Assembly (NCBI GenBank): GCA_025449115.1
Contig: JAHLKC010000114.1
Location: 1 to 64,000, forward strand
Reading direction: 5' to 3'
Source of the DNA: Chytridium lagenaria
Lineage: Eukaryota; Chytridiomycota; Chytridiomycetes; Chytridiales; Chytridiaceae
Length of the DNA: 64,000 nucleotides
The translations under genes were made by a program, and so were the position numbers. How positions within the stretch are numbered: the stretch's first letter is position 1; every line of letters begins with the position of its first letter. Of this stretch, positions 1 to 64,000 are shown in pieces. The notes under the pieces are model-generated. The model was not told the origin of the DNA, did not search any database, and saw only the letters and a program-made list of their open reading frames with translations.

Positions 1-848
1 GTGGAGCTGGATACCGAGGCCGTGTTGGGAGTGGTCTTCTTTGTCAACGGTGTTGACATGTTTACTTCTGTTAAATTTCCGGTCGAAATTGTTGGTAGGT
101 CACGTGATTGAAAAGAAAAAAGCCGCGAGCCTGGATTGAGTTGAGGGATGTCTGTTGTCGGGGTGGGTGGAGGTATGGGTTGGAGGAGCCGTGAGGGTAG
201 AGGAAGAGGTTGCAGGGGGTTTCGGTGATGTAGGCAGGGTGGAAGCTGCTAGGGTGGAGAGGGATGGTGAGGTTGCTGGATTATACGTAGGTGGGTTGGG
301 TGGTGCCGGGGTAGGTGAGATGTGTGAGGAAGCGGTTGGGGGTATGTATTGATGGATGGGATGGGTGTGGAATCGATGGGTCTTTTCTTAGGTTGTCGGA
401 GGGAGGCTGATGCGGATTTGGAGATTACTTCCAGCTGTTGGTGGGCCGTAGCTATTTGATGTCCTATGTCGAGGTAATCAGAGTCTTGCTGTTGTTGCAG
501 TATGGTTACAAGTCGTCCAGAGCTCCCACACGGTCTGGTAAGTGTGCCGTCGCAGCGTATTGATAGTCGGCGGGCTCCAGTGGCGGCGTGGCTTCCAGAT
601 GGGCCTTTGTTTGTCCACTTGACGGATTGTTGACCACAGATAGGGCAGATCAGCCTAGCCTTATCCAAATTCTTCCAGCTTAGCTTCTCAAGCTGGTGGA
701 ATTGGTTAACGGCGGCTGACAACGGGGATGAGAGATCGGGGTCTGGATGATGGGAGATGGGGGTTGATGGCTTCGTCGATGTTTTGGTTTTCAGTTCTTT
801 TGGCACTTTGGATGATTTTTGTGCAAAAGAGTTTTTTTTCCCTAACCC
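1..848 (-). mobile_element. LINE (non-LTR retrotransposon) 5' end, copy A, truncated by window edge
   Basis: Minus-strand 5' leader and start of ORF1 of a LINE whose second copy lies at 59.03-64.0 kb. Both copies share the leader (AGGGAAAAA, then a CACAAAA...CCAAAGTG block) and a conserved zinc-binding segment: WKNLDKARLICPICGQQ here against WKKLDKRSITCPKCSK in the other copy, followed by a second cysteine pair. After about residue 110 the protein is Pro/Ser/Thr/His-rich, as in copy B. The element continues past base 1, so no reverse transcriptase is visible. The frame is open upstream of the first GTG in both copies and no ATG stands at the expected place, so the ORF1 start is unresolved. 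Confidence 0.8.
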
Positions 849-1095
849 TAAGTTCTTTCATCTCCCTCAATAAAGAAAAATTCTCCATCAACAGTCTTTG
901 ATACTCATCGTTAATTGACTGTGCATTGTCCGTGCTGTACATGATGTTCCGCACATTGCACCATCGCAATATATCAGTGCAAACAGGAGGAAAGACCTCT
1001 TCAAACTGTTTCGAGGTGTAGATGATGGGGTTATATCCTATAGTATAAAACCCTTGACAGGTAATAAAATTTCGATGTTTATGAGACGTATACAC
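849..1095 (-). pseudogene. Coding-like fragment interrupted by LINE copy A
   Basis: An open minus-strand frame upstream of the LINE 5' end encodes about 80 residues with a predicted amphipathic helix (INDEYQRLLMENFSLLREMK) and several cysteines. Amino-acid composition looks coding rather than random. No family recognised. It may be an exon of a gene, or of an older element, into which the LINE inserted; the frame runs into the LINE leader. No splice partners could be fixed. Confidence 0.3.
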
Positions 1096-1324
1096 GCGTA
1101 TACAGTAGTATGCTGCAGTATTTAGTAGGTAACTTAATCCATTTTGTCAACGGTTTAGGTACGGTGATAACGGTGATTGTCTTGTCATACGTCATTTAAA
1201 TTTAATCATAAGAGATTTTCGTACCATTATATACTACCGTAGCAATGTCATATTATTTTTTAGGAGGGTTTATGAGCGGTAGAATACGCCGGTATACAGT
1301 AGAGTTACTTTAACTCTAGATGTA

Positions 1325-1565
1325 TTGGCGTCCGCCCATCCATTCATTCATACATACATTCATCCATACATCCATTCATCCCTTCAGCAATCCAACCATC
1401 CATCCATCCATACATCCATCCATCCACTACTCCGGCCATCCAGCACACCATACATCTGTCCATTCTTGTCCGTCCCTCCATCCATCCATCTACTTTTCCC
1501 TCCATCCACCTGACCATAATTTGTCCATCTTTCCATCCATGCATTCCATTCCGTCCATCAATTAA
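1325..1565. repeat. (CATC)n-type microsatellite
   Basis: Imperfect tetranucleotide array of CATC/CATA units over about 240 bp. All frames are open only because the repeat lacks stops, so the Ser/His/Pro-rich translations are not genes. The 200 bp to its left are unique sequence with one palindromic CGCCGGTATAC motif near 1285. Confidence 0.9.
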
Positions 1566-1649
1566 TATAGTATTATTGCATCTCGTATTATTAGCTTGAT
1601 CATAATAGTTTAGTTATATACAAATGTAATTGCTATAAAGACGTCTACT

Positions 1650-2690
1650 ATTGCCAATACTTTTGCGTACGGTCAGTACGGCGTTACACATCCTCCTGCG
1701 GTTACATATTAACCATCCCAGTCGTATACAGGCATATACTTCTGCTAATACTTTGTGTACGGCATCATACGGAGTTTTACGTCCTCTTGCGGTTACATAT
1801 TAACCATCACAGTTGTATACAGGCGTATACCATTACCAATACTTTGTGTACGGTCGCGTACGGCGGTATACGTCTTCCTGCGGTTACATATTAAACGCCA
1901 CAGTTGTATACAGGCGTATACCATTGCCAATACTTTGTGTACGGCCCTATACGGCGTTATACGACCTCTTGCGGTTACATATTAATCATTACAGTCGTAT
2001 ACAGGCGTATACCATTACCAATACTATGTGTACGGTCGCGTACGGCGGTATACGTCTTCCTGCGGTTACATATTAAACGCCACAGTTGTATACAGGCGTA
2101 TACCATTGCCAATACTTTGTGTACGGCCCTATACGGCGTTATACGACCTCTTGCGGTTACATATTAATCATTACAGTCGTATACAGGCGTATACCATTAC
2201 CAATACTATGTGTACGGTCGCGTACGGCGGTATACGTCTTCCTGCGGTTACATATTAAACGCCACAGTTGTATACAGGCGTATACCATTGCCAATACTTT
2301 GTGTACGGCCCTATACGGCGTTATACGACCTCTTGCGGTTACATATTAATCATTACAGTCGTATACAGGCGTATACCATTACCAATACTATGTGTACGGT
2401 CGCGTACGGCGGTATACGTCTTCCTGCGGTTACATATTAAACGCACAGTTGTATACAGGCGTATACCATTGCCAATACTTTGTGTACGGCCCTATACGGC
2501 GTTATACGACCTCTTGCGGTTACATATTAATCATTACAGTCGTATACAGGCGTATACCATTACCAATACTATGTGTACGGTCGCGTACGGCGGTATACGT
2601 CTTCCTGCCGTTACATATTAAACGTCACAGTTGTATACAGGCGTATACCATTGCCAATACTTTGTTTACGGCAGCGTACTGCTGTAGTTC
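1650..2690. repeat. 91-bp satellite organised as a 182-bp two-monomer higher-order repeat
   Basis: Tandem array in which two diverged 91-bp monomers alternate, giving a 182-bp higher-order period seen in at least five consecutive doublets (for example starts near 1904, 2086, 2268). Each monomer carries GTATACAGGCGTATACC and a CGGCGTTATACG or CGGCGGTATACG palindrome plus a TGCGGTTACATATTAA block. The edges are more diverged than the centre, as expected from unequal crossing-over. Long open frames in the array are periodic artefacts. Confidence 0.93.
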
Positions 2691-2765
2691 TTTTATAAAG
2701 ATATCCTCCACAAATTAAAATTAAGATGTGAGTGTAGAAATACATATTTATTTGTGCCAATATTG

Positions 2766-4276
2766 TTATATCCTACGCCTCGGACTTCGACGAGGGCTTT
2801 GCCGCCATGCAACTTCCCGTTCAGGTGAACTGTATTCTGTTACAGATGAACGGGAGAACCCTGAACGTGGAGACCGAGACCGACGGCTTGACACCCGAGA
2901 AAGGGACCGGCTAGGCGGTAGATAGTGTACCTTTCTTCTGGAGCGCCGAGAGATTGATGCGTCCTCTGATGATCTAATCCTCTCAGAACGTCGAGGCGAT
3001 TGACGCAATGAACTGCGTTGCGACCGGCGCGGTTCTTCACGATCCATTTCTGACAAGCGAGTATTCAGACGCCGTGGTTGTTCGGAGTCGTCAGAGATGT
3101 GGTCGTGCAACACAGACGTTTCATTATTTTCGTTAACATTGAGTTGATCTACCAAAAAAAAAGTTATATTACATATACTCAACCCTATCAACATTACCTA
3201 TCCTCCTATCAAGACTGTTCAGCCTATCTTCCAACCTTTCCACCATATCTTTAATCAGGTCAAGCTTCTGAAACAGATCGCTATTGTGAGCATTATCTCT
3301 ATTCCGTAGGTGCGTAAAGCCGGATATCAATGCCCGATGAATCGCATTGTTTTCATGCATAACTAGGTTAAGAGAATCCTGCTGTGCCGCCAGTGTCTGA
3401 AGTCCTGTTCCTCCAACGCTTACAATGTAGTTGTCATTTAACCTCTTTATCTCTCTTCGGTCAAAACCTGAAAACGTGAAGGGTTATTTAGTTTTGTTCA
3501 CCAATAATGTGCCGCCCCATACAGTTGTAAACCACTGTTGTCGGTCTACAGTATACTCACCAGGAACATGTTTTTCAAAACCAGCAGATATATAGCCTTT
3601 CGCAGCTTGGCATTCAGGATACGTAGCGAACATCATAACGCCAGCATTAATCTTTCTACTCATGTAATCAGCCTACCGCAAATCAGTGCCCAGTTCTGAT
3701 ACAAGTTATTGAAGTTACTCACCGTTTGAACAAGATGCTCCCAATGACGTCGGAAAAATGAGTTCCTCAGAGAGCTTGCTTGAGCAGCAGCAACGTTATC
3801 AAAGTATGCATTCCTTCGCGGATTTGTCTGTTTGATAGTACCTATAAAATGTGATATTGGTGAGATTTGGTTGCAGGTATAGGGAAAAGTTTACCATCAT
3901 CTGATATTTGACCACTCTTTATTTTGAATGGCCCATGAATGGGGATAGCAACCGGTTGTCGGGATGATTGTGTACGATCCGCATCATTGGTGCGAGAGAT
4001 GTTTATTTCTACCGTCCGTTGTTAGGCTTGATTATATTCCATTATACACTTGCCTAGGTCTTCACCGCCAAAGGACGTGCTGTGCATGTTGTTGACTGGC
4101 TGTTCGCTGCGGAGCCGCCTATCACTCTGATGCCGGCGTAATTCATCGCTTCCTTGGCACGACTCATCGGTACTTTCATCAACATCAGGTGCATTGTTAA
4201 TGATGTTATCGCCGTCTAAGCCATTGATAAATTGGGTTAGGTTTAGGCAGGATGTCTGCTCAGTGATCTTACCCAT
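2766..4276 (-). CDS. Multi-exon protein with coiled coil and Arg/Ser-rich tail, function unknown
   Basis: ATG at 4276 (MGKITEQTSC). Exons can be joined through introns of about 45-70 nt, including one with a CTAAC branch point ending TAG near 4000, others near 3870, 3700 and 3520, and one ending at 3150. The product has an acidic Asp/Ser-rich N-terminus, a middle region with RRNAYFDNVAAAQASSLRN and SAGFEKHVPGFDRREIKRL, a heptad-like helix (LDLIKDMVERLEDRLNSLD) suggesting a coiled coil, and a C-terminal 110 residues packed with RS/SR and RRSPRRR motifs ending at 2766. SR-type tails bind RNA or nucleic-acid proteins in known families, but no domain was recognised. It lies in the KDZ/TET block, so it may be a passenger gene of that element. 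Confidence 0.6.
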
Positions 4277-4344
4277 TTTGTGGTCGGTTAAATTAGGTAT
4301 AATTTTTCTGTGTTTCCATAATCTAAAATGAATTATATTAAACA

Positions 4345-4400
4345 ATTAAAGCGTATGCGGCGGTATGCCTACCGTATGCGGTCATATATCTATTACAGAC
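4345..4400. repeat. Single-copy CCGCCG/GTATGC palindromic motif
   Basis: Sequence GCGTATGCGGCGGTATGCC followed by an inverted CCGTATGCGG lies between two minus-strand genes. It matches the core shared by the satellites at 1.6-2.7, 13.3-14.6 and 16.0-18.6 kb, but occurs once here. Similar single copies are near 1090, 1285, 8570-8600 and 18630-18655. Confidence 0.6.
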
Positions 4401-4648
4401 CGCCTGGTTACTTCCCTATACAGCTGTTATGCTTCTAACTTACATTTCCGCATTGGTCAACCAATATATTCATAACATACATTATATACACAGCATAAAC
4501 AGCAAGCATTTTATTTGCATAGCAACAATCAGGAAAATAATTACGAGAATTACAGCAGGTGCAAAAGTTGGGATATAAACTGCAACAGCTTAGGGATAAA
4601 AAGAAATACAGCAATAATAAAAAAACTGAACGAGATAAAAATATGGCT

Positions 4649-6638
4649 TTAATCTTCTTCTGCGAAGACGACAGCCAAGGGTGGAGTAGGCGATTCGGAT
4701 ACACCCAACTCGGAAGGGTAAACTCTTGAGGAATCCGTGAATCGTTGTTCGGGGTGCAGAATCTTTGCTCGTTTTATGATTTCCTAAAATGAACAATTAA
4801 AAAAAGCCAGTTAAAGAAACTGCACGTACCGCCCAAATCATGTCTCTAGTTGAATTCATATCGACGCCCAGTCCAGCTCCCTGGGCTATGTACAGAAGAT
4901 GTGGCTTTGACGAAGTTTTGGTAACGACTTAAGTATGTTAGCCATATTAAAAAAATTAATCATACAGGATGGGGTTTGCTGCCGAGTGCCTGACGTGGTT
5001 CCCTTGGTAAGCCCTTGTTGTAACCTTTCAGGCAATGATTTGCCTTCTGATGGCTTGGGATGCTTCTGGCCCTGCCGACGTGCCGGTGCTGTCTCCTTTT
5101 CTTAGGACCCGTCAGGAAACGTCAGAATTATAATGTAAGTGTAATAAACCACCTTTTTTCTTTTCTTGAGTCTTCCTTTTCTTTCCTCTTTCTTCTTCTG
5201 CCGAATGTGTTTCTTCCTCAGAAGAATATGCTTCTTCTGTTTCTCCATGATCGTCATCATCATCAGACTCACGCTCCAACATCTTCGCTTTTTTTGTGGT
5301 TTTACCTAGTTTAACGTTAAAGTCTTTGAAATAAAATCATTACAGTATTTCATACCCAAGTGTTTTGCAGTGATACGTGCCGACGTTGAGGAAGCCGCTG
5401 TGTAAGTTGTTGAAACGTAAACGCGTGAATGGCTTACATTTTTTTCCTCCCACAGCAGTCTCAGATTCCTCTTCTCCTATTTATAACGTGTCAGTGGTCA
5501 GTCAAATCATAATGCGATAGTTAGCATACCTTTTTTACCCCGAAGCCTAGATGGGGAGGTAGCTTCCTCCTCACCTTTTGTTTTAAAATAAATACAATTT
5601 GAAGAATGTGTAAGTAATTGGTCGAACAACGATTCGAAAAACCGCTTACCCTTTTTACCGCGAAGCCTTGATGGCGAGGGAGCTTCCTCTTCACCTTGTT
5701 TTGAGATAAATACAATGGAAGAATGTGTCAGCAATTGGTCGAATAATAATTCGAAAAACCGCTTACCCTTTTTACCCCGAAGCCTTGATGGTGAGGGAGC
5801 TTCCTCTTCACCTTGTTTTGAGATAAATACAATGGAAGAATGTGTCAGTAATTGGTCGAATAATAATTCGACAAACCGCTTACCCTTTTTACCCCGAAGC
5901 CTTGATGGCGAGGGAGCTTCCTCTTCACCTTGTTTTGAGATAAATACAATGGAAGAATGTGTCAGTAATTGGTCGAATAATAATTCGACAAACCGCTTAC
6001 CCTTTTTACCCCGAAGCCTTGATGGCGAGGGAGCTTCCTCTTCACCTTGTTTTGAGATAAATACAATGGAAGAATGTGTCAGTAATTGGTCGAATAATAA
6101 TTCGACAAACCGCTTACCCTTTTTACCCCGAAGCCTTGATGGCGAGGGAGCTTCCTCTTCACCTTGTTTTGAGATAAATACAATGGAAGAATGTGTCAGT
6201 AATTGGTCGAATAATAATTTGATACACCACTCACCCTTTTTACCCCGAAGCCTTGATGGCGAGGGAGCTTCCTCTTCGACTGTATTTTTTCCAAAAAAAT
6301 ATCATGTTACTGTACAAGTCTCTGGACGAAATATGAAGTTGGGATGCCGTAGGTTTACCTGCTTTCGCCTTTGGTTTTTTTGGAGAGATAGCCTCCGTTT
6401 CTCGCTGCTTCCCCTTACTTATTTCGACACGAAGCTGTGATTTAGGGCGCTCTGACCCAAAGAATTAATAAATAAGTAAAACTTCACGCTTACGTTTCAA
6501 ATGCTCGATTTCGCTTGGTTCCGCCTCTTCTACATAGGCTTCAAGCTGTGGAACATATACCGAAATAGGAGCATCGTCGCCGCTCTCAACGTCAATAGGC
6601 TTGATTGCTTGCCTTGATATCTTTGGTGAATTAAACAT
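4649..6638 (-). CDS. Intron-rich protein of charged low-complexity modules, function unknown
   Basis: ATG at 6638 (MFNSPKISRQAIKPIDVESG) lies two bases after the stop of the preceding minus gene. Splicing gives an acidic first exon, a Lys/Pro-rich second exon, then seven copies of a 45-nt exon encoding GEEEAPSPSRLRGKK, each with its own 72-nt intron. Further exons follow: one with runs of Asp and Glu (ERESDDDDDHGETEEAYSS), one that is Gln/Lys/Pro-rich, and terminal exons containing PHLLYIAQGAGLGVDMNS and EIIKRAKILHPEQRF before a TAA at 4649. Alternating acidic and basic blocks suggest a disordered nuclear protein. No enzyme domain seen. The exon chain is inferred from GT-AG sites and phase; individual junctions between 4.9 and 5.5 kb are less sure. 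Confidence 0.55.
5532..6281 (-). repeat. 117-bp exon-intron module repeated seven times
   Basis: Each 117-bp unit is a 45-nt exon plus a 72-nt intron on the minus strand. The intron begins GTAAGCGG, contains a palindrome (GTCGAATTATTATTCGAC) and a CTGAC branch point, and ends AAAACAAG. The exon is symmetric (15 codons, phase kept), so copies can be added without a frameshift. Exon copies sit near 5532, 5652, 5769, 5886, 6003, 6120 and 6237; the outer copies are most diverged and their donors vary (GTATGC, GTGAGT). The same DNA is open on the plus strand as 39-residue repeats, which I take as a shadow. Confidence 0.75.
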
Positions 6639-6639
6639 T

Positions 6640-7350
6640 AGACTTCAGAAACCGTCGGAACCTCAGTATCGTCATGTTCCTTCCATAATATGTGGATTTT
6701 TCCAGAATCGTCAAGATGATAACCTTTGACGGTATTGCTTGGTGCTGTGGAAAACGAGGCTCGGAAAGCGTTTTGATACTGCTCCCTTATCTGCCACAAT
6801 CAGAAATGGTTAAAGGAGAGGGCACTCACATCACCCAACTTTGTTTTAAGTGAAGAAACAACAGCCTTATCGCCGACAACCTCGCTTAGCTGATCCATTA
6901 GCTTTGTCCAAGAGAACTGGCCCTTTAATGACACAAGTTGACCGACCCCAGCCTTCTCTTTCGGTGTCAGCCTCTTGGTCTGCAAAGCAATATCCAAAAT
7001 GCTTTCCAATAAAAAAGTTGAAAGTAAACGCGTTGCAATAACTATTTAAATACTTACTTACTCGTTGCCATTTTTGATGACATATGATGATGGCCTAGGG
7101 CGGATCGAGCTCGAGAGGCCCCACTTGATTCGGCTTTGACCTTTCGTTCGGACCCCAAACCACCACCGCCCTCCCTCATTAACATCGAAATGACGTCCTC
7201 AATGCGTTCCTTAGAATCAAGCTTTGACATGAGCATCATGATGCTTCCCATCATATTATGTTGTCCGCCCCTATCGCCTCGTAGATGGTTCTCCAGTTCC
7301 CGCTTGGTTGTCACATCCGGGACGTCCTCATCACATGCTGGACAGAACAT
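6640..7350 (-). CDS. MFCxxC zinc-finger protein, left copy, function unknown
   Basis: Starts at ATG 7350 with MFCPACDEDVPDVTTKRELE; CPAC followed by histidines (ENHLRGD...GGQH) suggests one zinc-binding finger. Then comes a Met/Gly-rich linker with GGGGLGS, an intron (donor near 7050), an exon with TPKEKAGVGQLVSLKGQFSW, another intron, and a last exon containing GYHLDDSGKIHILWKEHDD ending TAA at 6640. The right-side gene at 19660 (MFCVGCSINV...LEQHMLEAHH) has the same opening, spacing and Gly-rich run, so the two are paralogues, one on each side of the KDZ/TET core and pointing outward. The next gene starts two bases beyond its stop. Function unknown. Confidence 0.6.
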
Positions 7351-7554
7351 TTTTATCGAGTGAAGTTGAACGTTTCACAGCCGTTGTATCATAATTAATC
7401 GTTGAATTCTTTAAAATCACGATGAAGTTTTGGGGAAATACATATAAACATGAAATTAAGCAACCCCATATATAATACACCGGCACTTCAACATAGCATA
7501 TTACGATGTTAATAGTATTCTGAGTATCTTTGTGATTAAATGTTAAATACATTG

Positions 7555-7839
7555 TCAAATAGAGCAGCGGCAGAGCGTAAACAAAAAATATGAGAGCATG
7601 CTGGGGGTGGCAAAGAGTATGACGGCATTAAAAGTGCGCATTTTGGCCGACGTAAAAGTGAGTAATCTGATGGGTAACAAGAACGCAATAAGATACACAG
7701 TAATGCATAGGAGCATCACAACAAACACGTTGAAAATTTTGTTCTCGATGAACTTTGAATGACATGTTTGCCAACCTGTCTGCTGTGCGAGATAGACCTC
7801 TAGCCAAATGGGAGAAGTATAAACAAAGAGAGATGGCAA
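7555..7839 (-). CDS. Possible small two-helix membrane protein
   Basis: Open minus frame of about 94 codons with two hydrophobic stretches (NVFVVMLLCITVYLIAFLLP and FNAVILFATPSMLSYFLFTL). The frame opens on TTG, so the true start would be an internal ATG or an upstream exon spliced at a TTGTAG acceptor near 7855. It sits between the divergent MFC gene and the KDZ transposase. No homologue recognised; it could be a chance AT-rich frame. Confidence 0.3.
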   Translation of the reverse strand: MPSLFVYTSPIWLEVYLAQQTGWQTCHSKFIENKIFNVFVVMLLCITVYLIAFLLPIRLLTFTSAKMRTFNAVILFATPSMLSYFLFTLCRCSI

Positions 7840-7847
7840 AAAAAGGC

Positions 7848-7880
7848 CTTACCTACAACAGATATGGTATAGGTAAGGTC
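7848..7880. promoter_or_regulatory. Inverted repeat in the divergent spacer before the KDZ gene
   Basis: A 9-bp perfect inverted repeat, CCTTACCTA ... TAGGTAAGG, with a 13-nt loop lies about 60 bp before the transposase ATG, in the spacer between opposite-strand genes. It could be a binding site or a symmetric splice-like artefact (GGTAAG is also a donor consensus). Role is inference. Confidence 0.3.
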
Positions 7881-7937
7881 TTTATCGCCTTAATTAGCCG
7901 TATTCATTGATTCGCAGATGGATATGTGGAAACGGAA

Positions 7938-10900
7938 ATGTCTTGGGATCATCATGATGCATCTCTACAAAGTGAACAGTCGCATGATTGTGATCCCAAC
8001 AGCTTTTGGGGAAACGAAAGGAACGCAAGGCCAGACTTTGATGCCGCCGGCAATGCGGACTTTTCGGCTTTGGATCCTTACGACATGGCTTTGCCTCATG
8101 CAGAACCCTGTTTAAATAATGGGTTTCCAATTGAACGCAACCTGCCAGGCACAAATCGAATCGGCTACGGTGAAAATATGTAAATAATATTATTAATGAT
8201 AACCCCATTGTACTAATAGATTTATAGCTCTGATGAAGACCGTTGTAAAATCTTAAATGACTACAAGGATAAAATTCTAAATCTCGAAACTTTGGCAGCA
8301 CCGCGGCCTAATAACGTCTTCATCTTACAAGACTACCAGCGTGAACCCAAGCTCAATCAAGTACTTGTTCCAGTAATTTTTTCTTCCTTTACTTAATTCA
8401 TTAGAAATCAAAGTTTGTGTCGGTTCAAGTTTACAATTTAGGTCAAGAATTGGAGCGTATTGAATGCAACTGCACCCGAGCAATATCTGAGTGTATTCAT
8501 CAGGACGTCATCCCGTTTGTATGGCAGCATATTCGGCATCCTATGGGTACATTTCCTTTTGTATTTAGGCAGTATACTGGCGCATACGGCGCTTCTTCTT
8601 TTCATTTTCTTGATTTATGAACAAGACGTACGCCGATAAACCAGCGGCTACTACCGCATGCGGTGCATTGCTTTATTTAATTTTTCTCACATTACTCAAA
8701 TCTCCTCCTTTGATACAGACCACGACCCCGTCATTGGCCTGCATTTCTCCCCTTCATACAAGATCTTTGCTGTTATGGACGATGCAATAACTTTGGGCTC
8801 TCAATGGATCATACTGCGTCTCTTTATCAACAAAAATCGTAAGATCTCCTTCCATTGTCAAGGAGTTCGTTGCCGGCACGGCAAGATTGATACAAACCCA
8901 TGCCGTCATGTTGACGTCTTGCGAATGACAGACCCCGCTTATTTGAGTTTTTCGATCAGAGTTGTGGCTCCAGAAGAAGATATTGGAGATACATCTATTT
9001 CGTGGAAGCCTATCCCGCCTCCATTCTCATCGCTGATCTCCTATGGACCTTTTGGACAAAACAAAGAGGAGGAACTTTGGCCTGAGAGAGTCTTTCAAGC
9101 AGGGGAGGCAGCGTTGAAGAACCCCGGAACGGTTTTTTACCTTGAACCGGATTCTCAGTGTGCGTGTGGGTTGAAAATTTCAGAGTGCCTGTCTCCACGA
9201 CGACTTCGTTGGTGTAGACTTTACAACGAAAATAGGGCCGCCATATGTTTTGTTGAAACAGCCAAGTGTACACGATGCCCTCCGCGTTCCAACCGGTACA
9301 TTGGACCTGATTTGGGGCATCTTGGCATATTCAACAAGAATAATTTCTGTCTCGTTACGCATTTTTTTTTGGACAAGATAACGGAGCTCATCACTTCAAC
9401 AACATTTTCCTTTTATGTCTACCACAAACACCTAAAATCAAACTACAACGAGTATGGCGGTGGAAAATGTCATATAAAACCGCCATCTCCGAAGGTTATA
9501 TCCTCCGTAAGTATTTTATTCAAATTTATAACGGGCAAAGATTGGTATCGGTACAGACGGCCGTATCCACCTTATCAGCCCGCTGTTTGTCACGAATACA
9601 TCCATAGCCTGTCTCAGCAGTAACCTTGTTTAGATTTGGTTTGCTTTTCGTGTGCGGCAAGACCTTACAATGAATATGGGTATTCAGTGTCCAATTTGTA
9701 AACGTGACGGTTATGACATGGTTGCTTGTGACGGAATCAGTATAGGTTACCAGGAGGACAAACGAACGCAGTCTCTTCAACCACCAACCACAATTGATGC
9801 ATCAAGCGACCAAAACAGAACCGTACGGTACATTCAAGGAAAGCAAGTAAGCCACAGTATGATATGAGACTCTGTTTGTCTTAACGCGTTTTAAGTTTGT
9901 TACAAACAGAGAGGCCAGACAGGACGGACGAGATTTCTGCAAGTTGTATAAAACAGCGCCTTCACGGATAAGCTCCGGACTTTTGCAAAGTGGAAAAGCG
10001 CTGGGCCACCGTTTAAAGAAGCATTGGGACAAATTTCCCCAGTTTATTAAGTTTGTTATTAACGGAGAAAGATGGAGAGACGCCGAGTTTGAGGCTTTAA
10101 GATTACTTTTGAAAGTGGTGAGATTTATCAAACATTCCAAACATTAATCATGAAAAAGATATTTTGCGAACAGTCCGTTGTTACAATTATACTACCCACT
10201 GGACGCGAGTGCCTCCGAAAACTGTCTCGATGGCCATCGTTACGCACAAATGAAAGGCTGGAACTAATTGATGATCTTCGACAACATGTTCCATCATTTG
10301 GCAACGTTTTGTTTCACGTTATTGTTGGAGGCAATAACATGTTTTTGCACGAAGAGTTCGTAGGCCTTTCTGTTTGGTTATGTGACAGGTATAGCAGCGT
10401 AATGAACTTACACAGCCGCCATCCTGTTAAGCCGCCTACTCAAACAGAACAAGGCGAACTTGTTCATCAAAATTGGGTTAAGGTAAACATTAATTCGAGC
10501 ATGATTGATCTTAACCATCTTGCAGACGGGCTCATTTTACTTCATACCTGAGGTTAGGCGACGATCACAGTACAAAAATTTAGGACGCGCCGATAACCTA
10601 TGTGGTGAATCCAATGCTTCTCCCAATGAGCCGCCGGTTTGCCCAAAGTACTACGAAAGGCAGCGTAAAGCAAAATCTATGACTGCAGGAGCCATGGTTT
10701 TCTTATGCCGTCATAGATTTTATATTGGCTTTCATATGTTTCCTTCTGCGGAAAGCATAAATGATTTGTTTTCCACATTGTACACAAGGTATGAATTCTC
10801 TATTCTTTAATCGCGGAAAGTGGCCGGGGGTGCCCGGTGGCATTTGGGCGAACCCACGGCGTATGCGGAGCAGATATTGGCACATAAATAACATTACTCC

Positions 10901-11299
10901 TTCTTCGTAATCAGATTTGAGACCTGTCCCGCATTCTGCCTTGCTGACAATAACTGCCATGCTGCCGACTACTGCACACTTCGAGAGTTTGAATTTTTTA
11001 AAGACTGCCGTTTTATGATTGACGACTTCCATTCCAATGCTCATCGAGGCTGTTCTGCTGCTTCACACGCAAAGCACTACCGAGAACACAAAGCAGTTGG
11101 CGACCTAAATACAAGCTACACTGAGTCGGCCAACCACAGGATGGGAATTTTGCGAACAATGGTGTCTTACATGACCCAAGCACATGCCATCATGGCAATC
11201 CAAACATATATTTGCATGGCTAACAGGGCTCTGTGGAAAGATCTTTCAAAAATAGGTGAAAGCGCATTTTCGCGTCGGTTTACGGAGAGACGATCTTAA
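7938..11299 (+). CDS. KDZ-superfamily transposase (HMGXB3/CxC-type), multi-exon
   Basis: Exons join from ATG 7938 (MSWDHHDASLQ) to TAA 11299. Early introns include one with a perfect TACTAAT branch point near 8212. Order of recognisable parts: a cysteine cluster ERIECNCTRAISECIHQD (about 8460-8510); a SWIM-like finger HCQGVRCRHGK...PCRHVDVL (8855-8925); a cysteine segment with GIFNKNNFCLVTHFFLDK (about 9330-9380); then CPICKRDGYDMVACDGISIG (about 9690-9750), FLCRHRFYIGFHMFPS (about 10700), DDFHSNAHRGCS (about 11018) and NTSYTESANHRMG (about 11120). These match the arrangement of KDZ transposases with associated CxC clusters. The Asp of ACDG, the Asp of DDFH and the Glu of TESAN are the likely RNase-H-fold acidic triad; this assignment is inference. 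No frame break was needed, so the gene may be intact. One large intron (about 8530-8720) holds a copy of the GTATAC/CGGCG motif. Confidence 0.8.
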
Positions 11300-11404
11300 T
11301 TTTAAAGCCAATATAATAAACATATAATAAACAACCCAAAGAACCAAACAAAGCAGGGTGGGAAATAAATAAAACCTCCATTAAATAATGATTACAACCC
11401 TGGA

Positions 11405-12345
11405 TTAAAGCTTCCTATCGCGTCGGAACGCGTCTAACGGCTCTTTTGGGAAACGAGCCATGGAAGAAACCCAAGGCGCGTAAACCCACATTGGGCTTCC
11501 AATTAAGCAGTGCCTTACGGAGGCAAATATCTCATTGGAAACAAATATGGATAGAAATAAGTATGTTTGGGACCCACGTTGGCATATTGTGCTGCTGGAG
11601 CTTGTAGGTTTCAAATAAAATTCTCGAAACTTACGCGAAAGGACTGCAATTCAAAGTCGGCAAGCGCGCTGACGGATTATATCATGGCCAAACCCAGATG
11701 TTCTAGCCGGCGCCAATGGCTGCGGGGATACAGATGGTGTTTGCTGATGAATTGGCTTGTTGTTTTAGCACGATTTGCAGGTTCAAGGGTGTCTCCTCTG
11801 AATGGGTAGAATTTAATCGTCTCTTGCGCGATGGTCCCATGTCGGGGCGTCATGCTCTCATTTTTATTCAAATGTTGGTAAGCATGGTCAATTGTGCGGG
11901 GTTGTTGACCGAGCCAAGAGTATCGTGTTGATTGCTAAATCTAACGACGGTGTTAATATGGCATGTCAAATAAAACATTCCCACGACCATGGCTGATGCT
12001 GGAATCTGTCCCTCCGCATAACCGGGATCTCAAAGAAAACCCCGTCCTCAACTATGGTGACATATGATAAATGAACCTCGAATGGTGACATGTAGATGGA
12101 TATGGCATTTATTCTTGTTTGTTGTCAAGGAGACATGCGGTTGATATCATCCGGCCCCGATATCACATGCCTTCCTTTATGAACAGGTCCATTTTAACGT
12201 TGTGATTGTCATCATGCGTCATCATGGGCCGAGGCATGTATTCGTCCACTGACAGGCTTTTTTTCCCCCTCGGCAGCATACTTACCACGCCAGAACTGGA
12301 CTTAAAATATGGCCTACCACCCAACCTGTTGACTTCAAAGGACAT
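11405..12345 (-). CDS. Unknown gene, exon structure uncertain
   Basis: First exon from ATG 12345 (MSFEVNRLGGRPYFKSSSG) ends near 12165 and splices after a 50-60 nt intron into a second segment (ISIYMSPFEVHLSYVTIVED...PWSWECF). Further left, a frame with GTIAQETIKFYPFRGDTLEP (11690-11870) and a final one with FVSNEIFASVRHCLIGSPMW ending TAA at 11405 look coding but could not be joined with certainty. The gene lies tail-to-tail with the transposase (105 bp apart), between it and the TET/JBP gene. No family recognised. Confidence 0.4.
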
Positions 12346-12479
12346 CTAACCCTGTGGATAATATGATAAAACTACAAATACATAAATACAGTTAACCCTG
12401 AGGATCTTTGCAACGGCCGGCAAGGTTGATCCCACACGGGTTTGAAAGATGTCGGCGACGATCTGGCAGGCGGCTCGGT

Positions 12480-12905
12480 GTAAACAAATGCCCCAAAGGA
12501 GGCCTCAAGGGGCCCCAAAGGCATAAATGATTGTAAATATGGGACCAAACCCCGATAAATCCAAAAAAAAAAGGCACCTGTGTTTCAACGGGGTTCGAGG
12601 GAGTTCGACGGGGTTTGAGGGGGTTAGGTATACCGACAAAGAATGGACGTCGCTGCTGTGTAGGTTAACCAGATTGACCATCCCCAACAAGTGGTGTTAA
12701 TACATGCCCCAAAGGGACCAAAAAGCGTAAAAGATTGTAAACATGAATGATGAAAACAAACCGGCATCCACGTCGTGATCTCCGCCAAGAAAATTGGTTC
12801 CAATGCGACCTTGCACACATCCACAACAATTGGTGTTAATACATGCCCCAAAGGGGGACCAAAAAGCGTAAAAGATTGTAAACATGAATGATGAAAACAA
12901 ACCTA
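12480..12905. repeat. Dispersed direct repeats of a CCCCAAAGG-containing segment
   Basis: A segment of about 65 bp beginning CATGCCCCAAAGG and continuing through AAAAGCGTAAAAGATTG and ATGAATGATGAAAACAAACC occurs at about 12701-12763 and 12842-12903. A degenerate third version (ATGCCCCAAAGGAGGCC ... ATAAATGATTG) lies near 12488-12545. Between them are GGGGTTCGAGGGAGTTCGA-like short repeats. No convincing coding frame. Confidence 0.7.
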
Positions 12906-12973
12906 CTATGTTTCGAAAATGAAACGGCTCCTAAGATGTTTGAAGGGTCAAGGAGAATTACTTTTCAGCAACA

Positions 12974-13298
12974 ATGGTTAAAAAGAAAAGAACTGATGGC
13001 AAAGAAGCTCGGTTGAGAAGGGCGAGGAGTGAACACACTAAAGCGCTCGAGCGGATTTTACATCCATAACCCAGCTTCCGCCAAGAAACAGCAATGGGTT
13101 GGCGACCCAAGGCCTTCCATAACCATCCCTGGTGCCAGCAGGGACGGATCAGGTTCATCTTTGGCTTCTGCCCCTTCACAAAGCAACCTCCCACCTCTGC
13201 ATCATCAGTGCTTGTCGAATTTTGAGAAGAAAAGAAAAAGATGCAAAAATCCTCATCCAACTTCCCAATTTATACTGTGGGTGTTTCTATTAAATTGA
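12974..13298 (+). CDS. Possible small basic protein, frame interrupted
   Basis: From ATG 12974 the frame reads MVKKKRTDGKEARLRRARSE then HTKALERIL and stops at about 13066. An overlapping frame continues to 13298 with a Ser/Pro-rich stretch and a KKRKRCK cluster. An unrecognised intron or a one-base break could join them. Basic composition suggests a nuclear protein, but nothing identifies a family. Confidence 0.25.
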
Positions 13299-13312
13299 AA
13301 TGCAACGTAGGG

Positions 13313-14590
13313 TTGGTATACGGTTGTAATCTGTCGCTGACTGCTATTTCAATGCATAGGGACGATGTTTAAGGTGGTTGCTTGAAGTAATTGTTATTGG
13401 ATGGTGAGTATTGACGGATATTTTAAAGTTCTTTTCTTTTCATTTTTCTTACTTTAACTTAAACTTTGTAATTCGGCATTGGAGAGCGGTCTTTTTTTTT
13501 CGTTAACGTAGTGGTGGCATAAAGGTAAGCCCACGAAAGTTATGGATGAGAGATCGGTTGTTTTGACGTTTTTTTTGTTGTTTTTATTTTTTTCTTTTGG
13601 GGTTTTCTTTTTTTTCGCCGTATACGGTCGTAATCTGCCGCTGACTGCTATTTCAATGCATAGGGACAATGTTTAAGGTGGTTACTGGAAGTAATTGTTG
13701 TTGGATTGTGAGTGTTGACGGATATTTTAAAGTTCTTTTCTTTTCATTTTTCTTACTTTAACTTAAACTTTGTAATTCGGCTTGGAAAGCGGTCTTTTTT
13801 TTTCGTTAACGTAGTGGTGGCATAAAGGTAAGCCCACGAAAGTTATGGATGAGGATCGGTTGTTTTGACGTTTTTTTTGTTGTTTTTATTTTTTTCTTTT
13901 GGGGTTTTCTTTTTTTTCGCCGTATACGGTCGTAATCTGCCGCTGACTGCTATTTCAATGCATAGGGACAATGTTTAAGGTGGTTACTGGAAGTAATTGT
14001 TGTTGGATTGTGAGTGTTGACGGATATTTTAAAGTTCTTTTCTTTTCATTTTTCTTACTTTAACTTAAACTTTGTAATTCGGCGTTGGAAAGCGGTCTTT
14101 TTTTTTCGTTAACGTAGTGGTGGCATAAAGGTAAGCCCACGAAAGTTATGGATGAGGGATCGGTTGTTTTGACGTTTTTTTTGTTGTTTTTATTTTTTCT
14201 TTTGGGGTTTTCTTTTTTTCGCCGTATACGGTCGTAATCTGCCGCTGACTGCTATTTCAATGCATAGGGACAATGTTTAAGGTGGTTACTGGAAGTAATT
14301 GTTGTTGGATTGTGAGTGTTGACGGATATTTTAAAGTTCTTTTCTTTTCATTTTTCTTACTTTAACTTAAACTTTGTAATTCGGCATTGGAAAGCGGTCT
14401 TTTTTTTTCGTTAACGTAGTGGTGGCATAAAGGTAAGCCCACGAAAGTTATGGATGAGGGATCGGTTGTTTTGACGTTTTTTTTGTTGTTTTTATTTTTT
14501 TCTTTTGGGGTTTTCTTTTTTTTCGCCGTATACGGTCGTAATCTGCCGCTGACTGCTATTTCAATGCATAGGGACAATGTTTAAGGTGGC
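13313..14590. repeat. 302-bp tandem repeat, about four copies
   Basis: Units of about 302 bp begin CGCCGTATACGGTCGTAATC and contain a TTTAAGGTGGTTACTGGAAG block, T-rich runs, CATAAAGGTAAGCCCACG and GGATCGGTTGTTTTGACG. Copies begin near 13321 (diverged), 13618, 13920, 14222 and 14525 (partial). Copies differ mainly by indels in T-runs. Each unit carries one CGCCGTATACGG palindrome, the motif shared with the other satellites. The Lys-rich minus-strand frames of 71 codons are by-products of the T-runs. Confidence 0.93.
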
Positions 14591-14893
14591 GTTTTGGTTC
14601 GGAAACGTTGTTCTACCGCCAACGTATGTGCAAAAAGGTTTTTTGTAGAATCCTCTGTAATGATGTTTAGATATTCAAATTATGTTCTTTGGGTTTTGAT
14701 TTTTTTATCCGCCCAACTTGGTCAATCAATAAAAACACCTCTCAGAACATGAGTTGGTTTACGGTTAATCTCGATTGCCTTCACAAATGTTCGGCCGGCT
14801 TTATTCATTTTGTTGGCTTGTCACTTATGTAAATATATAAGACATCCAATTTCCATTTTTCTTCCATCACACATATCACATTATTGCAGCTAC

Positions 14894-15964
14894 ATGGGCC
14901 GTAAAAACGTCAGGAAAAAGATCAGGGATGCGGTGAAAAGTGGAAATATACTGAAGAGACGGATCTCACCTCGCATTATATACAAATACACTGTATCCAC
15001 GGTATCATATGCATCTCTCAAAAAATCCAAGAGCAAGACTGAAACATGGGATATTCGTTAGTACTGGTCTGCCTTCAACAGAATCAAATGTTAACACTTT
15101 TTAAACAAAATAGACCTGGAGACCGTGGAGTCGGAGGAGGATACATGCATCAAAATCAAAGCTTCGTGCAAAACACCTGTGGCCTTTCTTTTTAATTCAT
15201 CCTTAATCAATCCTGATGCAATACGCACACTGGAGATGTCCTTAAAGCTTTACAAGAAAGACGTTGATGAGATTACCTACCATTATCTTGTTGAGTCCCT
15301 TCCGGTGTTGCAAAAAAGAGGCAAGAAGAACGAAAACAAAAAACGGGGGAATCACCTTACACTTAATCTTGCTTGTTGGAAACGTTATCAGGTATGGAAC
15401 TTTGTTTGTTGTCGGTTGTCCAACCGTTATCTATAGAAGTCACCTCACATGTCGGACGAAACCAAAGACAGCTGGTGTTCTCTTTTTATGAAAACCAATT
15501 CAAGTCTCTTCATTGCAATTTCAGAGGCAGTTCGGCAGGCTTTTCCCAAGTATGCTCAGCTGCAGAAGATATTGCGAGACGAACTGCAGGACACTGGTTT
15601 AGACTTGGCTGTACCTGGCGGCCTTTTTGGTGGGGTTATTATCAATTTCAAGGTTGCTTCAGAAATACACAAGGATGCCGACGATCTCCCGGAGGGTTGG
15701 TGCTTTGTTTTGGCCTTTGGTGAATGGACTGGTGGGGATTTAAAGCTCCAGGAACTAGGATTTCAGATTAAGTTTGGTTCGGGCACATTAATTGGATTTC
15801 GTTCATCGCTTATATCCCATGGGAATACCCCAGTTGAGGGAATTAGGAATTCTCTTGTCTTCTTCACCTGCAAGAACCTATATAAGTGGTTACGTGAGGT
15901 GCGAGGACCCCACATGGGGTCTGCAAAACTTAATCAAGTTGAAGAGCTAATAAATCTTATGTAA
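14894..15964 (+). CDS. TET/JBP-family 2-oxoglutarate/Fe(II) dioxygenase
   Basis: Three exons: ATG 14894 to about 15057 (basic, MGRKNVRKKIRDAVKSG), about 15114-15391, and about 15437-15964. The last exon encodes the catalytic double-stranded beta-helix: HKD gives the HxD iron ligands (near 15668), then AFGEWTGGDLKLQELG, the distal histidine in SLISHGNTP, and the 2-oxoglutarate-binding arginine in GIRNSLVFFT. This is the signature of fungal TET/JBP proteins, which oxidise 5-methylcytosine or thymine in DNA. All ligands are present, so the enzyme is probably active. TET/JBP genes beside KDZ transposases are a known association in fungi; here the transposase ends 3.6 kb upstream on the same strand. 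Single-domain protein of about 325 residues without a CXXC finger. Ends TAA before a CpG-rich satellite. Confidence 0.85.
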
Positions 15965-16014
15965 GGCTCATAATCAGTCCTCTCGTACCGTGGCCCTCGA
16001 TTTATTTCTTACTA

Positions 16015-16400
16015 ATTTTTGGCACAATAAATAAACATACCGCCGCATACCGGCGTACACGGCGGCCAACGTCCAATATTTTTTGGCACAATAAATAAAC
16101 ATACCGCCGCATACCGGCGTACACGGCGGACAACGTCCAATGCTTTTTGGCACACTAAATGAACATACCGCCGCATACCGGCGTACACGGCGGACAACGT
16201 CCAATGTTTTTGGCAATATAAATAAACATACCGCCGCGTACCGGCGTACACGGCGTGGCACAATAAATAACATACCGCGGCGTACACGGCGGACAACGTC
16301 CAATATTTTTTGGCACAATAAATAAACATACCGCCGCATACCGGCGTACACGGCGGACAACGTCCAATGCTTTTTGGCACAATAAATAAACGCATAACAC
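16015..16400. repeat. 60-bp CpG-rich satellite, about six copies
   Basis: Units of about 60 bp: TTTTTTGGCACAATAAATAA then ACATACCGCCGCATACCGG, CGTACACGGCGGACAACG and TCCAATG. CCGCCG...CGGCGG forms an imperfect palindrome. One copy (16230-16290) is partly deleted. The array starts about 50 bp after the TET/JBP stop codon and passes into the 255-bp array. Confidence 0.9.
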
Positions 16401-18640
16401 TCAATCCATGCGGTTGAGCGCGAAAAGGATGCTGTTACAAAGCATACTTGTTGCTACACATCTCAGCTAGCTGTGGTATCATGCGCGGGTCATAGGAAAG
16501 TAAAATGGCATAATACTGGGTATTCCGGTTCACTCCATTAATGTTATACCGCCGCATACCGGCGTACACGGCGGACAACGTCGAATGTTTTTTGGTGACA
16601 ATTTCATCAGCTCATTTGATGCAGGGTACGTGAGCCAAGCGTTGCGCATAACACTCAATCCATGCGGTTGAGCGCGAAAGGGATGCTGTTACAAAGCATA
16701 CTTGTTGCTACACATCTCAGCTAGCTGTGGTATCATGCGCGGGTCATAGGAAAGTAAAATGGCATAATACTGGGTATTCCGGTTCACTCCATTAATGTTT
16801 ATACCGCCGCATACCGGCGTACACGGCGGACAACGTCGAATGTTTTTTGGTGACAATTTCATCAGCTCATTTGATGCAGGGTACGTGAGCCAAGCGTTGC
16901 GCATAACACTCAATCCATGCGGTTGAGCGCGAAAGGGATGCTGTTACAAAGCATACTTGTTGCTACACATCTCAGCTAGCTGTGGTATCATGCGCGGGTC
17001 ATAGGAATGTAAAATGGCATAATACTGGGTATTCCGGTTCACTCCATAAATGTTCATACCGCCGCATACCGGCGTACACGGCGGACAACGTCGAATGTTT
17101 TTTCGGTGATAATTTCATCAGCTCATTTGATGCAGGGTATGTGGGCCAAGCGTTGCGCATAACACTCAATCCATGCGGTTGAGCGCTAAAGGGATGCTGT
17201 TACAAAGCATACTTGTTGCTACACATCTCAGCTAGCTGTGGTATCATGCGCGGGTCATAGGAATGTAAAATGGCATAATACTGGGTATTCCGGTTCACTC
17301 CATAAATGTTCATACCGCCGCATACCGGCGTACACGGCGGACAACGTCGAATGTTTTTTGGTGACAATTTCATCAGCTCATTTGATGCAGGGTATGTGGG
17401 CCAAGCGTTGCGCATAACACTCAATCCATGCGGTTGAGCGCTAAAGGGATGCTGTTACAAAGCATACTTGTTGCTACACATCTCAGCTAGCTGTGGTATC
17501 ATGCGCGGTTCATAGGAATGTAAAATGGCATAATACTGGGTATTCCGGTTCACTCCATAAATGTTCATACCGCCGCATACCGGCGTACACGGCGGACAAC
17601 GTCGAATGTTTTTTGGTGACAATTCATCAGCTCATTTGATGCAGGGTATGTGGGCCAAGCGTTGCGCATAACACTCAATCCATGCGGTTGAGCGCTAAAG
17701 GGATGCTGTTACAAAGCATACTTGTTGCTACACATCTCAGCTAGCTGTGGTATCATGGCGGTCATAGGAAGTAAAATGGATAATACTGGTATCCGGTTCA
17801 CTCCATAAATGTTCATACCGCGCATACCGCGTACACGGCGGACAACGTCGAATGTTTTTTGGTGACAATTTCATCAGCTCATTTGATGCAGGGTACGTGA
17901 GCCAAGCGTTGCGCATAACACTCAATCCATGCGGTTGAGCGCGAAAGAGATGCTGTTACAAAGCATACTTGTTGCTACACATCTCAGCTAGCTGTGGTAT
18001 CATGCGCGGGTCATAGGAATGTAAAATGGCATAATACTGGGTATTCCGGTTCACTCCATAAATGTTCATACCGCCGCATACCGGCGTACACGGCGGACAA
18101 CGTCGAATGTTTTTTGGTGACAATTTCATCAGCTCATTTGATGCAGGGTACGTGAGCCAAGCGTTGCGCATAACACTCAATCCATGCGGTTGAGCGCGAA
18201 AGAGATGCTGTTACAAAGCATACTTGTTGCTACACATCTCAGCTAGCTGTGGTATCATGCGCGGGTCATAGGAATGTAAAATGGCATAATACTGGGTATT
18301 CCGGTTCACTCCATAAATGTTCATACCGTCGCATACCGGCGTACACGGCGGACAACGTCGAATGTTTTTTGGTGACAATTTCATCAGCTCATTTGATGCA
18401 GGGTACGTGAGCCAAGCGTTGCGCATAACACTCAATCCATGCGGTTGAGCGCGAAAGAGATGCTGTTACAAAGCATACTTGTTGCTACACATCTCAGCTA
18501 GCTGTGGTATCATGCGCGGGTCATAGGAAAGTAAAATGGCATAATACTGGGTATTCCGGTTCACTCCATAAATGTTCATACCGTCGCATACCGGCGTACA
18601 CGGCGGACAACGTCCAATGTTTTTTGGTGACGGACGTATA
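16395..18640. repeat. 255-bp satellite, about nine copies
   Basis: Units of about 255 bp start ATAACACTCAATCCATGCGG and contain CTCAGCTAGCTGTGGTATCA and the CCGCCGCATACCGGCGTACA palindrome of the neighbouring 60-bp array. Copies begin near 16395, 16650, 16905, 17160, 17415, 17668, 17917, 18170 and 18425. Most copies keep a 74-codon minus-strand frame (MSVMRNAWLTYPASNELMKL ... DPRMIPQLAEMCSNKYAL); one copy (17737-17925) has small deletions. Either the unit was captured from a gene's 3' part or the frame survives because the copies are young. Confidence 0.93.
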
Positions 18641-18900
18641 CGCCGGTATGCCGTCCATTTGGCTACTACATTTTTGATACAATAGCCTTTTTTATTTAAA
18701 TATTGTATAAATTACGCTGGTATATTGTTTTTTCATGTTTTTTTTACAACCCGCAAAGAATGGAGAATAACGTCGGTTTGTATACCGGCGGGTACTGGTG
18801 TAAATTTTAATTGGAAAGGATATTGCATTTTACATCGAATTGTGTACGACCGTAGCTAAGCGCATCCTACCGTCTTAGGAAAAAATCGTCGAAATTTTAT
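18625..18900. other. AT-rich spacer with flanking CGCCGGTATGCC motif
   Basis: The satellite ends at an inverted ACGGACGTATACGCC / GGTATGCCGTCC palindrome (18628-18655), followed by AT-rich unique sequence and a second ATACCGGCGGGTACTGG motif near 18783. No gene seen up to the minus-strand gene ending at 19051. Confidence 0.5.
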
Positions 18901-19050
18901 TACTTGTCGTTGTTTTTGACCTCGGTATTTATCCCAGATGATGGGGTTTTTGGACCTTTCGTGGCATGCGAATATCAGAATTTCACCTCCAATTTTCCGG
19001 CTCAACTCATCACCCTTGATTATATATTAGTACTGCAATTCCCGTTACCC

Positions 19051-19641
19051 TTAACCTACCATTTGTATCATCTTTTTTGTTGCTTTGCTATATAATTTAT
19101 TCTGACTTGCAAATGGCGATTTCGAGCTTTGCGTTCTTGTCCACCTTGTGTTGGTATCCTCTGGAACTGTTCGACGCTTTCTTTCAGCTTTAACTTGCAG
19201 CTCTATTTAAAATTAGTATGGACGATTATTTTTAACTTAACTGAAGGGTTGCAAAATCCCATCAGCAAATCTCCTAACCCCGTAAATGAGATCCGAAACA
19301 TTCTCTGGTGTCGTCTCCCCCAAAATGTTGCTTGTTCGCGTTGTATTCGAGTTTTGCACCTGGATAGTTTGATCTAAAGCCACTTCCGAATATCTACTGC
19401 CGTTTGAAAGGTTGTCTTCATCTTCGTTGTTGTTGTCGTCGTCGTCGTCGTCATTTTCATTCTCATCCTCATTATCGTCATCCTCTATTGCTTTTAAGCA
19501 AGTTCTCAGAATTTCTTGTAGTTAAAATAATATAGGTACCTGAGTCTGAAGATAGGAAGGATCGAATGCAACTTGAGCAATGCGGTTGGGTCGCATCGGA
19601 CTAATGTCGTCCAGTATGCTATTATTACCTTGCTCCTCCAT
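19051..19641 (-). CDS. Small acidic-then-basic protein, function unknown
   Basis: ATG 19641 (MEEQ) with a 13-nt first exon; splicing from GTAATA at about 19628 to the ACAAG acceptor near 19515 gives MEEQEILRTCLKAIEDDDNE in frame. A run of acidic residues (Asp6 then Asn3) follows, then TTPENVSDLIYGVRRFADGI, a 46-nt intron with a perfect TACTAAT branch, and a basic last exon (KAERKRRTVPEDTNTRW) ending TAA at 19051. About 145 residues. Its start codon is only 18 bp from that of the plus-strand MFC gene, so the two must share a promoter. No family recognised. Confidence 0.5.
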
Positions 19642-19659
19642 TTTTAATTGTCAGCGAAA

Positions 19660-21750
19660 ATGTTTTGTGTTGGATGCAGTATCAATGTTAGGGTGGAGAA
19701 TAAAGAGGATCTTGAACAGCATATGCTTGAGGCACACCATCTTGATTCAAGCGTTCGGCAATTTATGATGAATTTCCCGACAAAGGAGAGCTGGATAAAC
19801 ATGACTCAGGCAATTACTACAAAAGGGGGTGGCTCGAAAGTGTTGGATTTGGCAAAAGGAGAGAGGTCATTGAATGAAAAAAAGGACATGCTGAAAGCGC
19901 ATCGGAAGTCTGATATATACATAAAGAAGTACATATGTGCTTTTATTGTTTCTAATTTCTATTTGTTTGAATACCATCGCGCGCATTGACTTGGAGCAAC
20001 GTATGAGTAATCCGAAATGCTTTCAGTCGGTTCTGGATGCTCTGTCCGACAAAACTTGATGCTTGAGTTCCGCCGCAATAGGATGGACGAGGAGTGTTTT
20101 AAATGCTTCAAAGAAGTTGTTTTTTTAATCTTATTTTAATCTTACGATTACATTAGGTTGTTGATGAATATGAAGAAAGATGGCTGCATGGAAAGCTTAA
20201 AGGAATATTTAAAAGAGCTCATGGAGTTATTGTTAAAGATGGAGACTATGAGATAGTTGATGGTTTGATAGGGCTGTTTAAATTGTATATCTTACTTTGT
20301 ATATTTTACTTCAATAGCGGATAATAAGAAGGATAAAATCATACGATTAAAGCTGAACCTAAGGTATCAGAACACTCTATTGATAAGGCAGCATCCAATA
20401 TTTTGAGGCAGCTTGCGGGGAGGTAATAATTAGTGTTTTTTATTATATTTTTTACAAAAATAGACACCGAAAAAGCCCGCAACCACGTCTAGCAGTGGTG
20501 AAATGGGACAGGAAGAAGAACAAGAGGATGATGCGACTGAAGAGATCATTCAATGGAATACCAAGGTTCGGAATGCTTTATCAAAAAGTAATGCCAAAAA
20601 AGAAATTGATAAACACGGTTTGTTTGTGGACTTTAATTTATAAAAAATATTTACGTTTAATTAAATAGAGCGAGCCAATTCTCAAAAACCATCTTTGAAG
20701 GAGAAAGGAAATCCCATTAAACTTAGTGAGTTGATTACATTAAATTAAAACAGCTAATGAACGTTAAACGCAGAGGAGAGAGACGATGGTAATCCGAGGG
20801 AAAAGTCTTCATCGTTTATCCCGGTGTTATCAATCAGTAGTAGTGACGGCGATAATGATGCGGAAGGTTATTTAATTTTTTACTTTAACTCTGTTAAAAA
20901 TATCTTTTAAACTCTGAACAAACCTCATACAGAAGACAAAACTCTGGCTACGCTGAGGAATATTGCGTCCTCTTTTCCGCAATTCAAAATCAAAACCCGA
21001 AAAAAAGAAAGCACTGGAAATCGGATTTCCTACGTCAGTTAAAAAAAAGTATTCTCTGTTTGTGGTTTTATTTATTCTTATTAGAGACAACAAAAAAATC
21101 ATTATGGCGAATCGGAGGAGGTAAGGCCTTTGATTTTAACAAACTGCAAAACACCATTGATAGATTACTACACGATGATCACGTATGTGGATGGGACGTA
21201 TACATATGATTACGACAAAACGGAAGTCCTTGAGGCGGCAGACTCACTTGGGCTTTTTTTTAAAAATCCGAAGTTGAGGAATGAGAGTCTCAGTCACATA
21301 TATAAGGTGGATTCTTTTTATAATAGTAACTAAAATACTTTTCGTAGACATCAGCTGCAACCGTCATGAATTATTACGTCGGCCAGCCGAAATTCATTTT
21401 ACAAAGAGCGATCTTGATCTTGCGATTGACTGTATTGCTAAGAAAAAGCGGGCAGAGACCAACAATGAAAGTGAGACTGATAAAGTTGTAGAAGCTGAGG
21501 AAACAAGGTAATTGAGAGTATATTAGTTCTTTTAACTTTTCATCAGCTTTACAAAAAAATTGCTGAAGAAAAGAAGAGCTGTAATTGAAAGTGATTCTGA
21601 TGAGAACATCCAAACTCCCGTAAGTTTCTTTTCACTCAAAAACATTGTTTAAACATGTAATTAGGAAAAAAACCATGAGGACAAGATCGGATGATCGAAA
21701 AGAAAAATTGAGTCGTCAAATTGAAAGTATCTCCGGGATGCGAAAGTCTG
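19660..21750 (+). CDS. MFCxxC zinc-finger protein, right copy, plus following exons
   Basis: ATG 19660 (MFCVGCSINVRVENKEDLEQ, then HMLEAHH) parallels the left gene at 7350: CxxC, a helix ending in histidines, and a Gly-rich TTKGGGSK segment. Exons further right look coding: FRRNRMDEECFKCFKE (20070-20115), VVDEYEERWLHGKLKGIFKR (20155-20215), an acidic exon GQEEEQEDDATEEIIQW (20500-20560), a Ser-rich exon near 20800, and a larger one containing YVDGTYTYDYDKTEVLEAAD (21130-21310). These are separated by short AT-rich GT-AG introns. Whether they form one gene or two could not be settled; the 3' limit is approximate. Function unknown. Confidence 0.45.
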
Positions 21751-21959
21751 TGAGGTTGTTGTAACATAGTGTTGGCAACTCTAAAATGTAGAAAGAAATA
21801 AGAAATAAGTGAGATCAATTAGGCTTGAAGCGATATAGTGAAGGAGAACAATTATATAAATTTTTGCTTTGCCGGAGATGTTCTTCAAATTTCAGTTAAT
21901 TAAATATTGGGATATGTAGCAAAACTCTACTCCTAATTCCCACGCTACATCAATATTGG

Positions 21960-22700
21960 GTTTCACTCACTTGACTCACTTGACTCACCAGTACTTGTCA
22001 GGATCACGCGCTGTACTAGTCTGCAGCATTGGGCAAGTTGGGATCCGGTCGGGATGACGCGCAGTAGTAGTCCGCAGCGGCATCTTCAGCGTCAATCTAG
22101 TGGGGATCATGCGTAAGGATCACTCAGATGGGTCGGGATCTCCCGCAGTAGAAGTCTGCGGCGTTAGACTAGTTCTCCCGCAATTGAAGTCTGCGGCGTT
22201 AGGCAAGTCGGGATCACTCGGGCAGGTCGGGGTATCACTCGCATTACTACTCTGCGGCGTTGGATGAGCCAGAATCACTCGGACGGGTCAGGATCTCCCG
22301 CAGTAGAAGTCTGCGGCGTTAGGCGAGTTCTCCCGCAGTTGAAGTCTGCGGCGTAAGGCAAGTTCTCCCGCAGTAGAAGTCTGCAGCGTTAGGCAAGTTC
22401 TCCCGCAGTAGAAGTCTGCAGCGTTAGGCAAGTCGGGATCACTCGGGCAGGTTGGGGTCGGGATCTCCCGCAGTAGAAGTCTGCAGCGTTAGGCAAGTTC
22501 TCCCGCAGTAGAAGTCTGCAGCGTTAGGCAAGTCGGGATCACTCGGGCAGGTTGGGTTATCACTCGCATTACTACTCTGTGGCGTTGGATGAGCCAGGAT
22601 CACTCGGGCAGGGTGGGATCACTTGCAGTACTAGTCGGTGGTGTCAGGCAATTCAGGATGGCGTCAGGAAATCAGGATCACGGGGGAGGGGTACTCAATT
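21960..22700. repeat. Minisatellite with TCCCGCAGTAGAAGTCTGC units
   Basis: About a dozen imperfect units of 33-36 bp built on TCCCGCAGTAGAAGTCTGC plus AGCGTTAGGCAAG, interleaved with a second motif GTCGGGATCACTCGGGCAGG. The middle (22300-22550) is most regular and even contains a longer-period duplication. No coding frame is supported. Confidence 0.9.
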
Positions 22701-23011
22701 AAAGTTCCCTGCTTTTATACGAAAAAAGATAGAAAACCTCTTTAAATAAATTAACATAAAATAACGGAAGTCAACTGAAAGACTGTCAGGCAGATAAGGG
22801 TTATGCTAATATATGAAATGTTTTGACGCGTCGGAACACATAAATACTGTTTATTCAAGAGTTAGTATTAGCTTTTTGTGACACATCCATCTCTACATAT
22901 CCTGTTGTTCAAAGGTGGTTTGAAAACAATTGCTATACTGTTACGAAAAGAAGGCGTTAACCCATCAGTCACTCCTTTTCACTTTATTAAAATTTCTAGG
23001 CATATTGAGGG

Positions 23012-23092
23012 CGGAATAATTCTATACTTTGGGTACTACCCTATTCATCATAGGATAATTCTATACTTTGGGTACTACCCTATTCATCATAG
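23012..23092. repeat. Perfect 39-40 bp direct duplication
   Basis: The segment ATAATTCTATACTTTGGGTA continuing through CTACCCTATTCATCATAGG occurs twice back to back. The rest of 22.7-24.3 kb is AT-rich with GGGTAGT-like words and shows no gene. Confidence 0.85.
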
Positions 23093-24313
23093 GATTTACC
23101 TCACAACATCACGCTGGTTCCTAATGAGCTGCGGGTAGAACAAGAAACATGGAAGCTACCTAATTTTACAAGGTAGTACCTGCATTTTTACAAGAAACTC
23201 CCGGCAGTGCAACGGTAGTTCCAAATACTTCGGCAATATTACTGTACTGTTTTTGGTTAAACTGAGAGTTTTGTTATCCCTGTGGTATGATTGTAAGACT
23301 GTAATCATGTCAAATAAATAAAGGTTGCGGGAAAAATAATATCTGTTAATAATAGTATAAAGTCATCTTTGCTTTCACTACGCGCTATTGGGGATATGAA
23401 GGAATACATGGGTATTCACGTATTTTAAAAACTTACATAATAACAGTGTTATGGGATGTACAAACACTCAAAATCACGATCGCATTGACACACAGACATT
23501 ATTCCAATAGCATGTACAACAGTAAACTCAAAGTGACATATTTGTGTGATCCTGTACATATATTGTCATGATATGAGCCTCTCAACAGGTAAGCTTAGTT
23601 CTGTTTGCCGTCAACGTGATGGAGACAATGAAGTGTTTCTGTAGCTAGTGCCTTGTGGCTATGACAATCTTAGGTGGATAAAGGCGCATTGTACCAAGGA
23701 AAGCGGAAATAGGTAGTGAATAACAGAGTATAATTTTAGTCTCCATCCTGTGTAATGATGGCTTAATCCATCCCCTCAGCCCCACGTGACCCGCTCCCCA
23801 TTCCCATCTCCCCATCCGGTCAGGTAAGCGTGTCAATCACTGTCCCATGTAATGACAGACGCTTACCATATAGATGAGAATAACAATGTTTATTTATCTA
23901 GGGTAGTACACTAAACAAAATAGGGTACTTGTGCATGTGTCACGGTAGTTATTAATCAATGATTGGGTTTTTGTTTTATACTATACAATACAACATCTAC
24001 CCTATAACTACCCATAACTACCCTGATATCACAATTTGGGGTGCTGGTTACAACTACAGTGCCTTATTTCAAGGTGTTTACTGGCCCGTGGTGACAAAAG
24101 ACGCGAATTTAAAACGAAAACATATAAAGAAGTAGTGGTCGACAAAGGAAAACAGATGAGAAAAAAAAAGGAAAAGAAAAAGAAACTAGTTTGACGGTTC
24201 CAGAATACGAACTCCTGGACCAAGAATATCAGGATTGTCACGAATCTTGTGCACAAATTCGTCGTCGTAAGGTACCCAAATATTAAAGACCGGCGAATGA
24301 TTAAGCCATTTGA

Positions 24314-25430
24314 CTAGGACTTGCCGAGAACGTTTTGGCGGCGAGTGGGAGCGGTCAATGAGTGTGCGGTAGGCCAGAATTTGTTCAACAACACGTTCAC
24401 CGATGGGTAAGGCGTCCAGAGGATGTGGGCCGTAATGGTCATAGAAGTACTGGCGGAGTTTTTCAGGATGAAATACCGGATGAACGTCCCAGCCAGCAGG
24501 GAGATCCAGCTGGTACGAGGTGCCAAGTTTTTCAAGGATTTTGTAGGGTCCGTGTAAGCAGGTCCGAGCTTGGAGGGTGGTTGTTCTGCAAGATTTGGGG
24601 GCCTGAAGTTCTTAGTGGACAGGAGGACAAGATCGCCAACCCGGAAAGGATCATCCAAGCGCCGTTTGTTGGCGTTGGCGGCTTGAGTGTCCTGTCTCTC
24701 CCGAACCATATTTTTGGCTTGAACGTATAAGTCCTTCCAGCCTCTGACGTCGTGATGATCTTGAAATCCGAGGCCAATGTCAAGAAGTCCAGTGGGATTT
24801 CGACCGTATCTAGCATGAAGGGCGTGTATCCGGTGGAGAGTTTACTGAGTCGTTGATGGCGTGCTCTACAATGTGAATTGCATCATCCCAGTTGTCTTGA
24901 TGGTGATTAGCGAAATATCGAAGAGCCTGAATGATCCACTGGTTCTTGTTTCAGTTTGACCGTCGGTTTGTGGATGGTAAGAAGTTGACAGATTATGTGT
25001 GATGCGGAGAGATTGATGAGAGCTTTCCAGAAACGATCAATGAAGCGCGAATCCCTGTCTGTGATGATTTTCTTAGGGAGTCCATGATAGCGCCATATGA
25101 CTTGTTCAAAGCTCTTGGCAACGTCTTCTGCCTTAAACGGGGCCTTAGTAGGGATTGCGTGGACTCTCTTGGTTGCTGAATCCACGATAACGAGGAGGTG
25201 GTCGTGCTTGCGCCGTGTCTTGGTAGCGAGACGAAATCCATGGAAATGGTATCCCACCGTTGAAGAGGAACCTCGTGTGGTTTGAGTAGCCCAAATGGTA
25301 GGTGCCTGCTGCCTTGAACCGCTGGCACGCGTCACAAGTCCGCACGTACCGAATGACATCTTTGTGAGTTGGCCAGTGGTAAAAGCACGAGATCTTTCAA
25401 CCGTCTTTCCCAGTTTTGTGTGAATGGTAG
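24314..25430 (-). pseudogene. Ty3/gypsy integrase
   Basis: Zinc-binding end VRTCDACQRFK (about 25340), core RWDTISMDFVSLPR (about 25260), HDHLLVIVDSATKRVHAIPT (about 25190), HGLPKKIITDRDSRFIDRFW (about 25060) giving the DDE-type D and D residues, and a C-terminal FRVGDLVLLSTKNF (about 24640). Frames alternate, showing indels. No chromodomain recognised. Confidence 0.8.
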
Positions 25431-25699
25431 GGACCGTCGTCGGAGCGCGTTGAATGACGGTCCGCGGATTGGAGTGGGGACGTAAAGACGGAAATGTCGA
25501 TCACTTCATAGTACAAAAGTCCACCTGAAAGTTGGTAACAATTGACCTTTTGTCGAAGTTCCTTTGTACCGGCGTGGATTGAAGTTTTCCTTGGGTTGAT
25601 GTTGTCGTCAAGATATTCTTCCAGGGTGTTGAAAAGTTCATCTCTACCAAGTTCCTCCTTGATGCGGTCCAACAGATCGTCGTCAATTTGTACAATGGC

Positions 25700-27198
25700 G
25701 TTAAGGTGAGTGAAGAAGTACTTGTGCCGACGTCTTTGGAGTGAGGCGTCTTGATAGAGCATCCGCAACCGTGTTCCAGTCACCAGGCATCCACTGAATT
25801 TCGAAGTCAAAGGAAAGAATGTCGGCGAGCCATCGATGATGAACCGGCGGAGTTTTGTTTGATCCAGAAGGTGTTGAAGAGAACGGTGATCGGTGAAGAC
25901 TTTGACTTCTCGACCAACAAGGTAGTGTCTATGAGTCTTGAGAGCTTCAACCAAGGCAAAGATTTCTCCCATATATGGATGGTACTTGCGTTGAACTTGT
26001 TGCACTTGCTGGATGCATAGGAACTGGGTGATCAATACCGTCGGCGCTGGTTGGGCAACGTAACTACCAATGGCTCTTTCAGACCAGTCAGTATACAAGT
26101 GTACTGGTTTATCGGGTCGAAAAGGTAAGTTCTGCAGGATTGGCGAGAGCTTTTTGATCTTGTAAAATGTTTCTTGGTTTTCTTGGGTCCACTTGAAAGG
26201 TGCGGGTTTCTTCTTGGTACAGATCCTTGAAGAAGATCCGAAAGAGGTGCCACAAGAGATGCATGCTTGGCAATGAAGCGATGAATGGTGTTTGCCAAGC
26301 CTAGGAAAGACCGAAGAGAGTCCAAGATGTTGGCGTTTCGAAATCCACAATGGCTTGAACCCGAGATGGGAGGACGCGGAGTCGATTTTCCGAGATGTGA
26401 AACCCAAGGTATTCAAGCTCCTTTTGAAAGAAGGCACATTTGCTGAGTCGTGCGTGCAGACCATGTTCTTGGAGTCGATGGAGCACGCGACGGAGGTGTT
26501 CTTCATGTTCCTGTTTGTACTTGAAAAGACCAGGATGTCGTCCATGTAAGCAATGAGAAAATCGTCGACGAAGTCCTTGAAGATTGAGTTCACCATTTGT
26601 TGAATGTTGCAGGCGCATTAGCGAGTCCGAAAGGCTGACAACCCATTTCAAAATGACCATACTTGGTGCGGAAAGCTGTCTTATGTCGATCTTGCTCAGC
26701 AATTCCGAATTTGGTGGTATCCTGACGCGAGATCCAGTTTCGAGAAGTACTTGGCGTTCTTTAGGCGGTCGAGATTTCCACAATGTTGGGGAGAGCCGTT
26801 CGGTTTTGATGGTATTCTGGTTGAGGAGTCGGTAGTCAATGGACCAGTCGCATTTTCCCAGCATGGTAGACGTAGAAACTGGGGCGCCATATCTGAGATG
26901 GATTCCTGAATCCGTCCTTCGAGACGTAGGAAGTCGAGTTCTTTTTTCATGCTTTGAAGTTCCGTTTCACTCATTGGGTAGATTGGCCGGTGAGAGGTTT
27001 TGCCGAAGGGTCTATTAGTTGATTCGATGATCCATTGACGAGCAGGTGGAGTACGGTGTAAGGAGTGAAGACTTTACCGAATTCTTCAACGAGTGCTTGA
27101 ACCTCTGGTGGAAGATTCTCCTTGATTTTGGCGTCAAGTTCGTTGGAGTCAACCGTAGTTTTAATCTGAACTTCTGTGTTTTTTGCAAGTGAGTTCAA
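25700..27198 (-). pseudogene. Ty3/gypsy reverse transcriptase and RNase H
   Basis: Visible blocks in order: LPPEVQALVEEFGKVFTP (27100), WSIDYRLLNQNTIKTERL (26845), [13 protein letters not shown] (26700), the catalytic YMDDILVFS (about 26545), FLGLANTIHRFIAKHASLVA (26290), the RNase H TDWSERAIGSYV (about 26070) and VFTDHRSLQHLL (about 25890). These are classic gypsy-type blocks. They fall in several frames, so the ORF is broken. Confidence 0.85.
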
Positions 27199-27203
27199 AG
27201 AAA

Positions 27204-27542
27204 CTATCTGACCTGAGGGTTTCTTCCACAGAAGTCCAACCTCAGTCCAGGCTTGCGGAGAGCGCGACGGAGGGAGCTGGCGGTTTCACAGATATTGATT
27301 TGAACGGAATTGATATTACCGAGATTGAGTTTTGTTGGCGTAGAGGAGTCCAGACGCGTATTTTCACGAAGAGGGCTGTTTCTTGCCACGAGAGTGTGCG
27401 TACCGAACTTGACTGTTTTGTTGACCCAATCAATGGTTGGATTGTGTCGCTCTAGCCAGTCCATGCCGAGAATGATGTCATATTCGATGTCGGCGGCGAT
27501 TAAGTCAACTTTGTCCGAGAAGTTGTTAATCTGAATGTCCAA
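27204..27542 (-). pseudogene. Ty3/gypsy aspartic protease segment
   Basis: Retroviral-type protease C-terminal motif DIILGMDWLERHNPTIDW (about 27430-27490) in a readable frame; the catalytic D-[ST]-G lies further upstream in a different frame (IPARIPRIASLL region in shadow), consistent with frame decay. Continues downstream into the linker to the reverse transcriptase. Confidence 0.65.
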
Positions 27543-28035
27543 GCCTTATGGAGGCGTCCCTGCAATGGTGCTTGGTTTTTGCTGCTAGCGAAATTTGAAG
27601 AATGTCGTTGGATGAAGGTTTTGAACGAAGTTTCTTTGCGAGAGAAGACTTGCAATACGAGGGATCCGCGCCGGGATCGAGTAAGAGCTCGGCCTCTTGA
27701 CCTCGTATCTGTACGTCAAAAACAAGTAAGCGTGTTGGAACGGGTTGTTTACCGATATGATAGAGCTTAAGTTGGTAGATGCTCCGTGGAGATGCCTTAG
27801 GTGTAGGTACATTGTAGGCGAGACCGAAAGATGTTGAGTTTTTGCTGAATCCTGGAGGTCGAATTTGTCCAGGTTGAACGGGATGAACGGGATATTCCGA
27901 AACCGAGGGTGATGAGGCCGTTGAAGCAGATGAGGGCTGTGAATGGAATCGTCCGCTCCTGGCGATCCATTCATGTTGGCGCGCTCCATCCCACGCGTGT
28001 CCGAACGTGGGAGAGCGCGCAACGCCGAAGTTGTA

Positions 28036-29227
28036 TTAAGCAGTCTGAGAGCCCGAGCTTTTCGAGCTTCCCATCCGCTTCGACGTTGTTGAGTTTTCCA
28101 GATGATTGATGCGGGCGTTTTCCAGGTGCGTTGCAGTCGTTAAGGACATGATCTTTGGCTCTACAATAAACGCACCATCCTTCTTCCAGTACTCAGCGCG
28201 TTGGTCCTTTGTGAGTTTTTCGAGTTTCTTAGTGCCGATCTCCATGGGTGTCGGTCCCTGATCCTGATCCTGATCCAGAAGATGGCGTTCCTGACCCTCG
28301 CGACTGAGTGTTGTTGTTCTGATGCTTCCGAAAGGGCCGAAAGGAATGGTTGGAGTCTTTCTTATGATGGTTGTCAGATTCCTTTCCTTTCTCTTCTTTT
28401 TGCCCTTGTGGTATTTGTCGAGGCGCTCCGTTTCCGTTTGCAGCGCCTTCAAATTATCTTTGATGTCGAAAAGTTCCTTCTCCATGCAAGTTCGTTTGAC
28501 AGACCCCGTCGGTACCTGATGCAGAGGTATTGCGGCGGGAACTCCACGTTTTCCGCACGAATTGCTTGGAGAAGGTCTTCGAATTTCTGAGTGTAATCTA
28601 CCGCCGAGCCTGACTGTTTAAGGTCCTCGAGCGCGTGAATTGCTTCCTGAAGGCTGAGAGGTGACGAAAACTTCGTTTGAATCCAGGTACTGAATTGAGC
28701 AAAAGTCCAGTTTTCGCGTTCGGTTTTGGATTCCGCGTGCCAAGCCGTCAACGCGTGATCTTGCAAACCCGACTGGAGCCATTGAACGTATGTACGATGA
28801 TTAGTGTACCGTGGAGTTTCCCCGTCACCAAGAAAGTCGTGAGTTGAACACTGCGTTTCACAATCCTTGAGGTAATTGGTGATGATGGCCTGGGCCTTGA
28901 CCGTTGGAAGGTCCTTCGTATTTCCTTGAACGTTGGGGGCCTCATGGATGGAATCTTGAACATGGGGAGTCGACCTTGAGAAGACGCGTTTTGGTGTAAG
29001 AGCTGTTGCTGTAATGCCTGGATGACTTGAGCAAGTTGAGTCATGGCTTGAGCTTGCTGAGTGGAGGCGTTGTGAGTTCCAGCGGCTTGGGCGGCAGCAA
29101 AGTTATTGGCTTGTTGATCGCGTTCCAGGATTTGCTGTCGAAGATTCACAACTTCTTGAAGGAGTTGCTCACGGTCTTCCAATTGGGCTTGAATGGCCTG
29201 AAGGTCGTCCGGCGTGAAGGTGTTCAT
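28036..29227 (-). pseudogene. Ty3/gypsy Gag with zinc knuckle
   Basis: MNTFTPDDLQAIQAQLEDRE opens a coiled-coil, Gln-rich N-terminus. A capsid-like segment (TQKFEDLLQAIRAENVEFPP, about 28560) follows in another frame. A CX2CX4HX4C zinc knuckle (CVYCRAKDHVLNDC) is encoded at about 28130-28175, again in a shifted frame. At least two one-base shifts separate these parts. Confidence 0.8.
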
Positions 29228-29629
29228 GATGAAGAGTTCTTAAAAAGACCGAAGGAAAGAAACGATGATGGAAGTGCTACCAAATATCACAGAGAGTGTC
29301 CAGAAGTTGGCGAAGTCCCCGTGGTATCCTCAATGACTATTTAATGCCAAAGGGGACGAGACAGAAAAGGTAAAGAGTTTAGTCGAACCAGTTTATGTAT
29401 TGAAAGAAAAGGAAGTTGGAAGTGAATGGTTAACAAAGAAAGCAGACCGGGGTTTTTAAAGGAACAACCGCGGGGTTAAAGGATAGGGATGAAACTGTAA
29501 ATAAACAAAACAATAAACTGAAACGTAAACAAAACAAACGGTAAAGGTAACACGAAATGTAAGACAAACAAATGACGTAATACGAAAAGACAATGAGCGG
29601 AAAAATCCGTGATAATAAATATCATCGAA

Positions 29630-29699
29630 GCGTCGATAGTTAAGTGGTATAATAAGCGCCTTCCAAGCACTAGTGCGGGTTCGATTCCCGGTCGACGCA
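29630..29699 (+). tRNA. tRNA-Gly(TCC)
   Basis: Acceptor arms GCGTCGA/TCGACGC pair perfectly; D-arm with AGTGGTATAAT, anticodon loop CTTCCAA, and B box GGTTCGATTCC. A run of six T at 29701 ends transcription. It stands just upstream of the Ty3 element's 5' side. Confidence 0.93.
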
Positions 29700-29709
29700 C
29701 TTTTTTGGG

Positions 29710-31430
29710 TATGTGGTTTACGGCAGCACTTAAGTTTCTAATTCTTTTAGAATTTCTCTCGAAATATAATACATGGTCTCTGGTATATTTTTAGTTCTTA
29801 AAAGGTAATACTAGCTTTCTGATTAAATCACGAAATCATAATTTTTTTAATTACACTAATTTACCGTATTCTTATTAAAAGCAACACAACCGACACAAGG
29901 TGAGGTAAGAGAAACAAAGCACTCGCATAATCAAGAGAAACAAAGCAGTCGCATAATCAGCGAAAAGCTGACGGGCAACGGCTTGCTGAATGGGAAAATA
30001 AACACGACATAGAAAACAACATGCAAGGAATAACACTGCCAATAGGTGTAAATAGAGGCTGCAGCAAGCCCTAAAATGACAGAAAGATTTACAACCTGAA
30101 GGGATACAGGCAGTACCGTGTAAACAAGAAGTAACATCATAGTTGAACATTTAGCAGTCTTGTATAGTTATTGCATAACCTCACCAAGAGGCATAAACGC
30201 GTCATGTTTATTATAGTTGTTAAGCTTAGTTTATGTCTCCTTTATCCCACATTCTGTTGTTTTCCTCCAGTAGTTTTAATAGTTTTCCGCATATTAATTA
30301 GAGAAAGAGGTTTTTATATATGAAGTGGTCACTGCGTCGATGCACGTGGTTGAAATGTGAGTTATTTATTCTACTATGTTGATAGTTGCTATTTATTTTT
30401 GTTTTTGAGTTTATAATAAAAAAAAGAAAGTTGAACAGATTTTCGTCCATGCTCTGAAGACCTGGACTAAGCCCATTGCACACCCCAGGCTTGGCCGCTT
30501 AGGGTCAGTGCTATCTCTTCCAGTATCAATAGTCAATATTGTTCTTATGAGTTTTACTAGCCGGCTCTCAGGTAAGCGCGCGGTAACGGATTTGAGCGGG
30601 TTTTAAGTTAGTTAGTTAGTTAGTGTTAATGTTTAGAGAGATTGCGCGATAGATATTGCAGAGAGTACAGGATTGAACTGATACTTCCACTTGGAGGGGG
30701 AAAGTGATCCCTTTTTATAGTCATTTTTAAGAAAGTCCTCTGGGAACTTAAAGTGCACTTCTCACTCAGAGCTGAGAATTGATGGGATATTTCCTATTAA
30801 AGTACAAAAGAAAAGAAACTAATAAAGTAAAATACACGGCGAGCAAGTGCTCCTGGTCAAGGCAGGTTAAACCTACCTTATTCGTTTTAATTGTTTAATC
30901 GTTTAAATGGAGTTATTTTAGTAGAGTTGATAGAATGTATTCAAAGTGATTATCAAACAAACAGGGGAACATACTCCTTTTATACGCAAACAACGCGTCT
31001 TTCTAGTTTCCCTCCACCCTTCCATTAGACGTGCACTTTCCCTTAACCCTTTCCCTATTTCCTTCTATCAACTCTTCCAACTTCCCTTCTTCTGCTCTGC
31101 GAGGCTATGCAAGGTAATAGTCCTCGGCACCCATTAAACAAACCACTAAACAAAAACATGATAACGAAATAAACAAGGTTATAAAGAATCTTCCAAATAT
31201 CTTCTCGTCGGTGCCCTTTTCCCTCTGCTAAGTCCCTCGTATTGCCAGAAATACTTTGGGAGGTCACGCAGGGAAGTACACACCGAACGGGAAAGATAAA
31301 GGGTAAGACAAACTGAGTACAAACAAATAAACAGAATTGTCTAACAAAAATAAACAAATAACAATGAACTTTAAAATTTCCATATAACGCCTTTTGGTGG
31401 CGCTTCTCAGCTTCTCTCGCTTCTCACGGT
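29710..31430. other. No gene recognised
   Basis: AT-rich sequence with small frames only. A GTTAGTTAGTTAGTTAG run lies near 30610 and CATAATCAAGAGAAACAAAGC is duplicated near 29930-29955. Nothing else supported. Confidence 0.5.
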
Positions 31431-31479
31431 GGCTGTGACATATGCTGACATATGTCCTTACACATGATAAACATGTGTA

Positions 31480-31705
31480 AGAGCCCGGGGGTCTGCCGCA
31501 GGGTCTATCCCAGGGTGCGGAAAACACCAGAAAGACGCCCCAGGGTTCAGGACCCTGGGGAGGTGATTCAGGGTGCTTGGAGCGACGTCCCCTGGGGAGC
31601 GGGACCCTGGGGAACGGGACCCTGTGGAGCAGGACCCTGGGGAGCGGGACCCTGGGGAGCGGGACCCTGACGCGCTGACCCAAGGGTGTGGGACCCTGGG
31701 GTGTA
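31480..31705. repeat. GGGACCCTGGGGAGC minisatellite
   Basis: Eight or more 15-bp units of GGGACCCTGGGGAGC and close variants, GC-rich inside AT-rich surroundings. Each unit holds a CCCTGGGG near-palindrome. Frames through it are repeat artefacts. 31.7-33.15 kb beyond it shows no gene. Confidence 0.88.
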
Positions 31706-33149
31706 ATGACGATAAGATGATAAAGTGTAAAGACCTTATCTATAGTATACATTCTCGTCATTGAGTTAACTTGATCTATCGGCATTCTGCAACGTAGCAA
31801 AACTGCAACACTTAGTCATTTGGCTTACCGCAATAACAAGTTAAGTTTTGCTACAGCGTTAAAGCTGATATGTGATCATGTTAAATAAGAGTCAAACGTG
31901 AATATAGATCTATAACGTGCGACGTAAAGGTCGTCTCTCTGGTTCAGTCAGGTGAACATGTTCGCGGTTGAACATCATGAATCGCAAAGTAAGAGTTTAT
32001 TGAATTGTTATAACGATACAACAGAGATTCAACAGTTAGAGGTTTGAGGGTGGACGTGTCGCTTGACGACTTTTAGTGTTATGTGGAGGGGTACCGCGCT
32101 GGCATTGAAGTTAATGGGGTTTGGGAGAATTTTGGGGTTTTAATTTTGTTTCATTTAGTTGCATTGTTGGATTTACAAATATATCATTTTCTTTGTTTGG
32201 ATGGGTGGGGGCAGAGCTTAGGATAAGTGTGGTGTGGATTTACGCGTTTTGAGGATTTACCTTAGAGAGAGGGAGTCTTGTAGGGGAGCTTTCCTTTGGG
32301 AGAGGCGTGTGCTGTTTTTTTTTAGAAAGGAAAAAAGGGGCGACGGTTCAAAGGAGACGTTGCGGGTGCTTTGTTGTTTTTTTTGGAATTAGTGAGGGTG
32401 AATAAAAACAATTGAAAGTGAGAAGCTCAAGCAAATCATCTATAACAGCAACGGCATTGTGACAACCATAGCGACTGAGGCCGTTTCAACACGTTACAGC
32501 GCCGCCAGTGAGACTACACCTTTAATCAAGACATGAGTCTAAGAAGGCATGAGCCATGGATAGACACCGCTGTTGCATAATTCACTCAAAGGTTTGGGTA
32601 GTATTACCACCTCTGTTCTATTCTCAATGGCCATGACAGCTATCTAGTTGGGGAGAGCGACATGAGCAGGGCTCTAGGTAGACGCGATTGTGATAGAATA
32701 TTGCAAATGGCTTATCGTGGCAAGTATGAGACATGGTACACTTGTTGAAGCCAGATGGAATCCCTTCTTGTAGACTCTTTTCTCCTAGTTGCTTAGACAT
32801 GGTCACTAGGCACTTTCCTTTCTTTATGCCTTTTATTTTTAACAATGTTGAAGACCCCTGGAACTGCATCAACTTAAATCCGTGCTGTCACTAAAGGCAG
32901 AATAGGGTTCCATCCACCAAAAGCGAATCGTGCTTCAACAGTGAAGAAATCTTTTGTGAAGTTATGAAGCAACTCCACTGAACAGGCACAAGCGCATAAG
33001 TACTTGTAATATGTAAACATGACATTTGTGTATTGCACATTGTCACTCTCATCTCGTAATAATGGACATTTGTGTATTGCACGTTGTCTCGTAATAATCT
33101 AACCAACAGATGGAAAAGCACAGTCAAACAAAAAAAATATTGAAGATTT

Positions 33150-33160
33150 TTGTCAAAAAA
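33150..33160 (-). terminator. Pol III terminator ending the tRNA array
   Basis: Minus strand reads TTTTTT immediately after the tRNA-Gly acceptor, with a second T7 about 25 bp further. Spacers inside the array hold no run longer than four T. Confidence 0.7.
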
Positions 33161-33231
33161 TGCATTGGCCGGGAATCGAACCCGGGGCTAACCGATGGCA
33201 ACGGTTAATTTTACCACTAAACCACCAATGC
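33161..33231 (-). tRNA. tRNA-Gly(GCC)
   Basis: Acceptor GCATTGG/CCAATGC, anticodon loop TTGCCAT, B box GGTTCGATTCC. Last gene of the nine-tRNA array in transcription order; followed directly by T6 on the minus strand, the only strong Pol III terminator of the array. Confidence 0.93.
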
Positions 33232-33241
33232 GTGATGAACT

Positions 33242-33315
33242 TGCCTTTAACCAGAGTTGAACTGGTGACCTCCTGCTTACTAGGCAGACGCTCTAACCAA
33301 CTGAGCTATAAAGGC
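33242..33315 (-). tRNA. tRNA-Thr(AGT)
   Basis: Acceptor GCCTTTA/TAAAGGC, A box TAGCTCAGTTGG, anticodon loop CTAGTAA, B box AGTTCAACTCT. 10 bp from tRNA-Gly with no terminator between. Confidence 0.92.
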
Positions 33316-33323
33316 AGTAAAAG

Positions 33324-33396
33324 TGGAGAATCGGGGTATCGATCCCCGTGCCTCTCGCATGCTAAGCGAGCGCTCTACCATTTGAGCTAATTCCCC
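33324..33396 (-). tRNA. tRNA-Ala(AGC)
   Basis: Acceptor GGGGAAT/ATTCTCC, A box TAGCTCAAATGG, anticodon loop TTAGCAT, B box GGATCGATACC. An 8-bp gap containing T4 separates it from tRNA-Thr. Confidence 0.92.
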
Positions 33397-33405
33397 AATT
33401 TAAGC

Positions 33406-33493
33406 TCCCAGTCCGGGAATTGAACCCGGGTCTCGCCCGATCGGTGCAGTTATGCATGACAGGGGCGGATACTAGCCACTATACTAACTGGGA
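33406..33493 (-). tRNA. tRNA-Asp(GTC) with an intron of about 17 nt
   Basis: Acceptor TCCCAGT/ACTGGGA, A box TAGTATAGTGGCTAG, anticodon stem CGCCC/GGGCG. Between the stems are 24 nt instead of 7: CTGTCAT plus an insert of about 17 nt at the canonical position after the anticodon. B box GGTTCAATTCC. Confidence 0.9.
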
Positions 33494-33504
33494 TGGAGAT
33501 GAAA

Positions 33505-33577
33505 CGCCCAACGTGGGGGTCGAACCCACAACCTTCAGATTAAGAGTCTGACGCTCTACCGATTGAGCTAGCCGGGC
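33505..33577 (-). tRNA. tRNA-Lys(CTT)
   Basis: Acceptor GCCCGGC/GTTGGGC, A box TAGCTCAATCGG, anticodon loop CTCTTAA, B box GGTTCGACCCC. 11 bp from tRNA-Asp. Confidence 0.93.
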
Positions 33578-33590
33578 TGTTGAGGAGAAA

Positions 33591-33664
33591 TGCTCCGCAC
33601 AGGGATCGAACCTGTGACCTTGGCGTTATTAGCACCACGCTCTAACCAACTGAGCTAGCGGAGC
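33591..33664 (-). tRNA. tRNA-Ile(AAT)
   Basis: Acceptor GCTCCGC/GCGGAGC, A box TAGCTCAGTTGG, anticodon loop CTAATAA, B box GGTTCGATCCC. 13 bp from tRNA-Lys. Confidence 0.93.
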
Positions 33665-33682
33665 ATAGACATTTAAGGGGAA

Positions 33683-33756
33683 TGGTTGCGTCCAGGATCG
33701 AACTGGAGACCTTCTGTGTGTTAGACAGATGTGATAACCGACTACACCACGCGACC
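33683..33756 (-). tRNA. tRNA-Val(AAC)
   Basis: Acceptor GGTCGCG/CGCAACC with one mismatch or wobble, A box TGGTGTAGTCGG, anticodon loop CTAACAC, B box AGTTCGATCCT. 18 bp from tRNA-Ile. Confidence 0.92.
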
Positions 33757-33776
33757 AATTTAGAGTATGAACTCCT

Positions 33777-33850
33777 CGCTCCTGCGTGGACTCGAACCAC
33801 GAACCTTGACGTTAACAGCGTCACGCGCTAACCAGTTGCGCCACAGAAGC
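33777..33850 (-). tRNA. tRNA-Asn(GTT)
   Basis: Acceptor GCTTCTG/CAGGAGC, A box TGGCGCAACTGG, anticodon loop CTGTTAA, B box GGTTCGAGTCC. 20 bp from tRNA-Val. Confidence 0.92.
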
Positions 33851-33858
33851 TGGAGAAT

Positions 33859-33931
33859 TGCCGCCTCTCGGGATCGAACCGAGTACCTTAGCATCTTCAG
33901 TGCTACGCTCTCCCAGGTGAGCTAAGGCGGC
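33859..33931 (-). tRNA. tRNA-Phe(GAA)
   Basis: Acceptor GCCGCCT/AGGCGGC, A box TAGCTCACCTGG, anticodon loop CTGAAGA, B box GGTTCGATCCC. First gene of the array in transcription order; upstream lies a run of nine A on the plus strand. Confidence 0.93.
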
Positions 33932-34292
33932 TTGTTGAAAAAAAAATTTTGAGGCGCGTAACTATTCATAATTTTTTGAATTTAATTGCTTCCTGTGATT
34001 GGCTGAAATTGCTCTCATTTTGGACATGACTAGCGGACGACCTTCACTGGACGACCTCCACTGGATAAACTCTACAAAAGAGATTTTAAGAATAATGTCG
34101 TCAATATCTCACCACATCCTAAATCAGAGAATCCTATTTTTGCTCAAAAATACTTCCCTCTGCTTCTCGCTGCCAGCCAAACAATGCCTATTTTTGAGAA
34201 GCAAAACCAGTCACATTGTTTAACTTTCCTAATATACATGATGTCATTATTACAGACCATGCAATATCTGCATCGATAACTACAACAATACA

Positions 34293-36225
34293 TTATATCC
34301 AAATATTCCTCCCCTCTTTATAACATTCATTCCCATTCTCCAAAATTCCCGGCATGGCCATGATAACTGCACCACTCAACGAAGAAGCCATCAACATCAT
34401 TTGAAAATAAACCAACCACGAAACCTCCGTCGTCTGAAACTCCTCTATGGCATCCCTCAACGTTGCTTTGGAAACTCTATGTTCCACCACTAACCCAACA
34501 GCATCCATCGTCAAACTGAATAGGATCATGATGCACCCACGGACAAAATGTGTACTCGCAGGTAGCGGGCCTAGACATTGCGTCCAAGTGTATTGAGGTG
34601 GCGTGGAGGTGAGGAGGAGGGTGATGAGAAAGGCAGAGATGCGACCGCACCATTCTGCAAACATGGATGTGAGATTGGTGAAGGCAAAGCGAATATCATC
34701 GGACATCGGAGTGAAATGTAGATTAGGTGGCGACACGTCGATTTTAGGGACGTTAACAAATATCGATCCGCTACCCGTCGAATCGCGATGAGGTTCCTTA
34801 GGTACCGTAGAAATACTTTGATGATCGCCATATCCGGGAAGAACTACCTCCTCCTTCAAATTTTCCAAATACGTCCTCTCAACGCTGAGTTGACGAGGAT
34901 CTCGTTCAAACTGCGACACGCGTTTTTTCTGAAACTGATTGTAAGCGTCACTGAGGACCGGCGCTGTCTTTCCCTTCTTCTCCATCTGCAACCGTCGGAA
35001 CGCCGCAGCCGAAATGATTCGTGTCATCAGTACAACAATATGCGAGCAAACGACGGAAATAGAAAACGTGGTGTTATCACGGATTTCTGCAAGTAGGAGC
35101 CTGGTGAGAGTGTTCCAGTATATCTCTTGGCTAAAGAGAATCGTGAGTACGATATAGAGCAAAAATTATTTACCTGGCGATGAAACGAAACTGCATGTAA
35201 GTATAAATGAAAGTGCCATCAACGGTAATAAAATGATGAATTGTAAAAGTAAAAAGTACATACTGTGGTTTTTTTCGACTCTACCTCTTCTGCGGAGTTT
35301 GTGGGCTCTTTAACATCAAATACAGTCAACCCTCGGCGATTCAATAGCATGGAAAGGGACTTCATTATTGGGAAACTAACTTTAAATGTTACTATGGCTA
35401 TTAGACAGAAAAGGTATTATGATAAAAGGCGCAGGTAATCCGGCATACATACCCTATACCAAACATGCATGCTGATCTAATCATTCCAATTGCAGTATTT
35501 TCTCCAGTATTTGCCATCCGAGAGAGGGATAGAGTGATCAAGATGACGGATCTGGAAGTCGAATATCAAGTTGAAAACAAGGCATACGGAACGCGACAGA
35601 GAATCCTCCCACTTACATGTTGTAAGCCATGACGATCCAAAATACGAGATACTGAACAATGCACGTTTGAATTCTCTTGCTGAGGGTTTGAGCCTCATCC
35701 CAGAGAACAAAAGGACCCAAAATAACTGGTAGCAAGGAGACTGGTACAAAGACCTTATAGGATATCTCCACAAACGACATTCTCGTCAACGACCATACTA
35801 CCGGCCCGATTGCGAGAAATGGGATAGCGAACAGCAAGTAGTCGAGAACTGGGTGAATGAGCACCCTTTTGTTTGAATATGAACTGATAACTCCGATTCT
35901 AGAGAAAAAAACGTCAGTGGTTTCGTTTAGAAGGAGGATAGAACACTGACGCCGTCATAAAGTAAAGGAAAAATCCAAACACTTTAGTATCATCAGCGTA
36001 TGGCGTTCCGTTGTCTGATGCCACAGATCTACTTAAAGAATATTTGGAAGCCAAAAGAGCGATAGCGATCATAATGCTATAAGTTGACAGTGGTCGTAGC
36101 ATTACAGTCAAAGACTTCATATCTCCGATGGCCTTCGTTATCCATAGCGAAGACGGTGGGGAATCGTTCCCCATGTAAAGCGAATGAGGTAAGAGACCAA
36201 CCGATTTACATATCTGTATCAACAC
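34293..36225 (-). CDS. Multi-pass membrane protein, family copy A
   Basis: Exons on the minus strand: 5' exon with MKSLTVMLRPLSTYSIMIAI (about 36110), one with PVVWSLTRMSFVEISYKVFV (about 35790), short exons near 35500 and 35350, and a large 3' exon from 35162 with LLLAEIRDNTTFSISVVCSH. A cytosolic loop of about 90 residues follows (QMEKKGKTAPVLSDAYNQF), then FTNLTSMFAEWCGRISAFLI, and a C-terminal MAMPGILENGNECYKEGR. At least six hydrophobic helices. The same exon order and motifs recur in copies B (46.0-47.8 kb) and C (48.4-50.5 kb). No transporter or GPCR signature is visible; function unknown. The first exon and start are not fixed. Confidence 0.6.
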
Positions 36226-36712
36226 CGGCTGCAGGTGCCAGTTTAAGGATTCTCGATACGTCGATCTTTTGCTTCACACCAGCTCATGAACTTTTCAATT
36301 CGGTTGGCATAGTATTCCTTAAAACAAGGAAAGCAGAGATAATCGCGTTTATTTTTAAGCCGTGACCGAAGCCTAACGAAGCTATAAGTGAGGTGATAAT
36401 TGTTCTTAAAAATACGGCTTAAAACACAGAGAATAAAGCGAGCTAGCATGTAAAAAGACTTTGCACTCGACAGCAATTTACTTATCGTCACTATATTATA
36501 TACACCCTCTACAAATATAAAAAATCCACATAAAAACCCAATCCGCATACCCAGAACGAAGAAAAGAATCCGCAACCAGCAAGTGAAACGGCTTGACAGA
36601 ACCATAAGAACAAAAAAAAAGGAAGTCGACTGCCGTAAGGTGCAACTTAATTAAAAAAGGTGGAGGGGAGGGGCGGGGAAGAAAGGCGTTGAAAGACGTT
36701 GACAAAGATAAA

Positions 36713-37381
36713 CTATGCGTTTGGTGCCTTCTTGGTTTTTTCACCGGGAGCTGGGACCTTGCCAATGAGCGATTTCTATAGAATCAAGCGATTAACCCTC
36801 CATGAACAAGCATACACCAATAACCAGTAAAAATACATACATGAATATGCGGGATGACACCTTTGAAAATAATAGGAAACCAAAAACCACCGTCAGCATT
36901 TTCAAACCCAACAAAAACCCTCACCTCCTCCAGCAATCGTCGCCCTAATCATTCCATCCAACTCCTCATCCCCTCTAATAGCCAACTGCAAATGCCTCGG
37001 CGTAATCCTCTTCACATTCAAATCCTTGCTCGCATTTCCAGCCAACTCCAAAACCTCCGCAGTCAGGTACTCTAAAATCGCTGCGGAATACACCGCCGCT
37101 TTGGCTCCAACACGGATGTTGTTGGCCGACTTGTGTTTGAGGTATCGGTGGATACGGCCGACGGGGAATTGGAGACCGGCCTATAGGGAGGTGGTGAGTG
37201 GAGGACTTGATGGAAAGAACGAGAAGAAAGGGGAAGAGGAAAGGAAGGGAAACGGAGATTGTATGAGAAGGGTGCTCACTCTTGCGGCTCGAGTGATGGG
37301 GACTGTCTTTTCCTTCTTTTGGACTCCGGCACCTCCAGAGACAGAGGTGAGAGCAGAGGGGGCACCCGACGGTTGAGACAT
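36713..37381 (-). CDS. Histone H2A.Z
   Basis: Four exons: 37280-37381, 36925-37180, 36841-36860 and 36713-36775, giving 146 residues. The N-terminal tail is Ser/Gly/Lys-rich ([16 protein letters not shown]). The histone fold reads [14 protein letters not shown], then [20 protein letters not shown]. The acidic patch and docking domain [15 protein letters not shown], followed by GVIPHIHKSLIGK, are diagnostic of H2A.Z rather than canonical H2A. The third exon is only 20 nt (encoding VIPHIH) and all phases agree, so the call is firm. The protein replaces H2A in nucleosomes at promoters and boundaries. TAG serves as the stop codon, showing a standard code for TAG. Confidence 0.95.
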
Positions 37382-37810
37382 GTCCAGTTTAAGTTTGAAA
37401 AAAAAATTTTAAGTGGCAGATTTGGGAATCGCTGCCTATTTCACGCTAAAAAAAAAAGAACCAAAAAACTCATCACACACCACAGACAACATGTTAAAAG
37501 AGGGTAAAAGTCAACACAATCGGCATCCAAAAAATGAAACGCAACATAGCGACAGAATTTAATAATAAATATGACAAGGAAGTAGATGACAAAAACATAT
37601 TTCCAGCAAGACAAGAAAATGTTAATAAACACTAAAAACAATGTAGAAAAACAGCGCATCCACCCCTTCACCATGACAGATAAAAGCAAAATCTATGAGC
37701 GCACATTTCGGCAAGAACCGAGTAGATGTCTTCTAAAACCATTTTTTGAAAAAACCAACAAGAGGTCCACTATTTAAAGATACTGAAAAACGAACGATGA
37801 CTCAACCCCT

Positions 37811-40230
37811 CTACTCATCCTCCATAAAACTCAATCCATCTCTCACACTCGTATCTAAAGCCACAATCCTCTCCACATCCACCCACCTCTCACCCCCCAA
37901 CTCCCCATACCCCTCAGGCGCAAGATGTTTCCTGATATGTTCAAACACAATCCACTCCATGAGTTCCCGTCCCTTTGGAAACTTGATATCAACCTTCCTC
38001 ACAAAAAAATACCGCGGTTCACGACCAGGTTCGTCCATGCCGATTAAACCACGCGATCCAATATCAAGAACCATGGGATGGTAGGATTCGTAGGAAGGGA
38101 AGGTGAGGAACCGCTTTTTGTCGTTGATGGTGCGGGAGGCGAATTTCGGGGTGTTGACGAGGACTAAAGGGTTTTTTTTGGTCATACAATTTAAAAAGAC
38201 GGGGTAGCTTTACCATAGCAAAAGTATGTCTCATCCGGGATCCAGCTGAGCTCAATATACGCCAACGCCGTCGCAGCGTCGTCCGACTCTCTAAGGTACT
38301 TTACGAATTCCTGTGTGAGGATCATCCATTGATGGCATTTTGGGGTTTTCCACCATGTGAAGGGCGGGGAGAGGAGACCAGCGTCTCCAATGTTCATCAT
38401 GCGGAACATATTGCGTTCAAATTTAGGAACATGAGGTCTTGAAATACGGCTAGCAGATTCGACTAAACGAAAAAGTTAATTTAAAACTTTCGTACACAAG
38501 ATTGTATGAAGAAAGACGATAAAAACGATAATGGTTGATGAAATATAAAAAAAAATGAACGGAAAATAAAGATTTTCTTTTATAATATGACAATATACGA
38601 GCAGTAAAGGAAAAGAAAATTGAGAGAATTAAGGTTGATCCAAAAAATATAAAAATGGAATTAAACGTACCATTATCATCCCAATGCTCAATCCAATTAT
38701 GGCCCCTATGTTTCTCCATCTCCAAAACCCTATAAATCTCTCTACTCCTCCTTAAAGGGAAATCCTCTCCCGACAAATTTAATAACATACTCCCAATCCG
38801 CCAAATCCAACAACTCCCAAAACCCACTCAACTGCATCCTCACCAACGACGAATGTCCCCACAACCCATCAAACCGATGCTTGGCCATGTACACGTTACA
38901 AGGTTCCGGTGGATCATTGGGTCGGAGTTTTGCATTGATGGAGGCTTCGCGTTGGTCAATGTAGGTGGCGATGAGGGAGTGGAGGAGTTTCCATTTTTGA
39001 TCCACGTGAATGAGGATCAGGGCGGATCCGTCGTCGAGTTGGTCGATGAGTTCAACAACATTCTCGAGCATTTTGGGTTCACCGTGGACCATAAGTAGGT
39101 AGGCGACCTAAATATTTTGTTGTTTGAATATCGATGAAACAGAGAAATAGCAAAAAAGAAGAAAGAAAAAGCTCGATCATATTTAAACATAAACGGGTCA
39201 TAAAAAGTGGTCGATAAGCGATATCGACACGACAAAAAAATCAATAACATAAAAAAAAATAATTGTACAAATGAAGCCCGATAAAGAAGGATGACGGAAA
39301 TTAGTAAATAAACACACCTTGTACTTTCGTCTAGGTCCCGGGATGATAGAAGGAGTGGGTTTAACAGAGGGTATAATAGGGGTCAAATAATTTACAGGAT
39401 CCACCCTCCTCAACAACTTTGAGTCCGTCAAATTCATAAACGAGTTTGCGCCATCCGCAATTGAATAACAAATCAATCGATTTAAATCCTATTGCCAAAG
39501 TTTAGCCAAAAAAAGCAACAAAAAAAATAGAAAGTAATAAATGAACACAAAACCTAAGAATGAAAAGAGGGAACATATATAAAGGAAAATTTCGAATCAA
39601 CAAATGAACAAAGAAAAAAAAGCGGGAGGTAGCGCGAAAGAACGATGGAAAGAAATTTGTGATAAAGTCTTCACCAGAGAAGAAAAAAAGTGAGTTATCT
39701 CACCCCACTATGCAAAGTCCTATACTTCGTCTGCAACTTATCTGTCATCATCTCCGCCCATCCATCCAAAAAACCTCACAAATTCCGCCATAGTCGGATT
39801 CCTCTCTGCAACCGTACACCCCCATTCATGAATATAAGCCAACGCATCAAACGTGGCATTATTCAAGCTCCTACATGTATCAAACCCAAACACCCTAAAA
39901 TACCTCCCCATTGTCGAAAAAATTCCTTGCGAGCTCTGGTTCCATGATATGTGCCTGCGAATATATGTAGGTGGATGCGTCGGGGTGGTGGTGGAATCAA
40001 AGTTGAGGTCTATGTGGTGGAGAGGATCGGGTTTACCGGCAAAGATGGAGGGGATTTTGTTGGGGGTGGGTGTCGGGGTTTAGGTTTTGAGGGGTTCTTG
40101 GCGATCGTAGGTGAAGAAGAGCTCTTCTTCGTCGAGGATGGAACGTTCTTCATCGTTGGTAAAGAAGACGAACCAAAATGAGGAGGACAGTTATGCCGAC
40201 CGTTATGATGAGTCGTAGGTTTTTGTTCAT
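37811..40230 (-). CDS. Core-2/I-branching-type glycosyltransferase (GT14), frame breaks present
   Basis: A type II membrane glycosyltransferase. A possible signal anchor (MNKNLRLIITVGITVLLIL) begins at 40230. A stem-like region follows, with FGFDTCRSLNNATFDALAYI (about 39840). Then come GPRRKYK|VAYLLMVHGEPKMLE (39330 and 39095), DDGSALILIHVDQKWKLLH, GHSSLVRMQLSGFWELL (38840), the family motif INLSGEDFPL (about 38765), SWIPDETYFCY (about 38225), and a C-terminal domain ending TAG at 37811. MVHGEP, IHVD, LSGEDFPL and PDE-x-F fit the GT14 Branch domain, which adds beta-1,6-GlcNAc or xylose in the Golgi. To join the frames, one base must be dropped from T6 near 39755 and one from AAA near 38775, and an in-frame TAA near 40080 must be explained. 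Either this is a pseudogene or the consensus has indels. Confidence 0.7.
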
Positions 40231-40605
40231 GATTACAGTATGTGAACGGGTTGAGAAGTGGAAGAGTATGCGGAGAAAGACAGAGAGGTGAAAATGCAGA
40301 GAAAGCGCTCAATATCGTTTGGTATTGCTAGGACTAGGTTCCGGATGGATCAAAGCCAAAGATCCCACCCACTCTTTGAAAAGTATAGCTGTATGCTTAT
40401 TCAGGAGCTTCCCTCGTGAAGAAGATGCCCCCCTCTTTGATGGCGCAACGGAGACGGACAAACACCGTCCTCTGAAGCAATCCTGTTTAAAAGCCCTTGT
40501 TGCAAAAATGGGTGTCTCGAGAAATTGAATTGATTAAATATATCTTGGTAGTGACGATAGGATGACTTCACGCTGCGAGTTACGAACTCACCCCAGTTCT
40601 TTCTG

Positions 40606-40613
40606 TATAAAAA
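40606..40613 (+). promoter_or_regulatory. TATA box
   Basis: TATAAAAA 72 bp before an ATG at 40678, with a pyrimidine/A-rich leader. Fits a Pol II core promoter for the small frame that follows. Confidence 0.45.
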
Positions 40614-40677
40614 CATCCGTCGCGATTTTCATTCTTCAACACGAAATAATCCTCCAGTATTATCATTATTCACAGTA

Positions 40678-40916
40678 ATGTCTAGCAGATTTATCACCCG
40701 AGGTTTTCTCTGTACGCTGGTTTGGCCATCATCGACCTTCCTCCCATATCCCACCTTGACTCTCGCTCATCATCGTCACCGTCCCATTCCAATTCTAATT
40801 CATTTAAAGCCAATAACTCCGCCCAAACCTTCACCATCTTCCCAACCACGGGCGAAAACACCAATACTTGTATGATGGTGGATGAGCGTGAATATAATTT
40901 CGGGTTGTTTAAATGA
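40678..40916 (+). CDS. Possible small protein behind a TATA box
   Basis: ATG 40678 opens MSSRFITRGFLCTLVWPSST, a short N-terminal hydrophobic stretch, and reads 65 codons. An overlapping frame to 40916 (FTIFPTTGENTNTCMMVDER) looks more protein-like and could be reached by a one-base shift or small intron. No family recognised. 40.95-41.95 kb beyond it shows no gene. Confidence 0.25.
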
Positions 40917-41961
40917 GTATATGCAATTCGTGATAATGTATATACCGGCTTCTAGAAAGATAACGAAAGAGGAGGGATTCGCAGCGATACTTCGTTTATA
41001 GGTAAGCATTTTGCGACGTGTTATACATCAACAAATTAAAAAGATATAGCGATGATCAGTAGTAACCATGATCATGCTTTCTCCAGAATAAATGCGTATG
41101 CAGTTAAGCACGGTTCACCTATTTCAGTTTCAGGGACATGTTGACGAGTCAACGGGATTGACCATTTTTAATGGAAGTGTGATCATAAACGTTGTTTTTA
41201 TTTGCGTATGTTGATGGATGATGGCAGGTTTGCGAATGAGAGCTAAATCGATGGTTGCGGCGTAATTCATCGTCTAACTTACCTTAATATATACGCCAGC
41301 CTAATGAAGGGGCAACGCTTTTAGCGATCATGTAGGGATGGAGAAAGTGAGAACGGTGTTATCGACTCGCTTAGTGAATGGTTCAAGCCGTACGTTGAAA
41401 AACGTGACCAAAGCGATGATCAAAGGAATGAACGATTCAGGGAAGGAGTGGTAGAGGGATAAGTGATTATGGGGTAGCGCCACCAAAAGGTACGTTGTGG
41501 TCGAACGGCAGGGTAATGACGGGACCTTTCACGATCTTACGAGCATCATCATCTGATCATCGTAGAGAGAGCAATGGACAATCGAGTTCGTTGATGCCCT
41601 ACAGCTGTCAATGCGGTGAGTGGATTACTACTGGAAGTAAGGGTTTTGAGAGCTCCAGGATCGGTTGATCAGCTAGCCTTCCTCGTGATCTCTCCACGTT
41701 CACAATCACATTTGACGATGATCCATCTCATTTGATCATACTCTCCTGCACACTTCTATTACGTCTCCATCAATCCCAACCACACACTCCCTCAGCCCTG
41801 ACGGCTAGACGACCAACCTCCCTCACAACTCGTTGACACCGCCGTCATTCCACTCCAAAAATAGGTTATTAGGCATTGGGTGTGGCGTAGAATATTCCTA
41901 TTGGTTGAGACGTTCTGTGTCACTCTTATTTTGGCTCTTTCCTGATTCTTTAATCTTTCCC

Positions 41962-41969
41962 TATAAATA
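41962..41969 (+). promoter_or_regulatory. TATA box of the hairpin-array transcript
   Basis: TATAAATA stands 83 bp before the first hairpin, followed by a CT-rich stretch suitable for a start site. Together with AATAAA at 42925 it frames a unit of about 0.95 kb without a protein frame. Confidence 0.5.
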
Positions 41970-42051
41970 AGGGCCACTTCTTCAGACCTTTCCTCCATCC
42001 CTCCTTCATATATACCATCCTCGCATTCTTCGTCTCTCCCTCATCGCTTCC

Positions 42052-42880
42052 CCTATGAGGTCAATACAAATCCTAGCCACGCACACTTAACTGGGAAGTG
42101 CCGTCGCTGGATATGTTATTGATCCTCAGAGGTCTCTGCGTCAATGATCACCTCTTCCCCTCACTCTTACTGCTCCCTTTTTTCCTATGAGGTCAATACA
42201 ATCCTAGTCATCCTCTCACTTTGTTTTCGTTCGGAGAGGATCACTGGATCTGGATTGATCCTCAGAGGAAAAGGGCTGTATCCTCTTGATCATAATCCTA
42301 TCCCACCTATGAGGTCAATACAAATCCTAGCCATCTCCTTCAGAATTGTGAAAGGAGATCGCTGGATCTGGATTGATCTTCAGAGATGGGAGGACATACT
42401 ATCCTTTTCTATATATCAATGAGGACTCCCTCCTATGAGGTCAATACAAATCCTAGCCATGATCTCGTTTTGTTTTTTGGAGACCATCGCTGGATATGTA
42501 GTGATCCTCAGAGGTACGGGTTTCTTCACTTCCCTTTTTTCTCTTTGAGATTGTTGACCCTATGAGGTCAATACAAATCCTAGTCAGACGGTCTCTTTGT
42601 TTTGGACCATGTCTCACTGGAATTGCATTGATCCTCAGAGGGACCTTTATCTTTTTCGGTCGTTGCTTTAGGCCTCTTTTCTATGAGGTCAATACAAATC
42701 CTAGCCAAGCCCTTTATATGTTGAAAGTGCTTCACTGGACTTGTACTGATCCTCAGAGACGGTTATGCCTTTTTGTTTGTTATTTATAGTGTTTTAACCT
42801 ATGAGGTCAATACAAATCCTAGCCAGGGCGTCGTCTTTTACTTTTGACGCCCTCGCTGGAGCTGTATTGATCCTCAGAGG
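42052..42880 (+). ncRNA. Array of seven structured hairpins, candidate small-RNA precursor cluster
   Basis: Units at 42052-42132, 42184-42268, 42306-42386, 42432-42514, 42559-42641, 42681-42759 and 42798-42880. Each 5' arm reads CCTATGAGGTCAATACAAAT then CCTAGCCA; each 3' arm reads like GCTGGATCTGGATTGATCC then TCAGAGG, and the two pair over about 20 bp with a few bulges. Above that, each unit has its own 6-9 bp stem: ATCCTCTC/GAGAGGAT, ATCTCCTT/AAGGAGAT, AGGGCGTC/GACGCCCT and so on, closed by T-rich loops of 9-16 nt. Units with TAGCCA have TCGCTGG opposite; units 2 and 5 with TAGTCA have TCACTGG, a C-G to T-A compensatory change. No open frame explains this. It resembles clustered pre-miRNA/milRNA, but size class and processing are unknown. 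Confidence 0.75.
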
Positions 42881-42924
42881 TGCATCGACGCTGACTAAGT
42901 GTTTATTCTCACGATTATAATCTA

Positions 42925-42930
42925 AATAAA
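42925..42930 (+). terminator. AATAAA polyadenylation signal after the hairpin array
   Basis: AATAAA 45 bp after the seventh hairpin. Suggests the array is made as one Pol II, polyadenylated transcript. Confidence 0.45.
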
Positions 42931-43259
42931 CCTATACTTCAAATTCATATTTATTGTTTATGTTCTTTCAATGCTAGGTATTATGACACAATGACGGGTC
43001 CATAAATATTTACACTGCGTGAACACAGATCTCACTTACACGCCTCGCCACATATACAGCACTTCAGGGGGCGTGTTAAATTATGCTGTGACCACCACTT
43101 TAACAATACTCCCGTCCATTAATCAAATCCCTAACCATTTTAACACTATCCATCCGAATTTTCCCAACAACCTCCCCAATGGTATCCACACTCTCCCCAA
43201 TCTTCACCACCACATCCAAATTCTGCCACAACACATGCTCCTGCGCATTAGCAGTACCC

Positions 43260-45197
43260 TCAAAGAGCCACAGTGTATGGCGAATCGCTCAACAGCGCTA
43301 AAAAATACGACGGATCATGCAGGACCCTCATGGCGGGTGTGATGGGTCTTTTCATGGTAAGCCAAGTAAGGGAGTACCCTAACGCTGTGACTGTGAAAAG
43401 AAGCTGTGTGATCCCACAGATGAGGACACTGTAGCTTGCCCAGGTTTGGAAAAAGACAAAAGACGAGTTGGGCGCGTTAATTTTGCGAGGACATGAGGAA
43501 CCGCGTTGACGGAATGTTCTTTGGAATGCGGCCCGGAGAAGGATGGCTATGTGGGTTTCCACGCCGGTGTTGAAGAGAGCGGGGTCGATGGAGATGAGGT
43601 TTGAGCTTGACCAGTACATGAGGGTACTCATCATGCCGGGGGTTGTTGAGGGGATGTTGTAAAGTTGACCTTGTGTTGATACGGCCTTGATAGCTTGTGC
43701 AATGGATGAGATGTTGGCGGTTTGAACTTTATCGATGGATATCAGATCGGAATGAACCAATGCGATAGAGGCTGTTGTACCGTCTGTGAGAAACGTAGCC
43801 ATGATTTGGGAGTTTTGGAATTGGGAGATGGTTGTAGTGCAGACTGACATGAATTCTGAGGAATAGCCACCGCAGGTAGAGAGTTTGCCGTAAATGGTGG
43901 TCAAATTGAGTTCACCGCGTGTCGTTTGATTCATGACGCGTCCAACCATTGCAAAAGGAAAATCACGCTCAATGATACCATTTAGCAAGGTTCGCTGATC
44001 TTCAGGAGTAAGCAGACCCGCTTCAACGACAGCTGCGTCGGACACGTTGTAGCAATCACAGTGCGTGTTGATGAATGCAGTGTAGCCAGGTCCGACAATA
44101 GTGTCTCCGTCTTTAATAGCGCCAACGAGTTGAGGTCCAAATGCAAACTGCGACCCTTGATCTGTGCAAAGACTTTGAGATCTCATGCAACCCAAAGCAT
44201 CTCCAAATATGAACTCCGCGACACCCAGAGATGTCTCAATGGATGGGTAAAGACGATCTCGAACTTGAGACGAGTCCAAGAGTATACACGGGACCATATT
44301 CGCGATTTCACGTACGCTCTCCACGGAAACACCGGAGGCACCGAAAGGACTAAGTATCATCATGCCTTCCAGAATGATCCAGATCAAAGACATGCGGGAG
44401 AGAAGCATTCGACAGGGTGAATTGAGAGAGAGTTGGTTTGAGAAGGCGAATCGCGACAAGGGTTTTTTATGCATAAACCCGCATGAGGCCATACTGTAGC
44501 CTTTTGACGTGAGTTTATCAGCTAGAAAAATCGTGGCAGCCATGTCTGCTACGTGAATCGTCACCATGTTCATGACGATGAGAATGACTTGGAGCGATAT
44601 TGGACCAATGCTTTGAACAAGACTTTTTGACAATGATACATTCGCCCCCTTCTTCATGGCGAATGCCAACCATATCAATAAACTGTTCATAAAGGTCGCT
44701 AGCATGATGATGAGAAGCTACTTGATCTTTGTCCCGGTCGTCTCACTTAATTCACGAGAGTGTGGAAACTTGTTCCTCCCAAGAGTTCCAGTGGAACGAG
44801 AATGGAGGGAGCCTATACTTTGCTCTTTATCTTTAGGTGATTTGATTCCTTGAATAGAACTCCGCACGGATTGATATCGAAGAGCATCTGTAGACTCTAG
44901 ATTCCGTCGGCTGGGCCGGTAAGAAGTATTCACCTGGCTTCTTTGCCCTCCATCGCTGGCACTGCTCCCATTCTCCCGAAAGCTGTCATCATCATAAAAA
45001 TCGTCGTATTCCTCTCCCTCCAAGTCGCTCTTCTTTGACATCATGACGCTGGATTTTGACCACTTGATGTGATTGTCGGAATGGGAAGGGGCGTCTAATC
45101 TTGCTAGGATCGTGGGCTTCGTTATAACCTTCTCCATCTCGAGCTCGCGACTGAATGTTATTTTCTGGAACGTTGCGTCAGCATCGCATAACCTCAA
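43260..45197 (-). pseudogene. Polytopic membrane protein with large extracellular loop; in-frame TAG
   Basis: A 159-residue charged, Ser-rich N-terminal part (MSKKSDLEGEEYDDFYDDDS) ends at TAG 44718-44720; the same frame continues at once as LLIIMLATFMNSLLIWLAFA, the first membrane helix. After helices containing ISLQVILIVMNMVTIHVADM and MSLIWIILEGMMIL comes a loop of about 270 residues with paired cysteines (DALGCMRSQSLCTDQ, INTHCDCYNV, GKLSTCGGYS), then a final helix (WASYSVLICGITQLLFTVTA). Near 43270 the frame ends in TGA, but another frame carries on with LWLFEGTANAQEHVLWQNLD to about 43090, which suggests a second break. Two breaks suggest a decaying gene, unless read-through or consensus errors explain them. 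Neighbour of the membrane family, but not obviously of it. No known family. Confidence 0.55.
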
Positions 45198-45199
45198 TT

Positions 45200-45940
45200 A
45201 TTGTGCAGAGGAAGTGTTAAGTGTTGGGAACTCACGGGACATGATCCTCCTGGGTTGCCCTCACGTTCTACCGAGAGTCCTTTTTCGATGCTACACTTCT
45301 CATCAGGCATGGATACTCAGAGAATAGAAAACGTCAATTGCGCATCACTTCCCTATGGGTAACCTTGCTAATCCGCCTTACATATGCAACCGTAGATCTT
45401 CGGTTTTTTTAAAAAAGGTTTGTTGACTCATCTCTCGGGTGAATACTCCAATATTTCCTTGCGGCGGGATGCAAGTCGTTATGACCCGGATTTGAAAATA
45501 CAAGGTAAAATACAAGGTTTTCGTGTGTGAATATCTTTGGAGTCTGGGCCTCTTGAAATGCTAAGAGAAGCATCCTCCATTCATTTCGTCAAACGTCTCC
45601 ATACAGTTTTGAATAACAACTTTCCGTCCGACAACGACACTCGGAAGAAGTACTCGACGTTTAGCCAGCGGAGACTCGTCGTTTTTAAAGGATAGTGGTA
45701 TGAAATAGAGCCGGCGGCGGAGGATTAACGAACAAGTGTTTCGGTGTTCTTGGGTCAAGAGCTAGACTAGATATCTTGGCCATCTTTTCGGTGGAAGTAA
45801 TAACTCCTTAGACAATTAAAAACAACTGAGCCATCACAATCGCCCTCGTTATAGAGTCATCTGCGATTCATAAATTCTATATTAAACATATTATCTCATT
45901 TTTCTAAAGCATATAATCTTACGGGGTTTATATACATACT
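45200..45940. other. Intergenic stretch, one weak frame
   Basis: A minus-strand frame at 45561-45758 (MTQEHRNTCSLILRRRLYFI) could be an exon of the gene to its left, but no splice partner is clear. Otherwise nothing recognised. Confidence 0.25.
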
Positions 45941-46002
45941 TGTGTAAATACAATAGAAAGCACGCGGCAAGTAAAGACTCCAGTTTCTGCCAAACTTCTT
46001 TT

Positions 46003-47832
46003 TCACACCCAAACACTTCGTCCGGCTTTAAAGCAATCATTTCCATTCTCCAAAATTCCCGGCATAGTCATCACAAAAACCCCACTCAATGCACAAGCCA
46101 TCATCGCCATATGCAAATAAACCAACCAAGATATCTTAGTCTTTCTAAACTCCTCCACAGCCTCCTTCAACCCCGATTCAGCAACCCTATGTTCCACTAG
46201 TACGCCAATAGAGTCCATAAAAAGGCTCAATAAAATCATGATGCTGCCGCGGACAATGTGTGTTTGCACGGTGAGTGGATCCCGACATCTAGTCCAGGTG
46301 TATTGCGGAGGTGTAGAAGTGAGCAGAAGCGTAATAAGAAATGCGGATATTCGGCCGCACCACTCTGCAAAGATGGAGGCGAGGTTGGTAAATGCGAAAC
46401 GGGTTTCTTCAGAAATTGGTGTGTGAAACTAGACAAAGGTTCTTTTGGCGAAACATCCACAAGAACTGAAGTTGAGTCGCTCTCTTCAACCACCGGTGAC
46501 AGTGGCTCTTCAATCTTTGTAGTAACATTTTTTGAAAGGTCATACTCTGGAAGGCTCTCTTCGTCCGAAACTTTCAAACTTTTTACCACACTTGCTTTCC
46601 GGGTGGATCCGCCCTTGATGGTGACACGTCTTTGAATTTCATTATAGGCTTCGCTCAATATCGGCGCTGTCTTTCCCTTCCGTTCCATCTGCAGACGCTT
46701 GAACGTAGCGGCAGATACAAATCGGGTCACCAACGTCACCATGTGAGAGCATATAACGGAAATAGAGAAGGTCGTGTTATCGCGTATCTCGGCGAGAAGG
46801 AGTTTGCTCAATGTGTTCCAGAATATGTCTTGACTAGAAAAAAACTTTGATGAGAACAAAATATGGCTTCATCATTTACCTTACGATAAATCTGAACTAA
46901 AAAGATTGAATTAATATTCTCCTAATTTGAAAGTAATACGCATCAACTTACGATGGTGCCTTTCGAAACATTTTCTTCTTGCATATTCGTTGGTTCTTTA
47001 AACTGATACACTTTTATACCTCGGCGAGTCGCTTGCATCGAAAGGTATCTTAGAATTGGGAAACTGAATTTGAAGTTAGTTTTTTGTAAATACCGGAAAC
47101 CAGTAATAATATAATTTTAAAAGAATACCACGCACGCAACACCAAAGAGACAGACTGATTTCACCATGTCGATAGCAGTTACTGCCCCACGGCTTGTGAT
47201 CTGAGAAAGTGATAGAAAGATGAGACTGACCAGCCTGAAGGATAATTTAGAATAAACATCGACGTATTCAAAGAACATACAGGTTATAAATGACTACCAG
47301 CCAGTAAACCACTATTGCATAAGGCAAAGGTGAAGAAGCTTGGCGATGCTCAGCTTATCGTCCCAGAAAATAAGTGGACTTAACAAGCCGGGCATGATCG
47401 ATGCCGCGAGAAACAGCTTATAAGTCGCCTCAACAAATGACATCTTTGTTAGCGACCAAACTATAGGTCCAGACGCAGCGATAGGCGAAACAAGCATTAA
47501 GTAGTCTATCACTGTGTTGAACCAGAATGACTTCTTTGAATACAGACTGACGATCACAGTCCTAGTATGCAGAGATTAGAACATAAAAAAGGAGAACAAC
47601 TTACCTCGGTGTCAAAAAAGAAATACCCCGAAAGCTTTAGTGTCGTCGCATACGGTATCCCCTCCGTCTGATCAATAACAACATTTCCGAGAGTGTACTT
47701 GATAGCCAGAAGAGATACCGTCGAAATAATGGCGTAGGTAAAGACCGGTTGTATCATCACAGTCAGACACCTCGCCTCGCTGATAGCCCGACGTATCCAT
47801 GTCAACGACGATTCTTCACCCTCAGCTCTCAT
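46003..47832 (-). CDS. Multi-pass membrane protein, family copy B (one frame break)
   Basis: Same architecture as copy A. Exons: SEARCLTVMIQPVFTYAIIS (about 47780), GPIVWSLTKMSFVEATYKLF (about 47440), short exons near 47180 and 47030, and a large exon from 46859 with LLLAEIRDNTTFSISVICSH and QMERKGKTAPILSEAYNEI. The C-terminal half (HTPISEETRFAFTNLASIFA, then EWCGRISAFLITLLL, MTMPGILENGNDCFKAGR) lies one base out of frame from the preceding loop; the break is near AGTTTC at about 46425. Copies A and C are continuous here, so this copy has a one-base indel (real or consensus). About 55-60% of aligned residues appear shared with copy A by eye. Function unknown. Confidence 0.55.
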
Positions 47833-48412
47833 ATGAGAAATACCGTGCTCATTGAGAAAAATGTGGGCTACTGCGCCGAGAAACAGTAGCTATAATTCTT
47901 AATTTAGAGGGATTTACGTGTCAATCTTAAACCAAATATACGTAAGGGTTAAGAGCACAAGACTTTACTTACGGTCACGGCCATGGGCTAGGGTTTAAAG
48001 CAGTTGTTTCCGTTCTAAAGAAGTCCGGGATGCCGAATTTTGACACACGCATTGTGACCTCATATTTCACTACTATACTTACTGCATCACTTCAAGCACT
48101 ATGTTTCCTGATAGAATATTTTTTGCATACGATTATTGAGGTCATTGACAAACAGCGAACCGTGTAATAAAAGACAAGAAAACGCCAAAAGCTTTTATTT
48201 TCGTAAATAAGGTAAACCACCAGTGTGATCAGCTACAGCAATGATTAGAATGTATTTGATGACCAGCAGCAAGATACACGATATGAAGGCGCAAGTGACT
48301 ATCGGCAGCAGCATCGCCTTTAGCTTCAAACTTCATCTTATGGCTTGTTAACCCAAGATGATGATGTTTTTTTACGTACTCACCCACGACTGTTGGGCGA
48401 GGGAAGGGCTTT

Positions 48413-50545
48413 TCACGACCGCGCCTTTCGTCCTTCCTTGAAGCACGCATTCCCGTTTTCCAATATTCCAGGCATGGCCATGATAAACATGCCGCAAAGC
48501 GAACATGTCATCAAAGCCATTTGCAGGTATACGAATCCCGATAACTGAATCTTCTTTAACTCCTTTACTGCTTCACTCAACTTCGCCCCGGCTACTCCAC
48601 TGTCAATCATAAAGCCCGCGGCGTCTGCAAAAATGCTTCCAAAGAAAACAATGATGACACGGATGAGGTGTGTCTCCACGCTGATTTGGTCTCGGCATCG
48701 GGTCCAAGTAAGTTGAGGCTCGGTAGAGGTGAAAAGTAGAGTGAGCATAAAAGCCGATCCACGACCGCACCACTCAGCATAAAAAGAAGCCAAGTTTGAA
48801 AAGGCGAACGCGGTTTCTTTAGACATCGGTACAAATACGGCTGTAGATGAGCTAGCTCCGGACTGACTTAGGAGCTGCTCTACTATGATTGTAGAATCAT
48901 GTTTCTTCTCGCTTTCTATTGTACGCTCTACGAAGGATAACGTCAATATGGTCCTATTCGAAAGAGCCGAACTATCATCCATTGGCTTAAACCGCGGAAG
49001 ATCGTTTTCGTTTCTATCAGGCTTTGCTTTTGCATCAAACGATATTCCACTTTCTTCCTCAGCATTCCTTGTTATCGAGATAGCGTCCTTCGAACAACCC
49101 ACTGGAAAGTCTTCTGGTGCTGAAGCCGTCTGAAGCCTTTTTCGTAGTTGCATATTCTTAAAGCTGGCAGCAGATAGGAATCGAGTCGAAAGGGCAACAA
49201 TATGAGCGCAGACGACACAGATAGAAAATGTCGCGTTATCCCGAACTTCGGCGACGAGGAGCTTGCTTAGAGTGTTCCAGAATATCTCCTGGCTAAGTCA
49301 ATAAAATCGTTGTTAGGATATTGTATCTTAACCACGATTTTTCACCTAGCAATAAATGTAAACTATCAAAATAAGTCAGTAAACCTGAAGAAATTATGCT
49401 TAAAAAAACTTTACAGTAAGAGAAAGGTAGGAGTTTTTAGAAAATGGATCAGTTACAATTATCTTCTTCACGTTGTTTTCCTCCTCAGCATTCGCAGGCT
49501 CTGTTACTTGATACATTTTCAGCCCCCGTCGTGATGCCTGCAGAGAGAAATATCTCAAAATTGGGAAGCTATTGTGTTTGCAAAAAAAAGTTTTAGTGGG
49601 AGGCAAGAGAAACGCCCATATCAATAAAGCTTCGCCTACCCTATTCCAAATCCGAAAACAGTCTTTCCCATACCCTTTAAAGACCTTAGCCCCTGCGTTT
49701 CGGTGGCTGATCTAGACAGTTCAAGGAAAACGAGACCAGCAAACCTGAAATTAGGTTGAGTAATTACGTTCATATACACATCAAAAAAAAAAAAAAAAAA
49801 AACATAAAAGAGAATTATTTACATGTTTAAAACAAAAACCATCCATATCGCGGCATATTGAGAAACCCAGAGCTTCAATCTCGCAAAAAGCCTGTCGCCT
49901 TCAATCCAATAAATAAACGGTGATCCGCAAATGGGTAATATGCTGGCTCCAAGAAAAAGGCAATATGTAGCTTTTACGAACGAGATGGTGCTAAATATCC
50001 AGACCAAAGGTCCAAGCATTATAATTGGGCCGAGCACTAGTAAATGATCCACGTGAGGGTTAAACCAGAACTTCTTTTTCGCATAAAGGTTTGCAATTAA
50101 GTTCCTTTATTAATAAATGATAAGATTGAGACCTTGGCAGAACAACTATGCAGTAAAATATAAAGAGGGTTCAGACGTACCTTGGACACAATGTCAAAAA
50201 GAAGCCGAAAGCTTTAAGTTCGTCAGAGTATGGCATTCCATCATTGCGATCAAGCACTGTGGCGCTCAAGGTGAACTTAATAGCCAAAAGTAATGCACAC
50301 GATAAAAACGTATACATGAACGTAGGGCCTGCCAACACCGCTAGACTTTGTATGTCCTTCAACTCTTTTCTGGCGACTCCGAACATCAGTGCTCGACTCC
50401 GGAGCTCCTCCTTCATTAAAATAAAAACGTCGAAAGAAAAAAAAAATCTACCGAGTTGATCGTGGAATGAGGAAACCGGCTTCACGAACACCACTTGATG
50501 ATAATCTAGGTAGCGGGTTATTTGATTTACAGTTACGGAAATCAC
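48413..50545 (-). CDS. Multi-pass membrane protein, family copy C
   Basis: Third tandem member. Exons: KELKDIQSLAVLAGPTFMYT (about 50350), GPLVWIFSTISFVKATYCLF (about 49990), short exons near 49700 and 49540 (NFPILRYFSLQASRRGLKMY), then from about 49300 LLVAEVRDNATFSICVVCAH and a loop longer than in A and B. The conserved FAFSNLASFYAEWCGRGSAF, TSTEPQLTWTRCRD and MAMPGILENGNACFKEGR end at 48413. All family motifs are kept, with more divergence than between A and B, so it is the oldest split. A 19-A run sits in an intron near 49783. Confidence 0.6.
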
Positions 50546-50699
50546 TCCTCACTTTCCTCAAAAACGGACAAGATCCAAAAGTATACTACCGGATAGCCGC
50601 CGCCTCCAAGATCATGCTCAAGTCCAATGCAGTGAATTTGCACGCAAATAAGGGGAAACGCTGCAATGTTAGATGATGAGATAATGTGAAGTTAAGATG

Positions 50700-51500
50700 G
50701 GGCAAAGCTTTTTAAATCAAACTTCCCTTCACTCAAAGATATTATCATTACTTTGACCTTCCATGTCGGCCATCGCCCATCTACCCCTTCCCTCGTTCCT
50801 CACTTTTGACTGGCTTTATCAATATCAGATCCAGCTCATGCCGAGCCTAAAGGATTCCGATTGTAACTATTGGCCGCATAAGAAGCCAGTTGCATGCGAT
50901 GTTCAACTTTAATCACGCTTCGTCGGCAGATGGCCGGTCTGTCACCATTACTCTTTAGCGTAGGATATCCCCCTCGTCCTGTGGGGGTCAAACCCACATG
51001 AAGCCAGGGAGGGGGGTGTATGTGTAAACGGAGAGAGAGCACATGAGATGAAGCAGGCGGGGGCAGGCGCACATGACAGGGAGATAGCAGAACAGCGGAA
51101 TCGAAGGGTGATATTGTAGAAGTGCTCCGAAAAGCAGCTGCACTTCGAACTACACGGGACGATGCATCAAACAGCTGAATAACCGACAATTTCTTAGGAC
51201 TTTCAGTGTTTTAAGGCGCAAGGAATGTAACGGTCTGAATAACATTACAGAGTGGATTGAAAATGGGTATGATGACGCAGGAGCAGCCAGCACTTCACTA
51301 ATTCTATGAACCAAGATGTTAAATCCGTATTATATAATTCAAATTAAATAAACAAAAAAAAAGAGTAAGTAATAAAAACTGACGGATAGAAAAGTACATT
51401 GCCAAATCAAGCACTTTCCTCGAAAACACCAACAAATTATAAATGATCAAGGCCAAAAAGTAGCATAAAAGGACTGAACCAGAAAAAATCAGTATAACGA
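50700..51500. other. No gene recognised
   Basis: Unique sequence with only short frames; AT-rich to the right of 51300. No RNA gene or repeat seen. Confidence 0.4.
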
Positions 51501-51529
51501 GAAACACATAAAATACAAGAATAAAACGG

Positions 51530-52776
51530 TCAAAAAAACCCTTCACAAACCCCATTTACCCAACACATATACAAAAACCACCCCACAACTCCCAAAGCCC
51601 CCGTCCCCACAACCGCAATCCCCGCCACAGCAACCTTTGACAACGTTTCATCTCTTGGCTCCTCCCTTCTCACCAAAGGCGTCGACTCATTCACCGACGG
51701 TACCGGACTCGCAGGGTTCACTTGTCTCCAAGCGGCGGCCACCGAGGACTGGGACGACCATACGGGTGATGGTGGTGGGATTCTTCGACGCGCGGCGTGA
51801 CGGATGATGGCGGAATGGGATTCGATGAGATGGATGAATTGGAGATGGAGGTCAGGGTGGGTTTGGAATATAAAAGTGAGTTGGGGGGTGTTCTGCAGGT
51901 TTATGGGGTTAGTATAAGGAAAGTAGAAGAAGGGTTACCTCGTGAATCCATACTGCTGTATTGAGGTTAGAGTGCTGGAAACTTTGGATCAAGGCTTCAA
52001 GATAATTATACCTTTAAAAAAAAGACAAGTGAATAAGAAGCAAAATTGGCGTGAGCGTTACCGTTCCAAAACCCCTTCTATCCGAAAACGCTCCTTAGGA
52101 CACGAATCATATATTAAAAAAACTATAACCACGAACTATTAAAAAACAAAACTACTCACCCATGCCATCCTTTTAAACGCCACCATGAAATCCAACTCGT
52201 CAACCACCGCTCCACCTCCCCTCCCTATCCCCCCATACATTGTCATGGACCCAAACGACGGTACCCTCGCCATCTCGGCAGCAGCCGCAACTCTATCGCT
52301 CTCACAATCGTCAATTCTCACCGACACATCCATCGGCGTGTAAGATCCAACGGGATTGTCATCAACAAGCGGTCTAACGTTTTTCGGAAGGAACCGTCGA
52401 AACCGGTCAATGAGTTCAGGCGGGTATTTGGCGAATAGCGATTTTACGGCGTGGATGAGTTCTGCGAGGGTTATTCTTTAAAAACCGTTAAAAGTGGAGC
52501 GGGGAAAGAGAGGATTACTCTTTGATGGTACGTTTTTGGAGGAGATGCATAAACTGGAAGGATTAGCGAGATAAACGCGACAGGAGTTTTCTCCACCTCT
52601 GCAAGATCTTCAGAGTCCGAACCCAGGTATTCCGTCAACCAGTGGATATACTCCAACGCCGACCCTTGTCGTTGATGTGGTTGTACTTCCCGTACCATAG
52701 CCTTTAAAGCGGGTGACCCAGTGACAGACATGGAGGTCGCCGTAAGCGTCGGGGAATGAGTGGCCCCTCTCATCAT
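51530..52776 (-). CDS. Putative tail-anchored protein with PAH-like segments
   Basis: From ATG 52776 (MMRGATHSPTLTATSMSVTG). Exon 1 includes ALEYIHWLTEYLGSDSEDLA and ends at a GTAATC donor near 52510. Exon 2 reads ITLAELIHAVKSLFAKYPPE then LIDRFRRFLPKN. A short exon (YLEALIQSFQHSNLNTAVWI) and a last exon (FQTHPDLHLQFIHLIESH) follow. The two segments F-x2-YPPELIDRFRRFLP and F-x2-HPDLHLQFIHLI resemble the second half of Sin3 paired amphipathic helix (PAH) domains. The C-terminus is one hydrophobic helix (VAVAGIAVVGTGALGVVGWF) and a short tail, as in tail-anchored proteins. The start codon is 45 bp from that of tubulin cofactor B, so the promoter is shared. The PAH resemblance is by eye and weak. 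Confidence 0.45.
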
Positions 52777-52821
52777 TGATGCGCTGATTCAAAAAAAGTT
52801 GTCAACAAAAAAGTGTCCAAC

Positions 52822-53920
52822 ATGCTGCAGCAAGTCGACTCTGTCCAATCCCCCATCGTCACCCTCTTCGTCTCCAGCGAGGGTGTCTCCTCTGAACGTC
52901 GTTTCAATAGAGACATCACCATCGCAACACTCAAGGTACACCCTTCACCGTTCCATACCTTCCCAACACATATATAGGAACGTCTCTCCCCTATCACTGG
53001 TGTCCCCCCTTCGACCATGAAGATATCCGTATACGGTCGAACGGCAGGGAGTACCAAGGAATCCATGATATGTCAACTTGCCGATGATGAAAAGATGTTG
53101 GGTTTTATCCGTTGGAGGATTTTATGGCGTTGCAGGTGACGGATTCGAATCCGACGAGAGTGAAGGGAGCGTTTACGGATACGAGTCTTGTGGAGAAGTA
53201 TGAGATGCCGGATGACGAGTATGCAAAGAGGCAAGGTGAGAAGTCTGGTTTTTAGTCGTTTATTCTTTGTAAAGGGCTACCAGGTTTTATGGTTTCTTTT
53301 AAACGACCGTTTCTTAACCTTCATTTACCGTTTATTCATCATATTAACCGTTTCTTACCTTTCATTTTACCGTTTATTCATCGCCCCTGTAACCATTTCA
53401 ATTCTTCATCCTTCATTTCCCTGTTTTCTTTCAAAAAAAGACTCTGTCCTCGCCTACAAGATGCGCCACAAAATCGGTCGATTCGACGACTCCAAGTCAA
53501 TGGACAGCACGCGATCCGACGATTTCAAAACCGAAGCATCACGCATCAAACCCGGAGATCGATGTAAAGTCTCTCCCGCCTCTGACGAAGACGGTTTTTC
53601 GAAAATCGGAACCGTCAAGTTTGTAGGGTTGACGAAATTCAAGCCTGGATGGTGGATTGGGGTTGAGTATGATGAGCCTGTCGGAAAACATGATGGAACG
53701 TGAGTTGACCGGTTTTTTTCTTGTTTTTTTCAATTTGAGTAGTTGTTTGTTGGCTTTTTTCAGCGTTGCTGTTTTATCGAGATTGATTTTTTTTGGTAGG
53801 GTTTCTGGAACACCTTATTTCACATGTCGACCCAAACACGGCGTCATGGTTCGTCCAAATCGTGTGGAAGTGGGAGAATTCGAGGAAGAAGATCTCTTTG
53901 GCGATGATGATGAGATATAA
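52822..53920 (+). CDS. Tubulin-folding cofactor B (CAP-Gly protein)
   Basis: Exons 52822-52935, 52978-53235, 53441-53699 and 53800-53920, about 250 residues, the family's usual size. N-terminal ubiquitin-like domain (SPIVTLFVSSEGVSSERRFN, DITIATLK), linker with TSLVEKYEMPDDEYAKRQ, coiled segment SVLAYKMRHKIGRFDD, then the CAP-Gly domain: GDRCKV, GTVKFVGLTKFKPGWWIGVE, YDEPVGKHDGT, and the final exon RPKHGVMVRPNRVEVGEF. It ends EEEDLFGDDDEI, like the acidic tubulin-tail mimic of the family. The protein helps fold and release alpha-tubulin in the cytosol. In exon 2 a T must be added to GGTTTTATCC (53101) to read GFYPLEDFMALQVTDSNP, so there is a one-base break there. The last exon is repeated five more times downstream. 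Confidence 0.85.
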
Positions 53921-55128
53921 TCCAAACAAGTTATTTAATCCAATAGATAATGTATGTTAGAACGTGAGTTGACGATTTTCCTTGTTTTGTGAACGTGCGC
54001 CAACGTGATTGTTTCAAACGTTGCGTTTTTATTACTGTTGGAGTAGGGTTTCTGGAACACCTTATTTCACATGTCGACCCAAACACGGCGTCATGGTTCG
54101 TCCAAATCGTGTGGAAGTGGGAGAATTCGAGGAAGAAGATCTCTTTGGCGATGATGATGAGATATAATCCAAACAAGTTTTTTAATCCAATAGATAATGT
54201 ATGTTAGAACGTGAGTTGACGATTTTCCTTGTTTTGTGAACGTGCGCCAACGTGATTGTTTCAAACGTTGCGTTTTTATTACTGTTGGAGTAGGGTTTCT
54301 GGAACACCTTACTTTACATGTCGACCCAAACACGGCGTCATGGTCCGTCCAAATCGTGTGGAAGTGGGAGAATTCGAGGAAGAAGATCTCTTTGGCGATG
54401 ATGATGAGATATAATCCAAACAAGTTATTTAATCCAATAGATAATGTATGTTTGAACGTGAGTTGACGTTTTTCCTTGTTTTGTCAACGTTCTTCAACGT
54501 GATTGTTTCAAACGTTGCGTTTTATTATTGTTGGGGTAGGGTTTCTAGAACACCTTGCTTTACATGTCGACCCAAACACGGCGTCACGGTCCGTCCAAAT
54601 CGTGTGGAAGTGGGAGAATTCGAGGAAGAAGATCTCTTTGGCGATGATGATGAGATATAATCCAAACAAGTTATTTAGTCCAATAGATAATGTTGTTAGA
54701 ACGTCGTTTTTCCTTGTTTTGTCAACGTGCGCCAACGTGGTTTCAAACTGCGTTTTTATTATTGTTAGGGTAGGGTTTCTAGAACACCTTGCTTTACATG
54801 TCGACCCAAACACGGCGTCACGGTCCGTCCAAATCGTGTGGAAGTGGGAGAATTCGAGGAAGAAGATCTCTTTGGCGATGATGATGAGATATAATCCAAA
54901 CAAGTTATTTAGTCCAATAGATAATGTTGTTAGAACGTCGTTTTTCCTTGTTTTGTCAACGTGCGCCAACGTGGTTTCAAACTGCGTTTTTATTATTGTT
55001 AGGGTAGGGTTTCTAGAACACCTTACTTTACGTGTCGACCCAAACACGGCGTCATGGTCCGTCCAAATCGTGTGGAAGTGGGAGAATTCGAGGAAGAAGA
55101 TCTCTTTGGCGATGATGATGAGATATAA
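53921..55128 (+). repeat. Five extra tandem copies of the cofactor B intron plus terminal exon
   Basis: Copies of the 121-nt terminal exon, each with a TAG acceptor and TAA stop, lie at 54047-54167, 54294-54414, 54540-54660, 54774-54894 and 55008-55128. Periods are 247, 247, 246, 234 and 234 bp. Each unit carries the tail of the preceding exon and the donor (GAACGTGAGTTGAC) in units 2-4; the last two have lost the GTGAGT donor (GAACGTCG). Exon sequences are nearly identical and stay open, so any copy could serve as last exon. Confidence 0.9.
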
Positions 55129-55460
55129 CGAAAAAGGTTGTTTAATCCAATAGATGATGTGTAGTTTAGCCCTTTTTGATTCAGTTTCACGAAAAGTGGG
55201 GACGTACACCTGCGAAATTGGTGAAAGGGATGGTGATTTTGGGAGCATGATTTATTAAGTCAAGGAATCATTGTTTGACTTCTTTATGGCACTAAAACAA
55301 TGTTCAATCCAACGTGTAAGGCGGTAACCCCCCAAACAAAGAGCATCAAAATGCATGATAAACAACAAAACTATCAATCCACGTCCCTATAACCCTCCAC
55401 TCGACCTCTCCACAACATTCCCTAACGCTCTCACACCCAAACCAATATCAATCCACGTCC

Positions 55461-57742
55461 CTATAAGCCGGCACCCCCTCCACACCTCTCCACAACAGCC
55501 ATCACAGAAGCTCTCACCCCCCACCAACCCCAAATCCCCATCTCATCCTCCGTCATCTCAAAAAGCCGCTTCCCGTCCACGCCTCGATTCCAAAACAAGA
55601 AAAAGGTTAAAAAACGTCAAAGGGGGGGGGGGGGGGTACCTTGAAACACGGCGACAACGTCCTCCGAAAACCCGCAAGACCGTAACCATGCGACGACGTG
55701 ATGTGAAGACCAAAGGGTGGGGTCTGTGGGTTGGGTTTGTTGAGGTTGGGTGTGTGGTGGTTTGTCAAACATGATGATGGGGTTGTTTGTGAGGTGGATG
55801 GGTGGATTGGGTTTATGGGAGGGGATGGAGGGGGGTTGACATGGATGGGGTTGGAAGGGATGATGCGTTCGATTGTGGGGGAGGGGATGGAAGGGGGTTG
55901 ACATGGATGGGGTTGGAAGGGATGACGCGTTCGATTGTGTGGGGAGGGGATGGAGGGGGGTTGGAAGGGATGATGGTGGTTGAATGGGGTGTGGAGACGA
56001 GAGGGGTGTTGGGGTGTTTTAGGATGCGATGACGACAATACAGGAGAAAGGTGAGGATGGCGATGAGGATGACGAGAGATGTGAGGGAGAGGGAGAGGAT
56101 GAGAGGGAGGGGGGAGAGGATGAGGAGGTGGGGTGGACTGGATGTTGTGATGGAGGGGAGGATGGGGATGGTGATGGTGGTGAGGGATGGGGTGAAGGTG
56201 GTGGAGGGTGAGATGGTGGTAGAGAAAGGTTGGGTAGAGGATGGTGGGGAAGGTTGGGTTGGACAATCTTGGCGTTGGGTTCCAAATCTGTATGGTGGTG
56301 TTAAAGAAAGGGATTAGGGGGATGACGATCCAAAGGTGTGAAAGGGATTAGTGGGGTTGACGTACGTGACGGTGGCTCCATCTCCGACGCCAGGTGGAAG
56401 GGTGCCAAGGAAGCAGTTTTCGTCGAGTCGGAGGGTTTGGAGTGGAAGACGAGAGAGGGATGTAGGGATGTATCCTGATAGATTGTTGGATTGGAGGTTG
56501 AGGGTAGATAAGAGGGGGAGGTTTCCAAGAGAGTCTGGGATGGGGCCGTTGAGGTTATTTCGGGCGAGGTCGCTGAATAGAGAATGAGGATGATGAAAAC
56601 AATTGAGGGGCTTACAGGTCTGTGAGTTTTGAGAGAGAGCCGAGGGAGTCTGGGATGTTGCCTGTGAGGATGTTGGAGGATAAGATGCTGGTTGTTTTGG
56701 GTTAGTGGTGTTTAGATGAAGATGGATGGGAAATATTACAGTTTTTCGAGGTTTTGGAGGGATCCTAGGGCGGTTGGGATGGCATCTGTGAAGCTGTTGG
56801 ATGAGAGGTCCAAGGTTTGAAGGTTGGTGAGTTTAGAGAGGGAGGATCCGGGGATGGCATTTGCGAGGCGGTTGTTATTGAGAAGCCTTTTTCGTGAAAT
56901 GTGTCATTATTAGATAAAGAAAAATGATGAAATAGAGGACATACAATAGGGAGAGGGATGACATTCGATCAAAGTGTCTGGGAGAGGACCGTTGAGTTGA
57001 TTATTGTTTAATCTCATCTCGACGAGATTGGTGAGGTTGCCGAGGGTGTCGGGGATCGCATTGGAAAGACGGTTCCCACTTAGATTGCTTAAAAGGAAAC
57101 GAGAAAAAAAAATAAAATGAGCTACATATTTTAATATACAACGTTAATGAAAACTCACAGGATGCGGAGATTCGACAATGAGCCCAGAGAATCTGGAATG
57201 GAGCCTTCAAGCGCATTCTCTGATAAATCTCTATGAGGTTGATGGAATGGGTGAGTGATAAGATGTGGATGGGAGGAAAAGAAGGCTTACAAGAGCCTCA
57301 ATCTGGTCAAGGTGTTGAATGAGGATGGAATGGATCCAGAGACGCGCACGTTCTTTAAGATCAAGGATTCCAGACTTGTTAATAGATTGAGGTTGGTGGG
57401 ATGCACCAGTCAGATTACTATTATTATATAGATTAAATAATGATAATAATAGATATATATTATATTAGAACAGGAATAGAATGAGGAATAGGAATATATA
57501 GGAATAATACTAATAGATACATACAGTTGAATGACTCTTTGAGTAGTAGTGATGGATGATGATGATGATGGTGGATCACATGTGACAATGTCAGTGCTTA
57601 ACTGACAGCAAGAGTTGTTGTTGTGTGAAATATTCAATAAATGATATTTCACCGTAAGCATATTTCCCAAGATGCTATATGTACGGCTTTTCCTTTTACC
57701 CCCTCCTGCTTGTACACTAACGAAGCCTTTAGGATTCGTCAT
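55461..57742 (-). CDS. LRR receptor-like membrane protein with cytosolic SAM domain
   Basis: An N-terminal cap with paired cysteines (NNSCCQLSTDIVTCDPP) precedes about seven plant-type leucine-rich repeats across six or more exons: LILKNVRVSGSIPSSFNTL, NSLEGSIPDSLGSLSNLRIL, NRLSNAIPDTLGNLTNLVEM, NQLNGPLPDTL, LDLSSNSFTDAIPTALGSLQ, NLNGPIPDSLGNLPLLSTLN, NNLSGYIPTSLSRLPLQTLR. Introns fall regularly once per repeat. A Thr/Ser/Pro stalk leads to a transmembrane helix (LILSLSLTSLVILIAILTFL, LYCRHR) and a Pro-rich cytosolic region made partly of a repeated TIERVIPSNPIHVNP unit. The end is a SAM-like domain, LWSSHHVVAWLRSCGFSEDV, then VDGKRLFEMTEDEMGIWGW, split by an intron holding a G16 run. A one-base shift within the Pro-rich repeats is needed to connect helix and SAM frames. 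Start not fixed. Confidence 0.65.
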
Positions 57743-57744
57743 GG

Positions 57745-59020
57745 TAAGTCTTAACTTACCTTATACGGTATTCAGGTTTTCCCACGGCATTGTATATATG
57801 TCGCCGTCGGGTTTTCCCTGTTTACCGCCCTTTTGTATCTTGGGACTTTGTATTATTTTGTACATATCTCTTCTTTATCCCCTCGCTCATTTATACCCAT
57901 TGTTTATATGTTTATTTATTCTTTGTTTATGTTTATGTTGAGCGAGAGGGTCTTACAAATAAAGATAGAGAAGTTGTCCCATCCCAAAACCTGTCCCCAG
58001 TCCTGTCCAGGTCCAGGTCCAGGTCTTCTCATATACACACGCGCCTACCTCTGGCACCAAGGTTAGTATTAAGTAGTCTTACCAGAAGGTGCCTCCGTCA
58101 GGTCCTCGGACACACCGCGTATGTTCCGTGGCGTTGGGTGATCGGCTGCCGCAAAGCCCCGATCAGCAAACCCCCCTTCGGCTCACGGCCGGTGAGATGG
58201 AGTATCAACGCAGCTTCCCCTCGTCGTCGTCGTTTCGGGTTTAGAGATTGCCCTTAGCATCGGGAACGCTAAGGAAACGCCTTTACCGCCGCGATGATCG
58301 ACGGAATGGGCAAAAATGGTTGTAGGAAGACTTACTTGAAAACACCGCAGCTAAGTATCCTTTATTTCTGGTCCCGTGCTTGTATCCACCCTTATTCCCT
58401 TTACCTTTCGTTTATTCCCGCTGATCATCATTGAGCTCCATTCTTTCATGCTCTGGACATTGTTTATCTTTGTCAAGTACACTAAACTTTATTTATTTAT
58501 GTGTAGACGTTCTATGTACCATTAGAAGGTACTAGTCCTATCGAAACTCCTACCATACCTTCGGATACGTGGTAGGAGGCCGTAGTTTCACAGTTGTTCA
58601 TAGTACTATTAGCACTCGGGTGTAAAGATCTCTGGGAGCTCTTTGGAGAGGATGTCACAGTCACTACTAGTACTACTACTCATTATTATCAATAATGAAA
58701 ATGAATGAAATGTATAGTATGTGAATATGTATGTAGAAAGTAGACGACTGTTCATGTTCTATTTATACATTAGTGTCTTTTTATTTTATATTATACACTA
58801 CGACATGACTGGGTGAGTGCCAGTAGTGTTTGTTCATTTATATATAGTGTGTGAGAAGAGGGAGAGAGACAACCTATAGTATTTACATATATAAACAAAT
58901 ACTGGGCTACTTTATATCTTCATGTCTTCTTGTTTTATTTATGTGAAAGAAAATAATACTATTACTATTAGTGCAGACACCTCTGTGCTACATCCAGGGT
59001 TAGTATCATCACTCTATATA
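57745..59020. other. No gene recognised
   Basis: Unique sequence between the LRR gene and the LINE. Contains a perfect TGATCGG/CCGATCA inverted repeat (58139-58167) and short ACTACTACT-like runs near 58670. Open frames here lack coding character. Confidence 0.4.
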
Positions 59021-59061
59021 CTAATAGGGAAAAATTCTCTTTCACACAAAATCCAACCAAA

Positions 59062-60375
59062 GTGAGTTCGGACACGAGGAAGAGATCGCTCCCAGACCCA
59101 TCACCCCCTGCACCTCGCAAAGCCAGGCAGCTCACATCTAAACCTGTACTGGACTTCTACTCTCTTCGACTAAGCCTCTGGAAGAAGTTGGACAAACGAT
59201 CGATCACTTGCCCTAAGTGTTCAAAGGTCCCTACCACCTGGTCCTCATCCGGAAGAGCTGGCACCCACAATATTCGCGGTGTCCAGTACCACGTCTTCCT
59301 CTGTTCCAATTGCAACGAAAAAACCAGCCTTCAAATTATCCTGGATCACAACTCATCTCAACCTCACGTCGTCCGACCTCAGCAAAACAGATAAACGACG
59401 CCCAACTAACCTCCCCATCCTCAATCCCGAAGACCGCATCACCGCCGCAACTACGCCCCCCAGAATCACCCCCCCGACAACCACCCCCAATTCCTTCCTC
59501 ACCCCACAACCTAAACTCAATCCATCCAACACAGCATCCCATAAACCCCTCCATCCCTTTTTCAAAGGATCACTTGACAAACCCCTCCCCAACCATCATC
59601 AACATCTTCCACCCATCCCACCTCAAAACCAACAAGGCAACCCCCACCCACCACGACATACCTTGACACCGACGGCACTACCATGGATACCGCCTTCGTC
59701 ACTTTCATCAAACCATACTTGCCCTCACCAAAAGAGTTGATGAGCTCCAACAAACTAACGAACAACTTATTCGCAAGTGCGAAGAACAGGACCGCGAACT
59801 CGCCAAACTTCGCGAAACGGCCTCCCACCCTGCCACTGACCCCCCCCTCGAGAAGAACCCTGAGACCCCCACCTTCCCCGATTCCTGGAAGGAATCCATT
59901 ACCGCCCTCATACAATCCATCTTGAAAGAAGCCCTTCCTAGTATCACTACAACCCACTGAACAGGGCAAAGGACCTGCTATCGACCATCACTCCCCAACT
60001 AACACAACTAACAACACGCCCGCTACTAACAAACAAATCACAGATATTCAAAAAGACCCCTCCCGACGACAGAGACCCTGCTGAGCTCACCTACGCAGAC
60101 GCGGTGCGTAGCGTCTACCACGGAACAGCCAATGACACCGTCGCTGCTCGAATCCTCGCCAATCGTCAACTCCGTACCAACCAGCAACCCCAACAACCCC
60201 AACCTCACTTCGCAGAACACCTCCAGAACATATATTTCGAGGCCAACATTCCCCGCCACCTTAAACCCGTCCGCGTACAACTTATCCGCTCGCCCTACGT
60301 AAATTCGGCATCACCAATGGCGTAATCGACATGAGCTTCGTGGGGAATTCCGTCGTCCACCTCCTTATCGGACGA
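59062..60375 (+). pseudogene. LINE ORF1, nucleic-acid-binding protein
   Basis: SLWKKLDKRSITCPKCSKVP ... FLCSNCNEK gives a four-cysteine zinc-binding unit (about 59190-59320), then a Pro/Thr-rich region. A later segment holds AVRSVYHGTANDTVAARILA (about 60100) and PRHLKPVRVQLIRSPY (60255-60300). A first stop stands at 59394 and the frame shifts near 59390, 59680 and 60000. The corresponding residues in copy A confirm the zinc motif is conserved. Confidence 0.65.
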
Positions 60376-60782
60376 AACGCAACGTGACCACATTGAAGAA
60401 CAACTCTCCAAACAAATGCTTCTCCTCCGCAACTTTGACCCCCTCGAACTACCCCCCCATATTGCTGAAGCGCACAAAGATGACCATGACACCACTGCAC
60501 TCCTCAAAAACGATGCTCGGGATTTCTGCGTTAAACGCCTCGCCGTTCTCCTTAAAAGATCTGGACCTTCTAAACGCATTGGCGTACTCCAAGAATTCCC
60601 GTCCTCGATCCAGACCGCTGCTCTCGAAATGGCTGGCCTTACTCTCGCCACGTACCCCCGCCGTCGCCTCAGTATTGGATCCTTCATCCCACGCCTCTCC
60701 ATCCCCACCCCCTCCAACATCGCCGCAGAAACCTCCCGACCCCAAACCTCCTCCTCCTCCTCGAGCACAAGGATGAATACCG

Positions 60783-63700
60783 ATGTTTAATCACGACCCT
60801 GAAGAACCACTCCTCCGCATTGGATTCCAGAACATTAGAGGCCTTTCGGGGCGCGCTGATGATCTGTCGGACACCTGCAAACAACTAAAAATTGATATAC
60901 TAACCACTGTAGAAAACCTGGCTCCTCCCAACACAAACCCCACCGCTATCCAACGTCATCGCCAACTCAACACACACTCCTCCACCCAACTTCCATCATG
61001 GTCGCCTCGCCCAGAAGGGCGTCCTTACCGTCAACTCATCTCCACGACCACTCGCAACCCAAGTTCTTGCCTCACCTGACGGCGGCCAATGGACCGCCGT
61101 CAAAGTCGGCAACCTCATCCTCATCACTGCCTACCTCCCTCCACTCATCACAACCCCTCACATCATCCCCCTCCTCCTCACCTCCTCACCCAATTCCGTG
61201 ACACCATCCTGGCCCAGCACCCCGACGCTCCCTGCATCATAATAGGAGACTTTAACACCCGCATGGGACTATACACCAACGATCATCAAATGTGCCCTCA
61301 TCAACACCGACGTCAATGGATGATGGACTGGTTTGACGACCCGGATTGGAACTGGATAGCTCCCACAACAGGACGCTGGACTACCTTCTCCCAGAATGGG
61401 AAAAGTATTACGGATTATGTATTCGCAAACGCCGCTGCCCTCACCCTACTCCCTGTCCTTACTATACATGAACATCTAACGCATGGCAGCGACCACTGTT
61501 TTATTTCTCTCTCCATTTCCCAACCAGGTAACGTCCATAAGCCGCCGTTCCAACGCATCAACATTAAGAAACTTCGACAAATCCCAGAAGACTTCAACAC
61601 CGCCCTCACCCAACTCCTCCTCCCCATCATACCCCAACTAACCGATACCTTAAACACCATCCACATCCAACGCCAACAGCAGACCCTCCTCCCCATCGCC
61701 ACCCGCCAAACCGTTGTAGACCACGCCAACACCCTCATCACCGACGCCATCACGGAAGCTGCCGTAGCCACAGGAGGCATCTTCAAGTACTCAGGAACTT
61801 ACGCCCCCAAAGCCTTCCAAACAGATTTTCTCTCCGACCTACGCCAAAAAGCCCTCGAAGCCCACCTCGCCTGGCTCCATGCATCACCCGCCGACCGCCA
61901 ATACTGTTGGCTCCGCTGTACCTCCGCCAACCGCTTATACCGTACCGCGGCGCGCAGACGAGGCCTCAAACACTTCCGACTTCGCGTAGACGACCTCGCA
62001 CGAGACCACACCACCGCCATCAAAGTCATCTCCTGCAAGAAGGCCAGAACAGAAAGAACCTCCTGCGCCCTTGACCCCAACAAGCTAGAAGACTACACCA
62101 ACTATTTCTCGACTACCTTTGGCGCACCACCATCAGGCACGGAACCTCCCGACAACGAATACCTCCACCTCACCGATCCACAACGTCCCCGCCCCCAGCC
62201 GCTCTCCCCCCTGGATATCTCCCGACATCACTAAAACCGCACTCACCCACTCCCCATCCGGAAAAGCTGCCGGAGGCGACGGCGTCTACGGTGAAATGCT
62301 ATCCATTGCCGCCACCACCCTCACCCCAGCCATTACCCTCCTCTTTCAAATCATCGCCTCCTATCTATGCATTCCCTCCCCATGGCAACACGCAAATGTC
62401 GCTCTCATCTATAAAGGCAAGGGCCCGAATACTAATGTTGCCAATTATCGCCCCATCTCCCTCATGTCCATGCTCAGGAAGACCTTCGAAGCCATCATCC
62501 GACCTCCCCTCGACAAACGTATCGTCCCCACTCTTGATAAAGCCCAAGGGGGTTTCCGCGCCGGCCGATCTAGTCTCGAACAAGTCATGGTCTTGAACGA
62601 AGCCATCGCCACAAAACCAGATCTTACCTGCGTCTACCTCGACATTAAGGCCGCATATGACACGGTGGACCGCCGTATACTTTGGTCCCGTTTTTCTTTA
62701 CTCCTTGGAACTGTTTTAGAAAAAGATGAAACTGACTCTACTCTTGTACCCCTCCTCAGAGCCCTTTTTGACTTCAATCTAGCCTTTCTCCTGGTCCTCG
62801 GGCACAAGTCGTTACCAATACCGGTGTTGAGGGGTCTTATTCAAGGTACTCTAGCTGCGCCGGTTCTTTTTAATTTTTTTATCAACCCCCTCCCATCCCG
62901 ACTCCGCACTCTCCCCATAAATATCTTCCCCTTCACACCCACATCCGTACTATTAAATAACTCCCGTTTAAACTCCCTCCTCTTTGCTGATGATATTGTT
63001 CTCTTCCACGTATTACTCCCCATCCTCCAAATCCTTCTTAATGAATGTTATGAATGGGCACAGTCGGTGGGAATCTGCTTTAACGCGACGAAGACCATTT
63101 CAGTCGCGACGAGACTTATAGCACCTCCCCTTCGTCTTGGACCGGACCCCATCACACAGAAGGAACTAGCACGTTATCTAGGGATGATGATGGGAGGGCG
63201 CGGGGCCGACGTAGTCGCCTCGCTCCTCCCACGCATTGGGGCAGCTCGACGAATGGTAGGATGGCTGGGAGCTATTGGGATGAACAGTATGGGATGGCGC
63301 CCTCAGATGTCAATCCGGATTTATAAGACTCTTATCAGACCCATGATGAATATGGCCTCGCCCTTACGCCTCTGCCAAAAACAACACACCGACCAACTGC
63401 AACGCGTACAAAACGCTGCTCTCAGATGTCTCTTTGGTGTCTCCTCTAAAACCAGCATCCCCGCCCTACATCTCCTCTCCAACCTTCCCACCATGGGCCT
63501 CCCGTAACCACACCCTCAATGCCTCCTTCTATTTTCGATTACACCAATCCAACGATATCACCCATCTGGCCGTGACCTCCTATCGCGGCCGCACCATCCT
63601 CCCCGACCTACATCAATCCTTCATCTCTCAATCCAGCCGAAAAAACCCACTCTGGCCCCTCCTTACACCCTCACTCACCCCATTCAACCAAAACCCGCTT

Positions 63701-63934
63701 ATTGTGCCGCAACGAGTGTTTGTGGTAGGCAGGCCCCCTAAACTCACCGCCGCCCTTCCCCCCCTTCTTCTCGACACCTTTCACCAAACCGACCTTACTA
63801 CCCTCCAACAACAATCCACCAGTCGCACCGGACGCCTCCTTCCCATCCTCAAACGCGGCAAGCCACACCCCATTATCTCCTCCTCTACATTCCTCCCCCG
63901 ACACCACCAACGACCCTCATCCAATGGCTTCTAG
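60783..63934 (+). pseudogene. LINE ORF2: APE endonuclease and reverse transcriptase
   Basis: Endonuclease: LLRIGFQNIRGLSGRADDL (60805), CIIIGDFNTRMGLYTND (61240) and LTHGSDHCFISLSIS (61480) supply the family's N, GDFN and SDH residues. Reverse transcriptase: SGKAAGGDGVYGEML (62260), HANVALIYKGKG, NYRPISLMSMLRKTFEAII (62440), GGFRAGRSS, TCVYLDIKAAYDTVDRRIL (62630), RGLIQGTLAAPVLFNFFINP (62830), and catalytic LLFADDIVLF (62980). Later LARYLGMMMGGRGADVV and a C-terminal region follow. Frames change near 61080, 62120-62230 and 63450, so the ORF is broken although catalytic residues remain. Confidence 0.85.
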
Positions 63935-64000
63935 GAGCAGTCGCCCAGCACCAGCCATGCTCCCGATGTGGCCCCAACGTTGAAGTATCCCGCTCACACG

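Follow-up and report, generated by a model that had tools for sequence, protein, structure and literature searches.

A candidate microRNA-like gene with seven paralogous hairpins in the chytrid Chytridium lagenaria

The hairpin array and its surroundings

The Chytridium lagenaria genome assembly comprises 41.9 Mb in 356 contigs. The stretch analyzed here (the window) is 64 kb of contig C114, and it carries seven hairpin units of 79 to 85 nt each at 42053 to 42880 on the plus strand. The units start 118 to 132 nt apart, and the spacers separating the hairpins are 38 to 52 nt long. An initial annotation had claimed seven units of about 80 nt; when their coordinates were checked, all seven were found on the plus strand, and the TATA motif at 41962 (TATAAATA) and the AATAAA motif at 42925 lay where that annotation had described them. 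The features of the locus are as follows.

41962..41969, plus strand: putative Pol II promoter, TATA box (CTATAAATA from 41961), ~90 nt before hairpin 1
41990..42050, plus strand: pyrimidine-rich leader (82% C+T), presumed transcript start region, with the start site inferred
42053..42132, plus strand: hairpin 1; 5′ arm 42053-42079, 3′ arm 42104-42132, carrying a 1-nt insertion
42185..42268, plus strand: hairpin 2; 5′ arm 42185-42210 (one A lost, assembly error), 3′ arm 42241-42268; T-A in place of C-G
42307..42386, plus strand: hairpin 3; 5′ arm 42307-42333, 3′ arm 42359-42386
42433..42514, plus strand: hairpin 4; 5′ arm 42433-42459, 3′ arm 42487-42514
42560..42641, plus strand: hairpin 5; 5′ arm 42560-42586, 3′ arm 42614-42641; T-A in place of C-G
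42681..42759, plus strand: hairpin 6; 5′ arm 42681-42707, 3′ arm 42732-42759; C opposite A, read as G-U on the minus strand
42799..42880, plus strand: hairpin 7, the most stable of the seven; 5′ arm 42799-42825, 3′ arm 42853-42880
42925..42930, plus strand: putative polyadenylation signal for the hairpin transcript, the sole plus-strand AATAAA in 42881-43250
42950..42955, minus strand: AATAAA, putative polyadenylation signal for the convergent neighbor; a second one at 42907-42902
43103..45310, minus strand: convergent neighbor BC829DRAFT_492793, multi-pass membrane-like protein (tblastn blocks 45310-45236, 45164-43326, and 43258-43103)

The array is also present on contig C219. Alignment of C219 with C114 covered 9,968 bases without a single mismatch, and most of its 77 gap bases were C219 deletions. 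Because the two contigs differ by indels and by no substitutions, a second, independent cluster was rejected, and C219 was treated as a redundant contig of the C114 locus. Unit 2 in C114 lacks one A of the 5′ arm (ACAATCC) that is present in C219 unit 2, while C219 unit 3 lacks the 5′-arm A that C219 unit 2 has. Since this indel affects different units in the two contigs, both cases were taken as assembly errors and the 5′ arm as equal in length in all seven units. Unit 2 was entered with the missing A restored in all tests of pairing and conservation.

The TATAAATA motif at 41962 is the sole plus-strand TATAWAW in 41700 to 42050; the plus strand of the 64 kb holds 33 TATAWAW and 69 AATAAA motifs in total. 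Across the whole window, 0.11% of 61-nt stretches are as pyrimidine-rich as the leader, and 0.16% are as purine-rich. The right-hand gene is convergent with the array, ends with a stop at 43103, and has its own AATAAA motifs at 42955-42950 and 42907-42902 on the minus strand. Its protein matches BC829DRAFT_492793 of Chytridium lagenaria with 100% identity along 95% of the query, and it has 27 homologues among the best 8,000 candidates scored, from chytrids wherever the organism was named; the chytrids with related proteins include Phlyctochytrium, Dinochytrium, Siphonaria, Chytriomyces, Rhizoclosmatium, and Obelidium. The flanking plus-strand TATA and AATAAA motifs, the convergent gene with its own AATAAA, and the pyrimidine-rich leader point to a plus-strand Pol II unit of ~950 nt, and the array is probably read from that strand. 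No open frame was found across the array. Each of the six frames contained 9 to 21 stops (9 to 17 in the three plus-strand frames with the missing base restored), and a coding array was rejected on account of stops in every frame. The 5′ arms of units 1 to 4 and 7 (5 of 7) share one reading frame, which is interrupted by stops.

Other parts of the window hold features of their own. Eight tRNA genes (Gly, Thr, Ala, Lys, Ile, Val, Asn, and Phe) lie within 771 bases at 33161-33931 on the minus strand, a packing that looks tight for a nuclear genome, and there is a lone tRNA-Gly at 29630. Three groups of tandem paralogous membrane-like open reading frames (ORFs), 42 to 66% identical, are found around the array at 34293-35165, 46003-46868, and 48413-49297 (minus strand). 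Four of the membrane-like ORFs were searched against Pfam and had no match at an E value of 0.001. The convergent neighbor (43103-45310) was considered as a paralogue of these tandem ORFs and rejected, as no relation was seen at an E value of 1e-3. Long tandem arrays occur at 1634-2679, 5527-6277, 13316-14589, 16391-18631, and 53795-55160 (periods of 91/182, 117, 302, 255, and 247, respectively), two of which are open as ORFs on both strands. Further ORFs encode a KDZ-transposase-associated CxC4 domain (8640-9623, plus strand) and a TET/JBP oxygenase domain (15437-15964, plus strand). Two retroelement ORFs were also identified, one with reverse-transcriptase RNase H domains (25397-26617, minus strand) and one with an RVT_1 domain (62089-63507, plus strand); the ORFs adjoining them look like further pieces.

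Folding, arm conservation, and covariation

Each unit was folded separately, and every unit formed one hairpin of 28 to 30 bp, in agreement with the imperfect stems of about 30 bp first described. The z scores of the unit folds ranged from -4.2 to -7.9 against 500 dinucleotide shuffles per unit; for six units none of the 500 shuffles reached the stability of the real unit, and for unit 5 one did. As a background, we collected all hairpins of 22 bp or more across the window, 222 on the plus strand and 214 on the minus strand. On the plus strand, 6 of the 7 units folded at -31.7 kcal/mol or lower (unit 6 folded at -26.5 kcal/mol), compared to 6 of 215 other hairpins; on the minus strand, all 7 units were at -36.7 kcal/mol or lower, compared to 3 of 207 others. 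In a 23-nt duplex core, a length assumed for this analysis, 18 to 20 of the 23 bases were paired, with 2 or 3 asymmetric interruptions, in all seven units and on both strands. The rules set out by Axtell and Meyers in 2018 reportedly place the product in one arm and allow at most 5 mismatches and at most 3 asymmetric bulges in the duplex. All seven units conform to the structural rules for miRNAs (hairpin, mismatches, and asymmetric bulges).

The two arms are conserved to different degrees, as the initial annotation had noted in describing a near-invariant 5′ arm and a looser 3′ arm. Variable columns numbered 1 of 27 in the 5′ arm and 7 of 28 in the 3′ arm (with the unit 1 insertion set aside), a contrast that is marginal when judged by variable columns alone (Fisher P = 0.051); the seven units had a mean pairwise identity of 0.98 in the 5′ arm and of 0.85 in the 3′ arm. 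The inner stem-loops (identity of 0.55, versus 0.53 for shuffled sequences) and the spacers (0.54 versus 0.53) were at the shuffled level. Since loops and spacers have reached this level while the arms are alike, the copies are old, with the arms alone held. The seven paralogous units thus combine a constrained duplex with a free loop and free flanks, as expected of a miRNA gene. The 5′ arm includes TGAGGT (42056-42061 in unit 1), and each of the other six units has it at the corresponding position. Animal let-7 begins with these six bases, a likeness that we take to be a coincidence.

The upper stems differ between units and pair within each, and the inner stems originally quoted for individual units proved correct. 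A strictly ungapped reading of the inner stem from two fixed anchors had 43 of 56 cells paired. Swapping the 3′ halves among units gave a mean of 28.1 paired cells, and 2 of 5,040 permutations (the true one counted) reached 43; energy versions of this permutation test gave 4 and 12 of 5,040. Sliding the ungapped register by 1 to 3 positions left 24 to 32 paired cells. We also examined a 31-pair structure, in which 89.9% of 217 cells paired, compared to 82.5% in shuffles that ignore the kinship of the units (0 of 500) and 35 to 43% in slid registers, which keep that kinship but favor a structure derived from the same sequences. Relative to the same shuffles, the number of cells changed on both sides was raised (18 versus 6.7; 0 of 500), as was the number of pairs with two-sided change (8 versus 5.1; 9 of 500), while one of five measures, the number of further pair types, was not unusual (14 versus 12.1; 129 of 500). 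RNAalifold, run on a MAFFT alignment, returned 25 pairs, of which 5 had changed on both sides, and its covariation term was small (-0.77).

The compensated C-G to T-A change reported for the common stem was confirmed, with T-A in units 2 and 5 and C-G in four units; so was the exception, unit 6, where C faces A. The T-A change common to units 2 and 5 may be a single event. Pairing within units exceeded that in the swapped, shuffled, and slid controls, which upholds the argument of the initial annotation that covariation means selection on the fold. At the level of sequence comparison, these data show that the hairpin fold is or was under selection and that the fixed 5′ arm is under selection as well.

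Genomic distribution, RNA interference domains, and target scans

A dispersed inverted-repeat transposon had been named at the outset as an identity that would overturn the small-RNA reading. The array was found only on C114 and the redundant C219, with no further copy in the 41.9 Mb; units 2 and 6 were themselves absent from the results of the DNA search, for which unit 7 served as the query, and a strongly diverged copy could escape such a search. A covariance-model search (E value of up to 1, default filters) of the window and the C219 copy sequence returned 28 matches, all of them accounted for by the seven units and the C219 copies of these when both strands are counted. Sites related to GATGTCAATGCAAATCATAG (3 mismatches) on C34 and C186 were rejected as array copies: the C34 site has no 3′ arm and folds weakly (100 nt, -10.3 kcal/mol). 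The C34 and C186 regions are diverged near-copies, 90 to 97% identical in three blocks. Exact 20-mer scans gave 0 matches in bacterial and archaeal genome contigs; an exact 20-mer did occur in two viral contigs, in one stretch with the rest of the unit absent, and was taken as chance.

No Rfam family reached its gathering threshold over the array, which supports its standing as a new candidate and places it outside the known Rfam miRNA families at that threshold. At an E value of up to 10, the region had 9 Rfam matches, all below threshold; the best had an E value of 0.026 and 23.5 bits against a cutoff of 93. With no other copy found, stops in every frame, and no Rfam match at the gathering score, the array does not look like a transposon, a coding sequence, or a structural RNA, as is demanded of a miRNA gene.

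RNase III domains were located on C45, C2, and C143, and Pfam domains in the ORFs of the C45 and C2 regions identified these two as Dicer loci. The Dicer locus on C2 contains helicase C, Dicer dimerization, PAZ, and RNase III domains, and that on C45 contains Dicer dimerization and RNase III domains with a second, subthreshold RNase III stretch. PAZ and Piwi domains occur together on five contigs (C347, C12, C225, C18, and C47). Among the Piwi pieces, 6 of 17 read through stops (C18, 2 of 6; C12, 1 of 3; C225, 1 of 3; C47, 2 of 3; C347, 0 of 2), and these stops may be introns or damage. Matches to RNA-dependent RNA polymerase (RdRP) lie on C15, C37, C158, C102, and C145. Some of these contigs are possibly redundant, and so the tallies are not gene counts. 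By these matches, domains of Dicer, Argonaute, and RdRP are all present in the genome.

Potential target sites were sought with two 20-nt guide windows. With up to 3 mismatches, the complement of TATGAGGTCAATACAAATCC had 2 sites in the genome, compared to 3 for a reversed control, and the complement of GAGGTCAATACAAATCCTAG had 0. When the window was scanned for target duplexes, no site was better than those obtained with four shuffled guides. As neither guide window had complementary sites above the control, plant-like targeting is not supported.

Proposed function and alternative explanations

We propose that the array is a noncoding Pol II gene with seven pre-miRNA-like hairpins that yield one common 5p small RNA, a reading that we consider probable from its sequence features. 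A plus-strand Pol II transcript of ~950 nt would carry all seven hairpins, which would be cut out by an RNase III enzyme, the two Dicers being the likeliest candidates. Every 5′ arm would give the same 21- to 23-nt RNA, lying within UAUGAGGUCAAUACAAAUCCUAG, and this RNA would act as the guide of an Argonaute on any target it may have. With seven copies, each transcript would supply a multiplied dose of one guide. The 3′ arm would be the passenger, and the inner stems would be a scaffold that, as such, is free to change while still pairing. The pattern seen in the arms and the duplex is the one expected if selection acts on the guide, if the passenger tolerates change, and if the inner stem is a scaffold. 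The more specific proposal, that this is an old polycistronic chytrid microRNA gene in which an identical guide strand is maintained in all seven precursors, seems to us evenly balanced between right and wrong. The pre-miRNA-like cluster of the initial annotation is upheld in part: structure, a single locus, the lack of an Rfam family, and RNA interference domains speak for it, while the small RNA itself stands as a prediction. We regard the array as a candidate miRNA-like hairpin gene and not as a proven microRNA.

The main rival, which we judge unlikely but ahead of the other alternatives, is that the array specifies a long noncoding RNA (lncRNA) in which the seven hairpins are tandem sites for a double-stranded-RNA- or stem-loop-binding protein that recognizes the fixed arm. 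Tandem stem-loop lncRNAs exist, among them the Xist A-repeats and the roX stem-loops. The array resembles these in its regular stem-loops with linkers and in a fold more conserved than linker sequence, and a protein-binding RNA would fit the regular arrangement in a single transcript-like unit with 38- to 52-nt spacers, the retention of a fold whose inner stem sequence is free, and the outcome of the target scans, since it needs no target. For such a site, however, a fixed loop, a fixed bulge, or conservation of both strands would be expected, whereas the conserved part here is one whole 27-nt strand of an imperfect helix and the loops are free, unlike in the Xist A-repeats and roX. The Dicer and Argonaute domains in the genome likewise argue against it.

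Somewhat less probable still is that the functional RNA comes from the minus strand, as read-through 3′ sequence of BC829DRAFT_492793 or as a separate transcript, with the product from the 3′ arm (UAGGAUUUGUAUUGACCUCAUA...). The minus-strand fold is more stable than the plus-strand fold in 7 of 7 units (by 0.3 to 11.5 kcal/mol) because A-C oppositions turn into G-U, and the plus-strand C-A and A-C oppositions that become G-U on the minus strand include that of unit 6. There is also a TATAAATA motif on the minus strand at 42781, though it falls within the array itself, in the spacer that separates units 6 and 7. By a hand count, ~5 of the one-sided common-stem changes that pair on one strand only fit the minus strand and 1 fits the plus strand, a difference that is not significant given 15 positions open to the former and 9 to the latter. 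Against a minus-strand RNA, TATA and AATAAA flank the array on the plus strand and have no minus-strand counterparts in the regions scanned (TATAWAW in 42882 to 43250 and AATAAA in 41500 to 42050); moreover, both AATAAA motifs of the neighboring gene come before the array, and the pyrimidine-rich leader is on the plus strand.

Inverted repeats acting at the DNA level, as protein-binding or cruciform sites, are very improbable. Hairpin covariation alone cannot separate RNA from single-stranded DNA, but the symmetry is imperfect, with shared bulges and with one arm fixed and the other loose, where a dimeric DNA site would be expected to hold both halves alike, and TATA and AATAAA flank the array. 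Least probable of all is a transposon or miniature inverted-repeat transposable element (MITE) array or a recent functionless tandem duplication: the hairpins are repeated in tandem, in a window that has several tandem arrays and retroelement ORFs, but no copy was found elsewhere in the 41.9 Mb, recent duplicates would have spacers and loops that are alike instead of saturated, and neutral decay would not keep the inner stems paired within units.

The proposed miRNA-like gene can be compared with several known systems. Fungal miRNA-like RNAs (milRNAs) were reportedly described in Neurospora by Lee et al. in 2010. The array shares with fungal milRNAs an intergenic hairpin, Dicer and Argonaute genes, and a constrained region of duplex size; it differs from them in having seven hairpins with a common arm in one unit and in its sequence-based covariation evidence. 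Animal miR-430 and plant miR395 are polycistronic clusters that encode the same product repeatedly, a layout that multiplies dose. Like them, the array has several tandem hairpins with one mature sequence (here predicted), diverged loops, and a presumed multiplication of dose; unlike them, it matches no Rfam family at threshold. Animal pri-miRNAs have a lower stem of roughly 11 bp, which the array lacks, its conserved duplex lying almost at the hairpin base.

Fungal milRNAs were reassessed in 41 species by Johnson et al. 2022 (PMC9757828); in the parts of that paper considered here, the species are nearly all Ascomycetes and Basidiomycetes, with Glomeromycota and Microsporidia also represented, and the words "chytrid," "cluster," "polycistron," and "tandem" each have 0 occurrences in the main text. 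In the parts considered of a paper on plant-type miRNA maturation proteins (PMC7154892), chytrids are named for the protein TGH alone. We found no chytrid microRNA locus in the literature covered, which consisted mostly of titles and abstracts together with portions of PMC12663654, PMC13136243, PMC7154892, and PMC9757828; in the same literature, no same-guide polycistronic layout was found in print for fungi.

The array offers another kind of evidence for a microRNA-like gene, in that paralogous hairpins have kept a strand and a fold while drift has saturated their loops and spacers. If the more specific proposal of an old polycistronic microRNA gene is true, microRNAs that are encoded by genes and kept by selection would be present at, or close to, the base of the fungal tree. 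Should the predicted small RNAs be found, chytrids would gain a selected microRNA-like gene, and the age or convergence of fungal microRNAs would become directly testable.
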